This document shows, in pieces, positions 1 through 64,000 of a stretch of DNA of 64,000 nt; positions within the stretch are counted from its first letter, which is position 1; every line of letters begins with the position of its first letter. The stretch lies in the NCBI RefSeq assembly GCF_902506655.1, contig NZ_LR734808.1, positions 2,170,001-2,234,000 of the forward strand, read 5' to 3'. Under the pieces are notes generated by a model. That model had not been told where the DNA came from, did no database searches, and worked only from the letters and a program-made list of their open reading frames with translations. The position numbers and the translations under genes were made by a program. Source of the stretch: Marinoscillum sp. 108. GTDB lineage: Bacteria > Bacteroidota > Bacteroidia > Cytophagales > Cyclobacteriaceae.

Positions 1-87
1 TTTTCAATAGCATTGCTGATCCTCCTCCTGCTGGTGTGGGCCGAGCTTGCGGTTGGCATCTTCGGCACTTTCATTGGTGGATATTAA
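1..87 (+). CDS. 3' end of a small membrane protein (partial)
   Basis: Frame 1 is open from the window edge to a TAA at 85-87 and gives 28 residues. The first dozen are strongly hydrophobic (SIALLILLLLVWAEL), followed by a Gly/Phe-rich tail ending GGY. This looks like a C-terminal membrane helix with a short end outside the bilayer. The 5' part lies outside the window, so neither length nor start is known. It converges on the small minus-strand gene at 158-385. I do not recognise the family. The call rests on codon-like composition and the clean hydrophobic run only. Confidence 0.5.
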   Translation, partial: FSIALLILLLLVWAELAVGIFGTFIGGY

Positions 88-157
88 GTTCACCACATGG
101 CTCCTGGCAACGTACCTGTCCTATAAGTCAACAACAAAGAGGTAATCGGAGACTTCC

Positions 158-385
158 TCAGGACATGAGTCCCTGGTGAATCTGAAGCATCTCCTGGAGC
201 ATCTGCAGGCGTACTTCGGCCAGCTGGGTATTGGGCCCATTAGTCTTCAGTTTCTGTGCATGCTCCATTATTTTTTCGATACAGGCAATACTCTGGAGGT
301 GTTCTCCTTTAGCAAGATCGCGCACTTCGGTGTGGTAATCCGCCTTGGTAATTGTTCGTACTTGTGTATTCATCATCATATCCAT
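158..385 (-). CDS. Hypothetical 75-residue protein
   Basis: A short ORF opening with ATG at 383-385, with further in-frame ATGs at codons 3, 4 and 5, so the exact start is open. The product has no signal peptide and no membrane segment. It is rich in Glu, Gln, Leu and Met and looks mostly helical; the second half (AEVRLQMLQEMLQIHQ) would form an amphipathic helix. It matches no family I know. A weak purine-rich stretch (AGGAT) lies about 20 bases upstream. The opposite-strand ORF at 176-475 has no such features. It could be a small regulator or adaptor, but nothing in the sequence shows that. Confidence 0.45.
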   Translation of the reverse strand: MDMMMNTQVRTITKADYHTEVRDLAKGEHLQSIACIEKIMEHAQKLKTNGPNTQLAEVRLQMLQEMLQIHQGLMS

Positions 386-633
386 TTAAGTGAGTTACGG
401 ATAAGATCCTGTCACTTCCGGAACCTTCCAAGGCGGGATGGAGTCCGGATAGTTTTCAGATCGCTGGTTTATTAATATTACTAAAAAAAAATGACTTCTG
501 TGTCATATTCACACAGCAATTATAGATTAATCTTCGCTCAAAGATTTTTCCTCTCTGTTACCCAATCGTGAATAAATCGTACCTGCCTGAAAATCAGATA
601 AAAAGCCGTTCATTAAATTTCTAGGTCATAAAT
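386..633. other. Non-coding gap, AT-rich
   Basis: Apart from the terminator at its right edge, this gap shows only AT-rich DNA, presumably the promoter of the 75-residue gene, and a small inverted repeat (ATGAC...GTCAT) near 491-506. No RNA gene or convincing ORF is visible. Confidence 0.5.
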
Positions 634-663
634 AAAAAAAGTCACCCCGAAAACCGGGATGAC
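634..663 (-). terminator. Rho-independent terminator of the 1007-residue beta-helix gene
   Basis: On the minus strand, a 9-bp stem with one mismatch (GTCATCCCG / CGGGGTGAC) around a TTTT loop is followed by a run of seven T. It lies about 30 bases past the stop of the gene ending at 696. Confidence 0.85.
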
Positions 664-695
664 TCAAACTTAACTGAACAATGTCTATAAACGGT

Positions 696-3600
696 CTATT
701 TCATCAGCACCTTATGGGTGGTAACACCTGATAGACTCTCTACTCTCACCAGGGCGATTCCTCTCGGCAAACCGGATACATCCAGCACCTGTTGGTGGCT
801 CCCTTTGAGCAGAAACTCCTCTTGATACAGGTACTTGCGACCATCTAATCCAAACACACTCACAGACACAGGTCCATCCTCATTGAGGTAATGACTGATC
901 GTGAGCTGATCCACCGCCGGATTGGGATACATGACCAGCTGTGCTCGGGCCGATTCCTCCAGAAGTTCCACAATGGTCTCCTGCGCCACCCGTGAGCCTG
1001 TACCTGCCAACGACAGGTATACCATGCTTCCTGAGGTAGGTACTCCACCAAGGCTGGCACCCCAGTTTTTGGTATGCCCCTCAAGGCCTATGCCGATGGT
1101 GCCGCTACTTCCCACACCAATGAGCGATTTCAATACCTTGCCTTCCACGGCCAGGGGTGTCATCACAAATTCGATACCCGCGGAGTTGGTAGACTCTTCA
1201 AAAGGCCACCCGCCACTGCCGGTATATTCATTGAGCTGATTGTAGTTAGCATCTATATAAAAGTCAGATTTATCCGTCCACAAATACTGATAGCCGGTAG
1301 CTCCGTTGGTGTTGATGTATACATTGTATTCCCACAGTGCAGACGTGTCTATTTCAGCATAGAGATAGATATAATCCGAATCAGTGTAGCCATAAATATT
1401 TTTGAAAGAGCTACCTGTTACCCCTGTGATGAGGGCTGAGTAATTCTCCACCGGACTCTTATAGCCATCGATGGCCAAGCTGCCGGCATCAGAGCCGCCA
1501 TCGAGTGTCAGGTAAACCATAGCAGCATCTTCCACCGGGATAGAGCCGAGGCTACTCGACCAACCGCTCGAGTGTCCTTCTATGCCCAGCCCCACGGTAC
1601 CGGTGCTCCCTATGCCAAGAGCGTACTTGGGTATTCGGCCTTCTATGGTAGAGTCTGTTTTCACAAAGCGAATGGTCATTACCGAATTATCGGCAGTAAA
1701 TGGCCAGGAAGGTGAAGCAGCGGTATCATAAACATTGAGCAGGTTCAGCGTACCATCCACATAGTAGTCAGACTTTTCAGTCCAGATGTAGTCATACCCT
1801 GTGCTGGAGTTGGTATTCACAAAAATGCTGTACTCCGCCATCGTGCCCTCATACTCACCATAGATGTAGATAAAGTGATTGTCGTCATAGGCGTGAATAT
1901 TTCTCCAAACGCCTGTAGTCACGCCGGTCTGGAGGGCATCATACCCTTCACTTGCGCTTTTCACTCCATCGATGGTAGCAGCAATGTCACCAGCCGCCAC
2001 AGAGGAAGATTCAAAAGCTCCAATATCAACAGTATCACCAAAAACACGCTCATTTCCGAAAATATCAGTTTCCCCAGTGCCCACGGTATACCCTGGGTCA
2101 CCAGCATCTATCGCTGGGGAGGTAGACTGCAGCCTGAAATCTGGTGTGGAAGACACTATGTCCTCAAACACGGGATTCTGAAAACTGGAGTGCTCATCCT
2201 GATCGGTACGGTTCACACGATACCAGGCAAAAGTGCCATAAGAATCATATCCACTGCCCAGCTGTGACCAATCGAAAATACCCACCGCCGGATCGGCCGT
2301 GGAGTTGGTATAGTACAGGTTGTAATCAAAGCTTATCGTGCTGTAATAGGATGTGGTATCAAAAGCCATGGCAAACGTCACCAGGTTGTTGGTGGCGGTA
2401 GCATAGATGATGTTGTTTTTGATGGTCAGGTTTTTAATGTTCTTCTGAATGATCAACTGAGAAGAACCCAAACTTCCGAGATAGGTATCTGTCACACCCC
2501 CATTGCCATAAATGGTGTTTCCGGTAATCGAAACATTGTTGATATAGCTACCACTGGCGGCAGAAGGCACACCCAGTACCAAACCCGTCCATGAGTTGTT
2601 AAAGGAGAGGTTGTTCCTCACAATATGACCACCGGAGTGCACCCCACTGTTTTCATTACCTATGGAAAAGCCCACCTGACAATCGGAAACTTCATTATTC
2701 TCAACCGTAATATTCTGCGAGCCATCACAGTAAATACCAGCGGCAGCGGCTATTGGTGATCGACAACTCCATACTTTGTTGTCTTTGATCACGCCATTTC
2801 TTGCATAGTTTTGAGCGGAAGAAACGGTAGCTCCCTGGATGTCGGGCACCCAGGTATAATGACCAGCTGCCACTATGCCGATGTTCTGGACTTCATAGAT
2901 GGTGTTGTTAGAAACCTCAAACCCATCGAGGTGGCCGTTCAACTGGATACCCTCTGTCCAGCCCGGAATCACGTGATGTATGAGGTTATTCTTAACCACC
3001 ACATTCAGCAAGGGAAGCGAATCGGTACCCACAATGCTGATGGGCCCGATATTGTCATTGGGTGCCGCCGACTTTAAAGTATCGATCTCTGCCGCGGTGA
3101 AATCCAATCGGTCCTTCATCGGATCCACGTTGACCGTCCAGGAGAAATCATAGATTTCATTGCCAATGATCTCAATGTTTTCCCCGCTGTTGGCTACCTG
3201 AATTCCAAATTTGGTATCCTTCACCAATGTGGGGGTGCCATTGATCGTCTCGGTAGTGGCCAGGCTTTGATTGCATCGGTGGTCACGCAATTTGAATCCC
3301 TGCACACGTACATTTTTAGCTGCTGAAGTGATCGTTATCAGTGCTGCAAACTTCTTATTGTAAAGATTTTCACCATCTATAATCACCTCACCCTCTGTCT
3401 TGAGGGTAAGCCAATAGCTGCCGGTTCCACCATTGTATTGGGTCAAAACAATCATGCCATTGGAATCCGGTGCATACACACCCGCACGAACAATGATTTC
3501 CTCATCAGAAACCATTCCTGCCAGGCCAAGTGTGGACTGACGATAATCAAGTGCCTCTTTGATGGTTTTGAACGGATCATCGGATGATCCGTCAGAAGAG

Positions 3601-3719
3601 CTTCCAGCATAGCTGGCATCCACATAGAGTGTAGTGGACCTGGACTGGGCGTTACCTGACCATGAGAACACGGTCATCAGCACCAAAAAACTAAACGAAA
3701 GTAAACTTTTGAGATTCAT
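696..3719 (-). CDS. T9SS-secreted right-handed beta-helix protein with two DOMON/CBM9-like domains
   Basis: A 1007-residue exported protein. Residues 1-24 form a signal peptide ending GNAQ. Residues about 28-560 carry many NNxI / NNxV rungs typical of the parallel beta-helix fold of pectate lyase-like proteins, and close with the AIDAGD ... VDIGAFE motif often seen at the end of such domains. Two copies of a roughly 150-residue module follow (about 585-745 and 755-905; shared IDGxKS start, YxWTxKSDxYxD and GLEGHxxxW), resembling DOMON/CBM9 sugar-binding folds. The last 80 residues are a type A T9SS sorting domain (YPNPAVDQL ... KVLMK). It is a clear paralogue of the next gene upstream, sharing an AAGHxxW ... 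NYARxGxI ... GIYxDG core. The likely role is cell-surface or extracellular polysaccharide cleavage or binding; lyase versus hydrolase cannot be told from sequence alone. Confidence 0.85.
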   Translation of the reverse strand: MNLKSLLSFSFLVLMTVFSWSGNAQSRSTTLYVDASYAGSSSDGSSDDPFKTIKEALDYRQSTLGLAGMVSDEEIIVRAGVYAPDSNGMIVLTQYNGGTGSYWLTLKTEGEVIIDGENLYNKKFAALITITSAAKNVRVQGFKLRDHRCNQSLATTETINGTPTLVKDTKFGIQVANSGENIEIIGNEIYDFSWTVNVDPMKDRLDFTAAEIDTLKSAAPNDNIGPISIVGTDSLPLLNVVVKNNLIHHVIPGWTEGIQLNGHLDGFEVSNNTIYEVQNIGIVAAGHYTWVPDIQGATVSSAQNYARNGVIKDNKVWSCRSPIAAAAGIYCDGSQNITVENNEVSDCQVGFSIGNENSGVHSGGHIVRNNLSFNNSWTGLVLGVPSAASGSYINNVSITGNTIYGNGGVTDTYLGSLGSSQLIIQKNIKNLTIKNNIIYATATNNLVTFAMAFDTTSYYSTISFDYNLYYTNSTADPAVGIFDWSQLGSGYDSYGTFAWYRVNRTDQDEHSSFQNPVFEDIVSSTPDFRLQSTSPAIDAGDPGYTVGTGETDIFGNERVFGDTVDIGAFESSSVAAGDIAATIDGVKSASEGYDALQTGVTTGVWRNIHAYDDNHFIYIYGEYEGTMAEYSIFVNTNSSTGYDYIWTEKSDYYVDGTLNLLNVYDTAASPSWPFTADNSVMTIRFVKTDSTIEGRIPKYALGIGSTGTVGLGIEGHSSGWSSSLGSIPVEDAAMVYLTLDGGSDAGSLAIDGYKSPVENYSALITGVTGSSFKNIYGYTDSDYIYLYAEIDTSALWEYNVYINTNGATGYQYLWTDKSDFYIDANYNQLNEYTGSGGWPFEESTNSAGIEFVMTPLAVEGKVLKSLIGVGSSGTIGIGLEGHTKNWGASLGGVPTSGSMVYLSLAGTGSRVAQETIVELLEESARAQLVMYPNPAVDQLTISHYLNEDGPVSVSVFGLDGRKYLYQEEFLLKGSHQQVLDVSGLPRGIALVRVESLSGVTTHKVLMK

Positions 3720-3729
3720 GAGGTATAAG

Positions 3730-3749
3730 GTTAGGTTTGGTTACCTAAC
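3730..3749 (-). promoter_or_regulatory. 5' leader hairpin with AACCAAAC element
   Basis: Inverted repeat GTTAGGT / ACCTAAC with a 6-base loop, 10 to 30 bases upstream of the start at 3719. On the coding strand it contains AACCAAACCT, resembling the CCAAACCAA leader element before other secreted-protein genes here. It may act on mRNA structure or translation (inference). Confidence 0.4.
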
Positions 3750-3777
3750 GAAAGTATATAATTTCACTTAAAAAGCA

Positions 3778-3807
3778 AAAGAAACAATAATATATTATTG
3801 TTTCTTT
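3778..3807. promoter_or_regulatory. 30-bp perfect palindrome
   Basis: A perfect AT-rich palindrome centred between 3792 and 3793, with half-site AAAGAAACAATAATA. It lies between the two beta-helix genes, about 60-90 bases upstream of the start at 3719 and 65 bases past the stop of the upstream gene. It could be the binding site of a dimeric regulator or a weak terminator; the lack of GC pairs argues against a strong terminator. Confidence 0.5.
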
Positions 3808-3821
3808 CGTTTACTTTCTTT
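3804..3821 (-). promoter_or_regulatory. Shared upstream motif, copy 1
   Basis: On the minus strand this reads AAAGAAAGTAAACGAAAG. An 18-base copy with a single mismatch lies at 6179-6196, upstream of the paralogous gene. Each copy sits 85-135 bases before its start codon, suggesting common control of the pair. Confidence 0.4.
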
Positions 3822-3872
3822 TGCGTGTAAAAGACACAGATTGGCCAAATAATCATCTGGCAGCGCTACAAC

Positions 3873-6062
3873 TTACCTGATGATAATCCTCCTTACCGTG
3901 GTTTCTCCGTTGGCAGCTACTCTCACCAGGGCCATTCCTTTTGACATTCCCTTTAAGGATAATTCATACTGATGGGATCCCGGAGGAAGTAACTCACTCC
4001 ACTCAGCATATCGCTTTCCATCCATACCCATCACCTCGATCACAACCACGCCTTCATGATCCTGCACATGCGCTACCCTGAGATAGTCCGTTGCAGGATT
4101 AGGGAAAATTGAAAGCATGTTGGATAAAGCAACGGGAGCTTCCACTGCCACTCTGCTACCGGCTGATCCAATGGTATAAGCCGCCCCACTGGTACCGGAA
4201 GGAATAGACCCCACCATGCTATACCCTGAATTAAGAGAAGCCACAGCCACTCTGACCACAGAGCCAGATATCCCCAAAGAAGATTTGGGCACGGACAGCT
4301 CCAACACCGAACTGTTTTTCACCGCAGTGATACCACCCAAACTACTCCATGACCAGCTACTGCCGGTGCCTGTATATTGATACAGCGTCCCATTTTCGAT
4401 CATATAGTTAAACCCCGTTGAAGACCAGCTGCTACTTGTGTATTCATTACTGCCGGTTGAGTTATTGTCTGTATCCAGAAAAACCTGGTAATTCGTTGAA
4501 AAGCTTCCCTGAGCCAATACATAAAAATTCGAGGTGTTATCAGCAGCTTTGAGGGAGGTAAGATTAGTGCCCCCGGTAGCAATAGTGGACACTGATGACC
4601 AATCGCTGGTAGCACCATCCACCGTAATATTCAGTGAAGCCCCAGCGGTTTCATAAGCTCCGATATCCACTGCACTCCCCTGCTTCCTGGTATTGCCCGC
4701 CAGGTCTTCCTGACCCGAGCCGGTAAAGGACGGATCCCCCGCATCCACAGCCGGAGAAGACGATGAAATTGAATAATTATCACTTCCGGCATTTACAAAA
4801 AGTGGGTTTTGCTTGACTGAGTTGGCATCTCCGGATACGTTATAAAACAAGCTGGAGGTATTGGCATTGTCGCGCCAGTATAAGTTATAAGCCAGTGTGT
4901 GGCTGGTGGTGGTCGTCCCTCCCATCTGCACAATGGCATACCGCCAGTCGGTAGGATACATAATGTTATTCTTGATCACACTGCTGGTGTTGTTCTGTAG
5001 CGCAATCTGACCATTGTCATAGGTTCCGGTACCACATTTGTAAAACGTATTATTATAGACCTGAGTCCCACTTACGGTACTTGTGGTATTCGAACCCAGA
5101 AACAACCCGGACAAGGTGCAGTCGTAAGCCAGGTTATTTCTGACAATGTTGCCAGTACTGGACTTGCCGGCCACTTCACAACCCACAGAGAACCCTACTT
5201 TATAGTTGAATACGATATTGTTCTCTATGGTAATATAACTACCTCCGTCTACGTAGATACCACCTGCCGCATCCAGCGCTGCAGGACCAGCATAGTTTTT
5301 CACCACGTTTTCACGAATGATTCCGCTTCGGGCATAATTAACGCTGGCAGGAGCCCCGGTCCAAGAAAAGTGACCAGCCGCATCAATCCCAATGTTGGTG
5401 TTACCATCCAGTGTATTACCTTCCACTAAAAAGTTCTGAACGTTACCCACCAGAGTAATACTCTCGCTGTATCCGGTAATGCAGTCATGAACGCTATTGT
5501 TTCCTATAAACACGTTCTGAATCGCCGACGAGGTACTTCCCACCACCACAATGGCATGGGCATTTTCCCCGGAGGTAGGCATAGTCGTTTTCGAATTGGT
5601 CCAGCCAATGTTGTAAAACTCACAATTGACTATATCAATTTCATTACCGGTGCCATTGACAATGATACCATTTCCGGTATTCCCCCAATTGTTACGAAAC
5701 ACCAGACCATCCACGAGGATGTTGGTTGAATTGGTAATGTGCAGGATATTGATCCCATTGGTGCCCGTACTGGAACTCCCCTCCAGATTCACAGTACCGT
5801 TGTAGCTTTTGAGTGTGACGTTGCTCTTACCACTCAATACGAATGGACCGGTGTAGTTACCAGCAGCAATAAATATAACATCCCCCGAAGATGCACCCGA
5901 ACATGCACTGGCGAGCCCACCGCTGGTAGAAACATAAACATTGGCGCCCTGCACCGCATAGGCCAGAAAAAACAGTAAGGACAGGAAACCCGCCCTGCAA
6001 GCATTTCGGAAAGCACTCCGATTTAAAACAGAATAAAAAAGTTGGGAAAAAATGGTTTTCAT
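3873..6062 (-). CDS. T9SS-secreted right-handed beta-helix protein
   Basis: A 729-residue paralogue of the gene at 696-3719. A hydrophobic export signal lies at about residues 20-40, preceded by an unusually long basic N-region; the ATG at 6060-6062 is the only good start. Beta-helix rungs run from about 40 to 470, with the same NIGIDAAGHxxW, NYARSGII and GGIYVDG core, closing in DIGAYE. One DOMON-like module spans about 475-635. A T9SS sorting domain (FPNPATDYL) fills the last 75 residues. The start is preceded by CAACCAAAT at -27 to -19. The two genes are separated by 153 bases holding a palindrome, so they may be transcribed separately. A secreted polysaccharide lyase, hydrolase or binding protein is likely; no catalytic residues can be assigned with confidence. 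Confidence 0.82.
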   Translation of the reverse strand: MKTIFSQLFYSVLNRSAFRNACRAGFLSLLFFLAYAVQGANVYVSTSGGLASACSGASSGDVIFIAAGNYTGPFVLSGKSNVTLKSYNGTVNLEGSSSTGTNGINILHITNSTNILVDGLVFRNNWGNTGNGIIVNGTGNEIDIVNCEFYNIGWTNSKTTMPTSGENAHAIVVVGSTSSAIQNVFIGNNSVHDCITGYSESITLVGNVQNFLVEGNTLDGNTNIGIDAAGHFSWTGAPASVNYARSGIIRENVVKNYAGPAALDAAGGIYVDGGSYITIENNIVFNYKVGFSVGCEVAGKSSTGNIVRNNLAYDCTLSGLFLGSNTTSTVSGTQVYNNTFYKCGTGTYDNGQIALQNNTSSVIKNNIMYPTDWRYAIVQMGGTTTTSHTLAYNLYWRDNANTSSLFYNVSGDANSVKQNPLFVNAGSDNYSISSSSPAVDAGDPSFTGSGQEDLAGNTRKQGSAVDIGAYETAGASLNITVDGATSDWSSVSTIATGGTNLTSLKAADNTSNFYVLAQGSFSTNYQVFLDTDNNSTGSNEYTSSSWSSTGFNYMIENGTLYQYTGTGSSWSWSSLGGITAVKNSSVLELSVPKSSLGISGSVVRVAVASLNSGYSMVGSIPSGTSGAAYTIGSAGSRVAVEAPVALSNMLSIFPNPATDYLRVAHVQDHEGVVVIEVMGMDGKRYAEWSELLPPGSHQYELSLKGMSKGMALVRVAANGETTVRRIIIR

Positions 6063-6156
6063 AAGTATAAAATATTTGGTTGAATATCGCTCTTGTGTTC
6101 AGCATATCGCCTCAACCCTTTCCTTATCTTATCAAAACTGAATACTCTAATTTAAT

Positions 6157-6173
6157 AAACTTTTTGAAAGTTT
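6157..6173. promoter_or_regulatory. Inverted repeat AAACTTT-TTG-AAAGTTT
   Basis: A perfect 7-bp inverted repeat around TTG, about 100 bases upstream of the start at 6062. The same AAACTTT / AAAGTTT half-sites recur, spaced wider, at 7825-7853 between the GH109 and symporter genes. Candidate operator. Confidence 0.4.
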
Positions 6174-6178
6174 ATAAT

Positions 6179-6196
6179 CTTTCTTTTACTTTCTTT
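6179..6196 (-). promoter_or_regulatory. Shared upstream motif, copy 2
   Basis: Minus strand AAAGAAAGTAAAAGAAAG; 17 of 18 bases match the motif at 3804-3821 upstream of the paralogue. Confidence 0.4.
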
Positions 6197-6263
6197 ATTT
6201 ACCACTAAGTGTTTATAACGTTTTCTTTCCATGAAATAAGCACCTATTGTGTCCGTTATGAAT

Positions 6264-6304
6264 CAAAAAAAAGCTCAGGCTTCATCTGAAACCTGAGCTT
6301 TTTA
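6264..6304. terminator. Bidirectional rho-independent terminator
   Basis: A perfect 9-bp stem AAGCTCAGG / CCTGAGCTT around a 12-base loop, flanked by an A-run on the left and a T-run on the right. It lies just past the stop (6326) of the minus-strand GH109-like gene, whose transcript it should end. Confidence 0.85.
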
Positions 6305-6325
6305 CCTGGAAAATTTTATGAATAC

Positions 6326-7690
6326 CTAGTATCGATCATCAAACCCGAAGATGGGCTTTCTGGTCAGCCACTTACCCCTGGTAAAATCCGGAAACTGAAC
6401 CGGTGCGCTACCATTGGCTATGGATTGCTCCGTCATGCAGGTAACCGCCGCCCACGACACACAATCATAGACATCCATCGGCATGGGCTCGTTTCGCTTA
6501 AGAGCCTCTACAAAGGCATGAATTACGAAGAAGTCCATCCCTCCATGGCCGGCACCGGCAGAGTCAGACTCATACTTCTTCCAAAGCGGGTGATCATATT
6601 GCTTCATATAAGCAGCATCACTCTCCCACTCATGTGCAGGGCTTTTGCCTTCTATATAAATACCATCATTCAGATCCATCCAGATACCATCAGTACCCTG
6701 CACCCGGAATCCGAGCGAATACGGTCTTGGTAAATTGGTGTCGTGACTCAAAACGATGGTTTCGCCCTGAGCGCATTTAATAACTGTAGTCACAATGTCC
6801 CCGAGCTTGAACTCCACATCAGCATTAGGGTGCGACTTGCCTCCCTGTGGGTGCTCCACAATGTATTCATGCAGCCCTCTGGCTTTTGACGAGGTACTGG
6901 TGAGGTAGACAAACCTGTTACCACGGTTGTTATTGATATAGTTGGCCACCGGTCCCAGTCCATGGGTAGGATAAATATCCCCATTCCGGTTCACCGAGTG
7001 GTTGGTCCTCCACCTGGCTTCACTGTATCCTTTCTCCCCAAACTCTACGCCACCACCATAGAGTTGCTGTCCATTATTGAACTTGACATGACGCAAGTCA
7101 TGCTGATAACCACCCTGCAGGTGAATAATCTCCCCAAATAGATTCTGACGCACCATATTGAGTACAGCCATCACATCTCTCCTGTAAGCCACATTTTCCA
7201 GGATCATAAAAGGTGTGCCGGTCTTCTCATAGGCATCTACCAGGGCCCAGCACTCCTGAATATCGAAAGCACCAGCTACCTCCAGCCCTACAGCCTTTTT
7301 AGCTTCCATCGCATCTATGGCCATGGGCGTATGCCAAAGCCAGGGGGTAGAAATAATCACGGCATCTACATCCTCTCGCTGTAGCAATTTCTGATAATCA
7401 TACGGTCCAGCACCGAAGGTGGCCGGCTTCTTCATCCCAGCATCCTGCACCATTTTGGACGCATTGGCCAGGCGCTCCTGATCGATATCACAAACAGCAG
7501 TGACCAATATATCTTTTCGCTGCAGGGTAAGCCCCAGCTGACCTGTACCACGTGCTCCTACCCCAATGAATCCGATCCTGATCTTATCCTGACCCTTGCC
7601 GAGACCAAACGCAAATGAAGGAGCCATCATGGCCAATGATGCACCCGCGGCTGTTTTTAGTACAAAATTTCTTCTATCCATTTTATTCAT
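6326..7690 (-). CDS. GH109-type Gfo/Idh/MocA protein (alpha-N-acetylgalactosaminidase family), Tat-exported
   Basis: A 454-residue protein. The N-terminus DRRNFVLK followed by a hydrophobic stretch is a twin-arginine signal, fitting an enzyme exported folded with bound NAD. The Rossmann motif GFIGVGARGTG follows at about 40. Features typical of GH109 are the YPTHGLGP segment, GHGGMD, PMPMDVYD and the C-terminal SIANGSAPVQFPDFTRG. Known GH109 enzymes cleave alpha-N-acetylgalactosamine by an NAD-dependent oxidation-elimination route. The gene is divergent from a sodium symporter and sugar kinase, which fits uptake and phosphorylation of the released sugar. A plain dehydrogenase role remains possible, as other Gfo/Idh/MocA proteins share the fold. 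A second in-frame ATG lies three codons downstream. Confidence 0.85.
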   Translation of the reverse strand: MNKMDRRNFVLKTAAGASLAMMAPSFAFGLGKGQDKIRIGFIGVGARGTGQLGLTLQRKDILVTAVCDIDQERLANASKMVQDAGMKKPATFGAGPYDYQKLLQREDVDAVIISTPWLWHTPMAIDAMEAKKAVGLEVAGAFDIQECWALVDAYEKTGTPFMILENVAYRRDVMAVLNMVRQNLFGEIIHLQGGYQHDLRHVKFNNGQQLYGGGVEFGEKGYSEARWRTNHSVNRNGDIYPTHGLGPVANYINNNRGNRFVYLTSTSSKARGLHEYIVEHPQGGKSHPNADVEFKLGDIVTTVIKCAQGETIVLSHDTNLPRPYSLGFRVQGTDGIWMDLNDGIYIEGKSPAHEWESDAAYMKQYDHPLWKKYESDSAGAGHGGMDFFVIHAFVEALKRNEPMPMDVYDCVSWAAVTCMTEQSIANGSAPVQFPDFTRGKWLTRKPIFGFDDRY

Positions 7691-7824
7691 TAATTATAAA
7701 TTCATCCGTATATAATTCTCCATTCTCCGACTGGTATTGTACACTTTATGGAGATCTTAGTGCCGGAAATATTCGCTCAATTCACTTCACTGATTAGCCT
7801 AAATTTCCAAATAATAAGTAAATG

Positions 7825-7853
7825 AAACTTTTTGTTTTCAAAAAACAAAGTTT
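7825..7853. promoter_or_regulatory. 29-bp imperfect palindrome between divergent genes
   Basis: Outer half-sites AAACTTT and AAAGTTT with T-rich and A-rich inner arms around a central C; 12 of 14 positions pair. It lies about 55 bases before the symporter ATG and 135 before the GH109-like gene, well placed to control both. The half-sites match the repeat at 6157-6173. Confidence 0.45.
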
Positions 7854-7907
7854 TAGAATGATATTTCTATATTTAAGCGAATTTTATCTTTCGTAAAGTT
7901 ATTAATT

Positions 7908-9689
7908 ATGGCATTAAGTACTTTGGACTGGTCCTTTGTGATCGGATTTTTCATCATCTCTTTAGGTATTGGCATCTGGACAGCCAAATGGGGCAATAAA
8001 GATGCTTCCGATTACTTCACAGCCGGAGGTAAGATGCCATGGTGGCTGCTGGGGGTTTCTATGGTAGCTACTACTTTTTCTACAGACACCCCCAACTTGG
8101 TCACGGACATTGTACGCCAAAACGGGGTATCAGGCAACTGGGCATGGTGGGCCTTTCTGCTCACGGGGATGCTAACGGTCTTCATATATGCCCGGCTATG
8201 GAAAAAATCCGGTGTGGTCACCGATGTGGAGTTCTACGAACTAAGGTACAGCGGGAAAATCGCGCGGTTTCTTCGTGGATTTCGGGCCATTTATCTGGGG
8301 TTACTCTTCAATGTAATGATCATGGCCACCGTTTCTCTGGCCGCCATCAAAATAGGAGGAGTCCTTTTGGGGCTGAGTCCTCTCCAAACAGTTGTGATCG
8401 CCGGAACAGTAACCGTCATCTACAGCTCGCTTGGTGGGCTGAAAGGCGTACTGATCACCGACTTTGTCCAGTTTTTTCTCTCTATTGGAGGAGCCATCAT
8501 CGCTGCAGTGGTCTCGCTTCAGCATCCTAAGGTAGGAGGCCTCTCCAATCTCCTAAAGCATGAAAATGTGGTGGATAAGCTGGATTTATTCCCTTCGTTT
8601 TCCAATCCCGAAATTTTCATCACGCTGTTACTAATCCCGCTTTTGGTACAATGGTGGAGTGTATGGTACCCGGGAGCGGAGCCTGGTGGTGGTGGGTACA
8701 TCGCCCAGCGGATGTTTGCCGCCAAAAATGAAGACCATTCTATTAAGGCCGTTTTGTTTTTCAATGCAGCGCACTATGCCCTGCGCCCATGGCCATGGAT
8801 TATCGTTGCGCTTTGTTCGCTTGTGGTTTTCCCTGACCTGGAAAGTTTCCGTACGGCCTTTCCAAATGCCGGAAGCATTATCAACCACGACATGGGGTAC
8901 CCGGCTATGCTCACATTCATCCCATCCGGACTCCTCGGGCTGGTGGTCACATCGCTCATTGCAGCCTACATGTCCACCATCTCCACCCACCTCAACTGGG
9001 GCGCCTCATACATCGTCAATGACTTTTATAAGCGTTTTGCCAAACCCGACGCTACTCAAAAAGAGATGCTGAACGTAGGCAGGATCATCACTGTGCTGTT
9101 GATGGTGCTCACCATGATATTCGCCCTGCTGCTGGACAATGCCCTGGGTGCGTTTCAAATCCTCCTTCAGATAGGTGCTGGGACCGGGCTGATCTTTATC
9201 CTCCGCTGGTTTTGGTGGCGCATCAACGCGGCCAGCGAAATGGCCGCAATGATCATCAGCTTTCTGGTGGCTATTTATTTTGGGGTGTTTCATAAGATGA
9301 TGGGGTTTGAGCCATTGGCATCATGGATGGAACTGGTCATTGGGGTAGGCATCACCACCGTGGGCTGGATCATTGTGACCTACACCTCGCAGCCTACCAG
9401 CATGGAGGTGATGATCAGCTTTATCAATAAAGTAAGTCCTGGCGGACCCGGGTGGACAAAAATCATCAACAAAGCCAAGGCAGATGGCCTGCAACTCTCT
9501 GAGCCCTCAGGGCCGTGGAAGGTGCCGATCGGTATTCTCTGTATGATTGCCGGCACCATTGGAATATATGCTTTCCTGATGGGGACAGGGCTATTCATCT
9601 ATGGAAGATATCTCAATGCGATCATTCTGATGGGAGTGACGATTGTCTCCATTATGGTCTTAAAAAGATTCTGGAGCAGACTTAGCTAA
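7908..9689 (+). CDS. Sodium:solute symporter (SSS family), likely sugar transporter
   Basis: A 593-residue integral membrane protein with about 13-14 hydrophobic segments. The family hallmark is visible as GGLKGVLITDFVQFFLSIGG (around 180-200). Early on comes the substrate-domain segment FTAGGKMPWWLLGVSMVATTFS (helix 1 region), and later AAYMSTISTHLNWGASYIVNDFY, which includes the Ser/Thr cluster that coordinates Na+ in this family. Several Bacteroidota members lie in glycan loci and import mono- or disaccharides. The stop codon TAA abuts the ATG of the PfkB kinase, so the two are co-transcribed and probably translationally coupled. The substrate is inferred from neighbours: an amino sugar such as GalNAc is plausible but unproven. 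Confidence 0.88.
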   Translation: MALSTLDWSFVIGFFIISLGIGIWTAKWGNKDASDYFTAGGKMPWWLLGVSMVATTFSTDTPNLVTDIVRQNGVSGNWAWWAFLLTGMLTVFIYARLWKKSGVVTDVEFYELRYSGKIARFLRGFRAIYLGLLFNVMIMATVSLAAIKIGGVLLGLSPLQTVVIAGTVTVIYSSLGGLKGVLITDFVQFFLSIGGAIIAAVVSLQHPKVGGLSNLLKHENVVDKLDLFPSFSNPEIFITLLLIPLLVQWWSVWYPGAEPGGGGYIAQRMFAAKNEDHSIKAVLFFNAAHYALRPWPWIIVALCSLVVFPDLESFRTAFPNAGSIINHDMGYPAMLTFIPSGLLGLVVTSLIAAYMSTISTHLNWGASYIVNDFYKRFAKPDATQKEMLNVGRIITVLLMVLTMIFALLLDNALGAFQILLQIGAGTGLIFILRWFWWRINAASEMAAMIISFLVAIYFGVFHKMMGFEPLASWMELVIGVGITTVGWIIVTYTSQPTSMEVMISFINKVSPGGPGWTKIINKAKADGLQLSEPSGPWKVPIGILCMIAGTIGIYAFLMGTGLFIYGRYLNAIILMGVTIVSIMVLKRFWSRLS

Positions 9690-10622
9690 ATGATGACAAC
9701 AGCAGAAAAAAGGGTTCTTGTTCTGTGCCCCAACGCAGCCATCGACATTTTCGCGTGGGTGGAGGGATTTACTCAGGGAGTACCCAATAGAATCCTAAAA
9801 GAGACGCGTTATCCTGGTGGTAAAGGGCTACACGTAGGTATGGCCCTTTCCGAACTGGGTATTCCGGTGACCATTGCAGGATTTTGGGGCGGTGAAGCGG
9901 GTATCTGGATCAAAAAAGCTTGTAACGAGTATTATCCGAAGATTGAGTTCATTGGCCCGGATATTTCCGAATGGTCTAGAAGCTGTTACACCTTCAAATC
10001 CAGGGGTGATTTTGATGATACGGAAATTTTGGGTCCAGGTCCGGTGGTGACTGATTCGGACTTCAGGCATCTGATGGATAGCATAGAAACCATGCTTTCC
10101 AACACCGCGCTGATAGCCCTCTGCGGTTCATGGCCCAAAGGAAGCCCGGAAAATGGTTATCAACAGGTGATCGAATTGGCCAAAAAAGCTTCCGTCAGAA
10201 GTTTTCTGGATTGTACAGGCCCCCAATTGGCCAATGCGCTGAAAGCACAGCCTTACGGTCTTCACCTCAACAGAAAAGAGATCACTGAGTATTTTCAGGT
10301 TGAATTTGATACTGCCAAAAAGCAAATCATGGAGTACTGTGATCTGGCGGCCATCACCGATGGCTCAAAGGGCCTTTACCTCATCAGTGAAAATGAAATG
10401 CACCATGCACTGGCCAAAATAGAAGAAGTCATCAGCACCATAGGCGCTGGCGATTGCCTGCTGGCCGGAATCATTGCCGGTGTACTACAAAACCTCCCGC
10501 ATCAGTCCATTGCCAATCTGGGAGCGGCCTGCGGGGCGGCCAACTGCATGCGCGCAGACCTGGGGATGCTCCATAAGGAAGATGTGGAAAGGTTACTGGC
10601 TGTAATGGCTGAGCAGAATTGA
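9690..10622 (+). CDS. PfkB-family hexose/hexose-phosphate kinase (1-phosphofructokinase / tagatose-6-phosphate kinase group)
   Basis: A 310-residue cytoplasmic kinase. The N-terminal PNAAIDIFAWVEGF and RYPGGKGLHVGMALSELG match the substrate-side signature of the 1-phosphofructokinase-like branch of PfkB. The C-terminal STIGAGDCLLAGIIAGV is the ATP/anion-hole motif with the catalytic Asp of GAGD. Length is normal for the family. It starts on the base after the symporter stop (TAA then ATGATG), so a transport-phosphorylation pair is likely. Tagatose-6-phosphate kinase activity would fit a GalNAc or galactosamine route with the divergent GH109-like gene, but no isomerase, deacetylase or aldolase lies nearby, so this remains inference. 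Confidence 0.85.
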   Translation: MMTTAEKRVLVLCPNAAIDIFAWVEGFTQGVPNRILKETRYPGGKGLHVGMALSELGIPVTIAGFWGGEAGIWIKKACNEYYPKIEFIGPDISEWSRSCYTFKSRGDFDDTEILGPGPVVTDSDFRHLMDSIETMLSNTALIALCGSWPKGSPENGYQQVIELAKKASVRSFLDCTGPQLANALKAQPYGLHLNRKEITEYFQVEFDTAKKQIMEYCDLAAITDGSKGLYLISENEMHHALAKIEEVISTIGAGDCLLAGIIAGVLQNLPHQSIANLGAACGAANCMRADLGMLHKEDVERLLAVMAEQN

Positions 10623-10623
10623 T

Positions 10624-12924
10624 TCATTCACATTTCAACACCCTTACCACAATAGACTTACTGATAGGTGTGTGACTCTTGTCGGCAAAATGATTGATGG
10701 GTACCAGCATATTTGTTTCAGGAAAATAAGCCGCCAGATTCCCTATGGGGATATCATAAGCAATCACCTTAAACTGGCTTGCACGTCGCTCCACACCATC
10801 GTATCGGCTCACCAGATTCACCACATCTTCCTGTTGAAGTTTCAACTTTTCCATATCCAGCGCATTCATGAACACCACCCGTCGTTCGTTAAAAATCCCG
10901 CGATATCGGTCGTCCAGACCGTAGATCGTCGTATTGAACTGATCATGTGATCGGATGGTCATCAGCACAAAGTCCTCCTGGCTCAAACCATGATCAGCCA
11001 AACGATTGATGCTAAACCGAGCCTTCCCTCCGGGGAGTTTCGAAAAATCTCCCGTACGTGCATTATTAGGCAAATAGAATCCGCCACCTTCAGACCGTTT
11101 GCTATACGCCTCAAATCCAGCCACTACGGCTTCTATTTTCTCTCTGATCAGGTCATAGTTGGTCGAAAACGCCTTCCAGGGTATATTGCCCTTGTCACCA
11201 AAGTAAGCCCGTGCAATACCGCATACGATATCCACCTCACTCCTAAGCTGTTCGCTGGCTGGTGTCAGCCTTCCTCGAGACCGGTGTACTTTGCCCATGC
11301 TATTTTCCACCGTTACATACCGGGGCACCCCCTCTCTGACATCCTGCTCCGATCGACCCAGCGTCGGTAAAATAATCGCTGTTTTGCCGGTGATCAGGTG
11401 AGTACGATTGAGTTTAGTACTGATCGATACAGTCAGGTCACATTGCTGCAAAGCGGCGGCTGTGTAAGCCGTATCGGAAGCAGCCGAAACAAAGTTGCCA
11501 CCCAAACCCATGAACACTTTCACCTTTCCCGCATGCATGGCCTGTATACCATGTACGGTATCATAGCCGGGCTTTTCCGGTGGATCAAAACCAAATGTGT
11601 CTTTGAGGGCCTGATTGAAGGACGGAGAGACGTGATGAACGATACCCACCGTCCGGTCACCCTGCACATTGCTATGTCCCCGCACCGGGCAAGTCCCCGC
11701 CCCCTCTTTGCCAATACTTCCTTTCAACAGCAGCAGGTTCACACACTCCCGGATATTATCCACGCCGTTCTTGTGCTGTGTCAACCCCATCGCCCAGCAG
11801 ATGATGATTTTCTGGCGAGAAGCCAGTAATTCCACCGCCTCGTCCACTTTCCCAGAAGGCACTCCACATGCAGCCAGCAGTGTGGATTCGTCATGACTGT
11901 CCAAATCTTTCGTGAGCGCCTCCAATCCGTTGGTTTTTTCCTGAATAAATTCCTGGTCAAAGACCGGCCTACCTGACCTTTCCATAGCCAGTAATCTCTT
12001 CATGATGAGCTTGAGCAGCGCCACATCCTGATTGATTTTCACCTGAAGGAAAATATCTGTGAGTACGGTACCTCCACCCAATACACCTTTCACTTCCTGC
12101 GGATTTTTGAAACGAACCAACCCCGCCTCTGGAATAGGGTTTACAGTGATGATCTTCCCTCCATTTTCCTTGCACTGCTGCAAAGCGGAAAGCATACGGG
12201 GGTGATTGGTGCCCGGGTTTTGACCAATAACCATGATCACTTCTGCCTTACCGAAATCCTCCAAAGTCACGGACCCTTTACCTATTCCCAGGGTCTCCGT
12301 GAGCGCCACACCGCTGGATTCATGGCACATATTGGAGCAATCCGGCATATTGTTGGTGCCAAAGGCCCTGGCAAAAAGTCCGTAGAGAAATGCTGCCTCA
12401 TTGCTGGAACGACCTGAGGTATAAAACAAAGCCTCATCCGGCGACTCCAGCTGACGAAGGTGATCTCCGATGCGATCAAAAGCCTCCTGCCAGCTGATGG
12501 GGCGGTAATGAACTGATCCCTTATCCAAAATAAAGGGCTGCGTGAGTCGACCACTCTTCCCTATCTCATAATCCGTCAATTTTGACAACTCTTCAACAGA
12601 ATAGCGCTGAAAAAAATCAGCATCCACACGCTTCAGTGTGGCCTCCTCCGCCAGCGCTTTGGCGCCATTCTCGCAGTACTCTCCCAGCTGGGATCGGTCG
12701 TCGGGATCTGGCCAGGCACATCCCGGGCAGTCAAATCCGTCTTTCTGATTCATATGAGCAAGTGTCTTCAGCCCCCGAAAAAGTCCCATTTCCATCCGGG
12801 CGTGCTTCAAGGCTACCGCCACAGCGGGCACACCAGCTGCATATTCCGCCCTGGGGGTAACCTTCAGGTCTTCAAACCGGATCGTACCGGTGATAGATAG
12901 CGCTCGCTTAAAGTCCTTCTCCAT
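10624..12924 (-). CDS. FdhF/YdeP-family molybdopterin oxidoreductase
   Basis: The ORF is open from 13002, but I place the start at the ATG at 12924 (766 residues), matching the usual YdeP length and removing an atypical hydrophobic lead. An AAGAGG lies right before this ATG. The protein carries the family segment NQKDGFDCPGCAWPDP near the N-terminus, then MGD-cofactor motifs (TSGRSSNEAAFLYG, CHESSG, GQNPGTNHPRM, GHSNVQGDRTVGI) and a C-terminal molydopterin dinucleotide-binding domain. It lacks the N-terminal CxxCxxxC cluster of classical formate dehydrogenases. The family's physiological substrate is unknown; E. coli YdeP is linked to acid resistance. It converges with the PfkB gene (one base between stops), is divergent from the chitinases, and no fdhD or cofactor gene is near. 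Confidence 0.85.
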   Translation of the reverse strand: MEKDFKRALSITGTIRFEDLKVTPRAEYAAGVPAVAVALKHARMEMGLFRGLKTLAHMNQKDGFDCPGCAWPDPDDRSQLGEYCENGAKALAEEATLKRVDADFFQRYSVEELSKLTDYEIGKSGRLTQPFILDKGSVHYRPISWQEAFDRIGDHLRQLESPDEALFYTSGRSSNEAAFLYGLFARAFGTNNMPDCSNMCHESSGVALTETLGIGKGSVTLEDFGKAEVIMVIGQNPGTNHPRMLSALQQCKENGGKIITVNPIPEAGLVRFKNPQEVKGVLGGGTVLTDIFLQVKINQDVALLKLIMKRLLAMERSGRPVFDQEFIQEKTNGLEALTKDLDSHDESTLLAACGVPSGKVDEAVELLASRQKIIICWAMGLTQHKNGVDNIRECVNLLLLKGSIGKEGAGTCPVRGHSNVQGDRTVGIVHHVSPSFNQALKDTFGFDPPEKPGYDTVHGIQAMHAGKVKVFMGLGGNFVSAASDTAYTAAALQQCDLTVSISTKLNRTHLITGKTAIILPTLGRSEQDVREGVPRYVTVENSMGKVHRSRGRLTPASEQLRSEVDIVCGIARAYFGDKGNIPWKAFSTNYDLIREKIEAVVAGFEAYSKRSEGGGFYLPNNARTGDFSKLPGGKARFSINRLADHGLSQEDFVLMTIRSHDQFNTTIYGLDDRYRGIFNERRVVFMNALDMEKLKLQQEDVVNLVSRYDGVERRASQFKVIAYDIPIGNLAAYFPETNMLVPINHFADKSHTPISKSIVVRVLKCE

Positions 12925-13180
12925 CCTCTTGATTTTAAGATCAGGTAATATAAAAAATACCCGGCTTCTCCAGATGGGTAGCGTGTAAATCCATCTGTAC
13001 AAATCAGCACTCCTATATCACTTGTATCCACTTAGCGCCGAAGTATTGTCGTTCAGCTAATTTTTTTTTATCCCACAAGCCGTAATCATATATTACTATT
13101 CCTTTTTCCTCCGACTGGCTCATTTATCGCGATAACGTGTAGCTAATACCTTGTTTCAAAACAAAAAAGCAAAAGCTACT

Positions 13181-16100
13181 ATGTATAATCTCTATGCTAC
13201 AATAAAAGGGGTCTGGAAAGTCTTCTTACTAGGATTTTCTATGTCCATTGGTTACTTATCTCATGCCCAGGTAAATTCTGGCGGGACGGCCACCACAGCC
13301 GATCATAATAAACAAATCGTGGGCTACATCACCAACTGGGATGCCTGGAAGGCCACCAACGCCGGATTACCGGCACAGGGAGCCCTCACGCACCTCAATA
13401 TTGATTATGCCAAATACACCATTCTCAACTACTCCTTCTTTGGAGTAGCACAGGACGGATCTTTGCACAGTGGTGATCTCCGCAATAAAAACATCTACCA
13501 GCCAGGCGCCGTGCAGGCACCGGGAGATATCTTCTTCACAGATATCTACAGCAGCTGGGACATGCACATCATTTTTGGAGAGATCGATCCCATCCAATAC
13601 ATCAACCAGGAGGCTGCCGACAGGGCCGCTGCTCAGGGATTTGATGTGACCGTGGGTGGAAACTCCTGGTCGCATCCTACCTGGGGACTCAGCGGCTCGC
13701 TTCCAGTGCCTCTCCATAAGGAGGATGGCGCTCCGGGCTTGCTGGAACTGGCCCATCAGAATGGTGTGAAAGTGCTGGCCTCCATTGGGGGTTGGAGCAT
13801 GTGCAAGCACTTCCCTGAAATGGCTGCAGATCCTGTGAAAAGGGCCAAGTTTGTGGCAGACTGCCAGAAATTGATCAATACAGGCTTTGACGGGATCGAC
13901 CTTGACTGGGAGTATCCGGGCCCCTACCCTGGAATGAACTTCACGGGCACTCAGGCCGATTATGGCAACTTCTTAACCCTCGTTCAGGAAATCAGAACAG
14001 CCATAGGACCCGACAAACTGATCACCGCAGCTTTTTCGGCTGACCCGGTCAAGCTGGCAGACTTCAACTGGCCCGCACTGTCCGCCACGATGGATTACTT
14101 CAATATGATGACCTATGACTTCAATGGTGGATTTTCAAACATCGCTGGTCATAACTCACCCATCTATTCCTACGATGGCGCTGAGTCTCCTACCTTCAAC
14201 TGGCAGTCTACTTATGATGCGCTCATGTCTTACGGGGTTTCTGCTTCCAAACTCAATTTTGGAGTGCCTTTCTATGGGCGTGGAGTGGTCACTAACGGTG
14301 CAGCTGATCTCAATGCACCTACACTGAAGAGACAAGAAACCGTGCAGCCTGATGGCCCCATCTCCACCAGTGCAGACTTTACCAACTGGCCAAAGGATGT
14401 CTATGATGGCACGCCCAATCACTACTACATCAAGCAGCAGGCATTGGGGGCAGGCAGTGGATGGACACGCTACTGGGATGATCAGGCGAAAGTACCCTAC
14501 CTGGTAAAAGACAATTACTTCCTTAGCTATGACGATGAAGAATCGATAGGGCTGAAAGCCGACTACATTGTAGACCATAACCTGGCGGGAGCGATAGTGT
14601 GGACTGTCTACGGCGACCTGGAGTTCAGTGGAACTGCCACCAACTTTGGTACAAAGCTGAAAAGATGGTCAAGTGTAAATGCACCACTGATCAACACTGT
14701 CAACCAGCAATTTGCAGCCGGCGGTACCGGAGGAAATACGAATCCTACCACTTCCATTACTTCCCCAGCCAACGGCGCCTCCTATAATGTGGGCGATAAT
14801 ATCACCATATCAGCTTCTGCAAGTGATGCAGATGGCAGTGTTTCGCTGGTCGAGTTTTATGCAGGAGGTACCCTCCTCGGTTCGGACAATAGTGCACCGT
14901 ACTCGTTTACCTGGAACAATGTGGCTCAGGGAAGCTACACACTACAAACAAAGGCTACCGACAATGAAGGGGGCACGGCTTTTTCATCAGGTATAAACAT
15001 CACCGTTGGTACAGTGCCTAATCAATCTCCTACAGTATCCATCACCAGCCCTGCATCAGGATCTACCCACACAGAAGGCGCATCCGTGAGCATAGCAGCA
15101 AGCGCTTCTGATTCTGATGGCAGCATCAGTAAAGTAGCTTTTTATGCCAATGGCTCCCTACTGGGTGAAGATACTTCAGCTCCCTATGGTTACGACTGGA
15201 TAGCCGGAGCAGCGGGCAGTTATACACTTCTTGCACGGGCCTATGACAATGAAAACGCCACAACTGACGCATCCATTAGTGTCACGATAGAATCCAGCGG
15301 AGGTGGCGGTGATTGCAACAACACACCTCAATACGTTGAAAATGGTGGTTACGTCGCAGGAAGTCAGGTACAAAATGATGGAAGCGTCTATCAATGTAAG
15401 GAATACCCTTACTCCGGCTGGTGCAATGGGGCTGCCTGGGCCTATGAGCCTGGTACCGGCTCCTACTGGCAGGATGCGTGGACCTATGTGGATGAGTGTG
15501 GCACAGGCGGAAGTAACACCCCACCCACTGCCAGTATTAGCAGTCCTGTCAACAACGCTTCTTTCACGACCGGAGCTGACATTACCATCTCTGCCAGTGC
15601 TACTGATGCGGACGGCAGTGTCATCAAAGTAGCGTTCTTCCAAAACGGCAGCCTACTGGGAGAGGACACAAGCGCTCCCTATAGTTTCACCTGGACCAAT
15701 GTGGCAGCTGGTAGTTATAGCCTCACCGTAGTGGCCACGGATAATGAAAGTGCCACGACCACCTCTTCGGCAGTAACCATCACAGTAGCCAACCAGGGAA
15801 ATAACCCACCTACGGTCAGCATCACCTCGCCGGCCAATGGAGCCAGCTATGATGAAGGAAGCACCATTACCATCAGCGCCAGTGCCTCGGATGACGGCTC
15901 GGTGTCCAAGGTAGAGTTCTTCGCTGGTGCTACCAAGCTCGGTGAAGACACCTCCGCACCCTACAGCTATGCCTGGACTTCAGCCTCTGTGGGCAGCTAT
16001 AGCCTCAGTGCGGTGGCCACAGACAATGAGGGTGCTACTGGTACTTCTACCGCCGTGAATGTTACAGTCAATACGGTGGGTGGCTGCACTTCCGATTTTA

Positions 16101-17692
16101 AAATTGTGGGCTATATGCCTTCCTGGAGTGGCTCAGCCAATGACATCCAATATGACAAGGTGAGTCACATCATCTATGCGTTTATCCGGCCTACCACCAG
16201 TGGCGGACTTACTGCAGTGGAACAGCCCTCCAAACTGCAATCAATAGTCTCTCAAGGTCATGCCCAGGGAGTGAAAGTCATGATCGCCGTAGGTGGTTGG
16301 TCCGACTTTAACAATGCGGATTTTGAAGGGATGGCTTCTACCCCTACGGGCAGAAACAACTTTGCAACCAACCTGCTCAACTTGTGTAATCAGTATGGGC
16401 TTGATGGGGTGGACATTGACTGGGAATACCCGCGTGAGGGCAATACGCCTCAGGACTATGAAGCCATGATGCAAGTACTGAGCCAGACCATGCACGCCAA
16501 TGGCAAGTTGCTGACGGCTGCTGTAGCGGCACAGGGATACTATGCAGATGGCATTTTGAGTGGTGTGTTCCAGTATGTAGACTTTCTGAATCTGATGGCC
16601 TATGATGGCGGCAGTGGCTCCACCCATTCGCCTTATAGCTACGCAGTATCCACACTCAACTACTGGTTGGGTCGGGGTTTGCCAGCTTCCAAAGCGGTAC
16701 TGGGGGTTCCCTTTTATGCGAGACCTTCCTGGAAATCCTACGCCACACTGGTAAGTGAGGGTGCAGACCCGTATGCGGATACTTACAATGGAGATTACTA
16801 CAACGGGATCACTACCATCCAGCAAAAAACGGCATTGGCAGAAAGCCAGGCCTCAGGGATCATGATCTGGGAACTGTCTCAGGACATTACCAACAATGTA
16901 TCACTCTCGCTCCTGAATGCCATCTATCAGGCGGCACCAGATAATTGTGACCCAAACGGAAGCAACCCAAACGTTAGTTTTACCAATCCGACCAATGGGA
17001 GTACTATCTCCACAAGCTCGGCCATTACGCTCACAGCCAATGCCACAGACGATGGCAGCATCGCCAGCGTGGTGTTTAATGCCGGGGGGCAAAACTTAAC
17101 AGCCTCTGGATCGGGAAGTGTGTATACAGCCAGCTGGACACCAGCATCAAGCGGCTCCTATACGCTCACTGTAACAGCCACGGACAACGAGAGCAATACC
17201 AGCTCCCAACAGATCACCGTCACGGCTTCCTCATCCACTTGTAGCGCTCCCGCCTGGCAGTCGTCTGCCGTGTACAATGCCGATGACCAGGTATCGCACA
17301 ATGGAACACTATACCGTGCCAAATGGTGGACCCAAAATGAAGATCCCGCTACCCACTCAGGCCAATGGGATGTTTGGGAAAATCAGGGTGCCTGTGGATC
17401 AGGAGCCAGAATGACCGATGTGAAGGTGTCTCAAACGAATCAGCAGATCATTACCTACCCCAATCCATTCACTGAGTCATTCACTGTTGATTTGGAAGTG
17501 CATGAATCTGCTCCTACCAGAGTGATTGTGTACAACACGGCGGGTCAGTTGGTTCATGAGCAATCTCTGGGTATTCTTGGAAAAGGAACTCATCATCACT
17601 CCATCAATGCGCTTCATCTGCCAGAAGGGATCTACTTCTGTCATGTGAGCATTGGTGATCAACTGATTATTCGTAAGATGATCAAGCAATAA
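13181..17692 (+). CDS. T9SS-secreted chitinase with two GH18 domains
   Basis: The ORF could open at a TTG (13151), but the ATG at 13181 gives a normal signal peptide ending SHAQ and 1503 residues. Order: GH18 domain 1 (about 45-505) with GFDGIDLDWE, catalytic Glu near 244; two Ig-like modules; a CBM5/12-like chitin-binding module (YQCKEYPYSGWCNG); two more Ig-like modules; GH18 domain 2 (about 970-1260) with GLDGVDIDWE, Glu near 1082; another Ig-like module; a second CBM5/12 (AKWWTQNEDPATHSGQWDVW); T9SS sorting domain (YPNPFTESF). Both active sites look intact. The two-GH18, T9SS-secreted architecture resembles ChiA of Flavobacterium johnsoniae, where the domains combine exo and endo action. 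The second chitinase gene lies 113 bases downstream. Confidence 0.95.
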   Translation: MYNLYATIKGVWKVFLLGFSMSIGYLSHAQVNSGGTATTADHNKQIVGYITNWDAWKATNAGLPAQGALTHLNIDYAKYTILNYSFFGVAQDGSLHSGDLRNKNIYQPGAVQAPGDIFFTDIYSSWDMHIIFGEIDPIQYINQEAADRAAAQGFDVTVGGNSWSHPTWGLSGSLPVPLHKEDGAPGLLELAHQNGVKVLASIGGWSMCKHFPEMAADPVKRAKFVADCQKLINTGFDGIDLDWEYPGPYPGMNFTGTQADYGNFLTLVQEIRTAIGPDKLITAAFSADPVKLADFNWPALSATMDYFNMMTYDFNGGFSNIAGHNSPIYSYDGAESPTFNWQSTYDALMSYGVSASKLNFGVPFYGRGVVTNGAADLNAPTLKRQETVQPDGPISTSADFTNWPKDVYDGTPNHYYIKQQALGAGSGWTRYWDDQAKVPYLVKDNYFLSYDDEESIGLKADYIVDHNLAGAIVWTVYGDLEFSGTATNFGTKLKRWSSVNAPLINTVNQQFAAGGTGGNTNPTTSITSPANGASYNVGDNITISASASDADGSVSLVEFYAGGTLLGSDNSAPYSFTWNNVAQGSYTLQTKATDNEGGTAFSSGINITVGTVPNQSPTVSITSPASGSTHTEGASVSIAASASDSDGSISKVAFYANGSLLGEDTSAPYGYDWIAGAAGSYTLLARAYDNENATTDASISVTIESSGGGGDCNNTPQYVENGGYVAGSQVQNDGSVYQCKEYPYSGWCNGAAWAYEPGTGSYWQDAWTYVDECGTGGSNTPPTASISSPVNNASFTTGADITISASATDADGSVIKVAFFQNGSLLGEDTSAPYSFTWTNVAAGSYSLTVVATDNESATTTSSAVTITVANQGNNPPTVSITSPANGASYDEGSTITISASASDDGSVSKVEFFAGATKLGEDTSAPYSYAWTSASVGSYSLSAVATDNEGATGTSTAVNVTVNTVGGCTSDFKIVGYMPSWSGSANDIQYDKVSHIIYAFIRPTTSGGLTAVEQPSKLQSIVSQGHAQGVKVMIAVGGWSDFNNADFEGMASTPTGRNNFATNLLNLCNQYGLDGVDIDWEYPREGNTPQDYEAMMQVLSQTMHANGKLLTAAVAAQGYYADGILSGVFQYVDFLNLMAYDGGSGSTHSPYSYAVSTLNYWLGRGLPASKAVLGVPFYARPSWKSYATLVSEGADPYADTYNGDYYNGITTIQQKTALAESQASGIMIWELSQDITNNVSLSLLNAIYQAAPDNCDPNGSNPNVSFTNPTNGSTISTSSAITLTANATDDGSIASVVFNAGGQNLTASGSGSVYTASWTPASSGSYTLTVTATDNESNTSSQQITVTASSSTCSAPAWQSSAVYNADDQVSHNGTLYRAKWWTQNEDPATHSGQWDVWENQGACGSGARMTDVKVSQTNQQIITYPNPFTESFTVDLEVHESAPTRVIVYNTAGQLVHEQSLGILGKGTHHHSINALHLPEGIYFCHVSIGDQLIIRKMIKQ

Positions 17693-17707
17693 CAATTTAT
17701 TTCTCAA

Positions 17708-17777
17708 AGTGGCTGCAGCGAAGGTCTCATTACCATTTAGTCCAACCAACCTACTTTCCGCTGTGGCCGCTTTTTTT
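17708..17777 (+). terminator. Possible rho-independent terminator, long loop
   Basis: AGTGGCTGCAGCG at 17708 can pair over 13 bp (three G-U) with CGCTGTGGCCGCT at 17759-17771, followed by seven T. The 38-base loop makes it less certain. It would separate the two chitinase transcripts. Confidence 0.5.
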
Positions 17778-17788
17778 CAATCATTTCC

Positions 17789-17805
17789 AACCAAACCAAA
17801 AACCT
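17789..17805 (+). promoter_or_regulatory. CCAAACCAA leader element before the second chitinase
   Basis: CAACCAAACCAAAAACCT immediately precedes the ATG at 17806. It is nearly identical to the leader of the amylase at 36379. No Shine-Dalgarno sequence is present. Confidence 0.4.
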
Positions 17806-20460
17806 ATGAACACCTTTTACCAACCTAAACCTATTTTTCTCAGCTGTCTCTGGAAAGTATCCCTCCTGATTGCACTCCTATTCCTCATCCAATCTGCACA
17901 GGCTCAGGTAAATTGCACCGGTTTACCAGCCTGGTCTTCTGCCGCAGTTTATACTCAGGGGGATCAGGTGCAGCATAACAACACCGGCTATGAAGCCAAA
18001 TGGTGGACTCAAAATGAAGACCCGGCTACACACTCTGGTCAGTGGGACGTCTGGATCAATCTGGGCGCCTGTGGGTCAGGCGGAAACACTCCCCCAAGTG
18101 CTTCCATCACGAGTCCATCCAATGGTGCCACCTTCACAGTTGGCGCTACGATCAACATCAATGCCTCGGCCAGCGATCCGGATGGGGCTGTAAGCAAAGT
18201 CGCTTTTTATCAAAACGGCAACCTGCTCGGGGAAGACACCAGCAGTCCTTATAGCTACTCCTGGTCTGGTGCGGCAGCAGGTAATTACAACCTCACCGCC
18301 GTGGCTACGGACAATGACAATGCTTCAACCACCTCATCGGCTGTAAGCATCACTGTGCAAAGCGCGGGCAATAATCCCCCTTCAGGCAGCATCACAGCTC
18401 CATCTTATGGGGCTACATTCACACAGGGAAGCAACATAGCCATCTCCGCCTCTGCCTCGGATGCGGATGGTTCGGTTTCCAAAGTTGAATTCTTTCAGAA
18501 TGGAAATTACCTGGGTGAGGACACCTCCAGTCCGTATAGCTACACATGGAGTAACGTTTCGCAGGGCAGCTACACGCTCAGCATCGTCATCACCGACAAT
18601 CTGGGCGCTACCACCACACCCGGAAGTGTTTCCGTCACGGTTCAAGGTTCGACCGGAGGGGATTGTAATGGCATCCCTCAGTACACAGAAGGTGGTGGCT
18701 ACAATGCGGGTAGTGAGGTTCAAAACGTGGGCAGCGTCTATCAGTGCAAAGAGTGGCCATACTCTGGCTGGTGCAATGGGGGTGCTCAGGCTTATGCCCC
18801 GGGCACCGGAACCAACTGGCAGGATGCCTGGAACCTGATAGGGCAGTGTGGTGGTGGCACAGGAGGCAATGATTCACCAACGGTAAATATCACCTCCCCG
18901 TCCAATGGTAGCACCTTCACCCCTGGAAGTACCATCAACCTTACAGCGTCGGCTTCAGATCCGGACGGATCTGTTGTTAAAGTAGAGTTTTTTCAAAACG
19001 GAAACCTCCTGGGTGAGGACACCAGCAGCCCCTACTCCTACTCCTGGGCGAACGTATCCGCCGGCAGCTACACACTTACAGCCAAAGCCACTGACAATGA
19101 AGGCGCCAGCACCACCTCCACACAGGTATATATCAGCGTAACATCCGGGGGAAATCCCAGCGGTGATCTTCCTGACAGAGTTCTGGTGGGCTACTGGCAC
19201 AACTTTGACAATGGTTCCGGAGTAGTGAAACTCCGAGACATCTCCGACAAATGGGATGTGATCAATATCGCCTTTGCTGAACCTACTGTGCAGGGGGGCT
19301 CCTCCATGAGCTTCGTTCCTGACAACTCCATTTACTCCACCACTCAAGAGTTTAAGAATGATGTGGCCCTCCTCCAAAGCCAGGGTAAAAAAGTGCTCAT
19401 CTCTATAGGTGGTGCCAACGGGACGATCCATCTGGAAAACGCCACACACGCCCAGAACTTTAGCAGTACAATGACTAGCATCATCAACGAATACGGTTTT
19501 GACGGATTGGATATTGACCTGGAGGGAAGCTCGCTCTCACTTGGAGCCGGAGACAATGATTTTCGCTTCCCCACTTCCCCTCGTGTGGTCAATTTCATCA
19601 ATGGCATGGAGGCCGTACTGGCCAATTTTGGTTCCGACTTTGTTCTCACAGCTGCACCCGAAACGGCCTATGTACAAGGTGGCTACAGTACCTATGGAGG
19701 AATATACGGGGCCTATTTACCGGTGCTCTATGCGCTGAAAGATCGAATGGCCTTAATCCATGTGCAGCATTACAACACGGGCTGTATGCTGGGGCTGGAT
19801 AACCAATGCTATTCTCAGGGAACGGCAGACTTTCAGGTAGCCATGGGGGAAATGCTTCTGCGTGGGTTTTCAGTTGCAGGTAACCCTACATCCTTTCCTG
19901 CATTCCGTGAAGACCAGGTGGCCATAGGCCTCCCTGCTTCACCCTCTGCTGCTGGAGGTGGATATACCAATCCAAACACCGTAAAAACCGCATTGGATTA
20001 CCTGATCAAAGGCATTTCGTATGGCGGTAATTATACCCTTGTCAATGGAAATGGCTATTCCGGTTTCAGGGGAATGATGACCTGGTCCATCAACTGGGAC
20101 ATCAATTACGGATATGAATTTTCGAATAACTACAGAGCCTATTTGGATGCACTGCCTGCCGCCCGATGGACACCTGAAAGCCCTACGCAAACGCCTGAGG
20201 TATTGGAAGAAGTATTTATCACTGCCCCGAATCCTTTTTCTGATTGGGCTACAATTACTGTCACGCTGAATGAGGCACAGGAAACCAGTTTGGTGATCTA
20301 CAATCAGGTAGGTCAACAGATCGGAACCTTACATCATGGCACCCTGCAAAAAGGAACTCATACATTTGAGTGGGATAGTCGCTCTGCCAATCCCGGTCTC
20401 TACTTTGCCCGCATGGTACAGGGTGAGCAAACACAGATCATTAAGCTGATCAAAAAATAA
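17806..20460 (+). CDS. T9SS-secreted GH18 chitinase with chitin-binding modules
   Basis: An 884-residue protein. Signal peptide to about residue 35 (QSAQAQ). Order: CBM5/12 (AKWWTQNEDPATHSGQWDVW), two Ig-like modules, a second CBM5/12-like module (YQCKEWPYSGWCNGG), a third Ig-like module, a GH18 domain (about 455-780) with FDGLDIDLEGS and catalytic Glu near 573, and a C-terminal domain of T9SS type (NPFSDWATITV ... IIKLIKK). The GH18 domain belongs to the branch with DxDxE then LEGS, typical of ChiD-like and Streptomyces-type bacterial chitinases, and differs from both GH18 domains of the neighbour. The extra binding modules suggest crystalline chitin as target. A strong terminator follows at once. 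Confidence 0.95.
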   Translation: MNTFYQPKPIFLSCLWKVSLLIALLFLIQSAQAQVNCTGLPAWSSAAVYTQGDQVQHNNTGYEAKWWTQNEDPATHSGQWDVWINLGACGSGGNTPPSASITSPSNGATFTVGATININASASDPDGAVSKVAFYQNGNLLGEDTSSPYSYSWSGAAAGNYNLTAVATDNDNASTTSSAVSITVQSAGNNPPSGSITAPSYGATFTQGSNIAISASASDADGSVSKVEFFQNGNYLGEDTSSPYSYTWSNVSQGSYTLSIVITDNLGATTTPGSVSVTVQGSTGGDCNGIPQYTEGGGYNAGSEVQNVGSVYQCKEWPYSGWCNGGAQAYAPGTGTNWQDAWNLIGQCGGGTGGNDSPTVNITSPSNGSTFTPGSTINLTASASDPDGSVVKVEFFQNGNLLGEDTSSPYSYSWANVSAGSYTLTAKATDNEGASTTSTQVYISVTSGGNPSGDLPDRVLVGYWHNFDNGSGVVKLRDISDKWDVINIAFAEPTVQGGSSMSFVPDNSIYSTTQEFKNDVALLQSQGKKVLISIGGANGTIHLENATHAQNFSSTMTSIINEYGFDGLDIDLEGSSLSLGAGDNDFRFPTSPRVVNFINGMEAVLANFGSDFVLTAAPETAYVQGGYSTYGGIYGAYLPVLYALKDRMALIHVQHYNTGCMLGLDNQCYSQGTADFQVAMGEMLLRGFSVAGNPTSFPAFREDQVAIGLPASPSAAGGGYTNPNTVKTALDYLIKGISYGGNYTLVNGNGYSGFRGMMTWSINWDINYGYEFSNNYRAYLDALPAARWTPESPTQTPEVLEEVFITAPNPFSDWATITVTLNEAQETSLVIYNQVGQQIGTLHHGTLQKGTHTFEWDSRSANPGLYFARMVQGEQTQIIKLIKK

Positions 20461-20465
20461 ATCGG

Positions 20466-20491
20466 GTGGCTGCCCTGAGGCAGCCACTTTT
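20466..20491 (+). terminator. Rho-independent terminator of the second chitinase
   Basis: A perfect 9-bp stem GTGGCTGCC / GGCAGCCAC with a CTGA loop, then TTTT, starting five bases past the stop codon. Confidence 0.9.
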
Positions 20492-20650
20492 ATAGAACAT
20501 TGAAATTGATGGAAATGAAATGCAGGCCTCTACCTTCAAATCTGCGGCTGGACAGATAGGTACACCACCCAAAGATTGAGTTTGCTGATGATAACATTGG
20601 AAAAAGGTATCAAAAGCAAATCGGGTAGAGCCTGTATTTTATTAATCCCC

Positions 20651-22141
20651 TTACCTCCAGATAGAAGCCATGGGTGTGAGACTCAGCTTCACCTCTGAAG
20701 CACTCACAGATACTTTCGTATAGGGAGTGGTCGGAAATATCAAATCAGTCATCACAACTGCTCCATAATTAACAAAAACCTCAGCCGAAGATCGATCCAT
20801 ATAGATCTGAATGTCCGATACACTTACTCCGCCCAGTGGAGCTTCATGAATGGCTGCAAAATCTTCGCTAAATGAAGTGTCGCCGCTCTTGGTGCGATCG
20901 ATCACCAATCGATCAGCAGTAAGCTTCACCACCAGTCTCTCACCTTGTTCATTGGAGAATGTGATATCCAGACTCTGTCCCTGGACATTGGTAAGTTCCA
21001 CCAGATAGGATTCAGCAGATAAATCCATTGTGGACTCATGTGAAACAATGGCCTCTCCCATCAGTGTCTCCAGCTCCGGCACAGGCTTCGACTGGAGCAG
21101 ATATCCTGTTTCCGATTTATGCAATGACAACTCTCTGGGGATGGTCATAGCACTTCGCCACTCATAAGTGGGCACCACGTTGGCATACTGCCAGTTGCTC
21201 ATCCAGCCCAAAAACAAGCGCCTTCCATCTATTTCAGGAATGTCGGCCCAGGTAACACCAGCATAATTATCCGCACCATAGTCGATCCATCGGGTGACAG
21301 AGTCCGCAGGAGTGAAAACCGTACCGTCAAAATCTCCCACAAAATATTGAGTAGCAGAGCCGCCCTGAGGGCCTCCCGGATTGATACTCAACAGAATTAC
21401 CCATTTCTCATCGCCATATTGATCCATAAGGGAAAATAAATCAGGGCATTCCCATACACCGCCATGCCCACCTATGGTATGTCCAAACTCACTTTGAAAC
21501 TCCCAACGAATGAGGTCTGGCGAAGTGTAAATATTCACATGATCCAAAACAGCTAAAATCATTATCCATCTCTCATTCGCTTCGTCCCAGCTCACCTTCG
21601 GGTCACGAAAATCGATGATTCCTGGATTGGCCAACACAGGGTTGCCCTCATATTTTGTCCAGCTACGACCTTTATCCAGGCTAAAGGCGATGCCCTGCGT
21701 TTGAAAATCATTTCTTCCAGCCTCTGCACCCACCGGATCATGATAGGTGTAGATGGCCACCATTGGCGGATTGTCAGCGGTGCCCAAGCCACTGGTATTT
21801 TTCCAGTCAATCACCGCGCTCCCGCTGAAAATATAGCCCAAAGTATCCGGGTACAACGCAATGGGCAGATGCTCCCAATTGACCATATCCTCTGATACCG
21901 CATGCCCCCAGTGCATAGGGCCCCAAACATTACTATCAGGATAGTGCTGATAAAAGAGGTGATATTCTCCTTCATAAAAAACCATCCCATTAGGGTCGTT
22001 CATCCACTGAGTGGGGGGTGTAAAATGGTACTGCGGACGAAACTTTTCATCATATTTCATGAGCGAAGGCGTTGCTGATTCATTGCGTTTCTGACAGGCT
22101 GTTGCCAAAAAAAGAATAATCAGGAGGTAGGTAACTTTCAT
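20651..22141 (-). CDS. GH32 beta-fructosidase lipoprotein (levanase/invertase/inulinase type)
   Basis: The open frame extends to 22201, but the ATG at 22141 starts a lipoprotein signal (LIILFLATAC), giving 496 residues, so this start is preferred. GH32 hallmarks are intact: WMNDPNG near residue 46 with the nucleophile Asp, FRDPK with the transition-state Asp, and WECPDLF with the acid/base Glu. A five-blade propeller is followed by the C-terminal beta-sandwich (IQIYMDRSSAEVFVNYG). The lipobox Cys implies anchoring to a membrane, with the enzyme periplasmic or surface exposed. The substrate would be a fructan, sucrose or fructo-oligosaccharide. It stands alone: no fructokinase or SusCD partner is adjacent; downstream is the terminator of the convergent chitinase. 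Confidence 0.92.
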   Translation of the reverse strand: MKVTYLLIILFLATACQKRNESATPSLMKYDEKFRPQYHFTPPTQWMNDPNGMVFYEGEYHLFYQHYPDSNVWGPMHWGHAVSEDMVNWEHLPIALYPDTLGYIFSGSAVIDWKNTSGLGTADNPPMVAIYTYHDPVGAEAGRNDFQTQGIAFSLDKGRSWTKYEGNPVLANPGIIDFRDPKVSWDEANERWIMILAVLDHVNIYTSPDLIRWEFQSEFGHTIGGHGGVWECPDLFSLMDQYGDEKWVILLSINPGGPQGGSATQYFVGDFDGTVFTPADSVTRWIDYGADNYAGVTWADIPEIDGRRLFLGWMSNWQYANVVPTYEWRSAMTIPRELSLHKSETGYLLQSKPVPELETLMGEAIVSHESTMDLSAESYLVELTNVQGQSLDITFSNEQGERLVVKLTADRLVIDRTKSGDTSFSEDFAAIHEAPLGGVSVSDIQIYMDRSSAEVFVNYGAVVMTDLIFPTTPYTKVSVSASEVKLSLTPMASIWR

Positions 22142-22294
22142 TGGAATAGGGTGTAATAAGATTCGATCTTCAATATATACAAATGGAAGCGACTTGACCA
22201 ATAATCACTTTTGAACATGAAATCAGACTGTATGCGCCTATGTCTGTGGCTGGTGATTTGATATCCACCCAGTTTTATCAGCTCCCTAAGGGAG

Positions 22295-22978
22295 TCAAAT
22301 CCCGCAGGCTGTCATCACCTGCATGATTTGCGCCTTGATCAATTGGTTCACATCCGGCGCCACAGCAAGAACCCCCCGGGAGATCAATACAATCCCGGCA
22401 AGCAGCCCCACCGGAGTGATCAGATTGTTCAACCGATGGGACAACCCAGGCACATAGTGGGAGACGAAGCGAAAAGCCGCCAGTATGGGCAATGTGCCTA
22501 ATCCGAATAAAATCATATAGAAAAAAGCTCCCGTCAATCCCCCCGAAAGGAGTGCTCCGGCAGCAGCCAGATAGACCAAACCACAAGGCAGGGCGCCGTT
22601 GAGGAGCCCGGCAGCAAACCAACGCATGCGTGTGCTGAAATACTTGGTTAGCACATTTTTCAAAGACTGAAAAAACCATGAGCGGTGATAGGCCCCTTCT
22701 ATCCTGGTTCTGATTCTGGGAAAGAGGTAAACTACAAGAATGGTGGCACCAAGGAGGATGGACAGATATTGCTGCACCTCGAAAAACCGCACAGAAAAGC
22801 CTAACAATCCGAATATGGCTCCAATAAAACCATAGAAAAGAAGTCTGCCCGAGTGATACAAACCAAAGGAAATAAACGTATTCTTTCCATTCGTACCGGT
22901 AAAGGTGAGCATCAGTGGCCCACACATGGCCACACAGTGAACGCTCCCAAATAGCCCGATCACAAACGCCGCGATCAT
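22295..22978 (-). CDS. Sulfite exporter TauE/SafE-type membrane protein of the cbb3 locus
   Basis: 227 residues with six hydrophobic helices. The first helix carries GSVHCVAMCGPLML, a conserved Cys/His-bearing segment of the CcoS/FixH-linked branch of this family, thought to act in metal (copper) delivery for cbb3 maturation. The ATG overlaps the ccoH stop (ATGA), so translation is coupled. A GxxPCGLVY motif lies mid-protein (LPCGLVYLAAAGA). It is the last gene of the cco operon. The overlapping ORF at 22278-22925 is a frame shadow. A short CTCCC/GGGAG repeat sits right at the stop. Confidence 0.85.
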   Translation of the reverse strand: MIAAFVIGLFGSVHCVAMCGPLMLTFTGTNGKNTFISFGLYHSGRLLFYGFIGAIFGLLGFSVRFFEVQQYLSILLGATILVVYLFPRIRTRIEGAYHRSWFFQSLKNVLTKYFSTRMRWFAAGLLNGALPCGLVYLAAAGALLSGGLTGAFFYMILFGLGTLPILAAFRFVSHYVPGLSHRLNNLITPVGLLAGIVLISRGVLAVAPDVNQLIKAQIMQVMTACGI

Positions 22979-23412
22979 CTAATGAATATTCCTTCTTCCT
23001 GAAAATAGCCTACCCCGCCACTGGTCCATGTGAGCTTCACCTTATACCGTCCCTTGGTTAATTCCTCTCCAAAGATGGTCTGCTGTCTTTTCTCATTGAG
23101 TGAGATACTGAAGCTCCGATCAAAAATAGATCTGGATGGATGATAAAAGTGAATTTCTCCCTTCGCTCCTGAAAACTCCTGAGGAAAGCTAAAAACCACA
23201 CTCCTACCCTCCTGAGTGATCGAAACCTTTGCTCCACTTTGAGCCAGATTAATGTGTTCCTGGATCCGCTCCTGATAGACGAGCTCATCCTGATAATAGG
23301 TATCAGATACCAGATCAAAATCCTGCTGAAATGCTGCTACCACAATGGAGCTGATAAATCCACAAAACAGCACGAATGCCAACACTATACTTTTTCCCCA
23401 ATTCCATTTCAT
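22975..23412 (-). CDS. ccoH: FixH/CcoH family protein, cbb3 oxidase assembly
   Basis: 145 residues with one N-terminal membrane helix (SIVLAFVLFCGFISSIVVAAF) followed by a periplasmic domain of beta strands. The segment YYQDELVYQERI after the helix is typical of FixH proteins. FixH/CcoH is needed for stable cbb3 assembly. It lies 20 bases downstream of ccoG and overlaps the TauE/SafE-like gene by four bases. Confidence 0.85.
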   Translation of the reverse strand: MKWNWGKSIVLAFVLFCGFISSIVVAAFQQDFDLVSDTYYQDELVYQERIQEHINLAQSGAKVSITQEGRSVVFSFPQEFSGAKGEIHFYHPSRSIFDRSFSISLNEKRQQTIFGEELTKGRYKVKLTWTSGGVGYFQEEGIFIR

Positions 23413-23432
23413 AACTTTTTCATTTAATTAGT

Positions 23433-24857
23433 TCAGGAAGGCCCCAAAAATCTTGTCGTTACCGTTTCTAATAATTTTCCGTCTGAAAACACACCCACTT
23501 CAACTGAAGTGCTTAGTCCATCCAACTCTTCGGGATTTATAATGATAAAAAATGCACCCGCTTCCATGCCCTGCTTCCTGAGCACAATATCCTCACCCAC
23601 CATTTCTATTCTTCCTGAAGGCTCCATTAGTTCCAATTTCACCGGATAAATGTTATTCGATTTGTTAAGCATTTTTAGCTGATACAAGTTAGAAATGGCA
23701 CCATCTGGTCGTTCCTGATACATCATGCCCGGTGTGCGCAGGATGGTGGTCTCAAGGTCCGAACGGATCATCAACAAGGTCACCAACACTCCCATCAGTG
23801 CCAGCAATACCAGGGAGTATGCCCGCATTCTTCCCGTAAACACGAAGGGGGTCTTTGTCTCAATATGATCCTCCGAATCATACCTCACCAACCCTTTAGG
23901 CTTACCGATAGCATCCATAATGGAGTCACAGGCATCCATACACGCCGTGCAGTTCACACACTCCAGCTGAGTCCCGTTTCTGATATCTATGCCCGTGGGG
24001 CACACATACACACATTGCTTACAGTCTATGCAGTCTCCCTTATCCAGTGCCTCCCTGTCTTCTCCCTTTCGGTATTTACCCCTGGTTTCGCCACGCTGAT
24101 AGTCATAGGCCACCACTATACTCTTGCGATCCAATAACACGCCCTGCAGCCTGCCATATGGGCATATGGTGGTGCACACCTGCTCCCGCAAGCGACTGAA
24201 AACCCCGTAAAACATTCCCGTAAGTGCCACCATCACCACAAAAGCCACTGGCTCTTCTGCAGGCCCGCTTTGGATCAGCAGCCAGGTCTGATCCACCCCA
24301 ATGATATAGGCCATGAAGGTGTGCATGATCACTGTACTGATGGCCAGAAAAACGAAGTGCTTACTCCCTTTTTTCCAAATCCTTTCAACATCCCAGGCCT
24401 GGCGATCCAGCTTCTTTTGCTTCATATAATCGCCCTCTATCCAATACTCCACCCGACGAAAAACCCATTCCATAAAAATGGTCTGCGGACACAGCCAACC
24501 ACAAAAAATCCGACCGAAAACGATGGTAAACAGGATGATAAAAACCACAGTGGTGATCATTCCGATCACGGCCAGATGAAAATCCTGAGGCCAAAAAACC
24601 TGACCGAAAATAACGAACTTCCGCTCCAGGATATTCATCAAAAGGAGTGGCTCTCCATCTATACTGATAAAGGGACCAGCCAAAAGAAATACCAGCAGCA
24701 GTATACTAACCAGCATACGGTAATTGGTGAATTTCCCTTTGGGCTTTTTGGGATAGACCCACACCCGTTTACCAGCCTCATCCACGGTAGAAATGTGGTC
24801 TCGATAAGAGGCCTCTTCTTCTTGTTCTTTATATAAATCGGTGATATCGGGTGTCAT
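23433..24857 (-). CDS. ccoG: Cytochrome c oxidase accessory protein CcoG (FixG), polyferredoxin
   Basis: 474 residues. Membrane segments lie at about 50-70, 95-125 and 165-225, with another near 340. Iron-sulfur motifs are visible: CGWLCPQT, CTTICPYG, and a two-cluster ferredoxin stretch CIDCKQCVYVCPTG ... CVNCTACMDACD. The C-terminal 130 residues form an Ig-like domain (IG-like of FixG). CcoG is reported as a cupric reductase that supports copper delivery to cbb3 oxidase. The ATG lies one base from the ccoP stop, within the operon ccoNO-Q-P-G-H. Confidence 0.92.
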   Translation of the reverse strand: MTPDITDLYKEQEEEASYRDHISTVDEAGKRVWVYPKKPKGKFTNYRMLVSILLLVFLLAGPFISIDGEPLLLMNILERKFVIFGQVFWPQDFHLAVIGMITTVVFIILFTIVFGRIFCGWLCPQTIFMEWVFRRVEYWIEGDYMKQKKLDRQAWDVERIWKKGSKHFVFLAISTVIMHTFMAYIIGVDQTWLLIQSGPAEEPVAFVVMVALTGMFYGVFSRLREQVCTTICPYGRLQGVLLDRKSIVVAYDYQRGETRGKYRKGEDREALDKGDCIDCKQCVYVCPTGIDIRNGTQLECVNCTACMDACDSIMDAIGKPKGLVRYDSEDHIETKTPFVFTGRMRAYSLVLLALMGVLVTLLMIRSDLETTILRTPGMMYQERPDGAISNLYQLKMLNKSNNIYPVKLELMEPSGRIEMVGEDIVLRKQGMEAGAFFIIINPEELDGLSTSVEVGVFSDGKLLETVTTRFLGPS

Positions 24858-24858
24858 A

Positions 24859-25758
24859 TCAGCTGCCGGCAGTGGCCACCTTTACACTATCCAATGGAAC
24901 ACTCGCCTCCCGCTCAAAAAGCTCACCCTGAGGCGCTTTAGCGTTGGGTGGATTGGTGCCCTCCAGAGTATACACATAGCTGGAAATTTGCTGCATCTCC
25001 TTCGGACTTAGCTGAGCCTGCCATGAAATCATCCCTTTCGACGGCACACCATATTTGATGGTCTTGAAAATGGATTGAACATCACCCCCATGAATCCAAT
25101 ACTGATCCGCAAGATTGGGCCCTACACCACCTTCACCCAGCTGCCCATGACATGCTGCACACTTCGACACAAACAGGTCCTGCCCCACAGCAAGATCTTC
25201 CGATGCATTGAGCATGGTCACTGAGGATTCGTCAATAAGATTATCCAGGGACGCCAGATACATTTCCACCTCCGCATTGGCCAACTCCATCTCGGTGTAA
25301 TATTCCTCGTCCTGCAGGGCGCCAGTTCCCAATACATGAAAATGGAGTATGTAGGCGACAGAGATAATAATGGTGAGATAAAAACCATAAAGCCACCATG
25401 GTGGAAGTTTGTTGTCCAGCTCCCTGATTCCGTCATAGGAGTGGTCGGTCATTACCGTAGCTTCTTCCTCCAAAGGCACAGCATTATTCAACCTATGCCA
25501 TATGCGGCTCCAGAATCCCTCGGCGGGCACTACCGGAGCAGACTGGTGCTTGGCTCCCATGATGGCCGACAAAGCATACAGGGAAGTGTAGAGCGCCAAA
25601 AGCGCTACCACAACCACCAGTGCCCCTACGGTCAGCACGATTTCCACCTGATATAAGGTATAAAAATCTGAAGCAGTATCCTGTGCCTGCACCATCACCG
25701 GCCCGCCCAGTATGGAGAGGAGTATCAATACGGATTTAGAGTAGTTCATCGCTTTCAT
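24859..25758 (-). CDS. ccoP: cbb3 oxidase subunit III, CcoP, monohaem form
   Basis: 299 residues (or 296 from the ATG at 25749). A signal-like N-terminal segment ends AQ, then hydrophobic helices at about 38-65 and 122-141 around a cytoplasmic loop; the second carries the PPWWLYGFYLTIIISVAY segment typical of the CcoP N-terminal domain. One c-type haem motif, CAACH, at 200-204, followed by GGVGPNLAD and a distal Met in KGMISW. Proteobacterial CcoP has two CxxCH motifs; only one is present here. It overlaps ccoQ by 10-23 bases depending on start. It passes electrons to the CcoO/CcoN core. Confidence 0.92.
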   Translation of the reverse strand: MKAMNYSKSVLILLSILGGPVMVQAQDTASDFYTLYQVEIVLTVGALVVVVALLALYTSLYALSAIMGAKHQSAPVVPAEGFWSRIWHRLNNAVPLEEEATVMTDHSYDGIRELDNKLPPWWLYGFYLTIIISVAYILHFHVLGTGALQDEEYYTEMELANAEVEMYLASLDNLIDESSVTMLNASEDLAVGQDLFVSKCAACHGQLGEGGVGPNLADQYWIHGGDVQSIFKTIKYGVPSKGMISWQAQLSPKEMQQISSYVYTLEGTNPPNAKAPQGELFEREASVPLDSVKVATAGS

Positions 25759-25927
25759 CGTTTATATTCAGTGGTATCCTGGAGATTTCATCTATTTGCT
25801 TTCTGTTTGACCTAAGGACGTAAATAAAAAGCCCCAGGAAAAAAACGAAGAAAATGATCAGTGAGATCAGGGGGAATACTTCAATTCCCGCAATGGTCTC
25901 CATATGGTGTTTTACAAATTTTAGCAT
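25736..25927 (-). CDS. ccoQ: cbb3 oxidase subunit CcoQ/FixQ-like
   Basis: 63 residues with one membrane helix (FPLISLIIFFVFFLGLFIYVL) followed by a short charged tail. Position between ccoNO (two bases upstream) and ccoP (overlapping) supports CcoQ, a small subunit that stabilises the complex. The sequence itself is poorly conserved in this family. Confidence 0.82.
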   Translation of the reverse strand: MLKFVKHHMETIAGIEVFPLISLIIFFVFFLGLFIYVLRSNRKQIDEISRIPLNINDESDELL

Positions 25928-25929
25928 GA

Positions 25930-28116
25930 TTACTGTTCGTTTTTGGTTTCACCAATGTTCTTAATATCTGTACCCACCCGTTGCAAATAAGCAATTAGCG
26001 CCACTATTTCTTTGTCAGGAACTACCCTGACTCCCTGAGTCGCCAGGTCATCCGAGATGGATTTGGCTTGCTGCTCAGCATCTGCTACGGCTTCATCCTG
26101 AAAGCCTTCGGCGTATGGCACTCCCAGCGTCTGCATCGCGGTGATCTTTTTAGGGAGGAGTTCTTTTTCCCAGTCTTGCTCAAAGAGCCATGGATAAGGT
26201 GGCATAATAGAACCCGGAGACATACTCGCGGGATCCAGCATGTGGTAGTAATGCCAGCTGTTGGGATATTTACCACCGACTCTCAGGAGATCCGGCCCGG
26301 TACGCTTAGACCCCCACTGAAACGGGTGGTCATAAACAAACTCTCCCGCTTTGGCATACTCACCATACCGCTCGGTTTCTGATCGGAAAGGCCTCACCAT
26401 CTGAGAGTGACAGGTATAACAGCCCTCACGTACATAGATGTCCCTACCATTCAGTTCCAATGGGGTGTAGGGCTTCACACTTGTGATGGTGGGCACATTG
26501 GATTGCACCAAAAATGTAGGAACAATCTCGATAATCCCCCCGATAGCCACTGCCACAAGGCTCCATACCAGCAGGGTAATAGGCCTCCATTCAAAAATTC
26601 GTCTGTGCCAATGTTCGGATTTCGCAGGACGGTAATTTTTCGTAAGTGGGGCTGCCTCAGCCTTTGTTTCTCTTATGAACGTACCAGCCTGAGCGGTTTT
26701 TATCAGGTTATAAACCATCACAAAAACCCCTGTCAGGTACAGGGCACCACCAAATGCCCGCAGCATATACATAGGCATGATCTGAGTCACAGTCTCCAGG
26801 AAGTTGCTATAGACCAGGGTGCCTTCCGGTGCAAACTGCTTCCACATGAGGCTTTGCACAAAGCCTGCCCAGTACATAGGAAGGGTGTAGAAGATAATGC
26901 CCATGGTTCCTACCCAGAAGTGTACATTGGCAAGTTTTTTAGAAAACAACTGCGTACCGTACAACCGGGGAATGAGGTAATAGAGCATGGCAAAAGTCAT
27001 GAAGCCATTCCATCCGAGTCCCCCTACGTGGACGTGCGCCACGATCCAGTCAGTAAAGTGAGCGATGGCATTGAAGTTCTTCAGGGAAAGCATTGGCCCC
27101 TCAAAAGTGGCCATACCGTAGCAGGTAACTGCCACCACCATAAATTTCAGAATAGGATCTTCGCGCACTCTGTCCCAGGCCCCGCGCAGTGTCAGCAGTC
27201 CATTGAGCATCCCGCCCCAAGACGGAGCAATGAGCATGATGGAAAAAACCGTACCCAAAGACTGAGCCCAGTTAGGCAGGGAATTGTACAACAGATGATG
27301 GGGGCCTGCCCAGATGTAAATGAATATGAGTGCCCAAAAGTGGATAATGGACAAGCGGTAGGAATAAACCGGACGATTGGCCGCCTTGGGGATGAAATAG
27401 TACATCAATCCCAGGTATGGGGTGGTCAGGAAAAATGCGACCGCATTGTGCCCATACCACCACTGTACCAATGCATCCTGCACACCAGCATACCACGAGT
27501 AGCTTTTCATGAAACTGATAGGCAGCTCAAACGAATTAACGATATGGAGCATCGCTACGGTCACGAAAGTGGCAATGAAAAACCAAATGGCCACATACAA
27601 ATGGCGCTCCCTTCTTTTGAGGATGGTACCAAACATATTGATCCCAAAGACCACCCAGATGATGGCTATGGCAATATCAATCGGCCACTCCAGCTCAGCG
27701 TATTCCTTGCCTGTGGTGTATCCCAATGGCAAGGTGATGGCCGCAGCGAGTATGATCAACTGCCACCCCCAGAAATGGATTCTACTCAGCAGGTCGCTGA
27801 ACATCCGGGCCTTGCAAAGTCGCTGCAGAGAATAGTAAACACCCATGAAAATACCATTGCCCACAAATGCAAAAATCACTGCATTGGTATGCAAAGGCCT
27901 GATCCGCCCAAAAGTGGTATACTGCAATCCGAAATTGAGCTCTGGCCAGAAAAACTGACACGCTGCCAGCAACCCAACGCTCATCCCCACCACCCCAAAA
28001 ACAGTGGTGGCAATAAGGAACATCCTTACGATTGAGTTGTCATAGTAAAACGTATCCAGGCCATTATTTACCGTCCCCTTTTCTTCGGGCGGGTTGGTGA
28101 GAGTCGTTGTTGACAT
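25930..28116 (-). CDS. ccoNO: cbb3 oxidase subunits I and II fused (CcoN-CcoO)
   Basis: 728 residues from the ATG at 28116; the longer frame to 28179 adds an implausible lead overlapping ccoS. Residues 1 to about 475 are CcoN: twelve helices with the haem and copper ligands in RPLHTNAV, WWYGHNAVAFFLTTPYLGLMYYF, the HH pair of GPHHLLYN, and DWIVAHVHVGG. Residues about 530-728 are CcoO: a membrane anchor, then EGCYTCHSQMVRP with the CxxCH haem c motif, and PGSIMPPYPWL with the Met ligand. Fusion of the two is common in Bacteroidota. The product is the high-affinity terminal oxidase core in the cytoplasmic membrane, used at low oxygen. Confidence 0.95.
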   Translation of the reverse strand: MSTTTLTNPPEEKGTVNNGLDTFYYDNSIVRMFLIATTVFGVVGMSVGLLAACQFFWPELNFGLQYTTFGRIRPLHTNAVIFAFVGNGIFMGVYYSLQRLCKARMFSDLLSRIHFWGWQLIILAAAITLPLGYTTGKEYAELEWPIDIAIAIIWVVFGINMFGTILKRRERHLYVAIWFFIATFVTVAMLHIVNSFELPISFMKSYSWYAGVQDALVQWWYGHNAVAFFLTTPYLGLMYYFIPKAANRPVYSYRLSIIHFWALIFIYIWAGPHHLLYNSLPNWAQSLGTVFSIMLIAPSWGGMLNGLLTLRGAWDRVREDPILKFMVVAVTCYGMATFEGPMLSLKNFNAIAHFTDWIVAHVHVGGLGWNGFMTFAMLYYLIPRLYGTQLFSKKLANVHFWVGTMGIIFYTLPMYWAGFVQSLMWKQFAPEGTLVYSNFLETVTQIMPMYMLRAFGGALYLTGVFVMVYNLIKTAQAGTFIRETKAEAAPLTKNYRPAKSEHWHRRIFEWRPITLLVWSLVAVAIGGIIEIVPTFLVQSNVPTITSVKPYTPLELNGRDIYVREGCYTCHSQMVRPFRSETERYGEYAKAGEFVYDHPFQWGSKRTGPDLLRVGGKYPNSWHYYHMLDPASMSPGSIMPPYPWLFEQDWEKELLPKKITAMQTLGVPYAEGFQDEAVADAEQQAKSISDDLATQGVRVVPDKEIVALIAYLQRVGTDIKNIGETKNEQ

Positions 28117-28270
28117 AGAAAGTTTGATTTGGTTCGTCATCAAAAAGTATCCTGATAGAAGGGGTATAGTCATCATCATACTGACCGCTTCCTGAAGCCC
28201 ATATAAAAGCGAACAAGAACCCTAAGGCTACTGTGATGCTGAATCCGATTAAGACGATGATTACACTCAT
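28064..28270 (-). CDS. ccoS: cbb3 oxidase assembly protein CcoS
   Basis: 68 residues from the ATG at 28270, which gives the standard CcoS start (MSVIIVLIGFSITVALGFL); an upstream ATG at 28303 would add 11 residues. One helix, then FAFIWASGSGQYDDDYTPSIRILFDDE, matching the conserved GQYDD segment. CcoS is needed for cofactor insertion into cbb3. It overlaps the ccoNO start by about 53 bases, so the two are coupled. An FNR-like box lies about 64 bases upstream. Confidence 0.9.
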   Translation of the reverse strand: MSVIIVLIGFSITVALGFLFAFIWASGSGQYDDDYTPSIRILFDDEPNQTFYVNNDSHQPARRKGDGK

Positions 28271-28333
28271 AATTATCAAAGCAAGATTACGAGGATGAGT
28301 CACCCCATCTTATGAGCGTTTTCAATCGTTCGA

Positions 28334-28347
28334 CTGATTTTTGTCAG
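28334..28347 (-). promoter_or_regulatory. FNR/CRP-like box upstream of ccoS-NOQPGH
   Basis: CTGACAAAAATCAG on the minus strand: half-sites TGAC and ATCA around AAAA, one base off the FNR core TGAT-N4-ATCA. It lies 64 bases upstream of the ccoS ATG and 28 bases past the ccoI stop, so it may give the oxidase genes their own low-oxygen promoter. Confidence 0.5.
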
Positions 28348-28374
28348 TGGAGAAAAAGAAAACCTCAAAAAACC

Positions 28375-30756
28375 TCACCGAAAGTACTTTTTGGAGATCC
28401 CATTTATCACCAGCGTGATAAATGCCACCACCGTAACTGAGCTGATGGGCATGAGGATGGCCGAGACCACCGGGGTGAGGTGGCCCGAAACGGCAAAGGA
28501 CAGCCCTATAATATTGTACACAAAAGAGATCACCAATGCGGCCACAATTACACGCATGACCACTTTGGAAAACCTAAGGATGCTGCCCGTTCGGCTCAGT
28601 GAGTCAGCTTCCACCAGCGCGTCACAGGCGGGACTAAACTGATGGATGTCTTCGCACACTGCAAATCCCACACTGGCAGACTTGAGTGCTCCAGCGTCGT
28701 TCAGCCCGTCACCAATCATCAGCGTATGACCTTGAAGCCCTTGTAAAAAGGACAGCTTCTCTTCTGGCTTTTGATTGAATGCCCATTGGTCAAAATATGG
28801 AGCCAGGGTGGGTGCCTCAGACGCATTATCTCCAGAAAGCAAACAAAGTCTGTAGTCGTTCCGCAGATGTTTCAGTTCAGAAAATATGTCGGCACGATAC
28901 TCTGCCCTGATGCTGTAAAACCCAATAAAAACACCGTCTATGTCCACATAGGCCGTGGTCTCCTGTACCGTATTGGAGGAGCGATTGATCCATGCCGACG
29001 ATCCCACTTTCACTACATGACCAGCTATCTCAGCCCGCAAGCCTTTTCCTACCTGCTCATTGAAATCTGTGATGGCCATCTTCTCCACACTCTCCGCAAT
29101 GGTGCCTAATATAAGCCTGCTGATAGGGTGGGCAGAATTGGCACAGGCCGTTTTGAGAAGGGATAGTTGTATAGGGTTTAACTCCGCGCCCTGATAACTT
29201 ACTTTGGAGGGATTATTTTTGGTGAGCGTCCCCGTTTTGTCAAAGACAATCGTTTCGGTTTTAGCCATCTGCTCAATAATACCGGCATTTTTCAGATAAA
29301 CACCCTGGTGACCGAGTATCCGCATGCCATGTCCCAGGCCAAAGGGTAAGGCCAACGCCAGTGCACACGGGCAAGCCACAATCAGCACGGAAGCAACGGC
29401 ATCCCATATTTTGGAAGGATCTGCCACACTCCAGTATATTCCTGTGCCCAGGGCAAGTATGAGGATCACCACAGTGAAGTACTTGCTCACCTTGTCTATC
29501 AGGTTGTCATAGGGATTGGCAGTCTTGGCAAAGGTCTGATTATTCCATAACTGAGTGAGTTTGCTGGTGCTCACGGCTTTTTCCAGACTTATTTCAATCT
29601 GCCCACCCAACTGCCTGCCTCCCGCGTACACGCGCTCCCCCTCACTTACAGGTATGGGATCAGCCTCTCCCGTCACAAAGCTGTAGTCAATTTTGGCTTT
29701 ACCGGATTGCAAAATACCATCGGCAGGGATCAACTCCTGATTGTGAAGAACGATGCAGTCGTTTGGCTTCAAATCTCTCACCAATACCTGCTCCTCCTGG
29801 CCACTGACCACCCGCGTTACCGAAACGGGAAAATAAGACTTATAATCCCGCTCAAAAGACAGGGCCTCATATGATTTGCTCTGATACCATTTGCCCAACA
29901 ACAAAAAGAAGACAAGACCAGCCAGGGAGTCCACATAGCCCGGACCCGCAGCCCATAGTATCTCATATCCACTCCTGACAAAAAGTGTGAAAATACCCAG
30001 GGTAATGGGTACGTCTATATTCATATATCCATGCCGGATGCTTCTCCAGGCACTCTTGTAGTACTCCTGAGCAGCATAAAAGACCACTGGAATCGATAAA
30101 AACAGATTGATCCAACCAAACAAGTGCCTGAATGACTCCTCGGCCTGAAATGCGCTATCCAGATACTCAGGCAGGCTCATCAGCATACTATTGCCGAAGC
30201 AAAAACCCGCCACTGCTATTCGCAATACCTGCTTATTTGACTTTCTGGGCTTCGGCGCCTCCACACTGTCCAGATGAATAGCAGGCGGATACCCCAATGT
30301 AGCCAGGATGATGGCCACCTCCCGCAGGGTAATTGCTTTAGAGAAAAGAATGGTGATTTCCTTTCGGAGAAAGTTAACCTCGGCGGAGAAAATACGGCTT
30401 TCTAACTTGGGCAGGTGCTCCAGCAGGTAAATACAAGAGCTACAATGAATGCCCGGCAGAGAAAACCTGACTGCAGACTGGTTGGCATCTGAATAATGGA
30501 GCAGCCCCTCGCTCACCTCTTTCTGATCCAGAAATGAGTATTTCTTGTGAATTTCCTTTTCCTCGGCTACCCTACCAGCGTGCAGCTCCCTGTTTTGATA
30601 GTATGCACCCAGATTGTTGTGCTCGATCAACTCATAAACCGCCCTGCAGCCATGGCAGCAAAAATCCTTGTCTTCATATTCGATGTGGTCTTCCTCACAC
30701 GAGGTGCCGCAATGATGGCAACGTAATTTTGGAGAAATCCGGGCAGATGATGTCAT
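28375..30756 (-). CDS. ccoI: Copper-type P1B ATPase CcoI (FixI)
   Basis: 794 residues from the ATG at 30756 (the frame is open to 30840, but this start fits the family). N-terminal Cys-rich zinc-ribbon-like part (CHHCGTSC ... FCCHGCRAVYELI) typical of the FixI branch, then an HMA-like domain with CSSC near 133-136. Eight helices; metal site ACPCALALALPFG; phosphorylation site FDKTGTLT; hinge MIGDGLNDAGAL. CcoI moves copper across the membrane for cbb3 assembly. It lies upstream of ccoS on the same strand and divergent from hemN, with a strong FNR-like box between. Confidence 0.93.
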   Translation of the reverse strand: MTSSARISPKLRCHHCGTSCEEDHIEYEDKDFCCHGCRAVYELIEHNNLGAYYQNRELHAGRVAEEKEIHKKYSFLDQKEVSEGLLHYSDANQSAVRFSLPGIHCSSCIYLLEHLPKLESRIFSAEVNFLRKEITILFSKAITLREVAIILATLGYPPAIHLDSVEAPKPRKSNKQVLRIAVAGFCFGNSMLMSLPEYLDSAFQAEESFRHLFGWINLFLSIPVVFYAAQEYYKSAWRSIRHGYMNIDVPITLGIFTLFVRSGYEILWAAGPGYVDSLAGLVFFLLLGKWYQSKSYEALSFERDYKSYFPVSVTRVVSGQEEQVLVRDLKPNDCIVLHNQELIPADGILQSGKAKIDYSFVTGEADPIPVSEGERVYAGGRQLGGQIEISLEKAVSTSKLTQLWNNQTFAKTANPYDNLIDKVSKYFTVVILILALGTGIYWSVADPSKIWDAVASVLIVACPCALALALPFGLGHGMRILGHQGVYLKNAGIIEQMAKTETIVFDKTGTLTKNNPSKVSYQGAELNPIQLSLLKTACANSAHPISRLILGTIAESVEKMAITDFNEQVGKGLRAEIAGHVVKVGSSAWINRSSNTVQETTAYVDIDGVFIGFYSIRAEYRADIFSELKHLRNDYRLCLLSGDNASEAPTLAPYFDQWAFNQKPEEKLSFLQGLQGHTLMIGDGLNDAGALKSASVGFAVCEDIHQFSPACDALVEADSLSRTGSILRFSKVVMRVIVAALVISFVYNIIGLSFAVSGHLTPVVSAILMPISSVTVVAFITLVINGISKKYFR

Positions 30757-30896
30757 ATATACTTCAGGCACCCACAAAACTAATTTGCTCAAACAGGTCA
30801 GGGTCTGACAGTACTCAGGCTTATAACTGACATTAATCATGTGTTGCTATGCCACCGCAACGCTGAAAGTGAAAACAACCAAAATCAGCACTGGTA

Positions 30897-30910
30897 ATGA
30901 TCATTATCAG
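30897..30910. promoter_or_regulatory. FNR-like box between ccoI and hemN
   Basis: ATGATCATTATCAG contains TGAT-N4-ATCA, the FNR core half-sites without a mismatch. It lies 35 bases upstream of the preferred hemN start and about 140 from ccoI. Its overlap with the first in-frame ATG (30897) argues for the downstream hemN start. Confidence 0.65.
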
Positions 30911-30944
30911 GAATAAACCTCCTTCGCCCGAGTTTCTTTGTTAC

Positions 30945-32291
30945 ATGCAAGATTTCATTTCAAAATACAACGTCCCAGGCCCACGCTATACCAGCTACCC
31001 TACCGTCCCCCATTGGCATACAGAAGACCACACCGAAAGTCGCTGGAAGCAAGCGGTCAGTGATGGATTTTGGAGAAATGGTAAAGAAATCAGCCTGTAT
31101 ATTCACCTCCCATTTTGCGAAAGCTTATGTACCTACTGTGGATGTACAACCCGGATCACCCAAAACCACAAAATAGAAAGCAAATACATCACCTATTTAC
31201 TGAAAGAATGGAAACTCTACCTGGCCACTTTCGGAGGTCAACCCATCATCAGGGAGATTCACCTGGGAGGTGGCACCCCCACCTTTTTCTCAGCAGAAAA
31301 CCTCAAAACCCTGATCGACGGACTCACTTATGAGGCCACCCTTTCTGACGATTTCGTATTTGGCTTTGAAGGACACCCCAATAACACGACAGAGGAACAC
31401 CTGAAGACGCTGGCTGCATTGGGCTTTACCAGGATGAGCCTCGGCATTCAGGATTTCGATCAGGAAGTGCAAAAAATCATCAACAGGAAACAATCCTTCT
31501 CTCAGGTGAAAGAGGTCACAGCGCTTGCTCGTACCTATGGATTCACCAGTGTGAACTACGACCTGATCTATGGTCTCCCTAAGCAGACAATCTCAGGGAT
31601 TGCTCAAACCATCGCTCAGACCATTGCCTTAAAGCCAGATCGCATTGCTTTCTATGGCTACGCCCATGTGCCCTGGGTCAAAGCTGCTCAAAAGTCTTAC
31701 GAACAGTACCTTCCAAGCCCAGCCCAGAGGCAAAGCATGTATGCCACCGGCAAGAAAGCACTGATGGCCAATGGTTATCATGACATTGGCATGGACCACT
31801 TTGCACTGCCTACCGACAGCCTCTATGAAGCCTTTGCCACCGGTAAACTTCATCGCAACTTTATGGGCTATACCACCCAAGACACCAATCTGCTGATTGG
31901 GCTGGGTATGAGTTCCATCAGCGACAGCTGGACGGCATTTAGTCAAAACGAAAAACTGTTGAGCAGGTATTACGAGCGCCTCGACCGAAATGAACTACCC
32001 ATTTCCAGAGGCCATCAGCTCACCACAGAAGATTTGATCATCCGGCGGCATATTCTGAATCTCATGTGTAATTTTGAAACCACATGGGAGGTTTCTGAGC
32101 TATTGGAGATTGGTTTTGGCTTCAATACCAACCTCCTGGCTACTTTGGTGACGGATGGGTTTATTCAATGGACTGATACCGGGATCAAAATCAATGACGC
32201 TGGCAAACCCTTTATCCGAAATATCTGCATGGCGCTGGACGCCCGACTCTGGCGCTCCAGCCAGCAAGCCTCCTTCAGCCAAACCCTATGA
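30945..32291 (+). CDS. hemN: Oxygen-independent coproporphyrinogen III oxidase (radical SAM)
   Basis: 448 residues from the ATG at 30945; the longer frame from 30897 lacks conservation and overlaps the FNR-like box. Start segment YNVPGPRYTSYPTVPHW is the classic HemN N-terminus. The radical SAM cluster CESLCTYCGC (Cys 58, 62, 65) and the GGGTPTF SAM site are present, with the HemN C-terminal domain at about 360-440. It converts coproporphyrinogen III to protoporphyrinogen IX without oxygen, supplying haem at low oxygen, and so fits beside the cbb3 genes. Confidence 0.95.
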   Translation: MQDFISKYNVPGPRYTSYPTVPHWHTEDHTESRWKQAVSDGFWRNGKEISLYIHLPFCESLCTYCGCTTRITQNHKIESKYITYLLKEWKLYLATFGGQPIIREIHLGGGTPTFFSAENLKTLIDGLTYEATLSDDFVFGFEGHPNNTTEEHLKTLAALGFTRMSLGIQDFDQEVQKIINRKQSFSQVKEVTALARTYGFTSVNYDLIYGLPKQTISGIAQTIAQTIALKPDRIAFYGYAHVPWVKAAQKSYEQYLPSPAQRQSMYATGKKALMANGYHDIGMDHFALPTDSLYEAFATGKLHRNFMGYTTQDTNLLIGLGMSSISDSWTAFSQNEKLLSRYYERLDRNELPISRGHQLTTEDLIIRRHILNLMCNFETTWEVSELLEIGFGFNTNLLATLVTDGFIQWTDTGIKINDAGKPFIRNICMALDARLWRSSQQASFSQTL

Positions 32292-32312
32292 TCATGAGAG
32301 TGACTAACGCTC

Positions 32313-33836
32313 TCAGTCCTTCAGCACCAAATCGTAGTAATCTGTGCGCCGGTCTTTCAGATTGCGTGCACTCCCCGATTCATGCAGTTCTTTGAGTAAG
32401 TCAAGGTCCACATCCACTACCAGGATCATCTCTGTATTGGGCGTGGCTTCCGCTTTCACTCCATTAACCGGAAAGGCAAAATCGCATGGAGTGAACACCA
32501 CGGACTGAGCAAATTGGATATCCATGTTGTGCACTTTGGGCAGGTTGCCCACCGAACCGGCCATGGCCACGTAACATTCGTTTTCTATAGCCCGTGCCTG
32601 AGCGCAGTTTCTCACCCTTGAGTATCCGTTTTGTGTATCTGTCAGGAAGGGGATAAAAAGTAGTTTCATCCCCTGGGCAGCCATCATCCTCGGAATCTCG
32701 GGAAACTCCACATCATAACTGATGCAAACACCCACCTTACCACAATCCGTATCAAACACCTGAATCCCTTTGCCTCCCGACATCCCCCAGAATTTCACTT
32801 CATCTGGAGTGACCTGTATTTTTTCAAACTGACTCCATACCCCATTTCTTCGGCAGAGATAGCCCACATTGTAGAGGTTGCCGTCACGCATCAAAGGCAT
32901 ACTGCCAGTGATAATATTGATGTTGTAACTAATGGCCAGCTGGACGAACCGATCGCGAATGCTTTCGGTATGAGCGGCCAGCTCACGAATGGCAGCAGGC
33001 TCGCTAAGATTGTTCCACTGCCCCATAAGTGGCGCATTGAAAAACTCCGGGAAGAGTGCAAAATCACTTTTGTACCCGGAGACTGCATCGATGAAAAATT
33101 CTATTTGCTGGAAAAGCTCATCCATGGTATTGTACGGTCGCATCTGCCACTGTACCAGCCCCAAGCGGACCACTGGCTTGTACTCAGGTTTATTGGCTCC
33201 TTTTCGCTTGTAATAGATATTATCCCATTGCAAGAGGGTAGCAAATTCCATGGACTCCTCATCACCCGGCATATAGTCGGTCAGGAGCTTCTTTACGTGA
33301 AAGTCGTTGGAGAGCTGAAAGGACAGTGTGGGATCATGAATCTCCTTAAACTTCACCCGATCGATGTATTCCTTTGGCTTCAGGGTATCTACATACTTAT
33401 GGTAATTCGGGATTCGGCCACCGAAAATGATCGCACGGAGATTCAATTTTTCACAAAGTTCCTTTCGGGCATCATAGAGGCGCCTGCCCAAGCGATACCC
33501 CCGGTAGTCTGGTCGGATAAAGACCTCTATCCCGTACAGAATATCCCCCGTAGGGTTATGGGTGTCAAAGGAGTAGTTGCCGGTGATCTCTTTGTAAGTG
33601 TGCTCGTCTCCAAACTTGCCATAATCAACTATGATGGCCAGTGCACAACCCACTACTTTGCCGTCTGCCACGATTCCAAATTGACCTTCGGGGAAAATCT
33701 CCAGAAGCTTGTTGATGTATTCCTCCCCCCAGAAAATGCCGGGCCAGCTGCTGTAGGCCTCTATCATGGCATCCTTGAGCTCCTGATAGTCAGCCATTCG
33801 GATGTTTCTTACCTCTACTTGTTTGATTTTTTTCAT
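32313..33836 (-). CDS. GNAT acetyltransferase - carbon-nitrogen hydrolase (nitrilase) fusion
   Basis: 507 residues. Residues 1 to about 205 are a GNAT domain with the acetyl-CoA segment RPDYRGYRLGRRLYDARKEL. Residues about 220-500 are a nitrilase-superfamily amidohydrolase with its catalytic triad visible: Glu in LFPEFF, Lys in EKIQVTPDE, Cys in GVCISYDVEFPE. Such fusions are known in Bacteroidota, with no firm substrate; an amide or N-acyl compound is expected. Cytoplasmic, no signal. It converges on hemN with a 21-base gap containing a short GAGAG/CTCTC hairpin. The 296 bases upstream to the next start show no gene. Confidence 0.9.
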   Translation of the reverse strand: MKKIKQVEVRNIRMADYQELKDAMIEAYSSWPGIFWGEEYINKLLEIFPEGQFGIVADGKVVGCALAIIVDYGKFGDEHTYKEITGNYSFDTHNPTGDILYGIEVFIRPDYRGYRLGRRLYDARKELCEKLNLRAIIFGGRIPNYHKYVDTLKPKEYIDRVKFKEIHDPTLSFQLSNDFHVKKLLTDYMPGDEESMEFATLLQWDNIYYKRKGANKPEYKPVVRLGLVQWQMRPYNTMDELFQQIEFFIDAVSGYKSDFALFPEFFNAPLMGQWNNLSEPAAIRELAAHTESIRDRFVQLAISYNINIITGSMPLMRDGNLYNVGYLCRRNGVWSQFEKIQVTPDEVKFWGMSGGKGIQVFDTDCGKVGVCISYDVEFPEIPRMMAAQGMKLLFIPFLTDTQNGYSRVRNCAQARAIENECYVAMAGSVGNLPKVHNMDIQFAQSVVFTPCDFAFPVNGVKAEATPNTEMILVVDVDLDLLKELHESGSARNLKDRRTDYYDLVLKD

Positions 33837-34132
33837 AGCTGATCGATTTTCAGGTTAAGACGTGAGTTTAAGATTAGGTTACATGATTCTTTTGGCATCT
33901 CCTCCATTACTCCGAGAAAGTTATACAAAGAAAGGTCATTATGAAGTATAAAGATATGCCGGTGCTGATAGGTTTAAATGGCGTTATACTACCATTTCCT
34001 TTCCTTTTTCTTATATTCATCTGACAGATTTGGCACGGCCGATCTGGTAATGAATCCAAAATAGATAACAATCAGGCTGTCATGTTTTTTCAATCGTTTG
34101 AATTAACCATACAGCCTCAACCCCAACCCCAA

Positions 34133-36007
34133 ATGCGCCCAACTCATTTGCTTCAAGTTTTCCTGATCTCACTAGTATTTTTACTCTTCACCTTCAGGGC
34201 AGATGCGCAAACGGATAAGAAATATCAACTTCAGGTAATCTCGCAGCCCGCCAATACCCCTGCCAATGCGGAACTATATGCTGCCGGAAACTTCAACAAC
34301 TGGATAGCCGGAGACAGGATGTATCAACTACACCCCAATTCGGAAGGCGTTTATACCCTACAAATTTCCACGCCTCTGGATACGCTGATGTACAAGTATA
34401 CCCGCGGCACATGGCCATCTGTAGAGGGGGATGACTTTGGTCAAATCAAAAAAAACAGGCAGCTCCTTCACACCGGAAACGCTATCACCTCTGTGGAGGA
34501 TGAAATAAAAACCTGGGAAGACCTGGAAAGCAGCGACACTTACACTTTTGTCATCGAATCCCTACCGGAAAATACACCCATAGACGCTACCATCTACCTC
34601 ACCGGCAACTTCAACCGATGGGAGCCCGGCAACCCTGATTATAAATTCAGCAAACTCGAAGACAATACCTACACCTATACCCTCAAGGGTGCTCCGGATC
34701 ACTTAGAATATAAATTTACCCGAGGCACCTGGGAGACCGTGGAAGGAGGTAGCGACGGCCGAGCCATTGGCAACAGACAATACCGCAGAACCGAAGGTGG
34801 ACCAGTGATGCTCTATGCCACCATCAAAACCTGGGAAGATTTCTCAGGATCAAAGGTGAATTATTATGATTTCATCCTCATCATTGCTTCGGTAATCGCC
34901 TTCCTGCTGCTGGTTGCCTTCAACTGGATGGTCAATGCCAATGTGCAAGCCAACAGGTTCCTTTCGTTGGCCCTGGCCCTGTTCATTATCGCTTCTGCAG
35001 CCAGGATTCTCATGAACTATCGCCAAATGTTTCACTGGGAGCCCCGGCTCGTTTTGCTGCCAGACATGGTCTATTTTACCATTGCTCCCCTCCTGTATTT
35101 TTACTTTCAGTCGCTTCTGGCCGTGAGGCCGCGAATCTCCATGAGCAAGTGGATCAGTTTCATTCCGGCCGGTATTCTCATGCTTACCTATATTCCGCTT
35201 TTCGTCCTGGATCGGGAGACCTTCATAGATAAAATGGTCAATCGGGAATTTCACTGGTTGTTTGCCCTGACCGCAGGTATCGGCCTGATCTATAACTTCA
35301 TCTACTGGCTCAGAAGTCTGCGTGTTCTCAAGATTTACACTGAGAAAATGGATAACACACAGTCGTTCGATCAAAGTCATTATTACCTCAACAGCTTACT
35401 TACCCTCTATAGCATCTGCCTCTTCACCTGGCTGGCCACATACCTCATCGGCGGAGCTGGCTTGTTCGGAGAGATGGACACCATCAGGATTACCGATACC
35501 ACTTCAGACCTCACCTGGATCCTTTTCGCAGGCACCCCCTTTTTGGTGGCCTACTTTGCACTCAGCCAGCCAGAGCTCTTCAGGATCTCCGAAACCTCAG
35601 AAAAATATCGTTTTTCCAGTCTGAGTGATGAGTCTGTAAACAACCTGAAAGAACAGCTCCACCAGCTCATGCTCAATGAGAAACCCTTTCTCAATCCCAA
35701 GCTTACCCTTCTGGAGTTGGCAGAAATGATCGAGACCAACACCCATGCACTCTCGCGGGTGATCAATGAAGGATTCGATCGAAATTTTTATGACTTTGTC
35801 AATTTCTACCGGGTCGAGGAATTTAAGCGGCTGGTGAATCAGGCCGACCATAAAAACCTCACCTTTCTGGCCATTGCCTATGAGGTAGGCTTCAGTTCCA
35901 AAACCACCTTCAACCGGGCTTTTAAAAAGCTGGAAGGACATACTCCCCGCGAGTACCACAAGCAAATGATTCATGAAGGAACTACCGAGGAAATGAAATG
36001 GGTTTGA
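34133..36007 (+). CDS. Membrane AraC-type regulator with two periplasmic starch-binding-like domains
   Basis: 624 residues from the ATG at 34133 (frame open from 34082; the later ATG gives a clean signal peptide ending RADAQ). Residues about 30-125 and 135-235 are two copies of a CBM20/CBM48-like fold (YAAGNFNNW ... YKYTRGTWPSVEG; YLTGNFNRW ... YKFTRGTWETVEG). Seven helices follow at about 245-490, then a C-terminal AraC HTH pair (about 520-615; LTLLELAEMIETNTHALSRVINEGF and FLAIAYEVGFSSKTTFNRAFKKLEGHTPREY). The order suggests glycan sensing outside the inner membrane with direct DNA binding inside. The amylase gene follows on the same strand after 371 bases and is the obvious target (inference). 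No kinase or receiver domain is present. Confidence 0.85.
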   Translation: MRPTHLLQVFLISLVFLLFTFRADAQTDKKYQLQVISQPANTPANAELYAAGNFNNWIAGDRMYQLHPNSEGVYTLQISTPLDTLMYKYTRGTWPSVEGDDFGQIKKNRQLLHTGNAITSVEDEIKTWEDLESSDTYTFVIESLPENTPIDATIYLTGNFNRWEPGNPDYKFSKLEDNTYTYTLKGAPDHLEYKFTRGTWETVEGGSDGRAIGNRQYRRTEGGPVMLYATIKTWEDFSGSKVNYYDFILIIASVIAFLLLVAFNWMVNANVQANRFLSLALALFIIASAARILMNYRQMFHWEPRLVLLPDMVYFTIAPLLYFYFQSLLAVRPRISMSKWISFIPAGILMLTYIPLFVLDRETFIDKMVNREFHWLFALTAGIGLIYNFIYWLRSLRVLKIYTEKMDNTQSFDQSHYYLNSLLTLYSICLFTWLATYLIGGAGLFGEMDTIRITDTTSDLTWILFAGTPFLVAYFALSQPELFRISETSEKYRFSSLSDESVNNLKEQLHQLMLNEKPFLNPKLTLLELAEMIETNTHALSRVINEGFDRNFYDFVNFYRVEEFKRLVNQADHKNLTFLAIAYEVGFSSKTTFNRAFKKLEGHTPREYHKQMIHEGTTEEMKWV

Positions 36008-36100
36008 AGTAGTTTCAATAAAACACATGATAGATTTTCAATATATTAATATAAGGCTCTCATAACCCTACCATATTTCCAATCTCATAATTCACTAATA

Positions 36101-36135
36101 AAGTACCACCAAACACTTTTAAGATGGTGGTACTT
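36101..36135 (+). terminator. 11-bp perfect hairpin, possible terminator
   Basis: AAGTACCACCA pairs perfectly with TGGTGGTACTT around a 13-base loop, about 95 bases past the regulator stop. No long T-run follows, so it may instead be a protein-binding site. Confidence 0.45.
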
Positions 36136-36360
36136 AATGAATCCCTCAGATTTTTCATTGGATAAATGGCTTATTCCTTATCAAATCCAACCAACTGTAT
36201 ACTAGCTGGTTAGAGAAATAAACCAAGTGCTAAAACATGAAATGATACTTTCACCAAAGGACTGACAGCGCCCAAGTGATAACATGTGCCGATTGGGAAG
36301 TGTGGTGTGGGTAAGCTTGTGTTGTACCGTGAGGAAACTCATGGACTCAAAAGTTATTCT

Positions 36361-36378
36361 CAACCAAACCAACAACCT
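36361..36378 (+). promoter_or_regulatory. CCAAACCAA leader element before the amylase
   Basis: CAACCAAACCAACAACCT directly precedes the ATG at 36379; 17 of 18 bases match the leader of the second chitinase. It supports this start over the upstream in-frame one at 36286. Confidence 0.45.
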
Positions 36379-39300
36379 ATGTACACTTTGCGAAAAGCAA
36401 CCCTTGCTTTGATCATTCTGATGAGTTGCCTGTCTACTCATCTCTCTTTCGGACAGGTGGATTTCCGGGAGGAAACGATCTATTTCCTCCTTACCTCCAG
36501 ATTTTTTGACGGAGATCCATCCAACAATGCACCCAATGAGTGGAGTTCATATGACCCTGACCCCAATGTGCGTCCTTCTATTACCGATCCTCAGGATGTT
36601 ACCTGGCGGGGTGATTTCAAAGGGCTCATCCAAAAACTCGATTACATTCAGGACCTGGGCTTCACAGCCATCTGGATCACGCCCATCGTCCACAACAGGA
36701 GCCCGCTGGACTATCACGGGTACCACGCATGGGACTTTACCCGGGTAGACCCCAGACTGGAGTCACCAGGCGCCACCTTTCAGGACCTGATCAATGAAGT
36801 ACATGCCCGCGGCATGAAGATCGTCCTCGACATTGTGACCAACCATGCGGGTAGATTTGGAATCAAAGGTCAGGCCGAAATCAAGTACAACACCGACCCC
36901 AACCAGCCATGGGGGCAGGACTCCAATGGCAATACGCTCCAGCCCAACCCCAACTGGGAGTACGATGGTATCACCCCCAATCCGGACGATGGTAAGATCT
37001 GGAGCCGGGCCAACATCCCAACCATGCCTGCACCTTACAATCAAAACCTGCAAAACTATAACTGGCCGAGCACCCAATCCTATGTGGACACCTCAGATCC
37101 CAACTGGTACCATCACTCCGGAAACGGATTCGCGCAAGGCTGGGATGATACGGAGAACCTTTACAACCGGGCATTGGCGGGAGACACCCCCGACCTGAAT
37201 ACCGGAAGCTCTGTGGTCCAAAACTACCTGATCGCCGCCTACACCACCTTCATCAATATGGGGGTGGATGCCTTCCGCTGGGACACCATGAAACACATGA
37301 GTAAAGACGATGTACTGGCTTTCAAAGATGCTTTTCATGCAGTGAATCCAGACCTTTTCATTTTCGGAGAAGTAGCTCAGAAAAGACATGAACTCCATAA
37401 TGTGGAAGAAATCAACCCACACTGGTACACCTGGAGAGGTGCTGTAGGCGCTTCTCAAAATTCGGATATCGCTGTGTTGGATTTCTATGCGGAGGCCACC
37501 TTCCATGGTGTATTCGAGTCAGGAGAAAGCTTTGCCAATGTGCAGGCCGCGGCCCGATACGATCACTTGTACAGCGACCCATCTACCCTGCTCACCTGGC
37601 TGGATAACCATGACTTTGGCCCAAATAACGACTGGAACCGAAGATATGGTGGCAGTGCCGAGAACCTCGCCGCCTGTATGAACTTTATGTTTACCTGGCG
37701 AGGGATTCCGGTGGTCTATTACGGTACAGAAATCCAGTTTAAAAAAGGAGAATACGCAGACATCCACGATGCCACAGGTATAGAAAAATCGATTGACGAA
37801 ACGGGCCGCGCCTACTATGGAGCAGAATTTGCCAACGCACCCAACCACATTATCTATCAGCACATCAAAAAACTGAATGCCATGCGCAGGGCGATTCCGG
37901 CCTTGCAGAAGGGCGCCTGGAGGTGGGATGGAAATGCAGGAGGAAATGGTGTGGGTTATGTAAGATCGCATGGTAGCAGTGAAGTAGCCGTAGGACTGGC
38001 TAAGGACGGCTCCGCCACTTTCAACTTCTCCGGACTTACCAATGGTATCTATCGGGATGCGGTCACCGGCAACGAACAGAACGTTTCGAATGGATCATTG
38101 AGCTTCACTGTACAGTCAGGGTCGGCGGGTATCTATGTACTCAACGGACCAGGAATGATCGGCGGAAACGGCGTAGGTTTCTTCCAGGCAGGCTCAGGGT
38201 CCAGCCAGCCTGTGGTGAGTGCTAACCCTTCCGGAGGTGTATATAGCAACCCCGTGCAGGTCACCCTCTCGGCAAGCTCACAGCATGCGCCCAATACCAT
38301 CTACTATACCTTAGATGGCTCCACGCCTTCTACTTCCAGTGCAGTATACAGTGGTGCACTCACCATCAGCTCCACCTCCACACTGAAGGCCATGGCAGTG
38401 GACAATCAGGGTGGACAATCAACCGTGCTTTCGCACACCTATACCATTGGGGCGATAGAAGGAATCACGGTCTACTTTCAGAAACCTTCCGGATGGTCTA
38501 CCGCCAACATCCACTATTGGAACCTATCACCTTCCGGTGCCAGCAGCACATGGCCTGGTCCGACCATGACCTCAGAAGGAAATGGATGGTACCGATATGA
38601 TTTCACCAATGCCAGCAGTGCCAATATAGTATTCAATGACAATGGTGGCGCACAAACCGCAGACCTCTCCCGCTCCTCAGATGGGTGGTATGACATCAAT
38701 GGAGTATGGAACGATACGGATCCCCGGGTCACCACCAATCAACCACCGGTAGTCTCCATTTCCCCACTGGGTGGCACTTTCACGGATGGCGACAATGTGA
38801 GTGTGACCCTCTCCGCTACTGACGATTCGGATCCGAACCCGACCATCTACTATACCCTGAATGGTAGTACACCAACCACTGCCTCCAGCGTATACAGCAC
38901 AGCCCTTTCAGTCTCTGATGATCTTACCATCAAGGCGCTGGCAGTGGACAGTCAGGGTGCCAGCTCCACAATAGTGAGTGCAGCTTTTACTTTTGAGCCA
39001 CCCGCTTCCGGGCTCATCGTGCACTTCAAGCCAAATGGCTACACCAGCCCTGAGGTCTATTTCTGGGGAGCGACTCCCTCCGGCCAGACGACCACCTGGC
39101 CCGGAGAAACCATGACGGCAGAGGCCGATGGCTGGTACAGCTATACCATAGGTAATGCTGCCTGTTCCAATTTGATTTTCAGTAACAATGGCGCCAGCCA
39201 AACCGCAGATCTCTACCGGTGTGGAGAAGGCTGGTACATGGATGGCACCTGGTATGATGATCTACCGGGCACTTCTGCCGGCTTGACCATTCACTATCAA

Positions 39301-39831
39301 AAGCCCTCCGGCTGGGGCACTGCCAAAATGCATTACTGGAATGTGACACCATCCTCCGTGGCTGGTACCACCTGGCCTGGCGCACAAATGACCAACGATG
39401 GCAATGGCTGGTGGTCATACACCATAGCGGATGCCACCTGTGCCAGCATCGTCTTCAATGACAATGGAGGCGCACAAACCGGGGACTTGTCCAGGTGCGG
39501 AGAGGGCTGGTATAACAATGGCTGGTCAGGCTCTGCCCGAACATCTGAAGGTTTCCCGAAAGTGGAAAACGCTGGGTTTTCACTCAGTCAAAACTACCCC
39601 AACCCCTTTACCGACTTTACCACCATAGAAATGAGCCTGAATAAGACCCAAAATGTCCGACTCTCGGTATATGCCATGGATGGTAAAGAAGTGATGACCA
39701 TAGTAGATCACGAACTCACCAGCGGCAAACATCGGTTTATCCTGAACGCAGACCAATTTGAGCCTGGAATCTACTTCTACAAAATCATCAGCAGTGAGGG
39801 CGCTTTGATCAAAAGAATGCTCGTGAAGTAA
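36379..39831 (+). CDS. T9SS-secreted alpha-amylase (GH13) with three starch-binding modules
   Basis: 1150 residues. Signal peptide ending SFGQ. GH13 barrel about 25-590 with WITPIVHNRSP, DIVTNHAG, nucleophile Asp near 302 (DAFRWDTMKHM), acid/base Glu near 331 (FGEVAQ) and LDNHDFG with Asp near 412, all intact. Next come a Chb-C/FN3-like module (IYYTLDGSTPSTSSAVY), a CBM26-like starch-binding module (HYWN ... TWPG ... NIVFNDNGGAQT), a second Chb-C-like module, two further CBM26-like modules, and a T9SS sorting domain (YPNPFTDFT). It should hydrolyse starch or glycogen outside the cell. A neighbouring membrane regulator with starch-binding-like domains probably controls it. A terminator follows. 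Confidence 0.95.
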   Translation: MYTLRKATLALIILMSCLSTHLSFGQVDFREETIYFLLTSRFFDGDPSNNAPNEWSSYDPDPNVRPSITDPQDVTWRGDFKGLIQKLDYIQDLGFTAIWITPIVHNRSPLDYHGYHAWDFTRVDPRLESPGATFQDLINEVHARGMKIVLDIVTNHAGRFGIKGQAEIKYNTDPNQPWGQDSNGNTLQPNPNWEYDGITPNPDDGKIWSRANIPTMPAPYNQNLQNYNWPSTQSYVDTSDPNWYHHSGNGFAQGWDDTENLYNRALAGDTPDLNTGSSVVQNYLIAAYTTFINMGVDAFRWDTMKHMSKDDVLAFKDAFHAVNPDLFIFGEVAQKRHELHNVEEINPHWYTWRGAVGASQNSDIAVLDFYAEATFHGVFESGESFANVQAAARYDHLYSDPSTLLTWLDNHDFGPNNDWNRRYGGSAENLAACMNFMFTWRGIPVVYYGTEIQFKKGEYADIHDATGIEKSIDETGRAYYGAEFANAPNHIIYQHIKKLNAMRRAIPALQKGAWRWDGNAGGNGVGYVRSHGSSEVAVGLAKDGSATFNFSGLTNGIYRDAVTGNEQNVSNGSLSFTVQSGSAGIYVLNGPGMIGGNGVGFFQAGSGSSQPVVSANPSGGVYSNPVQVTLSASSQHAPNTIYYTLDGSTPSTSSAVYSGALTISSTSTLKAMAVDNQGGQSTVLSHTYTIGAIEGITVYFQKPSGWSTANIHYWNLSPSGASSTWPGPTMTSEGNGWYRYDFTNASSANIVFNDNGGAQTADLSRSSDGWYDINGVWNDTDPRVTTNQPPVVSISPLGGTFTDGDNVSVTLSATDDSDPNPTIYYTLNGSTPTTASSVYSTALSVSDDLTIKALAVDSQGASSTIVSAAFTFEPPASGLIVHFKPNGYTSPEVYFWGATPSGQTTTWPGETMTAEADGWYSYTIGNAACSNLIFSNNGASQTADLYRCGEGWYMDGTWYDDLPGTSAGLTIHYQKPSGWGTAKMHYWNVTPSSVAGTTWPGAQMTNDGNGWWSYTIADATCASIVFNDNGGAQTGDLSRCGEGWYNNGWSGSARTSEGFPKVENAGFSLSQNYPNPFTDFTTIEMSLNKTQNVRLSVYAMDGKEVMTIVDHELTSGKHRFILNADQFEPGIYFYKIISSEGALIKRMLVK

Positions 39832-39859
39832 AGAAGAAATAACTGGTTAAGTGAAAAGA

Positions 39860-39884
39860 GGGTGCCAATAGGCATCCTTTTTTT
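39860..39884 (+). terminator. Rho-independent terminator of the amylase
   Basis: Stem GGGTGCC / GGCATCC (7 bp, one G-U) with an AATA loop followed by seven T, 29 bases past the stop. Confidence 0.88.
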
Positions 39885-39894
39885 ATTTACGTCC

Positions 39895-39902
39895 TACCTT
39901 TG
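39895..39902 (+). promoter_or_regulatory. Bacteroidota -7 box TACCTTTG
   Basis: Exact match to TAnnTTTG. The ATG at 39909 is only 6 bases beyond, so the transcript would be nearly leaderless. The upstream -33 region is T-rich but has no clear TTG. Confidence 0.5.
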
Positions 39903-39908
39903 TCATCA

Positions 39909-40289
39909 ATGGCGGATTTTAAAAAATATTTCATTGTAGCGGGACAACCCGAAGAAGTGTATGCCGCGCTTACCTTCAAACCAACCATAGAACTATGGAC
40001 AGGATCCCCGGCTATTTTCAAACCTGAGGTGGATTCAGAGTTTTCACTATGGAATGGAAGCATCCTGGGTAAAAACCTGGAATTTGAAGAGGGCAAAATG
40101 ATCCGTCAGCAGTGGTACTTTGGGGAGCAGGACACGCCCTCTATTGTGACGCTGAAATTTCACCTTCACAAAAAGGGCACTTCCATAGAGGTCAATCACA
40201 CCAACATCCCCGATCAGGACTATGATGACATAGTGGATGGATGGCATGAAGTATATATGAAAGAACTCACAGAGTTTTACCAGGAGTAA
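39909..40289 (+). CDS. SRPBCC/AHSA1-like (START-like) domain protein
   Basis: 126 residues from the ATG at 39909; a TTG at 39900 would add three residues but lies in the promoter box. The sequence (YFIVAGQPEEVYAALT ... WNGSILGKNLEF ... GWHEVYMKELTEFYQ) matches the helix-grip fold of AHSA1/SRPBCC proteins, in the small group that resembles the C-terminal domain of Aha1. The final helix is characteristic. Members bind hydrophobic ligands or act as chaperone cofactors; no specific role can be given. Cytoplasmic. It converges on galE with 21 bases between. Confidence 0.82.
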   Translation: MADFKKYFIVAGQPEEVYAALTFKPTIELWTGSPAIFKPEVDSEFSLWNGSILGKNLEFEEGKMIRQQWYFGEQDTPSIVTLKFHLHKKGTSIEVNHTNIPDQDYDDIVDGWHEVYMKELTEFYQE

Positions 40290-40310
40290 TTTCACCCCTC
40301 GTTTGAAGGA

Positions 40311-41312
40311 TTAGAACCTCCCTTTTCTCGTTCCGGTTTTCCAGTTCCAGGCAGTCTGTATAATGGCTGAAATCTCCTTGTATCTTGGATCCCAGCCCAG
40401 CTTTTCCAGTGCCAGCTTGGCATTAGCCACCAGCTCAGTTGCATCCCCGGCCCTTCTTTCTGCCAGCTCATAAGGCACCGGCATCCCCGTAACCTCCTCG
40501 GCAGCCTTGATCACCTCCATCACTGAGTAGCCAAACCCGGTGCCCAGGTTACAAGCCAACGACTCCCCTCCTTTGTTGAGGTATTCCAGGGCCTTGATGT
40601 GGGCGTCTCCCAGGTCATTCACATGGATATAATCCCGCACACAAGTGCCATCTGGTGTGGGGTAATCCGTACCAAATACCTTGATGGCCGCACGATCCCC
40701 AGTGATTGCATCCAGGATTAGCGGGATCAGGTGAGTTTCCGGGTTATGGTCTTCTCCTATCAACCCATCTTCTGATGCACCGCTGGCATTGAAATAGCGA
40801 AGAAACACATATTTCAGCCCATAGGCTGTCTCATAGTCTTTGATCATTTGCTCCAGCAAGAACTTACTCTTTCCATAGGGACTCACAGGGTTTTGTGGGT
40901 GTGATTCATCCAACGGAACATACTCCGGATTGCCATAAGTGGCACAGGTGGAAGAAAAGATGAACTTCAGGCACTGATGATCCACCATGGTTTTGAGCAG
41001 GGTCAGTGGCCTGGCCACGTTGTTCACATAGTACTTGTGAGGATCAGATACCGACTCTCCCACATACGCATAAGCCGCAAAATGCAGTACCGCTGAAAAC
41101 TGATGTTTCTTAAAGAGCTGCTGTAACAAGTCCTCGTCCCCAATATCCCCCTGAACCAGCTCTACCGAGTCATTGACAATTGCCTCCTTGTGACCATACA
41201 CCAGATTGTCCAGGACCACAATGTGATAATCCAGCCCCGCCAATAACCTCACCGTGTGTGAGCCAATGTAACCAGCTCCGCCGGTGACCAATATCGTTTT
41301 TGTGTTATCCAT
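40311..41312 (-). CDS. galE: UDP-glucose 4-epimerase
   Basis: 333 residues. NAD-binding GGAGYIGSH at the N-terminus, catalytic SSTCATYG and YGKSK (YxxxK) pair, RYFNASGA, and the C-terminal GDATELVANAKLALEKLGW. Full length for GalE. It interconverts UDP-galactose and UDP-glucose, the last Leloir step. Its ATG overlaps the galT stop by 8 bases, third gene in the order galK-galT-galE. Confidence 0.96.
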   Translation of the reverse strand: MDNTKTILVTGGAGYIGSHTVRLLAGLDYHIVVLDNLVYGHKEAIVNDSVELVQGDIGDEDLLQQLFKKHQFSAVLHFAAYAYVGESVSDPHKYYVNNVARPLTLLKTMVDHQCLKFIFSSTCATYGNPEYVPLDESHPQNPVSPYGKSKFLLEQMIKDYETAYGLKYVFLRYFNASGASEDGLIGEDHNPETHLIPLILDAITGDRAAIKVFGTDYPTPDGTCVRDYIHVNDLGDAHIKALEYLNKGGESLACNLGTGFGYSVMEVIKAAEEVTGMPVPYELAERRAGDATELVANAKLALEKLGWDPRYKEISAIIQTAWNWKTGTRKGRF

Positions 41313-42339
41313 TTTTGTAGTGCTTTTCAGAAAGTGATCTTAAGGTTTCGGCCGCTTGCTCAGCGGTAATATCCCGCTGAGGGTTGGCAAACATTTCATA
41401 GCCCACCATAAATTTCTTCACTGTGGCAGACCTGAGCAGTGGTGGGTAAAAAGAATAGTGAAAGTGCCATCCTTCGTGTGATTGCCCATCGGTAGGTCGC
41501 TGCTGCATGCCTGCCGAGTAGGGAAAAGAGCACTTGAAGAGGTTATCATAGCGGATGGTGATTTTTGAAAGTATGTCTGCAAAAGCAACTTCCTCCTCGA
41601 TGGTCATATCCGTAATCGCCTGAAAATGCCTGACCGGAATAATCATCGTTTCGTATGGCCAAACGGCCCAAAACGGAATAAGACCAACAAAATGCTCATT
41701 CCTGCAAATAATTCGTGAACCATCCTCCAGTTCCTGTTCCAGGTAATCTTCCAGCAAGCTCCGCTTATGTTTTACATAATAGGCCTGCTGTGTCCGGGTT
41801 TTCCTGGCAATCTCATTAGGGACCGAGCTCTGTGCCCAGATTTGCCCATGTGGGTGTGGGTTGCTGCAGCCCATGATGGATCCCTTATTTTCAAAAATCT
41901 GAACATTCCTGATATAAGAAATCTGCTCCAGCGCTTCAAACTCACGCTTCCAAACTTTCACCACCTCCGTCAGCGACTCTATGGTCATTTCGGGCATGGT
42001 GAGTGAGTGATCCGGGGAGAAACAGATCACCTTGCAAAGACCCGTTTCTTCCTGCATGCGCAGTAACCCTTTGGAGGTTTCCATTTGCTCATTTCCCTCC
42101 AGTAGCGCTGCAAAGTCATTCTGAAAGACAAAAGTGCTTTCATACATCGGGTTGTGCTGTCCTCCCATGCGCTCGTTGCCAGCACACAGGTAGCAGGATG
42201 GATCGTGTGTGGGTCGGCGCGTCTCCTCTACCTCCTCCGTCTTTCCCTGCCAGGGCCGCTTGGTCCGGTGGGGTGATACCAGCACCCATTCATCAGTGAG
42301 TGGATTGTATCTTTTATGTGGCTTGTCAAATGCTTTCAT
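41305..42339 (-). CDS. galT: Galactose-1-phosphate uridylyltransferase
   Basis: 344 residues. Active-site HPHGQIWA carries the nucleophilic His; metal-site Cys pair CYLCAGN near residue 51; RAVWPYE-type segment present as WAVWPYETMIIP; second-domain histidines in EGWHFHYSFYPP. Full length for the class I family. It transfers UMP between UDP-glucose and galactose-1-phosphate. It starts one base after the galK stop. Confidence 0.96.
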   Translation of the reverse strand: MKAFDKPHKRYNPLTDEWVLVSPHRTKRPWQGKTEEVEETRRPTHDPSCYLCAGNERMGGQHNPMYESTFVFQNDFAALLEGNEQMETSKGLLRMQEETGLCKVICFSPDHSLTMPEMTIESLTEVVKVWKREFEALEQISYIRNVQIFENKGSIMGCSNPHPHGQIWAQSSVPNEIARKTRTQQAYYVKHKRSLLEDYLEQELEDGSRIICRNEHFVGLIPFWAVWPYETMIIPVRHFQAITDMTIEEEVAFADILSKITIRYDNLFKCSFPYSAGMQQRPTDGQSHEGWHFHYSFYPPLLRSATVKKFMVGYEMFANPQRDITAEQAAETLRSLSEKHYKNG

Positions 42340-42340
42340 A

Positions 42341-43507
42341 TCATACCTTGATTAGAGAAACCCCGTCGGAGATATTAACCTGAATGGGTGTGATCTCTTG
42401 ATTAAATTGATCCATATACGCCTCATTAAGCGCCTCGATGAAAGCGGCTTCCCGACCCTTTTTGATCAGATTAAGCGTGCATCCACCAAAGCCACCCCCC
42501 ATCATTCGTGCGCCCAGTATGTCCTCATGTGCATTGGCAAAATCGGCCATAAAGTCTATCTCCGGACAAGTGATCTCATACTCATCCTTCATGGCCTTCT
42601 GAGCACTTTTCAGGATTTCCCCTGCTTTTATCAGATCTGATTGCGTCAGTGCTGTGGTGAATTCATTCACCCGGGCGTTTTCTTCAATCACATATTTGCA
42701 GCGGCGATAGACTACCTCATCCAGTTGGCTCTGCACCTGATTCAACTGGTCCATGCTCACATCCCGCAATGAACTGATTCCTGAAAATCTCTTCTGAAGG
42801 CCTGACACCCCAGCTTCACACTGTTGCCTGCGCACATTATACTCGGAGCTCGCCAGACTGTGCGTCACGTTGGAGTTGCAAAGGAGCAGTGAGTAGTCAT
42901 TCAGCCCGATGGGAAAATGCCTGTACTCCAGGCTCTGACAATCCAGTAGCAGGGCCTGATCTTTGGCGCCCATCATGCTCGCAAACTGATCCATGATCCC
43001 ACACTTTACTCCGGCATAATGGTGTTCAGCCATCTGAGACATCTTCACCATATCCACTTTGGGAATACCCAGCTCAAACAGCTCATTGAGCCCGGCACAA
43101 GTGCCGCACTCGAGGGCTGCTGAAGACGACATACCCGATCCTCGAGGCACATTCCCACTGAACACCAAATTGAACCCGGCCACTTCGCGGCCCGACTTCT
43201 GTATTTCTGCCACCACACCGAGGATATAGTTTTGCCAGGAGTCAGTGGCTAGCGGCTTCATGTCTGCCAGGTCAAAATCATATCGATCCTCAAAATCAAG
43301 AGAAATCAAACTACACCTGTCTGCATTATCTGACTTACCAATGGCAAAAAAAATGGCGTGCTCCACGGCCGCAGGCAGGACAAAGCCATTGTTATAATCA
43401 GTATGCTCGCCGATGAGGTTAATGCGGCCAGGAGCGCGAACCAGCACTGGTTTGGCTCCAAATTGCTCCGCAAAATGACTGCTTACCCTTTGAGATAGGT
43501 CGTTCAT
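42341..43507 (-). CDS. galK: Galactokinase
   Basis: 388 residues. Galactokinase signature GRINLIGEHTDYNNGFVLP near residue 27, GHMP ATP loop GSGMSSSAALECG, and C-terminal MMGGGFGGCTLNL. Full length. First gene of the galKTE operon, with a palindromic operator and a -7 box 55-85 bases upstream. With GalT and GalE it channels galactose to UDP-glucose and glucose-1-phosphate. Confidence 0.96.
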   Translation of the reverse strand: MNDLSQRVSSHFAEQFGAKPVLVRAPGRINLIGEHTDYNNGFVLPAAVEHAIFFAIGKSDNADRCSLISLDFEDRYDFDLADMKPLATDSWQNYILGVVAEIQKSGREVAGFNLVFSGNVPRGSGMSSSAALECGTCAGLNELFELGIPKVDMVKMSQMAEHHYAGVKCGIMDQFASMMGAKDQALLLDCQSLEYRHFPIGLNDYSLLLCNSNVTHSLASSEYNVRRQQCEAGVSGLQKRFSGISSLRDVSMDQLNQVQSQLDEVVYRRCKYVIEENARVNEFTTALTQSDLIKAGEILKSAQKAMKDEYEITCPEIDFMADFANAHEDILGARMMGGGFGGCTLNLIKKGREAAFIEALNEAYMDQFNQEITPIQVNISDGVSLIKV

Positions 43508-43560
43508 AGAAGAGGTTTAAGTCGGTGTTTAAGAATGAATCTACTGCTCACTCCACCTCA

Positions 43561-43592
43561 CAAATATAATAAACGTTTATTTGACGTTTATT
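43561..43592 (-). promoter_or_regulatory. galK promoter -7 box and LacI-type operator
   Basis: On the minus strand TATATTTG (43561-43568) fits the TAnnTTTG -7 box. It abuts a perfect 14-bp palindrome AATAAACGTTTATT (43568-43581) with the central CG typical of LacI/GalR operators. A further ACGTTTATT half-site at 43584-43592 repeats 11 bp away, about one helical turn. The likely role is repression of galKTE without galactose; the regulator is not in the window. Confidence 0.6.
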
Positions 43593-43603
43593 AATTTTTG
43601 GGT

Positions 43604-43632
43604 AAAAAACATTAGAACCATCCCTTGATGGT
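43604..43632 (-). terminator. Weak terminator after chrA
   Basis: On the minus strand, stem ACCATC / GATGGT with a 4-base loop, followed after seven bases by six T. It lies past the chrA stop at 43684 and before the galK operator. Confidence 0.4.
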
Positions 43633-43683
43633 CATAACATGGCATCAGTAGCTTCTCTAACTATTCAGAAGTCTCTTCGGTCG

Positions 43684-44883
43684 TTACATAAAAAAACTCC
43701 CGGCCAAGCCCGCGCTCAATATTACATAGATAAGGTTCATCTTATACCTGATCAGGCACAGAGAACCCACAAGGAAAATAGCGATTGGAACCACATCTAC
43801 TTCCAGGCCCATTCCGATCTTCACACAAGCATTGAAGATCATCCCGATGGTGACCGCATAGACCCCTTTCATAGCGGATTTAAATAGTATGGAATCCGAA
43901 TGACGCAATATCATCTGTGAACCCGCCACCATCAGAATACCAGAGGGCAAAAACATCGCAGCTGTGGCTACCAAGGCCCCAGTAATCCCCATCACTTTGT
44001 AGCCAATAAAAACCGAGCTAATCATGATGGGCCCCGGACTCACCTGTCCAAGAGCAATGCCATCAATAAATTCCGCATTGCTTAACCATCCCAGTGACTC
44101 TACCACTACCTCCTGCATCATAGGGATAAACACATACCCGCCACCGAACAGACTCAGACTCATGGCACTGAAAACCGAGATCAGCTGGAGAACCATACTC
44201 TTCTCACCAAAGAGCGCTAAAGCCAGTAGCACCCCGGCTACAGCAACCAAGGCCAGAGCCACTACCTGTACATCTTTTCCATTGAATCGTGAGACCGGTA
44301 TTTCATTCAAATCATTAGAACCCTGAACCTCATGCCGAAAAAATAAGTAGCCCAGAATGGCTCCTCCTGCCACGAGTACAATGATGGTTTTGAAACCGGT
44401 AAAGGTCAACAAAGTCGCAATAGAAATCAGTAGTAATAGCACCTGCACCCTGTGTCTGATGTGCGATTTGGTCATTTTAATAGCCACGGATAGGATAATG
44501 GCACCGACCGCCGGCATGACTCCTTTAAAGATGGGTTCTACATTGAGGACATCTCCATATTCGAAATAGAGGTAGGTGAGTATGTAAACCAACACGAAAG
44601 CAGGTAAAATGATACCGGTAAAGGCAATGAGCATTCCCGCTTTTCCCCTCAGCTTATAACCAACGTATATCACGATATTGACAGCCAGAGGGCCAGGAAA
44701 AATAGAAGCTAGTGCCACTGCATCCATAATCACTTCATCTTTCAACACCCGCCTGCGGTCTACCAGCTCATCACGTAAAATGGAAACCAGTGCCATATAT
44801 CCACCAAACGATATACTCCCCACTTTTAGAACGGAAATCAATAGCTGCCACAGGCTTATTCGTCTTTCTGAGAGTTGGTTCAA
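43684..44883 (-). CDS. chrA: Chromate/oxyanion transporter of the CHR (ChrA) superfamily
   Basis: 399 residues with about 11-12 helices in two homologous halves: N-terminal FGGYMALVSILRDELVDRR ... SIFPGPLAVNIVIYVGY and C-terminal SLFGGGYVFIPMMQEVVVESLGWL ... QVSPGPIMISSVFIGY. These duplicated FGG and PGP motifs define the long-chain CHR family. The start is a TTG at 44883, since no ATG lies before residue 30 and a stop lies seven codons upstream. Known members expel chromate; sulfate, a structural analogue, is often discussed as related substrate. It lies 10 bases after the sulfotransferase gene, so it is co-transcribed with sulfur-transfer genes at the tail of the SusCD operon, which hints at sulfate or another oxyanion (inference). 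Confidence 0.88.
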   Translation of the reverse strand: MNQLSERRISLWQLLISVLKVGSISFGGYMALVSILRDELVDRRRVLKDEVIMDAVALASIFPGPLAVNIVIYVGYKLRGKAGMLIAFTGIILPAFVLVYILTYLYFEYGDVLNVEPIFKGVMPAVGAIILSVAIKMTKSHIRHRVQVLLLLISIATLLTFTGFKTIIVLVAGGAILGYLFFRHEVQGSNDLNEIPVSRFNGKDVQVVALALVAVAGVLLALALFGEKSMVLQLISVFSAMSLSLFGGGYVFIPMMQEVVVESLGWLSNAEFIDGIALGQVSPGPIMISSVFIGYKVMGITGALVATAAMFLPSGILMVAGSQMILRHSDSILFKSAMKGVYAVTIGMIFNACVKIGMGLEVDVVPIAIFLVGSLCLIRYKMNLIYVILSAGLAGSFFM

Positions 44884-44893
44884 AGGAGCTTGG

Positions 44894-45934
44894 TTAATCA
44901 GTTAGAGGGACCGGCTCAAAAGCCAATTTGATCCGTGAGAGGAGTTGCTCCTGTGGCATTCTTTTAGCTCTATCGAGTGGATCCGAGTGCTCCACTGCCC
45001 GTTTCTTCAGAAACTCATTCTCCCGATCGAAGTTGATCAAATCAACTTCTGAAAAAGTAACCGCTCTGGCTGTGTCACCATAATGAAGTGGATACCCTAG
45101 TCGGTCAAGTGTAGTACCAGCCACTGCCTCAAAAATAAGGACGTCTTCCCTGGGCAACTCCTTTAAGTATTTGCACATATTGCCACGAAGCACAGGTTTG
45201 GTGACATTTTGCCACATTTTGCCCGACAAAGCAGTTTCCTGCGAATCTCTTGACAAGAAGTAGTCAAGGGCCTGTGGCTTAAATTGGATCTGCAAAAAGG
45301 CACAAATTCTGGAGAGTTGCGCTTCAGGATTGGTGATGAGATCTTCATAAGCTACCCTGATCACCCGCTCAGACCCCAGCTTCTCTCCTATGGCGAGCGC
45401 CTGGTCCTGATCACGTTTCCAGCTTTTCGCCTGGTGATAAGTATGTTTTTCACCCACCATGATTTTTTTAAATGATAAAGCTACATCACGACCATCGCGA
45501 TAAAGGTGGATATAATACGGTTTGATTCCGTGGCTGTGCAGTTCCTCAGCGAAATGAACATTCGTCAGACTTTTACAGCACCAGAACCTGCTTCCCTTGG
45601 AAGATGCATATCTTGCATAGATGTGTTCGAAAAGGGAATATATGTTTCTGGAATGCTGAAGCTGGTCAAAGATAAGATCCCGATCAAGAGACAAATCATT
45701 CCACTTTACCGGATTTAACTCTACAAACTTGCATACATCGTTGATCAGATTTTGAAAATTGACATTGATGGAAAGGTCTCCATATCGATCCATCAATGGC
45801 ACAAAGGTCTTCAATATATGCGGAGGATGCGGTGCAGTGATCTCCGTGAGCTGATTGAGCATAAGCCTGAGTAGGTTGGACCCAGATCTTTGTGTTCCAA
45901 TCAGTTGAATAGGTATTATTTTGTCTTTAGTCAT
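44894..45934 (-). CDS. P-loop (PAPS-type) sulfotransferase family protein
   Basis: 346 residues, no signal peptide, so cytoplasmic. The 5'-phosphosulfate loop is clear as QLIGTQRSGSNLLRLML (residues 10-26), and the 3'-phosphate site as YIHLYRDGRDVALSFKK near 140, both hallmarks of the Sulfotransfer family. A conserved NPEAQLSRICAFL segment follows. These enzymes move sulfate from PAPS to a hydroxyl or amine of a glycan, lipid or metabolite; the acceptor is unknown. The ATG overlaps the stop of the arylsulfotransferase-like gene (ATGA). No PAPS synthesis gene is in the window. Sulfotransferases are rare in SusCD operons. Confidence 0.85.
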   Translation of the reverse strand: MTKDKIIPIQLIGTQRSGSNLLRLMLNQLTEITAPHPPHILKTFVPLMDRYGDLSINVNFQNLINDVCKFVELNPVKWNDLSLDRDLIFDQLQHSRNIYSLFEHIYARYASSKGSRFWCCKSLTNVHFAEELHSHGIKPYYIHLYRDGRDVALSFKKIMVGEKHTYHQAKSWKRDQDQALAIGEKLGSERVIRVAYEDLITNPEAQLSRICAFLQIQFKPQALDYFLSRDSQETALSGKMWQNVTKPVLRGNMCKYLKELPREDVLIFEAVAGTTLDRLGYPLHYGDTARAVTFSEVDLINFDRENEFLKKRAVEHSDPLDRAKRMPQEQLLSRIKLAFEPVPLTD

Positions 45935-47418
45935 TCTTCAATAAATTTATTCACATAAGCTTTTGAATGGTTCAAATCCGGAATATACTGTGCCCGATAA
46001 GACGGATACTCCAGTAGCAGACTCCCCAGATTCTCTCCTTTCGAATTAACAAAAGAGAGGATATTCTTGGTGGAGCTATTGAAAAGTACAAGTTCATCTG
46101 AAATTCTCCCGGCACTGCCTTGAGACTCTGTCATATACACCTCTGGGAACACTACTTCTCCCACAACATCTACCTTTCGGGTCTCCTCGTCTATGTGGAG
46201 TGTGAGCATTCTGGAAACCGGCTTTGATCTGGCTGGGTAGTCGGGATTTGCGTTTCTTACCCCGGGTTGAGCATGCCTGTTTCCATTGTCCAGAATCACA
46301 AGGTAACCCTCCGTATCAAAATGAATATTGTGCTGACCATTGAACAGGAAATCTTCAGGAAGGAACAAATCTTCACTTCCTCTGCCCAACCTCCAAATGA
46401 GCGCGCCGGTTACTCCATCTATTTTCCAAATCTGGCTACAGTTTCGAAAGGAGATGAGGTAGTTCCCGAGGGTGTCTTTCACCAGGGCGTTCGCATGTAA
46501 CCAATCTCCGCGTTCATTCAAAATATTGGCATAGTCAAGTGGGGAAAATACGTCGAAAACGGACCACTCCCATACCTTTTCATTTTTGACAGGATCATAA
46601 ATAAGAATACCATCACCACGAACTATGTCTTGCTTCCCTCCTCCTACTGAAGAGAGGTCCACAACCTCCTGCTCATAAGTCAGACTCATGATATTCCCAT
46701 TCTCATCGAAATCAATCTCATGATGAACTGTCTTATTAAAAGCCCCTTCACCTTTCTCTACCTCAAACAGCACATTTCCATCCAAGCCTACCTCTGCGAT
46801 GTGATTGCCCGAAGAAAAACGGAGCGTATCGTCACTCAGGATAGACAAGAAAGTATTCTTCCAGGTGTATTTGGAAACCTTCACATTCATTGGTGCTTTC
46901 TGATACCACACCAGTTCGCCGGTATCGTCGATCATCAGGAGGTACCCCTGATCCTTTCTGGCCTGAAAAGCCACATACCCAGAAAAGGATACCTGCTTCA
47001 TGCTATCTGGTTTTGGGAAATACGGAACCCAGGGGGAGAGGAGGTTGGTAGTGAACTCGTAGGTGCTGCTCAGTGTCTTGCAAAGCTCATCTTGCACCAC
47101 CACCTGGAATTCATAAGTGGTAGCAGGCTTAAGAACCACCAACACGAGGTGATGAAGGGTGTCTGCTGAGGATAGGTCTGAGTAGTACTTCTTGTCATTA
47201 CATTCCAAACGAGAATCGCACTTTTCCCAATAGGTCACGTAGACATCTTTGCCTGGATTGGTCTGCACATCTATTCCGACACGGAGAGAATTATCCGGTC
47301 GTTGATATATTTCTATAGTGCCAATCTCATGAGGTATAAAGCACACCCCTTCCTCACCTCTTCGGGCGCAGGCAAGTATCAACAGGGCTAAAGCGAAAAT
47401 ATATAGTCTACTGAGCAT
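45931..47418 (-). CDS. Arylsulfotransferase (ASST)-like lipoprotein
   Basis: 495 residues. The N-terminus (FALALLILACARRGEE) is a lipoprotein signal with Cys 17, so the protein is exported and lipid anchored. An Fn3-like region (residues 25-130) is followed by a beta-propeller with VHHEIDFDENGN, WLHANALV, IWRLGRGSEDLFLPEDFLFNGQHNIHF and LVILDNGN. These match the ASST family, in which His residues carry the sulfate in a ping-pong transfer between phenols, independent of PAPS. Whether the catalytic His is kept needs alignment. It lies 40 bases after SusD with a hairpin between, and four bases overlap the next sulfotransferase. Confidence 0.78.
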   Translation of the reverse strand: MLSRLYIFALALLILACARRGEEGVCFIPHEIGTIEIYQRPDNSLRVGIDVQTNPGKDVYVTYWEKCDSRLECNDKKYYSDLSSADTLHHLVLVVLKPATTYEFQVVVQDELCKTLSSTYEFTTNLLSPWVPYFPKPDSMKQVSFSGYVAFQARKDQGYLLMIDDTGELVWYQKAPMNVKVSKYTWKNTFLSILSDDTLRFSSGNHIAEVGLDGNVLFEVEKGEGAFNKTVHHEIDFDENGNIMSLTYEQEVVDLSSVGGGKQDIVRGDGILIYDPVKNEKVWEWSVFDVFSPLDYANILNERGDWLHANALVKDTLGNYLISFRNCSQIWKIDGVTGALIWRLGRGSEDLFLPEDFLFNGQHNIHFDTEGYLVILDNGNRHAQPGVRNANPDYPARSKPVSRMLTLHIDEETRKVDVVGEVVFPEVYMTESQGSAGRISDELVLFNSSTKNILSFVNSKGENLGSLLLEYPSYRAQYIPDLNHSKAYVNKFIEE

Positions 47419-47429
47419 GGTACAGCAGA

Positions 47430-47446
47430 AGCCCCTTGTCGGGGCT
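47430..47446 (-). promoter_or_regulatory. Intercistronic hairpin after the SusD-like gene
   Basis: AGCCCC / GGGGCT, a perfect 6-bp GC-rich stem with a 5-base loop, in the 40-base gap between the SusD-like gene and the ASST-like gene. No T-run follows on the coding strand, so it may protect upstream mRNA or lower downstream expression instead of ending transcription. Confidence 0.4.
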
Positions 47447-47458
47447 CCTTGTTTTGGT

Positions 47459-48934
47459 TTATTTATTTAGCGGGTTGGGTTCCATATTAGGGTTGAGGTC
47501 CAACTCCTGTCGTGGAATTGGGTACACCCGATAGTCCTGTGTGACGGTCACGGGATTGGGATAATTCTGATCCACCAGATATTGGGTCATGGTACTTTCG
47601 AACACTCCATGTCGAATGAGGTCATCCTTGCGATGGCCTTCTCCGACCAACTCGAGCGCTCTTTCATTCAAAATGGCCGTTCGGAATGCTCCCTGATCAA
47701 ACCCAGTGGGCAAGCCCTCCAATCCTGCTCGATTTCGCACTGCATTGATCGCATTGTAGGCAACTCCCGTGGGGCCATTCAACTCATTTTCTACCTCAGC
47801 CTTCATCAGCAGTATATCCGCATATCTGAACACCGGCTGGTTAAGGGCCGAAGATGCGTAATTGGCCCATATGCTATTAGGTGCAGTGACATCCCGGCGA
47901 AATCCACTGTATTTGGTGAGGAGAGCAAAGCCTTTCCAATCTGCGGCAGTGCCATAATCCCGAACATAAGCGTAGTAAGCTCCTGACAAGTCATTCTCTA
48001 TCACATCATTTCTTGCATCTGAGGGGTCTAGCATGTTGTAGATTTGGAGGGGGACACCCGTCTCTGACCATCCGGTATCATAGCCCCAAGGGGTAAAAAA
48101 CTTGATATGGTGATTGGACTTATTGTACTCCGCACCCAGGGACATCACTACAAAAATAAACTCATTGTCTTTTCTGTTTGATTCGTAAAAAAGCGCTCCA
48201 TACTGCCCCTCAAACAAATCGTAAACTCCAAGATCGATCACCTGATCAATGTACCCTTCTGCGGAAGACCATTCCTTTTGACGAAACGCAATCTTAGCCA
48301 ACAGGGTAAGGGCAGCACCACGAGTGGCCTTGCCCACACCATCCTGTACCGGAGGCAAATCCTCTGCTGCAGTTTCCAGGTCAGAGATGAGTTGTGCATA
48401 GACTTCTCCTTCGGGTGTGCGGCTTGGAAGCTCATTTGGATCACTGGTAGCTCCCAGCCTAAGTGGTACCGCACCAAACAGCCCTGTCAGATCAAAGTAT
48501 GCAAGTGAACGAAGGAAAAGCGCTTCACCCATTAATGCTGCTTTGGCATCCGCCGAGGCAAAGCTGGACTCATCCATCCCCTCTATGAGTTCCAGTGCTG
48601 TATTGGCTCGATTGATCAACACATAGGCCGATGACCAAACCATGTCGGCATGGCTCTCGGTCCAGTGATATTGCTCCAGATTAGAGGTTCGGCCTTCCAC
48701 CATCACATCGGTAATCCCATCATTAAGCTTGACCATCTGACCCGATCCGTAATAAAACCAACCTCCGGTCAGCATCTGGTTATAGATACCATCCACCAGG
48801 GCTCTCGCGTCAGACTCTGATACCAGCGTACTGGCACTCAGGCTGCCCTTGAGCTCTTCTGTAAGGTCATTTTCGCATGACAAGCAGGTCAAAGCGAGCA
48901 ATATTGATAGTATTTTAATTCTTAAGTATTTCAT
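47459..48934 (-). CDS. SusD/RagB-like outer-membrane glycan-binding lipoprotein
   Basis: 491 residues from the ATG at 48934; the frame opens at a GTG three codons earlier. Lipobox LLALTCLSC. The helical SusD core is seen in the TPR-like stretch and in the C-terminal FRYADILLMKAEVENELNG ... YNAINAVRNRAGL ... ILNERALELVGEGHRKDDLIRHG, with the usual ending YPIPRQELDLNPNMEPNP. It forms the lid of the SusC-like transporter and binds the glycan at the cell surface. It follows SusC by 13 bases. Confidence 0.93.
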   Translation of the reverse strand: MKYLRIKILSILLALTCLSCENDLTEELKGSLSASTLVSESDARALVDGIYNQMLTGGWFYYGSGQMVKLNDGITDVMVEGRTSNLEQYHWTESHADMVWSSAYVLINRANTALELIEGMDESSFASADAKAALMGEALFLRSLAYFDLTGLFGAVPLRLGATSDPNELPSRTPEGEVYAQLISDLETAAEDLPPVQDGVGKATRGAALTLLAKIAFRQKEWSSAEGYIDQVIDLGVYDLFEGQYGALFYESNRKDNEFIFVVMSLGAEYNKSNHHIKFFTPWGYDTGWSETGVPLQIYNMLDPSDARNDVIENDLSGAYYAYVRDYGTAADWKGFALLTKYSGFRRDVTAPNSIWANYASSALNQPVFRYADILLMKAEVENELNGPTGVAYNAINAVRNRAGLEGLPTGFDQGAFRTAILNERALELVGEGHRKDDLIRHGVFESTMTQYLVDQNYPNPVTVTQDYRVYPIPRQELDLNPNMEPNPLNK

Positions 48935-48947
48935 GATTGACACGATT

Positions 48948-51900
48948 TTAAAATTTCACTTTTACCCCTACTGCATAAGACTTCTGGAGCGGGTATGAAT
49001 ATAGATCCACCCCTGAACCAATGTTCAAATTGGTGGTGGCGTTTACCCTGGAACTCACTTCAGGATCAAAACCCGAGTAGTTAGTCCAGGTATATAGGTT
49101 AGAGGCAGAGGCGTATAGGCGAAGGTTTTGCACAAATTTCAATCCCATTTTATTGACCGGAAGATCATAAGAGAGAGAGATGTTTTTCAATCGAATAAAG
49201 CTTGCATCTTCCACCAGATCATCATTGACCCAGAACTGACCTGAGTGATTTCTAAATGGTCTGGTACCATCGGGTGTCTCAGGGGTCCAGCGCTCCAAAG
49301 CTGATTCCAGGCGGTTGGTTCTGTAGCCTATCTCTCTGTTGACATTGAGTACATCGGCATCAAATACACCACTGAAGAAAAAGGACAGCTGGAAGGATTT
49401 GTAGCTGATGGTATTGGTGAGTCCGGCCAGATATTTTGGAAAACCATGGCCCAGAATGGTTCTGTCGGCGGATGTGATGGCACTGTCTCCATCTATGTCA
49501 TGATACAAGGCATCACCAGGAACCGCCGATGGTTGTAAATCGTCAGTTTCTCCTTCTTGCAACACTCCTCTCACTTTATAGCCATAGAATGAATTCACGG
49601 GAATGCCTTTTTGAATAATGGTGTAGGGTGCCCGATCCAACTGACCGATTGGCTTCAATTCAGCTCCTTCCAGAAACTCTGATCCTTCAGGAAGCAGTAC
49701 TTCTTTGATTTCGTTGCTATTGAAAGAAACGTTGATGTCTGTCACCCAGCTAAAGTTTTTGGAGGTCACGTTGTTGCTGGAGAGTAGTATTTCGACCCCA
49801 GAGTTTTGAATACGCCCAACATTGGTAATAATGGATCCAAACCCCAGTGAGGGGGGCAACGACTTGGTGACAATGAGCTTGTCGGTGTTTTTTACATAGT
49901 AATCAAACTCAAGAACAATACGATCTTTGAACAAGCCGATATCCGTACCAAGATCCATCTGAGTAGTCTCTTCCCACTGGAGGTTATCATTGCCCAAAAC
50001 ACTTGGCACTGTACCTATGGATTGATTATCGCCATCCAGGGTCACAGGAGCATTGGCCTGAAACTGAGTCTGTGCCAGGCCAACTCTAAACCTTTCAGAG
50101 CCTGTGATACCATAGCTGGCCCTTAGCTTCAGGTTGGATAACAGGGACTGACCGGACATAAAGGCTTCATTATGAACTTTCCATCCTACGGCAGCAGCCG
50201 GGAAATTTGCCCACTTATTGTTCGCCCCAAATTTAGATGATCCGTCTCGTCTAAAGGTAAGTGTCAGTAAGTAACGATCATCATAATCGTAAATGGCCCT
50301 GGACAAATAGGAAATCAATTTGCGCTCACTGGTTCCTGAAGATGGCGTAGTGGGAATGGCTCCCGCCTGCAGGGCATTCCATCCGAGGGTATTGGTGGTA
50401 AAATCCCGAGCTCCTGCTCTGAAACTCTCATAAATAACCTTTTGGTTGGTATAACCTGCCAGTAAATTCAAACCATGTTTACCGAGGCGCTTTTGATAGT
50501 TTATCGTCCCTTCAAACAACAAATCATAAGACTGGTTATTAGTAAGGGCAGCTTCTCCTGGCTGCAAAGTGCCTGCCACTATGTGGCTTTCCTGAGAGAG
50601 GTATCCATACTCTTTGCCATTAAACATGCGGCTGCCCCCCAGCGCTTTGACTTTCAGCCCCTCTAGTACTTCCAACTCCACAAATCCAGTAGAAAGGATG
50701 TAAGTCGACTTGGCCTCATTGTCTGATGCTTCTATCGTTTGTAGTGGACTAATGGGTCTGGTACCACCCAGTAGTTGGATTTCCGTTTCGGTGAGGTTAT
50801 CTAGTCTATTGGGGACGAATGGACGAGCATCAGCGAAAATATTTCTAAGAATATTTGTCTGAAGGTTGCTGGCATTGAATCCCAGAAAGTTGGTATTGGT
50901 GTACGTGATACCTGTGTTCAGACCAAAGGTCAACTTATCATCAAACATCCTTTGGTTTAAGTTGATCCGGGTATTGTATCTTGAAAACTCAGTGCTGGGC
51001 ACTACACCTTGCTGGTTGAAATATCCAGCAGAAAAATATACCCGAGAATTCTCCTTGCCAGAGCTTATTCCCAGCTGATGGTTGACCGTAGCTCCATCTC
51101 TAAAAGCTTCCTGGAGCCAATTGGTGCTTCCAAAATACTGCTCTAATGAATCTATTCTGGATGGTGAATACATCTCCATTGCACCATTTACACGCTGGAT
51201 GAGGTTATCATTTTCTGTAAACGCCCTGGTGCCTAGAAACTCGTAGGCATCCAGATTAGAAACCACCTGCTGACCGTACTCCGCATTGTAGTCGATATTG
51301 ACTGCACCGGATTTACCCTGCTTGGTGGTGATAATGATCACTCCATTGGCACCTCTAGTGCCATAAATAGCGGCGGCCGAAGCATCTTTGAGTACCTCTA
51401 TCGACTTGATATTGCTGGGATTGATGCTGTTATCCAGGTTATCCATAGGGAAGCCATCCACCACATATATTGGCTGATTGTCGTTTTGAATAGAGTTATT
51501 TCCGCGAACCCTGATGACGAAATTCCCACCTGGCTCTGCACTCTGAGTAGAAATCTGTATCCCGGTGGTACGGCCCTGCACCAGCTGCTCCACACTGGAA
51601 ATACTTCCCACATTGAAGTCTTCCTCACTCAATGATGACACAGCCCCTGTAAGATCCTTTTTCTGTTGGGTACCATAGCCGATGACCACCACTTCATCCA
51701 ACTCCTGTAAGTTTTCCTCCAGAGCAACGTCAATTACAGACCTGTAATTAACCTTAACCTCTCTGGTAATAAACCCCACATAGGAGAAAATCAGGGCAGC
51801 ATTGTCTGGTACCTGGAGTCGGTAATTACCATCTACATCAGTAATGGTCCCTGAACTGGCATCTTTCACCACCACACTCACCCCAGGAAGTCCCTCTCCT

Positions 51901-52076
51901 TTTGAGTCGGTTACTCGGCCAGATACCGAAATATCCAACACCTGAGCAGGTACCTTGATCTTCTCTCCCTCAACTGACGGTAATCCTTCAGCTAACCCTA
52001 TACCACACAGCAGGCACATGATGCAGGTCAGCACCATTTTGATGGGTATGACTATATTTTGTATTCTTCTTTTCAT
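48948..52076 (-). CDS. SusC/RagA-like TonB-dependent outer-membrane transporter
   Basis: 1042 residues. Signal peptide, then a carboxypeptidase-regulatory-like domain (VSGRVTDSKGEGLPGVSVVVKDASSGTITDVDGNY), a TonB-box-like stretch (LDEVVVIGYGTQ), the plug domain (VEQLVQGRTTGIQIS ... IRVRGNNSIQNDNQPIYVVDG ... AAIYGTRGANGVIIITTK) and a 22-strand barrel ending KSYAVGVKVKF. It imports oligosaccharides with TonB energy. Order on the strand is unclassified hydrolase-like gene (65-base gap), SusC, SusD, ASST-like, sulfotransferase, ChrA. No strong promoter was seen in the 65-base gap. Confidence 0.95.
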   Translation of the reverse strand: MKRRIQNIVIPIKMVLTCIMCLLCGIGLAEGLPSVEGEKIKVPAQVLDISVSGRVTDSKGEGLPGVSVVVKDASSGTITDVDGNYRLQVPDNAALIFSYVGFITREVKVNYRSVIDVALEENLQELDEVVVIGYGTQQKKDLTGAVSSLSEEDFNVGSISSVEQLVQGRTTGIQISTQSAEPGGNFVIRVRGNNSIQNDNQPIYVVDGFPMDNLDNSINPSNIKSIEVLKDASAAAIYGTRGANGVIIITTKQGKSGAVNIDYNAEYGQQVVSNLDAYEFLGTRAFTENDNLIQRVNGAMEMYSPSRIDSLEQYFGSTNWLQEAFRDGATVNHQLGISSGKENSRVYFSAGYFNQQGVVPSTEFSRYNTRINLNQRMFDDKLTFGLNTGITYTNTNFLGFNASNLQTNILRNIFADARPFVPNRLDNLTETEIQLLGGTRPISPLQTIEASDNEAKSTYILSTGFVELEVLEGLKVKALGGSRMFNGKEYGYLSQESHIVAGTLQPGEAALTNNQSYDLLFEGTINYQKRLGKHGLNLLAGYTNQKVIYESFRAGARDFTTNTLGWNALQAGAIPTTPSSGTSERKLISYLSRAIYDYDDRYLLTLTFRRDGSSKFGANNKWANFPAAAVGWKVHNEAFMSGQSLLSNLKLRASYGITGSERFRVGLAQTQFQANAPVTLDGDNQSIGTVPSVLGNDNLQWEETTQMDLGTDIGLFKDRIVLEFDYYVKNTDKLIVTKSLPPSLGFGSIITNVGRIQNSGVEILLSSNNVTSKNFSWVTDINVSFNSNEIKEVLLPEGSEFLEGAELKPIGQLDRAPYTIIQKGIPVNSFYGYKVRGVLQEGETDDLQPSAVPGDALYHDIDGDSAITSADRTILGHGFPKYLAGLTNTISYKSFQLSFFFSGVFDADVLNVNREIGYRTNRLESALERWTPETPDGTRPFRNHSGQFWVNDDLVEDASFIRLKNISLSYDLPVNKMGLKFVQNLRLYASASNLYTWTNYSGFDPEVSSRVNATTNLNIGSGVDLYSYPLQKSYAVGVKVKF

Positions 52077-52141
52077 GATTTCAATATTTTATCGACAATA
52101 GACTTTACCAGAGCTGGTTCTTAGTGAGTTCTGATTTTCCT

Positions 52142-54877
52142 CTACTGGCGATGGATCACTAACTTTCGACCAATCTGTTCGCCATTTTTCAAGATCACGG
52201 ATACCATATACATTCCGTTTTTGAGTCCTGATATATCCACCTGATTCACTTCGAGGGATGTAAAATCCTCACCGTCTTTGATCAAAACCACCTTACCATT
52301 GATGTCATAAATCATAAGATCGTGAATTTGGGACTCAATTTCCAGATCAATTCTCAGGAAGTTATCTGCCGGATTGGGATAAATCGTGAGAGCAGCAACC
52401 TCCTTGGACGGAATGGGCACCACATCGGCATTACGGGCGCTACCGGAGCCTTCCACCAGTTCAAAATCATCCACATAAAGGTTGTTTCCCGGACTCTCAT
52501 TGTAGACCACAACTACCACAGAGTTGTCATTTGCACCAGTGGTAAAGGTGTTTTGAATTAACGAATAGCTGGTTCCGGCGTTGATGGTCACGCTATGCTG
52601 AGAGGTTGTACCATCATAGTCCTGAACAATGAGGTATCCAATGGAACCTGTGGAAGCAGCCTTGGCAAAAGCAGAGATGGTGTACTCAGTATTTGACTGG
52701 AGGCCGGTGAAAGTACGCTGCACAAGATTGTCATAGACGATCTCACCTGCGTATGTTCCTGTACGGGCATTACCCGATACCCGGCCATTTCCCAAATAAC
52801 CCCAAACCCATGGAGAATCACCTTCTTCGAAACTCATGTTATCATACTGATATTCCATCGGCCCCTCTATTTCGATTATTTCAAAATCATCTGCAAACAG
52901 GTCATTCCCAACAGATTCATTGTACACAGCAATTTGCACCGATGTATCTGACGCTCCTAAGGTGAAAGTATTTTGGAAGACGTTATAAAGAGAGTCTGTA
53001 CTGGCCGTGACACTAATCTGAGAGCTGCCTCCATCAAAATCACTCGCAATCAGGTACGCAGTACCTCCCGGTGATGAGGTCTTTAGATACGCTGACACCT
53101 TATAGGTGGTACCGGGCATAAGCCCACCAAAAGTCCTGAGAACCTGATTATCATAGACAACCTTGCCTACATAGGTTCCTGAATGGGCGTTTTCTGCTAC
53201 TCTTCCATTGCCTAGGTAACCCCAGGCCCAGGGGCTATCGCCCTCCTCGAAACCCAGATTGGCCACCGCCAGACCAGGTGAATTTTGAACCTCTTTCAGG
53301 ACAAAATCATCTACAAAAAGATCATTACCAGGAGATTCATTATAGACCAGCAAGTCAACTGAATTGTCACTGTCACCTGTAGTGAAAGTAACCGACTGAG
53401 TCTGATAAGTAGTGCCGGCATTTACTGTGGTACTTTGATATGCGCTGGCTCCATCATAGTCTTCTAAGATGATGTAAGATACTGACCCTGCACTCGCTGC
53501 TTTTAGACTGACAGACAGTACATATTGCTGATTGGGCTTCAGGCCTGTCACAGTTCTGGCCACCTGATTGTCATAGACTATTTTACCAGAATAGGAGCCT
53601 GATTGTGCATTGCTACTGATACGTCCGTTGCCCAGGTAACCCCAAACCCAGGGTGAGTCACCATCCTCAAAGCCGCCATTGTCCAGTAAATTGAACTGAT
53701 TGGTGCCTGTATCCCACCAACCCGCGTTAGCATTGGGAGAACTGTCCACAGTAAGGTCTACAAAACTGGTTCCTCCGGGAGTAGGGCCTACACTATCAAT
53801 TTCTGCACCATCAAACCAATGTTCGATATATCCATCCGAATGGATGGCTATCCGGTCAAAAGAGGCGTATTGTTCGAAGACTCCCTGGGCACTGTCCATA
53901 TCAGACTCAAACAAGTTGAATCGGGTGTTGTCGTTTTCCGCATAGATCTCGTCGGCATAGGTTTCATATTCAGAGCCTTCCCACAGACCCAGGATATCAT
54001 CCGTCTCTATACCAACCGAAACGAATTTCTTACCGGGCAGGGAATCTGCCCAATGTAGTAATCTGGAACCGAAAAAGATGAAATTGTTGTTATTACTGGT
54101 ATAGTTCATCATGGCAGCATGATGGGCATTTTTTATGTAATGGTATGCCACATAATTGTCTTCACCTTCGTAAGTGATTGTCTCATAACTTACCCACGAA
54201 GGTCGAAGTGCTGCCGAGTGATAGAATGGTCGGGCACCCTGGCTTTTAAGTACCTCGTTCCAGGCATCTGCTCTTTGAGTAGCCGTTTTACAATAATCGA
54301 GGTAGGGAACATGAAACCGTTCGCTTTTGGGCTCCTGATCAAACTGCACCCCGTGAAATCCAGCATTAGGATGACGCTGATTAAATTTGCCTATGGCATC
54401 CATGATCTGGTTGGCTGCTGTGATGTGCTCGTTGTTGGGGACATTTCCCATGGTGTCCACAGATGCCTTCAGAGACCCATCAGGTCTGTACAGATAGTTA
54501 CCTTCTTCGTCTGTCTCTATGAACGCCCAGTTATAATAGAGGGCCCAAACCTTTACTCCCCTGGCGTTTGCTTTGCTGATAAAAGCCGCCAATGAGTCCT
54601 GATAAGCCAAAGATCCTATTTCAGAGTCATCCTTGAGTGAGGAAGACCACTGCCATTCCGGAATACAAAACATGTAAACATCTGAAATAGACTTATTGGC
54701 ACAGAAATCCAGATAGGAATCCTGAACCTGTGGACTAGATGTCCCTAGGTTTCGCCAGGACCAGTGCCCGCGACGGACGGACTTATCCAACAAATCCCAG
54801 TCATTGTGGGCAGTATTCTGAGCGATACTGCCATAAGCGCTTAAAGCTAAAAAGAGGTAAAATAAATGCTTTCTCAT
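52142..54877 (-). CDS. T9SS-secreted putative glycoside hydrolase with worn GH18-like motif and three C-terminal sugar-binding repeats
   Basis: 911 residues; signal peptide ending SIAQ. The N-terminal domain (about 25-380) has features of a TIM barrel: WALYYNWAF, GFHGVQFDQEP at 173-183, ITYEGEDNYVAYHY, FVSVGIETDD. GFHGVQFDQE lines up with the GH18 motif GFDGIDLDWE, keeping the last Asp (180) and Glu (182) but with His and Gln at the first two acidic positions. I cannot place it in a named family. Three repeats of about 140 residues follow (from about 398, 538 and 679; GFExGDSPWxWGYLGNGR, VYDNQV, VYNESxGNDLFVDDF), resembling CBM4/9-type CenC domains. It ends with a T9SS domain (YPNPADNFL). Its place just upstream of SusC makes it the probable surface enzyme of the locus. 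Confidence 0.75.
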   Translation of the reverse strand: MRKHLFYLFLALSAYGSIAQNTAHNDWDLLDKSVRRGHWSWRNLGTSSPQVQDSYLDFCANKSISDVYMFCIPEWQWSSSLKDDSEIGSLAYQDSLAAFISKANARGVKVWALYYNWAFIETDEEGNYLYRPDGSLKASVDTMGNVPNNEHITAANQIMDAIGKFNQRHPNAGFHGVQFDQEPKSERFHVPYLDYCKTATQRADAWNEVLKSQGARPFYHSAALRPSWVSYETITYEGEDNYVAYHYIKNAHHAAMMNYTSNNNNFIFFGSRLLHWADSLPGKKFVSVGIETDDILGLWEGSEYETYADEIYAENDNTRFNLFESDMDSAQGVFEQYASFDRIAIHSDGYIEHWFDGAEIDSVGPTPGGTSFVDLTVDSSPNANAGWWDTGTNQFNLLDNGGFEDGDSPWVWGYLGNGRISSNAQSGSYSGKIVYDNQVARTVTGLKPNQQYVLSVSLKAASAGSVSYIILEDYDGASAYQSTTVNAGTTYQTQSVTFTTGDSDNSVDLLVYNESPGNDLFVDDFVLKEVQNSPGLAVANLGFEEGDSPWAWGYLGNGRVAENAHSGTYVGKVVYDNQVLRTFGGLMPGTTYKVSAYLKTSSPGGTAYLIASDFDGGSSQISVTASTDSLYNVFQNTFTLGASDTSVQIAVYNESVGNDLFADDFEIIEIEGPMEYQYDNMSFEEGDSPWVWGYLGNGRVSGNARTGTYAGEIVYDNLVQRTFTGLQSNTEYTISAFAKAASTGSIGYLIVQDYDGTTSQHSVTINAGTSYSLIQNTFTTGANDNSVVVVVYNESPGNNLYVDDFELVEGSGSARNADVVPIPSKEVAALTIYPNPADNFLRIDLEIESQIHDLMIYDINGKVVLIKDGEDFTSLEVNQVDISGLKNGMYMVSVILKNGEQIGRKLVIHRQ
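52420..53690 (-). repeat. Three tandem 420-bp coding repeats (sugar-binding modules)
   Basis: Three in-frame copies with a period of about 140 codons. GDSPW segments recur near residues 406, 546 and 686, and VYNES segments follow about 105 residues after each. Identity between copies is high by eye, suggesting recent duplication. Confidence 0.85.
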
Positions 54878-54889
54878 ATTTTAGTTATT

Positions 54890-54917
54890 TTGGTTTGGTA
54901 GTCACTCCCGAGGGAGT
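54890..54917 (-). promoter_or_regulatory. Leader with ACCAAACCAA element and ACTCCC/GGGAGT hairpin
   Basis: On the minus strand, ACTCCC-TC-GGGAGT (54904-54917) is followed by ACCAAACCAA (54890-54899), 13 bases before the ATG at 54877. The C/A element recurs before other secreted-protein genes in the window. Confidence 0.4.
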
Positions 54918-55038
54918 CATACAGACACCATTTGGTACCCGTTCACCAAACAAACTACGCTATAAAACAAGGAAAAAACTGGGGGGCTATGTTGCGAAAA
55001 GAAGGGGTAAATGTTTCCCAAATCACCTCACAGGACCT

Positions 55039-58000
55039 TTATAACCGGTTTTTACTTGTAATTCCATCTGGGGGTTTAATCCCTGCTTTGTAGTCGGATG
55101 GGGTAACCCCGAAATGTTCCTTAAAGGAGTTTCTAAAATGCTTCACATCATTGAGGCCTACCTCATAGCAGATCTGTGTGAGGTTGCCAAAATTCTTCTC
55201 TATCAAATAGGCTGCTTGTTTCATTCTGATTTTCTTAATGAAAGCATTAGCCGAACAGCCTGTCAGGTTCTTCATTTTGCGAAAGAGTACGGTACGGCTC
55301 ATATTCAATTGATCAGCCAGCATCTCTGTGGTAAATGATTCGTTTCTCAGGTTACTCTCCACCAAATCTATGGCCTGGCGGAGAAAACGCTCATCTTCAG
55401 AATTAACAGTAATGTCCTTTGGCTCCACATGAGGTTCCATAGCAAAGCGATCTCTGAGAACCTTGCGAGATGTAATGATACTTTTGATATGGCTTTTTAG
55501 CACTTCGCCATTAAACGGCTTGGTCATATAGGCATCAGCACCAAACTCAAAACCTTCTACCTGATGCTCATCGGAGGTTTTGGCTGACAGTAGAATAATC
55601 GGTATGTGAGAGGTGATATAATTCGATTTCAACTGCCTACATAACTCGTATCCACCCATAATTGGCATCACTACATCGCTAATCACTATATCAGGCTGGA
55701 GTTCCCGGGCCAATTCGAGACCTTCCTGACCATTTTTAGCCATAAAGACCCTGTAGTCAGTATTGAATACCCGCTTGAGCAAGGTGAGAACCTCCGCATT
55801 ATCTTCAACAATCAGTACGGTAAAAACCAGCTCAACATCGCCTGGATCATTTTCGTGCACCTCCGTTTCTAACAGATCCGGCCACCCATTGAGCTCACGA
55901 TGCTGGTTCCCTTCGGTGAGTTCCATGTTTTCATCTGGTATATAATCTGCGATGTGGTCTTTGGAAGCTGGAAGAACAACCCTAAATGTAGTACCCTGAC
56001 CGAGTTCGCTTTCTACAGAAATCATCCCCTGCTGTATTTCCACAAGCCTTTGTGTAAAGGCCAACCCGATTCCTGAACCCTGAAAGTGTTCTTCTCCTTC
56101 CGAGTTTACCTGATAAAACCGCCTGAAGATTCCTTCGAGATTTGCCTTGTCTATGCCTCGTCCGGTGTCCTTCACTTCCAAAATCATTACTTTCTTGATT
56201 TCTTTATTGCCTAAATGCCCCTTATTATCCGTCACCAGAAGGGTCACTCTGACTGTGCCTCCGGAATCTGAAAATTTCAAGGCATTTGAAATCAGGTTAA
56301 ATAGAATTTTTTCCAGCTTATCTTCATCATACCAGCAGTACTGACCTGAAAAGTCACTGTGGAACTCTATTTTTTTGGACTGGCGCTCGGCAGAATAGCG
56401 GAAAAAATTAATGACTTCATCGATTTGCTCATTGACATCTACTTTGGAAACACTCACTCCAAGGCTGTCATTCTCGATCTTTCGAAAGTCCAAAAGCTGA
56501 TTGATAAGCATGAGGAGTTTTTGTGTGTTTTGATAGATCGCATTGAGTGGGCTACCCCATCTCACATCTGTGGCCTTAGCTACTACCAGTTCATCCAAAT
56601 AACCTTTAATCAAGGTAAGCGGAGTTCTTAGCTCATGGGAAATATTGGTAAAAAACCTGAGTTTGGTTTGTGTGAGTTCATGCTCTTTGGCTTTCTCTAT
56701 TTTGGCTATTTTCAACTCATTGTTAGATTTTATGATCCGGTGGATCAGGTACAAAATCCCTATTAAAGCCAAAATGTAGATGATCCTTGCTTCTGTGGAT
56801 TGCAAAAAATGAGGAAGGATGATCACTTCTACCTCAGCCCCATTATTCCTTGTCTGTGATTCCTTTTTTACCAAAAACCGATACGTTCCAGGGTCCAGGT
56901 TGGTATATGATGCCTCGTTGCTGTTGGTTTTGATCCATTGTTTATCAAATCCCTCCAACTTATACTGAAAGTGGTCAATGTGATTGCTCTTGTAGTTGAG
57001 GGTGGAAAAACGAAACGAAATCGAATTCTCGTCACTGGCCAGTTCAATTCTTTCGGTCTGAGAGATATCATCTGCGAGGAGGACCCTGCCAGCTATGACT
57101 TCTCCATGACTGACCGTTTGGTTTAGCAACCGAAACTGTGTCAACCTCACCGGAAAATTAGTTTCCGAGAACGTAATGCTATCAGGATGAATGATGTTTA
57201 GCCCGAGAATACTCCCGAAATAAATAAAGCCTTCCCGATCTTTGAGTATGGATCGGGGATTAAAGGAGTATGACTGTAGGTTGTTTGTAAGATCAAAGTT
57301 GTAAAATCGCTCAGTCTGCTTTTGCAGACACGAAATTCCGTATTTGGTTCCCATCCAGATCTGTCCATTGTCTGCCGCAATGATGGATTTAATATTATCA
57401 TCCGCCAGTCCGTCGGTTTGATCATAAATCAAAAACCGGTCTGCCCCGAGTGGCGAACTGTAGGAGATCTTGTTAAGTCCTCGCATGGTAGCCACCCAGA
57501 TAACTCCATCACTTTCTACTATCTGATTGACTTCATTGTGGGATAATGAATGATCATTGTCAGGATCATGTTGCAATCGCACGAAGGAATCGACTCCTAT
57601 ATTTTTGACGGCTATCCCATTGTTGGTCCCGACCCATAGCCGCCCTGAACTGTCGGAAAACAAACAGTAAACCGCATTGCTATTCAGCGAAGAAGAATCC
57701 CCCTCTATATTCCTGTATCGTTTGGTGGTTTTTTCCTGATTATTGATCTTGAGTAAACCGTTGGTTCTGGTGGCCATCCAGAAATTACCATCCGGAGTCT
57801 CTATGGCATCGGCTATTCTGTCGACAGACTGATTTTCAATCCAGGTAATCTTACTCAGGTGCCCCTCACGTGTGTCGTACTTGTACCAACCCTTTACCGA
57901 AATATTGATCCACAGATTATCCCTGGAGTCCTTGAACAAAAAATCCACAGGGCCCAGACCTGAGAGTTCTCTTACTTTTTCAAATTCCTCCCGCACGCCT

Positions 58001-59220
58001 GACTTGGGCAGGTAGGTGGATCGGTAAACCCCGCGTCGTGAAGTGGCTAGCCATATAGTTTGGTTATGGGTTTCCACTATCGACACCACGCTCTTCTGGC
58101 TTTTCATATCAGCCTCATCATCGAGCAGTGTGGGCCTCATAAACTGATTTCTGCCCGGATGCACTACAGCAATATCATTACCGAAGGTGCCTAACCAGAT
58201 GTTTTCCTGTCTGTCCTTAAAGAGTGAAATGATGATATCATTTGGGATGCTGTTCTTGCTGTCCCGATTGTATTGGAAATTTTGGAAGGTTTCAGTGGTC
58301 GGATCAAAGTTATAGAGCCCCAACCCGTAGGAAGCGATCCAAATGATCCCATCACTGGTCCGCACCGCCTTGTAAAACGCACTTGGCTGACTATCCTGGG
58401 CTTTCCAGTTGTGAAACTGTAGTACCTCAGAAAACTTCGTATCCATCTGTAACCGGGACAGCCCATCCTCCCAGGACGTCAACCAGACTGACTTGGTTTT
58501 CTGATCTACTTCAATATCTGAATATCGGATTTTGACATCAGCACTCTCCTTTCTGATGGGCCAAATGTGTCGAAAAACATCGTCTGAGGCCATTCTATAG
58601 ACACCAAGATCCTTAATCGAAACCCATAGCGCATCTTCTGAAGTCTTCAGTGACTCGATGGTAGAATTCTCAAAATAGGTACTTAGCAGGGGCCGATCCT
58701 CCAGGTTATGACTCCACGATATCTTGGTCAACCCCTCTTCCAAAGTGCCCACCCAAATATCGCCACCCTGATCCTCCGTGAGGCGATAGGCCCACTTATT
58801 CTGCAGCAGAGAGTAGGTACTACTGCCATCGACACCCTGAAACAGAACGTATTTGGAACTAGATAAATCAATGCACGAAACTCCCCTTTGGTGGGCAATC
58901 CACAAGTGTCCTGAGGATGATCTTACAATTTCTTCAATGCCCTGAATCCTTAGATGGAGATCCGGCTCATTGACGGGGTGAAAAGGCATCAGTGTGTAGC
59001 CATCATACTTTATTACCCCTTCGTAAGTGGCAATCCAGATAAACCCAGCCTCATCCTGAATCAGATCGGACACATCGGTCACCGGTTGATCAAGGGTATG
59101 AATGCGATTAATATCAGGCTGTGCACCTAGCTCCAATACAAAAAGCCCCATGCCAAAGGCAAGGAGCATTTGCTGTAGTACTTTGTTGATCCCGCTAATT
59201 ACCAAGTCAATTGTGACCAT
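55039..59220 (-). CDS. Hybrid two-component system sensor-regulator (HTCS) of the polysaccharide locus
   Basis: 1393 residues in one chain. Signal-anchor near 10-32; two seven-bladed propellers of two-component 'reg_prop' repeats (GFIWIATYEG, GDIWVGTLEEGL, ENIWLGTFGNDI, GRLWVGTNNG, GQIWMGTKYG) to about 700; Y_Y_Y domain (FQYKLEGFDKQWI ... YTNLDPGTYRF) about 725-800; one membrane helix near 815; HisKA with phospho-His near 862 (FFTNISHELRTPLTL); HATPase with DTGRGI and GSGIGLAF; receiver with Asp near 1182 (VISDVVMP); C-terminal AraC HTH (about 1285-1385). HTCS proteins sense a periplasmic oligosaccharide and activate the linked SusCD genes. It lies upstream of the unclassified hydrolase-like gene and downstream of GH20. 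Confidence 0.95.
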   Translation of the reverse strand: MVTIDLVISGINKVLQQMLLAFGMGLFVLELGAQPDINRIHTLDQPVTDVSDLIQDEAGFIWIATYEGVIKYDGYTLMPFHPVNEPDLHLRIQGIEEIVRSSSGHLWIAHQRGVSCIDLSSSKYVLFQGVDGSSTYSLLQNKWAYRLTEDQGGDIWVGTLEEGLTKISWSHNLEDRPLLSTYFENSTIESLKTSEDALWVSIKDLGVYRMASDDVFRHIWPIRKESADVKIRYSDIEVDQKTKSVWLTSWEDGLSRLQMDTKFSEVLQFHNWKAQDSQPSAFYKAVRTSDGIIWIASYGLGLYNFDPTTETFQNFQYNRDSKNSIPNDIIISLFKDRQENIWLGTFGNDIAVVHPGRNQFMRPTLLDDEADMKSQKSVVSIVETHNQTIWLATSRRGVYRSTYLPKSGVREEFEKVRELSGLGPVDFLFKDSRDNLWINISVKGWYKYDTREGHLSKITWIENQSVDRIADAIETPDGNFWMATRTNGLLKINNQEKTTKRYRNIEGDSSSLNSNAVYCLFSDSSGRLWVGTNNGIAVKNIGVDSFVRLQHDPDNDHSLSHNEVNQIVESDGVIWVATMRGLNKISYSSPLGADRFLIYDQTDGLADDNIKSIIAADNGQIWMGTKYGISCLQKQTERFYNFDLTNNLQSYSFNPRSILKDREGFIYFGSILGLNIIHPDSITFSETNFPVRLTQFRLLNQTVSHGEVIAGRVLLADDISQTERIELASDENSISFRFSTLNYKSNHIDHFQYKLEGFDKQWIKTNSNEASYTNLDPGTYRFLVKKESQTRNNGAEVEVIILPHFLQSTEARIIYILALIGILYLIHRIIKSNNELKIAKIEKAKEHELTQTKLRFFTNISHELRTPLTLIKGYLDELVVAKATDVRWGSPLNAIYQNTQKLLMLINQLLDFRKIENDSLGVSVSKVDVNEQIDEVINFFRYSAERQSKKIEFHSDFSGQYCWYDEDKLEKILFNLISNALKFSDSGGTVRVTLLVTDNKGHLGNKEIKKVMILEVKDTGRGIDKANLEGIFRRFYQVNSEGEEHFQGSGIGLAFTQRLVEIQQGMISVESELGQGTTFRVVLPASKDHIADYIPDENMELTEGNQHRELNGWPDLLETEVHENDPGDVELVFTVLIVEDNAEVLTLLKRVFNTDYRVFMAKNGQEGLELARELQPDIVISDVVMPIMGGYELCRQLKSNYITSHIPIILLSAKTSDEHQVEGFEFGADAYMTKPFNGEVLKSHIKSIITSRKVLRDRFAMEPHVEPKDITVNSEDERFLRQAIDLVESNLRNESFTTEMLADQLNMSRTVLFRKMKNLTGCSANAFIKKIRMKQAAYLIEKNFGNLTQICYEVGLNDVKHFRNSFKEHFGVTPSDYKAGIKPPDGITSKNRL

Positions 59221-59315
59221 TCCATTTTCAGTTGAGCCCTCACACAGGTTTCATCACATCATAAAATAATCATTTTTATTAAAGTGAGGTAATATGGCTT
59301 AGGTCAATTCTTAGA

Positions 59316-60947
59316 CTAGTTGCTTTTCTCAACGGACTGGGCTATCGGGATTGGGGCAAAATAAATTCCTCTCCCCTCCCAGCCTTTGCTGTACACTTCC
59401 AAACTGGAGAGAAATCTGGTGTAATCTTTTTGCTTCATATTGGTCCACCCTACCTCTGCATAGGCGGCAATCCTCGGGAAAATCTGATAATGCAATTGCC
59501 CTTTACTCGGAGCCCATTCTGTCCACATCTGACAGCCCAGGCCAATAACCTTATCATGGTACTGGGGCTGCAGACCATCCGGAACTGGATTGTATTCATA
59601 AGCCATCTGCAGAGGGATATTTCTGTAGGCGTAATTTAGATAGGTATTGGAGTGCAATGAATTGACAATGTCATAGTCAGAAGAAGCCGCCTCGGTAGCC
59701 ATAGCCAGATCCCCTTTCCAGAAGTGCACCACCGACTCTTTGGCAAGCTCCTGGTCGGATTGAGTGTCTGATTCATCCTGATAGTGATGCAAATTCAATC
59801 CCAAAATCTCATTCCACCCCATCATACGACGACCCTTGCTCTGAAGGTAAGCCGATATGTTGTTGGTAAAATGCACCTGTAATTCTGCCGGGGTTGAAAG
59901 TCCTTGCTCTGCCATATATGCCTGAATGGAGGGGGATTCTTTCCACTGATCATATTTTACCTCGTCACCACCAATGTGAATGACTTCAGAAGGAAACAAG
60001 TCCATAATTTCATCGAGCACATCATGCAAAAACTGAATAACTTTAGGATCTGACACGTCGTAGACGTTGTAGAACACCCCAAAGGTGGTGGGTACATCAA
60101 TTTTCTCCTTGGAGGCCCCCAACCAGGAGTATGACGCAATGGCGGCACTGGCATGACCGGGCATTTCGATCTCTGGCACCACAGTAATTTGCCTTTCAGC
60201 GGCATATTGCACTATCTCCCTGATCTCCTCCTGGGTGTAGTATCCAGAATGACGCTCCCCTGTTTGTATAGGACTGTCATATTTTTCAGGACCCACCTGT
60301 GTACTCGACCGGGTACTTCCAATTTGTGTTAACAGAGGGTATTTCTTGATTTCAACTCTCCAGCCCTGATCATCCACCAGATGCCAGTGAAAAACATTCA
60401 TTTTCAGTCGTGCCATTTCATCCAGAAGAACTTTCACCCCTTCTTTCCCACGAAAATGTCTGGACTCATCCAACATGAACGCCCGCCAGCTAAATCTGGG
60501 ACCATCAACTATGCGCATATTTTTAAGGACAACTCCCTGAGAAGAATTCACGTTATCGGGAATCAATTGCTTCAAGGTCTGGATGCTATAGAACCACCCT
60601 GTGGCACCTGATGCTATAAGTTTCACTTCGTTTTTCTGGATGTTAATCTCATATTCCTCCCGACCAAATGCCGGTTTCTTTTCAAAGACTATATTTTTAC
60701 TTGCTTTGACCTGCAGCACAGGCACCCCCACGTCCTGCAGATAAACATGCAGATCTTCAGCCAGCCCTTTGCTTTCTTCACCAGATATGATCCCGGTAGT
60801 CTGATCCAACAAAAAGTCTCCCTTGAGCAATTCTATTTGATTGGGATAGGGTAAAATATTAGCTACCTGTCCAAAGCATAGACCTGACAGTAGGATGAGA
60901 TACGCATATAGATGACCCCTGAATATGTTTAGCGTGTGGTTCCCCAT
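59316..60947 (-). CDS. Beta-N-acetylhexosaminidase, GH20
   Basis: 543 residues with a signal peptide (YAYLILLSGLCFGQ). GH20b N-terminal domain about 28-145 (NILPYPNQIEL), then the GH20 barrel with RAFMLDESRHF, MNVFHWHLVDDQGWRVEI and catalytic VIHIGGDEV, Asp 328 and Glu 329, followed by VHFWKGD and MWTEWAP. All active residues look intact. It removes terminal beta-linked GlcNAc or GalNAc by substrate-assisted catalysis. Export with no T9SS domain fits the periplasm. It is the first gene of the polysaccharide locus, suggesting an N-acetylhexosamine-containing glycan as target. A 573-base gap lies upstream. Confidence 0.95.
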   Translation of the reverse strand: MGNHTLNIFRGHLYAYLILLSGLCFGQVANILPYPNQIELLKGDFLLDQTTGIISGEESKGLAEDLHVYLQDVGVPVLQVKASKNIVFEKKPAFGREEYEINIQKNEVKLIASGATGWFYSIQTLKQLIPDNVNSSQGVVLKNMRIVDGPRFSWRAFMLDESRHFRGKEGVKVLLDEMARLKMNVFHWHLVDDQGWRVEIKKYPLLTQIGSTRSSTQVGPEKYDSPIQTGERHSGYYTQEEIREIVQYAAERQITVVPEIEMPGHASAAIASYSWLGASKEKIDVPTTFGVFYNVYDVSDPKVIQFLHDVLDEIMDLFPSEVIHIGGDEVKYDQWKESPSIQAYMAEQGLSTPAELQVHFTNNISAYLQSKGRRMMGWNEILGLNLHHYQDESDTQSDQELAKESVVHFWKGDLAMATEAASSDYDIVNSLHSNTYLNYAYRNIPLQMAYEYNPVPDGLQPQYHDKVIGLGCQMWTEWAPSKGQLHYQIFPRIAAYAEVGWTNMKQKDYTRFLSSLEVYSKGWEGRGIYFAPIPIAQSVEKSN

Positions 60948-61084
60948 GATGATTTCTTAAAATTGAGTTGAAAATTATTTCTAACAAAAAACGGGGTATT
61001 GACCATTAATTGAAGGGGGTAAGTGTTGCGTTTATAAGGGGGAGATGTTTCTTTTTGGATTGATCGATCCAATAAATATATTAA

Positions 61085-61204
61085 ATCCTGGAATACCATT
61101 GTGGTCAACAGCGTGAACATGTGTTTAACCCTCTCATCTACGAGCGCGAGAAACATAAGGCTGCGAAAGGCCTGGATCAGCGTAAGTTCAATTCAAAGAA
61201 GTGA
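61085..61204 (+). pseudogene. Possible 3' remnant of an unknown gene
   Basis: An open stretch of 39 codons ends in TGA at 61202-61204, with no start codon of its own and a stop just upstream. Its product is charged and protein-like (HVFNPLIYEREKHKAAKGL, then DQRKFNSKK), and codon use looks like real coding sequence. It may be the broken end of a lost gene. I do not recognise the family, and chance cannot be excluded at this length. Confidence 0.3.
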
Positions 61205-61302
61205 AAAACCTGATCGCCTCTTCAAAATGAAACGCTGACTATTTCAGGAAACTTCAGAATAAGTTAGAACGAGACCATAGGCTCGATAAGGCTCCCCAAA
61301 TA

Positions 61303-61330
61303 AAAAAGCCACTCCTGAGAGTGGCTTTTT
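61303..61330. terminator. Bidirectional rho-independent terminator
   Basis: Perfect 7-bp stem GCCACTC / GAGTGGC with a CTGA loop, with A-run before and T-run after. It lies 190 bases past the stop of the minus-strand lipoprotein gene. Confidence 0.85.
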
Positions 61331-61520
61331 GTACTATGAAGGGACCTATGCTTTACTACGATAATTAAGTAGCTACATATCCTTTGTAGAACTTTTTTCA
61401 ATTCAAAAGGAGTGACTTTGGGGAATAATGACAACCATAAACCGGACTAAACATAAATACATTCATCCCATTAACTTCCCTTCAAATCAAACCTCATTGA
61501 TGCTAGTAATGGTTGAGTAA

Positions 61521-62321
61521 TTAATCCTCATAATAAGTATACGCCCATGACTCTGAAAAAGGACCGCCACTGCTCGTGCCATTTTTGGTCTGTGTGGCAA
61601 CTCTGTTTTCCTCATCAAAAGTATACACAAACTTTGCTGTAAAAGCGGAGGAAGGATCCTCGGTAATCTTACGAAGGTAACCATCAGCCAGTTTGGCACT
61701 CTGCTTACCGAATGTACCGCCCACATTTTTCCACTCTGAGTCCACTTGATAGATTTGATGGATACCACTCAGGTTGTCACCAATTGTATACGTGAACTCA
61801 CGGTCTTCTCGTACGGTACCGTCATCATTGTAACGGATTCTGTTCGTAACGTTTCCTTCCGAAATCACCAGGTCATACTTTAAATGATCGACACCACCAT
61901 AGTGCTCAACAACCTTGATCATTTGTCCATCTGAGTTGTATTCGTAACCTTCCCATTCGGTTCCCTCGTCATCCCATAGCTCCTTGATTACCAATCCTTC
62001 AGCATTTAAAATATATACGGTTGAACTCTCTCCTCTGGTAATAGTGAGTTGATTGGCAACAGAATAGTCATAAACGGTTGTTCCATCTGACTCTCCATTC
62101 CAAAAAACATCAATACTCGCTACACGATCATTGTCGTCATAGTTAAATTGCCACGACTCAACTTCCTCTCCAGCACCTCCTGAATAATCAATAGAGATTG
62201 TCTTAATTAATGATGGCTCAACAATGACAGGATCCCCTCCTTCGTCATCTTTACACGAACTCATAAATATTGTACTAGCTCCAAGTACAATAGCACTCAT
62301 AAACATCAGATACTTTTTCAT
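61521..62321 (-). CDS. Hypothetical lipoprotein with YD/RHS-like beta repeats
   Basis: 266 residues. Lipobox near residues 20-23 (FMSSCKDDEGGD). The rest is built of repeating strands such as WQFNYDDNDRVASIDVF, YEYNSDGQMIKVVE, FTYTIGDNLSGIHQIY and YTFDEENRVATQTK, the pattern of Bacteroidota lipoproteins of the DUF4595 kind that resemble RHS/YD repeats. Exported and lipid anchored; function unknown. It is followed by the terminator at 61303-61330 and lies 84 bases downstream of the permease gene. Confidence 0.75.
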   Translation of the reverse strand: MKKYLMFMSAIVLGASTIFMSSCKDDEGGDPVIVEPSLIKTISIDYSGGAGEEVESWQFNYDDNDRVASIDVFWNGESDGTTVYDYSVANQLTITRGESSTVYILNAEGLVIKELWDDEGTEWEGYEYNSDGQMIKVVEHYGGVDHLKYDLVISEGNVTNRIRYNDDGTVREDREFTYTIGDNLSGIHQIYQVDSEWKNVGGTFGKQSAKLADGYLRKITEDPSSAFTAKFVYTFDEENRVATQTKNGTSSGGPFSESWAYTYYED

Positions 62322-62405
62322 AATTTAATCGTTTAATCGGGTTAAAAATTATTTTAAATACACGCTACTTATTATCCATTTAAAGCTGATTCATCAATAC
62401 TTATA

Positions 62406-63410
62406 TTAATTTCCTCCAGAAAGTATGATGAGCACAAGTCCGGAAATAAAGAGCAGGAACATTAAGAACAAAAGCATATTCACTGACCTGCCACCTCCTT
62501 TAAATTCTTTCCATATAAATACTCCCCAAAGCGCCGCAACCATTGTAGCTCCTTGTCCGAGTCCATAGGATATTGCGGTACCTGCTTTACCGGCAGAAAG
62601 AATACTTAAAATCATTCCAAGCCCCCAGATTAATCCACCGATTACACCTACCAGGTGTGTGGAGAAGCCCCCTTTAAAGTATTCCTTGTAGGTAACAGGC
62701 TGTCCGACAAAGGGTCTTTTCATAATGATTGTATTGAAAAGGAAATTGCTGATGAAAATACCGATCGCAAAAATGAAGAAGGCAGTATAAGGCGTTGCCA
62801 ATCCTGCCAATGGTGCTTCAAAACTATTGACATCCATAGCAGCAGCAACAAACCGATAGAAGAAAGACATGAGTACTCCTGCGATTAAGGCAAGCCAGAT
62901 TCCCTTTGACGATGATTTTTTACCATCCTTTGTCATTTTTCCTGAAGCAATTCCATTCAAAATGATAGCAATCATGATCAATGCCACACCGATGAAAAGC
63001 ATAACAGGATCGCCTTTGGGTGCACTCACGTAATTCACTATCACCCCCAACACCAAGGCTATTCCGACACCCAGGGGAAATGCCACCGCCATGCCGGCTA
63101 TTGAAATGGATGCTGAAAGAAGAATATTGGAAGCATTGAAAATAACACCTCCTATAATTGCGCTCCAGATGGTGCTGCTACTCAGCTGTCCCAAGTCCTC
63201 AACAAATCCCCGACCTTGATCACCTGTGCTTCCCAATGTCAAACCAAAAAGAACGGATAGGATGAGGATTCCTATGACGTAATCCCAATAGAACAATTCA
63301 AAGCGCCAGGTCTTTGCCGCCAATTTCTGGGTATTGCCCCATGACCCCCAACACAGCATAGTGATGATGGTAAAGAACACTGCAATCGAGTAACTACTAA
63401 TAATGTACAT
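62406..63410 (-). CDS. DMT-superfamily permease (GRP sugar transporter / ureide permease-like)
   Basis: 334 residues with ten hydrophobic helices and no signal peptide. The N-terminal MLCWGSWGNTQKLAAKTWRFELFYWDYVIG and the later GIFISNFLFNTIIMKRPFVGQP and GLIWGLGMILSILSAGKAGTAISYGLGQGATMVAALWGVFIWKEF match a Bacteroidota branch of the drug/metabolite transporter superfamily related to GlcU/RhaT sugar uptake proteins and plant ureide permeases. The internal repeat of five helices is visible. The substrate is probably a sugar, nucleoside or ureide. It lies 12 bases after the esterase-like gene, so the two are probably co-transcribed. Confidence 0.78.
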   Translation of the reverse strand: MYIISSYSIAVFFTIITMLCWGSWGNTQKLAAKTWRFELFYWDYVIGILILSVLFGLTLGSTGDQGRGFVEDLGQLSSSTIWSAIIGGVIFNASNILLSASISIAGMAVAFPLGVGIALVLGVIVNYVSAPKGDPVMLFIGVALIMIAIILNGIASGKMTKDGKKSSSKGIWLALIAGVLMSFFYRFVAAAMDVNSFEAPLAGLATPYTAFFIFAIGIFISNFLFNTIIMKRPFVGQPVTYKEYFKGGFSTHLVGVIGGLIWGLGMILSILSAGKAGTAISYGLGQGATMVAALWGVFIWKEFKGGGRSVNMLLFLMFLLFISGLVLIILSGGN

Positions 63411-63422
63411 AGGTCTATTTGG

Positions 63423-64000
63423 TTATCTGTGAATTTTTCTTTGAGTAAACCTTAATGCTTCAGAGAGCCCAACTAAATCATTGGCGTCCCTTCCTGTGCT
63501 CTCCCTGACACGATACTCGTGGTAGACGTCTTCCTCACGTAAAAAAACATGAGCACAGCCATTGGCTTGATAATTTGGATTATCCTCTGTTGTATTGATG
63601 AAATACCATGTTCGGTGAAGTGCTTTTTTATTCTTACTAAATGCTTCTTCCAGGGAGCTACAATCCAATGGCGCATCAAAAACAACACAGGATGTAAAGA
63701 CTTCCGGGTTAAGTGCATATTCCAGAGCTGTAGCTCCACCCTTGTTATAGCCTATCAGTGCCCGAAATCGATAGCCACTTCTTGCTCTGTAATTCCTTTC
63801 AATATCAGGTATGATTGTCTCAAGAAGCCCTGTCTCATCCTCATTGATAAAAGCTACTATCATTGGTGCCAAGTGGCCTGTCTCCATGTCATATTGGACT
63901 TTCTCAATAATGTCCTTCTTCTCTTGAGATTGGAAGTCACCAATAAAAAAAACCACCGGATACAAACGATTTGATATGCTGTAGTCATCAGGCAGTACAA
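63423..64000 (-). CDS. Esterase D-like alpha/beta-hydrolase, partial, nucleophile Ser replaced by Asn
   Basis: The frame stays open to the window edge on the minus strand, so the 5' end is missing; about 192 residues are seen. The entry VLPDDYSISNRLYPVVFFIGD matches the start of the putative esterase (PF00756-type) fold. The nucleophile elbow, normally GxSxGG, reads GYNKGG (codon AAC, on the minus strand near 63745), so the catalytic Ser is Asn. VVFDAPL after the elbow and VYHEYRV near the end fit the fold, but a catalytic His is not obvious. It may be a non-catalytic binder. It lies 12 bases upstream of the permease gene. Confidence 0.7.
   Translation of the reverse strand, partial: VLPDDYSISNRLYPVVFFIGDFQSQEKKDIIEKVQYDMETGHLAPMIVAFINEDETGLLETIIPDIERNYRARSGYRFRALIGYNKGGATALEYALNPEVFTSCVVFDAPLDCSSLEEAFSKNKKALHRTWYFINTTEDNPNYQANGCAHVFLREEDVYHEYRVRESTGRDANDLVGLSEALRFTQRKIHR

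Follow-up and report, generated by a model that had tools for sequence, protein, structure and literature searches.

A sulfotransferase and transporter gene set beside SusCD in Marinoscillum sp. 108, with a possible role as a trans-envelope sulfuryl relay

Genes of the locus

The window, a stretch of 64,000 nucleotides from the genome of Marinoscillum sp. 108 (contig NZ_LR734808.1, positions 2,170,001 to 2,234,000), carries a run of genes for a SusC/SusD pair, an ASST, a PAPS-type sulfotransferase (ST) and a CHR-family transporter (Table 1). A first-pass annotation had placed these five genes on one strand with gaps of 13, 40, -4 and 10 bases, and our analysis confirms this arrangement, on the minus strand; the 13-base SusC-SusD gap holds with the ATG start of SusD, and since the open reading frames were called mechanically, start positions are uncertain. 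As in Bacteroidota PULs, a SusC/SusD pair is accompanied by an HTCS regulator and a GH20 enzyme, both upstream on the same strand. The regulator probably controls the locus, and the GH20 enzyme is possibly part of it. It is uncertain whether the CBM_4_9 protein belongs to the unit; at E <= 1e-40 it had 0 matches among the other 58 relatives searched.

Table 1. Features of the locus, with positions counted from the first base of the window
Feature	Position	Strand	Remarks
CHR-family transporter, PF02417	43684..44883	-	two domains, inner-membrane; TTG start
PAPS-type sulfotransferase (ST), PF13469	44894..45934	-	signal peptide not visible, presumably cytoplasmic; TPST-like fold
ASST, PF05935	45931..47418	-	exported, probable lipoprotein (Cys17); N-terminal fn3-like domain and beta-propeller
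SusD-ASST gap with GC-rich hairpin	47419..47458	-	AGCCCC-GACAA-GGGGCT
SusD-like outer-membrane lipoprotein	47459..48943, or start at ATG 48934	-	SusD_RagB 113 bits, SusD-like_3 84 bits
SusC-like TonB-dependent transporter	48948..52076	-	TIGR04056 846 bits
T9SS-secreted protein	52142..54877	-	three CBM_4_9 stretches (profile matches); N-terminal half without an assigned domain
Hybrid two-component regulator, HTCS type	55039..59220	-	Reg_prop, Y_Y_Y, HisKA, HATPase_c, Response_reg, HTH_18
GH20 beta-hexosaminidase, upstream	59316..60947	-	Glyco_hydro_20 342 bits

PULs for sulfated glycans usually carry sulfatases. The first-pass annotation saw none here, and indeed no PF00884 match lies within the window; the genome encodes 10 PF00884 sulfatases, the nearest about 35 kb past the window end. 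A sulfatase concealed just upstream is ruled out, the genome search being empty within 35 kb of that end, and the five ORFs scanned, of seven in the 10 kb past the window, encode one SusD, one esterase and three proteins of the ADP-ribosylglycohydrolase family.

The hairpin in the SusD-ASST gap has a fold z of -4.8. Hairpins at z < -2 occur in 22 of 29 SusD-ASST gaps of relatives versus 10 of 69 control gaps, with z-scores based on mononucleotide shuffles, and the element could serve as an expression step-down after SusCD. A promoter scan gave 22 promoter-like sites against a shuffle mean of 19.5 (sd 4.6), which is no excess.

Recurrence and coupling of the gene set

Our survey of one genome per species (84,980 species) yielded 110 relatives of the ST, and the best 80 of these 110 loci are nearly all from Bacteroidota. 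Among these 80, CHR stands near 69, ASST near 56 and SusC/SusD near 54, with all three at 45. The ASST count was taken at E <= 1e-4 with a purpose-built profile, so distant relatives may be among its matches; SusC/SusD and PAPS genes were scored wherever they lay in the stretch, some of them belonging to other loci; and because 25 of the 80 stretches fall short of 15 kb, absences are overcounted. A stricter count gives 50 ASST ORFs with E < 1e-60, at least 350 aa long and uncut by the locus end. Median gaps are 1 bp for CHR-ST (62 pairs), -4 for ASST-CHR (30 pairs), 58 for SusD-ASST (36 pairs) and -4 for ST-CysQ (24 pairs), and 0 of 18 weaker ST relatives, taken as a control, have CHR or ASST within 1.5 kb. 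The grouping of ASST, ST and CHR beside SusCD, whose conservation the first-pass annotation had made a test of its proposal, is kept in other genera and families; named isolates with the set belong to Dyadobacter, Pedobacter, Mucilaginibacter and Lutibacter.

Across the window's family (148 genomes), ST and the CHR subfamily are confined to the same 17, and at a score of at least 320 bits the CHR subfamily is found in 0 of the 131 ST-negative genomes; the profiles, built from ST neighbours, favour members of the module, though a CHR of this subfamily without ST would still have been detected. The ASST subfamily is present in 14 of the 17 ST-positive versus 4 of the 131 ST-negative genomes, Fisher tests on such counts being inflated by shared ancestry. 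This sharing of the same 17 genomes by ST and CHR, together with recurrence in many genera, excludes a chance neighbourhood, the two surveys not being independent, as the best 80 loci and the family sample overlap in genome stretches (for example at loci L109 and L071). Distance correlations, likewise inflated by shared ancestry, were 0.94 for SusC-SusD, 0.77 for ST-CHR, 0.69 for ASST-SusD and 0.43 for CHR-SusC, and suggest two halves, ST-CHR and SusCD-ASST.

On a detoxification reading, the ST would conjugate toxic phenols and CHR would expel them, SusCD-ASST being linked only loosely. Pedobacter runs of CHR-ST-CysQ that lack SusCD and ASST in the stretch (L115, L143, L153, L158, L171) fit this idea. 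However, of 17 genomes searched because their CHR-ST stretch lacks an ASST, 12 encode a member of the same ASST subfamily farther away, although in two of the 12 (G176 and G188) it may lie just past the stretch or contig end and not at a separate site. Of the 10 loci listed, 7 have SusD adjoining the distant ASST or one gene off. With the 45 loci at which CHR, ASST and SusC/SusD occur together, this makes detoxification improbable.

Strong ST members were found in 2 of 296 genomes of a phylum sample, so the unit is rare, though spread widely; at E <= 1e-30 the ST was matched in 8 of the 296, the other six at no more than 168 bits. GalK was found in all 6 genomes of the window's genus, and the window's ST, CHR and ASST have no match in the 17.5-20 kb around GalK in five congeneric relatives. 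The unit was absent from the congeneric genomes searched, which counts against a relay; it looks accessory, and the idea that it is a common feature of the genus is refuted by these GalK surroundings. A search for related loci with the ASST alone as query returned no relatives, and our literature searches found no description of such a locus.

The two sulfotransferases and the transporter

The ST matches PF13469 with 91.5 bits (cut-off 27), and its structure model (pLDDT 95.0) has tyrosylprotein sulfotransferases as best PDB matches. The P-loop GTQRSG (G13-T14-Q15-R16-S17-G18), R146 and S154, which we take to be PAPS-binding motifs, are invariant in 58 sequences. Because APS kinase and CysQ stand near ST loci, we consider that the ST very probably uses PAPS. 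Among the best 80 of 110 loci, APS kinase is near 27 and CysQ near 28, and within the same gene run the counts are 12 and 26; two representatives of each scored above NCBIfam equivalog cut-offs. Counting against a relay, about two thirds of these 80 loci have neither gene nearby. The window's own genome also encodes APS kinase, but so do most genomes of the family (123 of 148 at E <= 0.001, some by short, weak matches), and the presence of this enzyme alone therefore does not discriminate.

The first-pass annotation had suggested that sulfate groups are moved on to, or between, molecules linked to glycan uptake. PAPS-making and PAP-removing genes near about one third of the loci support the addition of sulfate to something. 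They also argue against a catabolic role, in which an aryl sulfate or sulfated glycan would enter through SusCD and the ASST would replace a sulfatase by passing the sulfate to a phenol, since PAPS is spent in making sulfate esters. SusCD pairs are import systems and sulfatases are scarce beside the unit (near 2 of the best 80 of 110 loci, with one representative used), as a catabolic role would have it; but by general chemistry the passage of sulfate from sugar to phenol runs energetically uphill, and we regard this role as distinctly unlikely.

The ASST matches PF05935 with 97.3 bits (cut-off 24.2). In E. coli AssT the residues aligned with its H308, N310, H363 and H233 are H356, N358, H436 and H252, of which we take H252, H356 and N358, together with R374, to be active-site residues. 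The nucleophile of AssT is H436, as stated in a passage of PMC13426309. An alignment of the catalytic histidine, as the first-pass annotation had proposed, shows that this nucleophile is retained as H363 in the window and in 62 of 62 distinct relatives. Neither the ASST nor the ST has lost its catalytic residues, a loss which in both would, by that annotation, have refuted its proposal. H308, N310 and N378 are likewise present in 62 of 62 and H233 in 61 of 62, the 62 being what remained of 69 rows once duplicates were removed (a first count, of 68 readable rows, kept duplicates). The Arg equivalent to AssT R374 is present in the window ASST (R325) but in only 41 of the 62, which counts against a relay. 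By E-value, the PDB entry that matches the ASST best is Cpz4 (2.7e-13 by sequence, 3e-17 by fold with Foldseek); TM-scores on the model are higher for AssT (0.62-0.65) than for Cpz4 (0.55-0.56), which also counts against a relay. For PDB entry 9kf4, named by its Foldseek title, no literature source was found.

Foldseek also matched, more weakly, Bacteroides surface propellers such as BtuG2, and at L059 and L074, where an acyltransferase-like protein takes the place of the ST, the ASST-like proteins have lost H308. Both observations would suit an ASST-like protein that is a mere binding propeller at the SusCD complex and transfers no sulfuryl group, yet with H363, H308 and N310 in every distinct ASST of the ST set this is highly improbable. 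As for its location, the window ASST has a lipobox-like ...LILAC ending at Cys17, whereas several others open with a membrane helix (both judged by eye, the lipobox scan being a crude pattern with visible false matches), which makes the periplasmic side the site common to all.

The transporter is of the CHR superfamily (ChrA), with 262 bits to PF02417 in 2 stretches (cut-off 28.6) and 231 bits to TIGR00937 (cut-off 171.7). It differs in that its subfamily is tied to one ST and in that it misses the NCBIfam ChrA and ChrB equivalogs (104.5 and 92.1 versus 250 bits), models of about 180 positions that cover half the protein's length. To our knowledge, the established cargoes of CHR proteins are chromate and perhaps sulfate and do not include aryl sulfates, which counts against a relay. 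CHR could instead take up inorganic sulfate for PAPS and the ST, with the ST product being used or leaving the cell by some other way; the ASST would draw on external aryl sulfates, and the genes would share a regulon and no carrier. CHR, ST, CysQ and APS kinase do stand together at many loci, chromate/sulfate antiporters have been proposed among CHR proteins (to go by a title in the references of PMC2751784), and PAPS and sulfate were limiting when a PAPS-dependent ST made its product in E. coli (a passage of PMC6731281). An importer would, however, be expected without the ST as well, and at 320 bits or more the CHR subfamily is not so found in the 131 ST-negative genomes of the family; the coupling of ASST to ST would also be left without a cause. 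We therefore consider sulfate import unlikely.

A possible relay and its relation to known systems

We propose, with about even confidence, that the locus encodes a two-step trans-envelope sulfuryl relay, its inner half being the PAPS genes, ST and CHR and its outer half SusCD-ASST. The cytoplasmic ST would take PAPS, made by an APS kinase encoded elsewhere in the window's genome and beside the unit in about one third of relatives, and transfer its sulfate to a small molecule acting as carrier, most likely a phenol, while CysQ would clear inhibitory PAP. CHR would move the sulfated carrier (less likely sulfate) over the inner membrane. The periplasm-facing ASST would accept the sulfuryl group on H363 and hand it to an acceptor that its own SusC/SusD pair delivers, most likely an oligosaccharide with amino sugars; among enzymes for amino sugars, GH123, GH20 and NagB-like genes stand near 13, 9 and 5 of the best 80 of 110 loci. 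The inference is strong for the donor chemistry and for a periplasmic sulfuryl transfer, and moderate for the carrier and the CHR cargo and for a glycan as acceptor. Whereas the first-pass annotation had given the two enzymes different donors, we think the chances balanced that they share a carrier in one relay. More tentatively, and on balance doubtfully, the unit may be a phylum-wide machine for passing sulfuryl groups over the inner membrane, in which a dedicated CHR transporter exports an aryl-sulfate carrier charged from PAPS and the ASST discharges it on SusCD-held glycans.

Some observations count against the relay. Among the scanned representatives of multi-member neighbour clusters, nothing was recognised that would make a carrier, as a type III polyketide synthase could. 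In two cyanobacterial bins (L155, L163) ST and CHR are present but the genome search found no ASST, and L118, L141 and L175 have both with no or only a weak ASST. ASST occurs without ST in 4 of the 148 family genomes, and ST without CHR at five loci (L127, L132, L134, L152, L157), where the ASST matches elsewhere in the genome are all weaker (best E 7e-33).

The relay recalls caprazamycin sulfation, in which the PAPS-dependent ST Cpz8 loads a phenolic carrier and the ASST Cpz4 moves the sulfate to a sugar, acting on its hydroxyl (passages of PMC4257720, PMC6731281 and PMC13426309); a similar transfer is mentioned for related nucleoside antibiotics (in PMC6731281). In the window and its relatives, too, genes for a probable PAPS-dependent ST and for an ASST, which would need no PAPS, stand side by side, and Cpz4 is the ASST's best PDB match by E-value. 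Caprazamycin is, however, made by a Streptomyces antibiotic pathway whose carrier comes from a type III polyketide synthase, whereas at the present loci the two enzymes are linked to a transporter, to SusCD and in many cases to PAPS genes, with no carrier synthase recognised. E. coli CFT073 AssT (3elq) and other aryl sulfotransferases share the propeller fold and the active-site His and Asn, but the sequence similarity of AssT to the window ASST is weak; AssT is encoded with DsbL/DsbI, and the passages of PMC13426309 on it mention no partner PAPS-dependent ST. The AST of Bacteroides vulgatus, which we liken by its description, is also from Bacteroidota, in a genome with a predicted PAPS-dependent ST, but the donors and acceptors given for it are free phenolics (passages of PMC13426309). 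The present loci differ from Bacteroidota PULs for sulfated glycans in that sulfate is apparently added.

According to a passage of a 2026 review (PMC13426309), most bacterial ASSTs have natural acceptors that are unidentified and physiological roles that are poorly understood. The conserved set joins an ASST to a possible donor-making enzyme, a transporter and an acceptor-uptake pair, so that the question of its role becomes testable, also in isolates. If the relay is true, this little-understood ASST family would gain a natural role and the CHR subfamily an assigned function, with a CHR protein naturally acting as an organosulfate exporter, and there would be SusCD loci that add, and do not remove, sulfate. 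In Golgi sulfation PAPS itself is imported; the relay would be its bacterial counterpart.

Composition and recurrence of the unit

The first-pass annotation had read the ASST, ST and CHR genes as a sulfur-transfer tail on a SusCD operon, with gaps of 13, 40, -4 and 10 bases. Window gene calls and profile matches bear out both the gaps and the family assignments of the five genes; the reading frames of ST and ASST share 4 bases. The T9SS protein preceding SusC has no match at E <= 1e-40 among 58 relatives and is possibly a new glycoside hydrolase.

Features of the window and of other stretches (L-numbers)
Stretch	Feature	Position	Strand	Remark
Window	GH109 protein	6326-7690		
Window	Two GH18-domain T9SS proteins	13151-20460		with CBM5/12
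Window	galK, galT, galE		-	after CHR
Window	CHR-family transporter (CHR, PF02417)	43684-44883	-	
Window	PAPS-type sulfotransferase (ST, PF13469)	44894-45934	-	
Window	Arylsulfate sulfotransferase (ASST, PF05935)	45931-47418	-	
Window	Hairpin	47419-47458		
Window	SusD	47459-48943	-	
Window	SusC	48948-52076	-	
Window	T9SS protein, CBM_4_9 repeats	52142-54877	-	N-terminal half without Pfam family match
Window	HTCS-type regulator	55039-59220	-	
Window	GH20	59316-60947	-	upstream of unit
L056	FG-GAP/UnbV_ASPIC (CRTAC1-like) protein	15299-17476		beside unit
L084	FG-GAP/UnbV_ASPIC (CRTAC1-like) protein	10220-13564		beside unit
L057	Lipoprotein	532-1353		after SusD
L059	ASST-like protein	8624-9862		H308 lost
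L074	ASST-like protein	8404-9594		H308 lost
L218	SusD adjoined by three tandem ADP-ribosylglycohydrolase-family proteins	2572-7831		close upstream of window

With the window ASST as sole query, relatives were found in 4/59 genomes, its own included, and in none of the five congeneric genomes among them. A PF05935 search of the family sample was positive in 33/148 genomes, and inspection of 40 stretches around matches revealed nine genomes, from seven other genera, in which ASST, ST, CHR and SusC/D stand together; the proposed grouping is conserved in relatives. Since the STs of these units share 42-49% identity with the window ST, ST was chosen as the probe for a wide search, which returned 110 relatives (one genome per species, 84,980 species). 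The best 80 of the 110 are labelled Cyclobacteriaceae, Dyadobacter, Pedobacter, Mucilaginibacter, Parapedobacter, Lutibacter, Formosa, Draconibacterium, Sunxiuqinia, Parabacteroides and others, and include, by the labels as given, two cyanobacterial bins and one of Heimdallarchaeota. The bins labelled Coleofasciculus and Xenococcaceae (L155, L163) hold CHR-ST pairs, and ASST was not found in those two genomes; transfer or misbinning may account for these pairs.

Around these best 80 ST loci, CHR occurs in 69, ASST in 56, SusC or SusD in 54, and all three in 45. The genes are closely packed, with median gaps of 1 base for CHR-ST (62 adjacent pairs), -4 for ASST-CHR (30), 58 for SusD-ASST (36) and -4 for ST-CysQ (24). 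In the control set of 18 weaker ST relatives from the genus, family and order (L038-L055), none had CHR or ASST within 1.5 kb. The SusD-ASST gap of the window holds a strong hairpin (z -4.8); hairpins at z < -2 lie in 22/29 gaps of relatives (25-160 bases), compared with 10/69 other co-directional gaps. This recurrent hairpin perhaps sets an expression ratio, with much SusCD and less of the downstream enzyme. CRTAC1-like proteins recur beside the unit at 10/80 loci. In one SusCD subtype, a lipoprotein of ~270-320 aa follows SusD (L057 and relatives, 7/80 loci); the two examples scanned, from L057 and L137, match no Pfam family.

Two apparently coupled halves

In the 148-genome family sample, ST (E <= 1e-60) is present in 17 genomes, and the CHR subfamily (>= 320 bits) in exactly the same 17; the CHRs of ten other genomes reach 239 bits at most. 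The ASST subfamily is found in 18 genomes, 14 of them shared with ST. Two of the remaining ST genomes (G067, G095) have a weaker PF05935 match on the same contig as ST, and the third (G144) is a 60% complete assembly. Fisher tests of co-occurrence with ST, which ignore kinship among genomes, gave p ~1e-22 for CHR and ~1e-13 for ASST.

Local ASST is absent from 24 ST loci, and 23 genomes could be searched for a distant one. Where CHR lies beside ST, the ASST subfamily was found elsewhere in the genome in 12/17 (E <= 1e-130; in G176 and G188 possibly just past the stretch or contig end), and the genome search gave no match or a weak one in 5/17. SusD adjoins the distant ASST, or is one gene off, at 7/10 such loci inspected. 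Therefore, CHR-ST, as the inner part, and SusCD-ASST, as the outer part, can apparently come apart, although a genome tends to keep both. A coupling within each half also fits the pairwise tree distances, taken over 33 dereplicated loci: the correlations are 0.94 (SusC-SusD), 0.69 (ASST-SusD) and 0.65 (ASST-SusC) on the outer side, 0.77 for ST-CHR, and 0.61 (ST-ASST), 0.51 (CHR-ASST) and 0.43 (CHR-SusC) across sides, none being reached in 999 permutations; shared ancestry contributes to the values.

Probable location and active site of ASST

By eye, the window ASST has a lipobox-like LILAC with Cys17, and several relatives carry an N-terminal membrane helix instead; the site of action that both kinds share would therefore lie on the periplasmic side. 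An fn3-like N-terminal domain (PF16656, slightly under cut-off) accompanies the propeller. For the predicted model (pLDDT 90.8), Cpz4 (9kf6, 9kf4) has the best E-value, followed by E. coli AssT, although the latter has the higher TM-scores (0.62-0.65 against 0.55-0.56); the two Cpz4 entries are the sole matches of a single-sequence PDB search. H363 aligns with H436, the nucleophile of AssT, which is Asn in the mutant chain 4p04; the HxN pair H308/N310 aligns with H356/N358, and H233 with H252. H308, N310, H363 and N378 are kept in 62/62 distinct relatives, H233 in 61/62 (replaced by Cys in L128, where CHR is missing from the locus) and R325 in only 41/62. In contrast, H308 is lost in two ASST-like proteins beside SusCD at loci without ST (L059, L074), which adjoin a DUF5009/acyltransferase-like membrane protein; these loci may encode a kindred system that transfers groups across the membrane from a different donor.

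A possible sulfuryl relay

APS kinase and CysQ make PAPS and remove PAP. Of the 80 ST loci, 28 have CysQ nearby, 26 of them within the same gene run, and 27 have APS kinase nearby, 12 of them within the same run; two representatives of each score 281 and 278 bits (TIGR01331, cut-off 228.8) and 203 and 188 bits (TIGR00455, cut-off 138.7). Marinoscillum sp. 108 has one APS kinase, located away from the unit. According to PMC6731281, cysDNC with cysQ strongly raises PAPS-ST output in E. coli, sulfate itself then being limiting. The nearest folds to the ST model (pLDDT 95.0) are tyrosylprotein sulfotransferases (TM-score <= 0.58 on query), followed by the CurM sulfotransferase domain, and CurM ranks first by sequence; a phenolic acceptor of ST would fit this likeness, which is weak evidence for one.

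Caprazamycin-type sulfation is a characterised precedent for a PAPS-ST and ASST pair. In PMC4257720 and PMC6731281, Cpz8 sulfates a triketide pyrone from PAPS and Cpz4 moves this sulfate onto the aminoribose of the antibiotic; a 2026 review (PMC13426309) gives Cpz4 a preference for sugar hydroxyls. By analogy, ST would sulfate a carrier from PAPS, CHR would take the sulfated carrier onward to ASST, and the sulfate would pass by way of the ASST histidine to an acceptor near SusCD.

Enzymes near the 80 loci (one representative per family, E <= 1e-8) comprise GH123 at 13, GH20 and GH16 at 9 each, NagB-like at 5, GH2 at 3 and sulfatase at 2. Amino-sugar enzymes are plentiful in the window: GH18 and GH109 lie at some distance from the unit, and GH20 lies upstream of it. 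Because of these two sets of enzymes, an amino-sugar glycan is our leading guess for the acceptor, not a result. Among best-ranked matches in mostly non-subscription literature, titles and abstract openings yielded no description of such a locus. The parts of the unit are known and its chemistry has precedent; as far as literature searches go, their assembly and its breadth are new.
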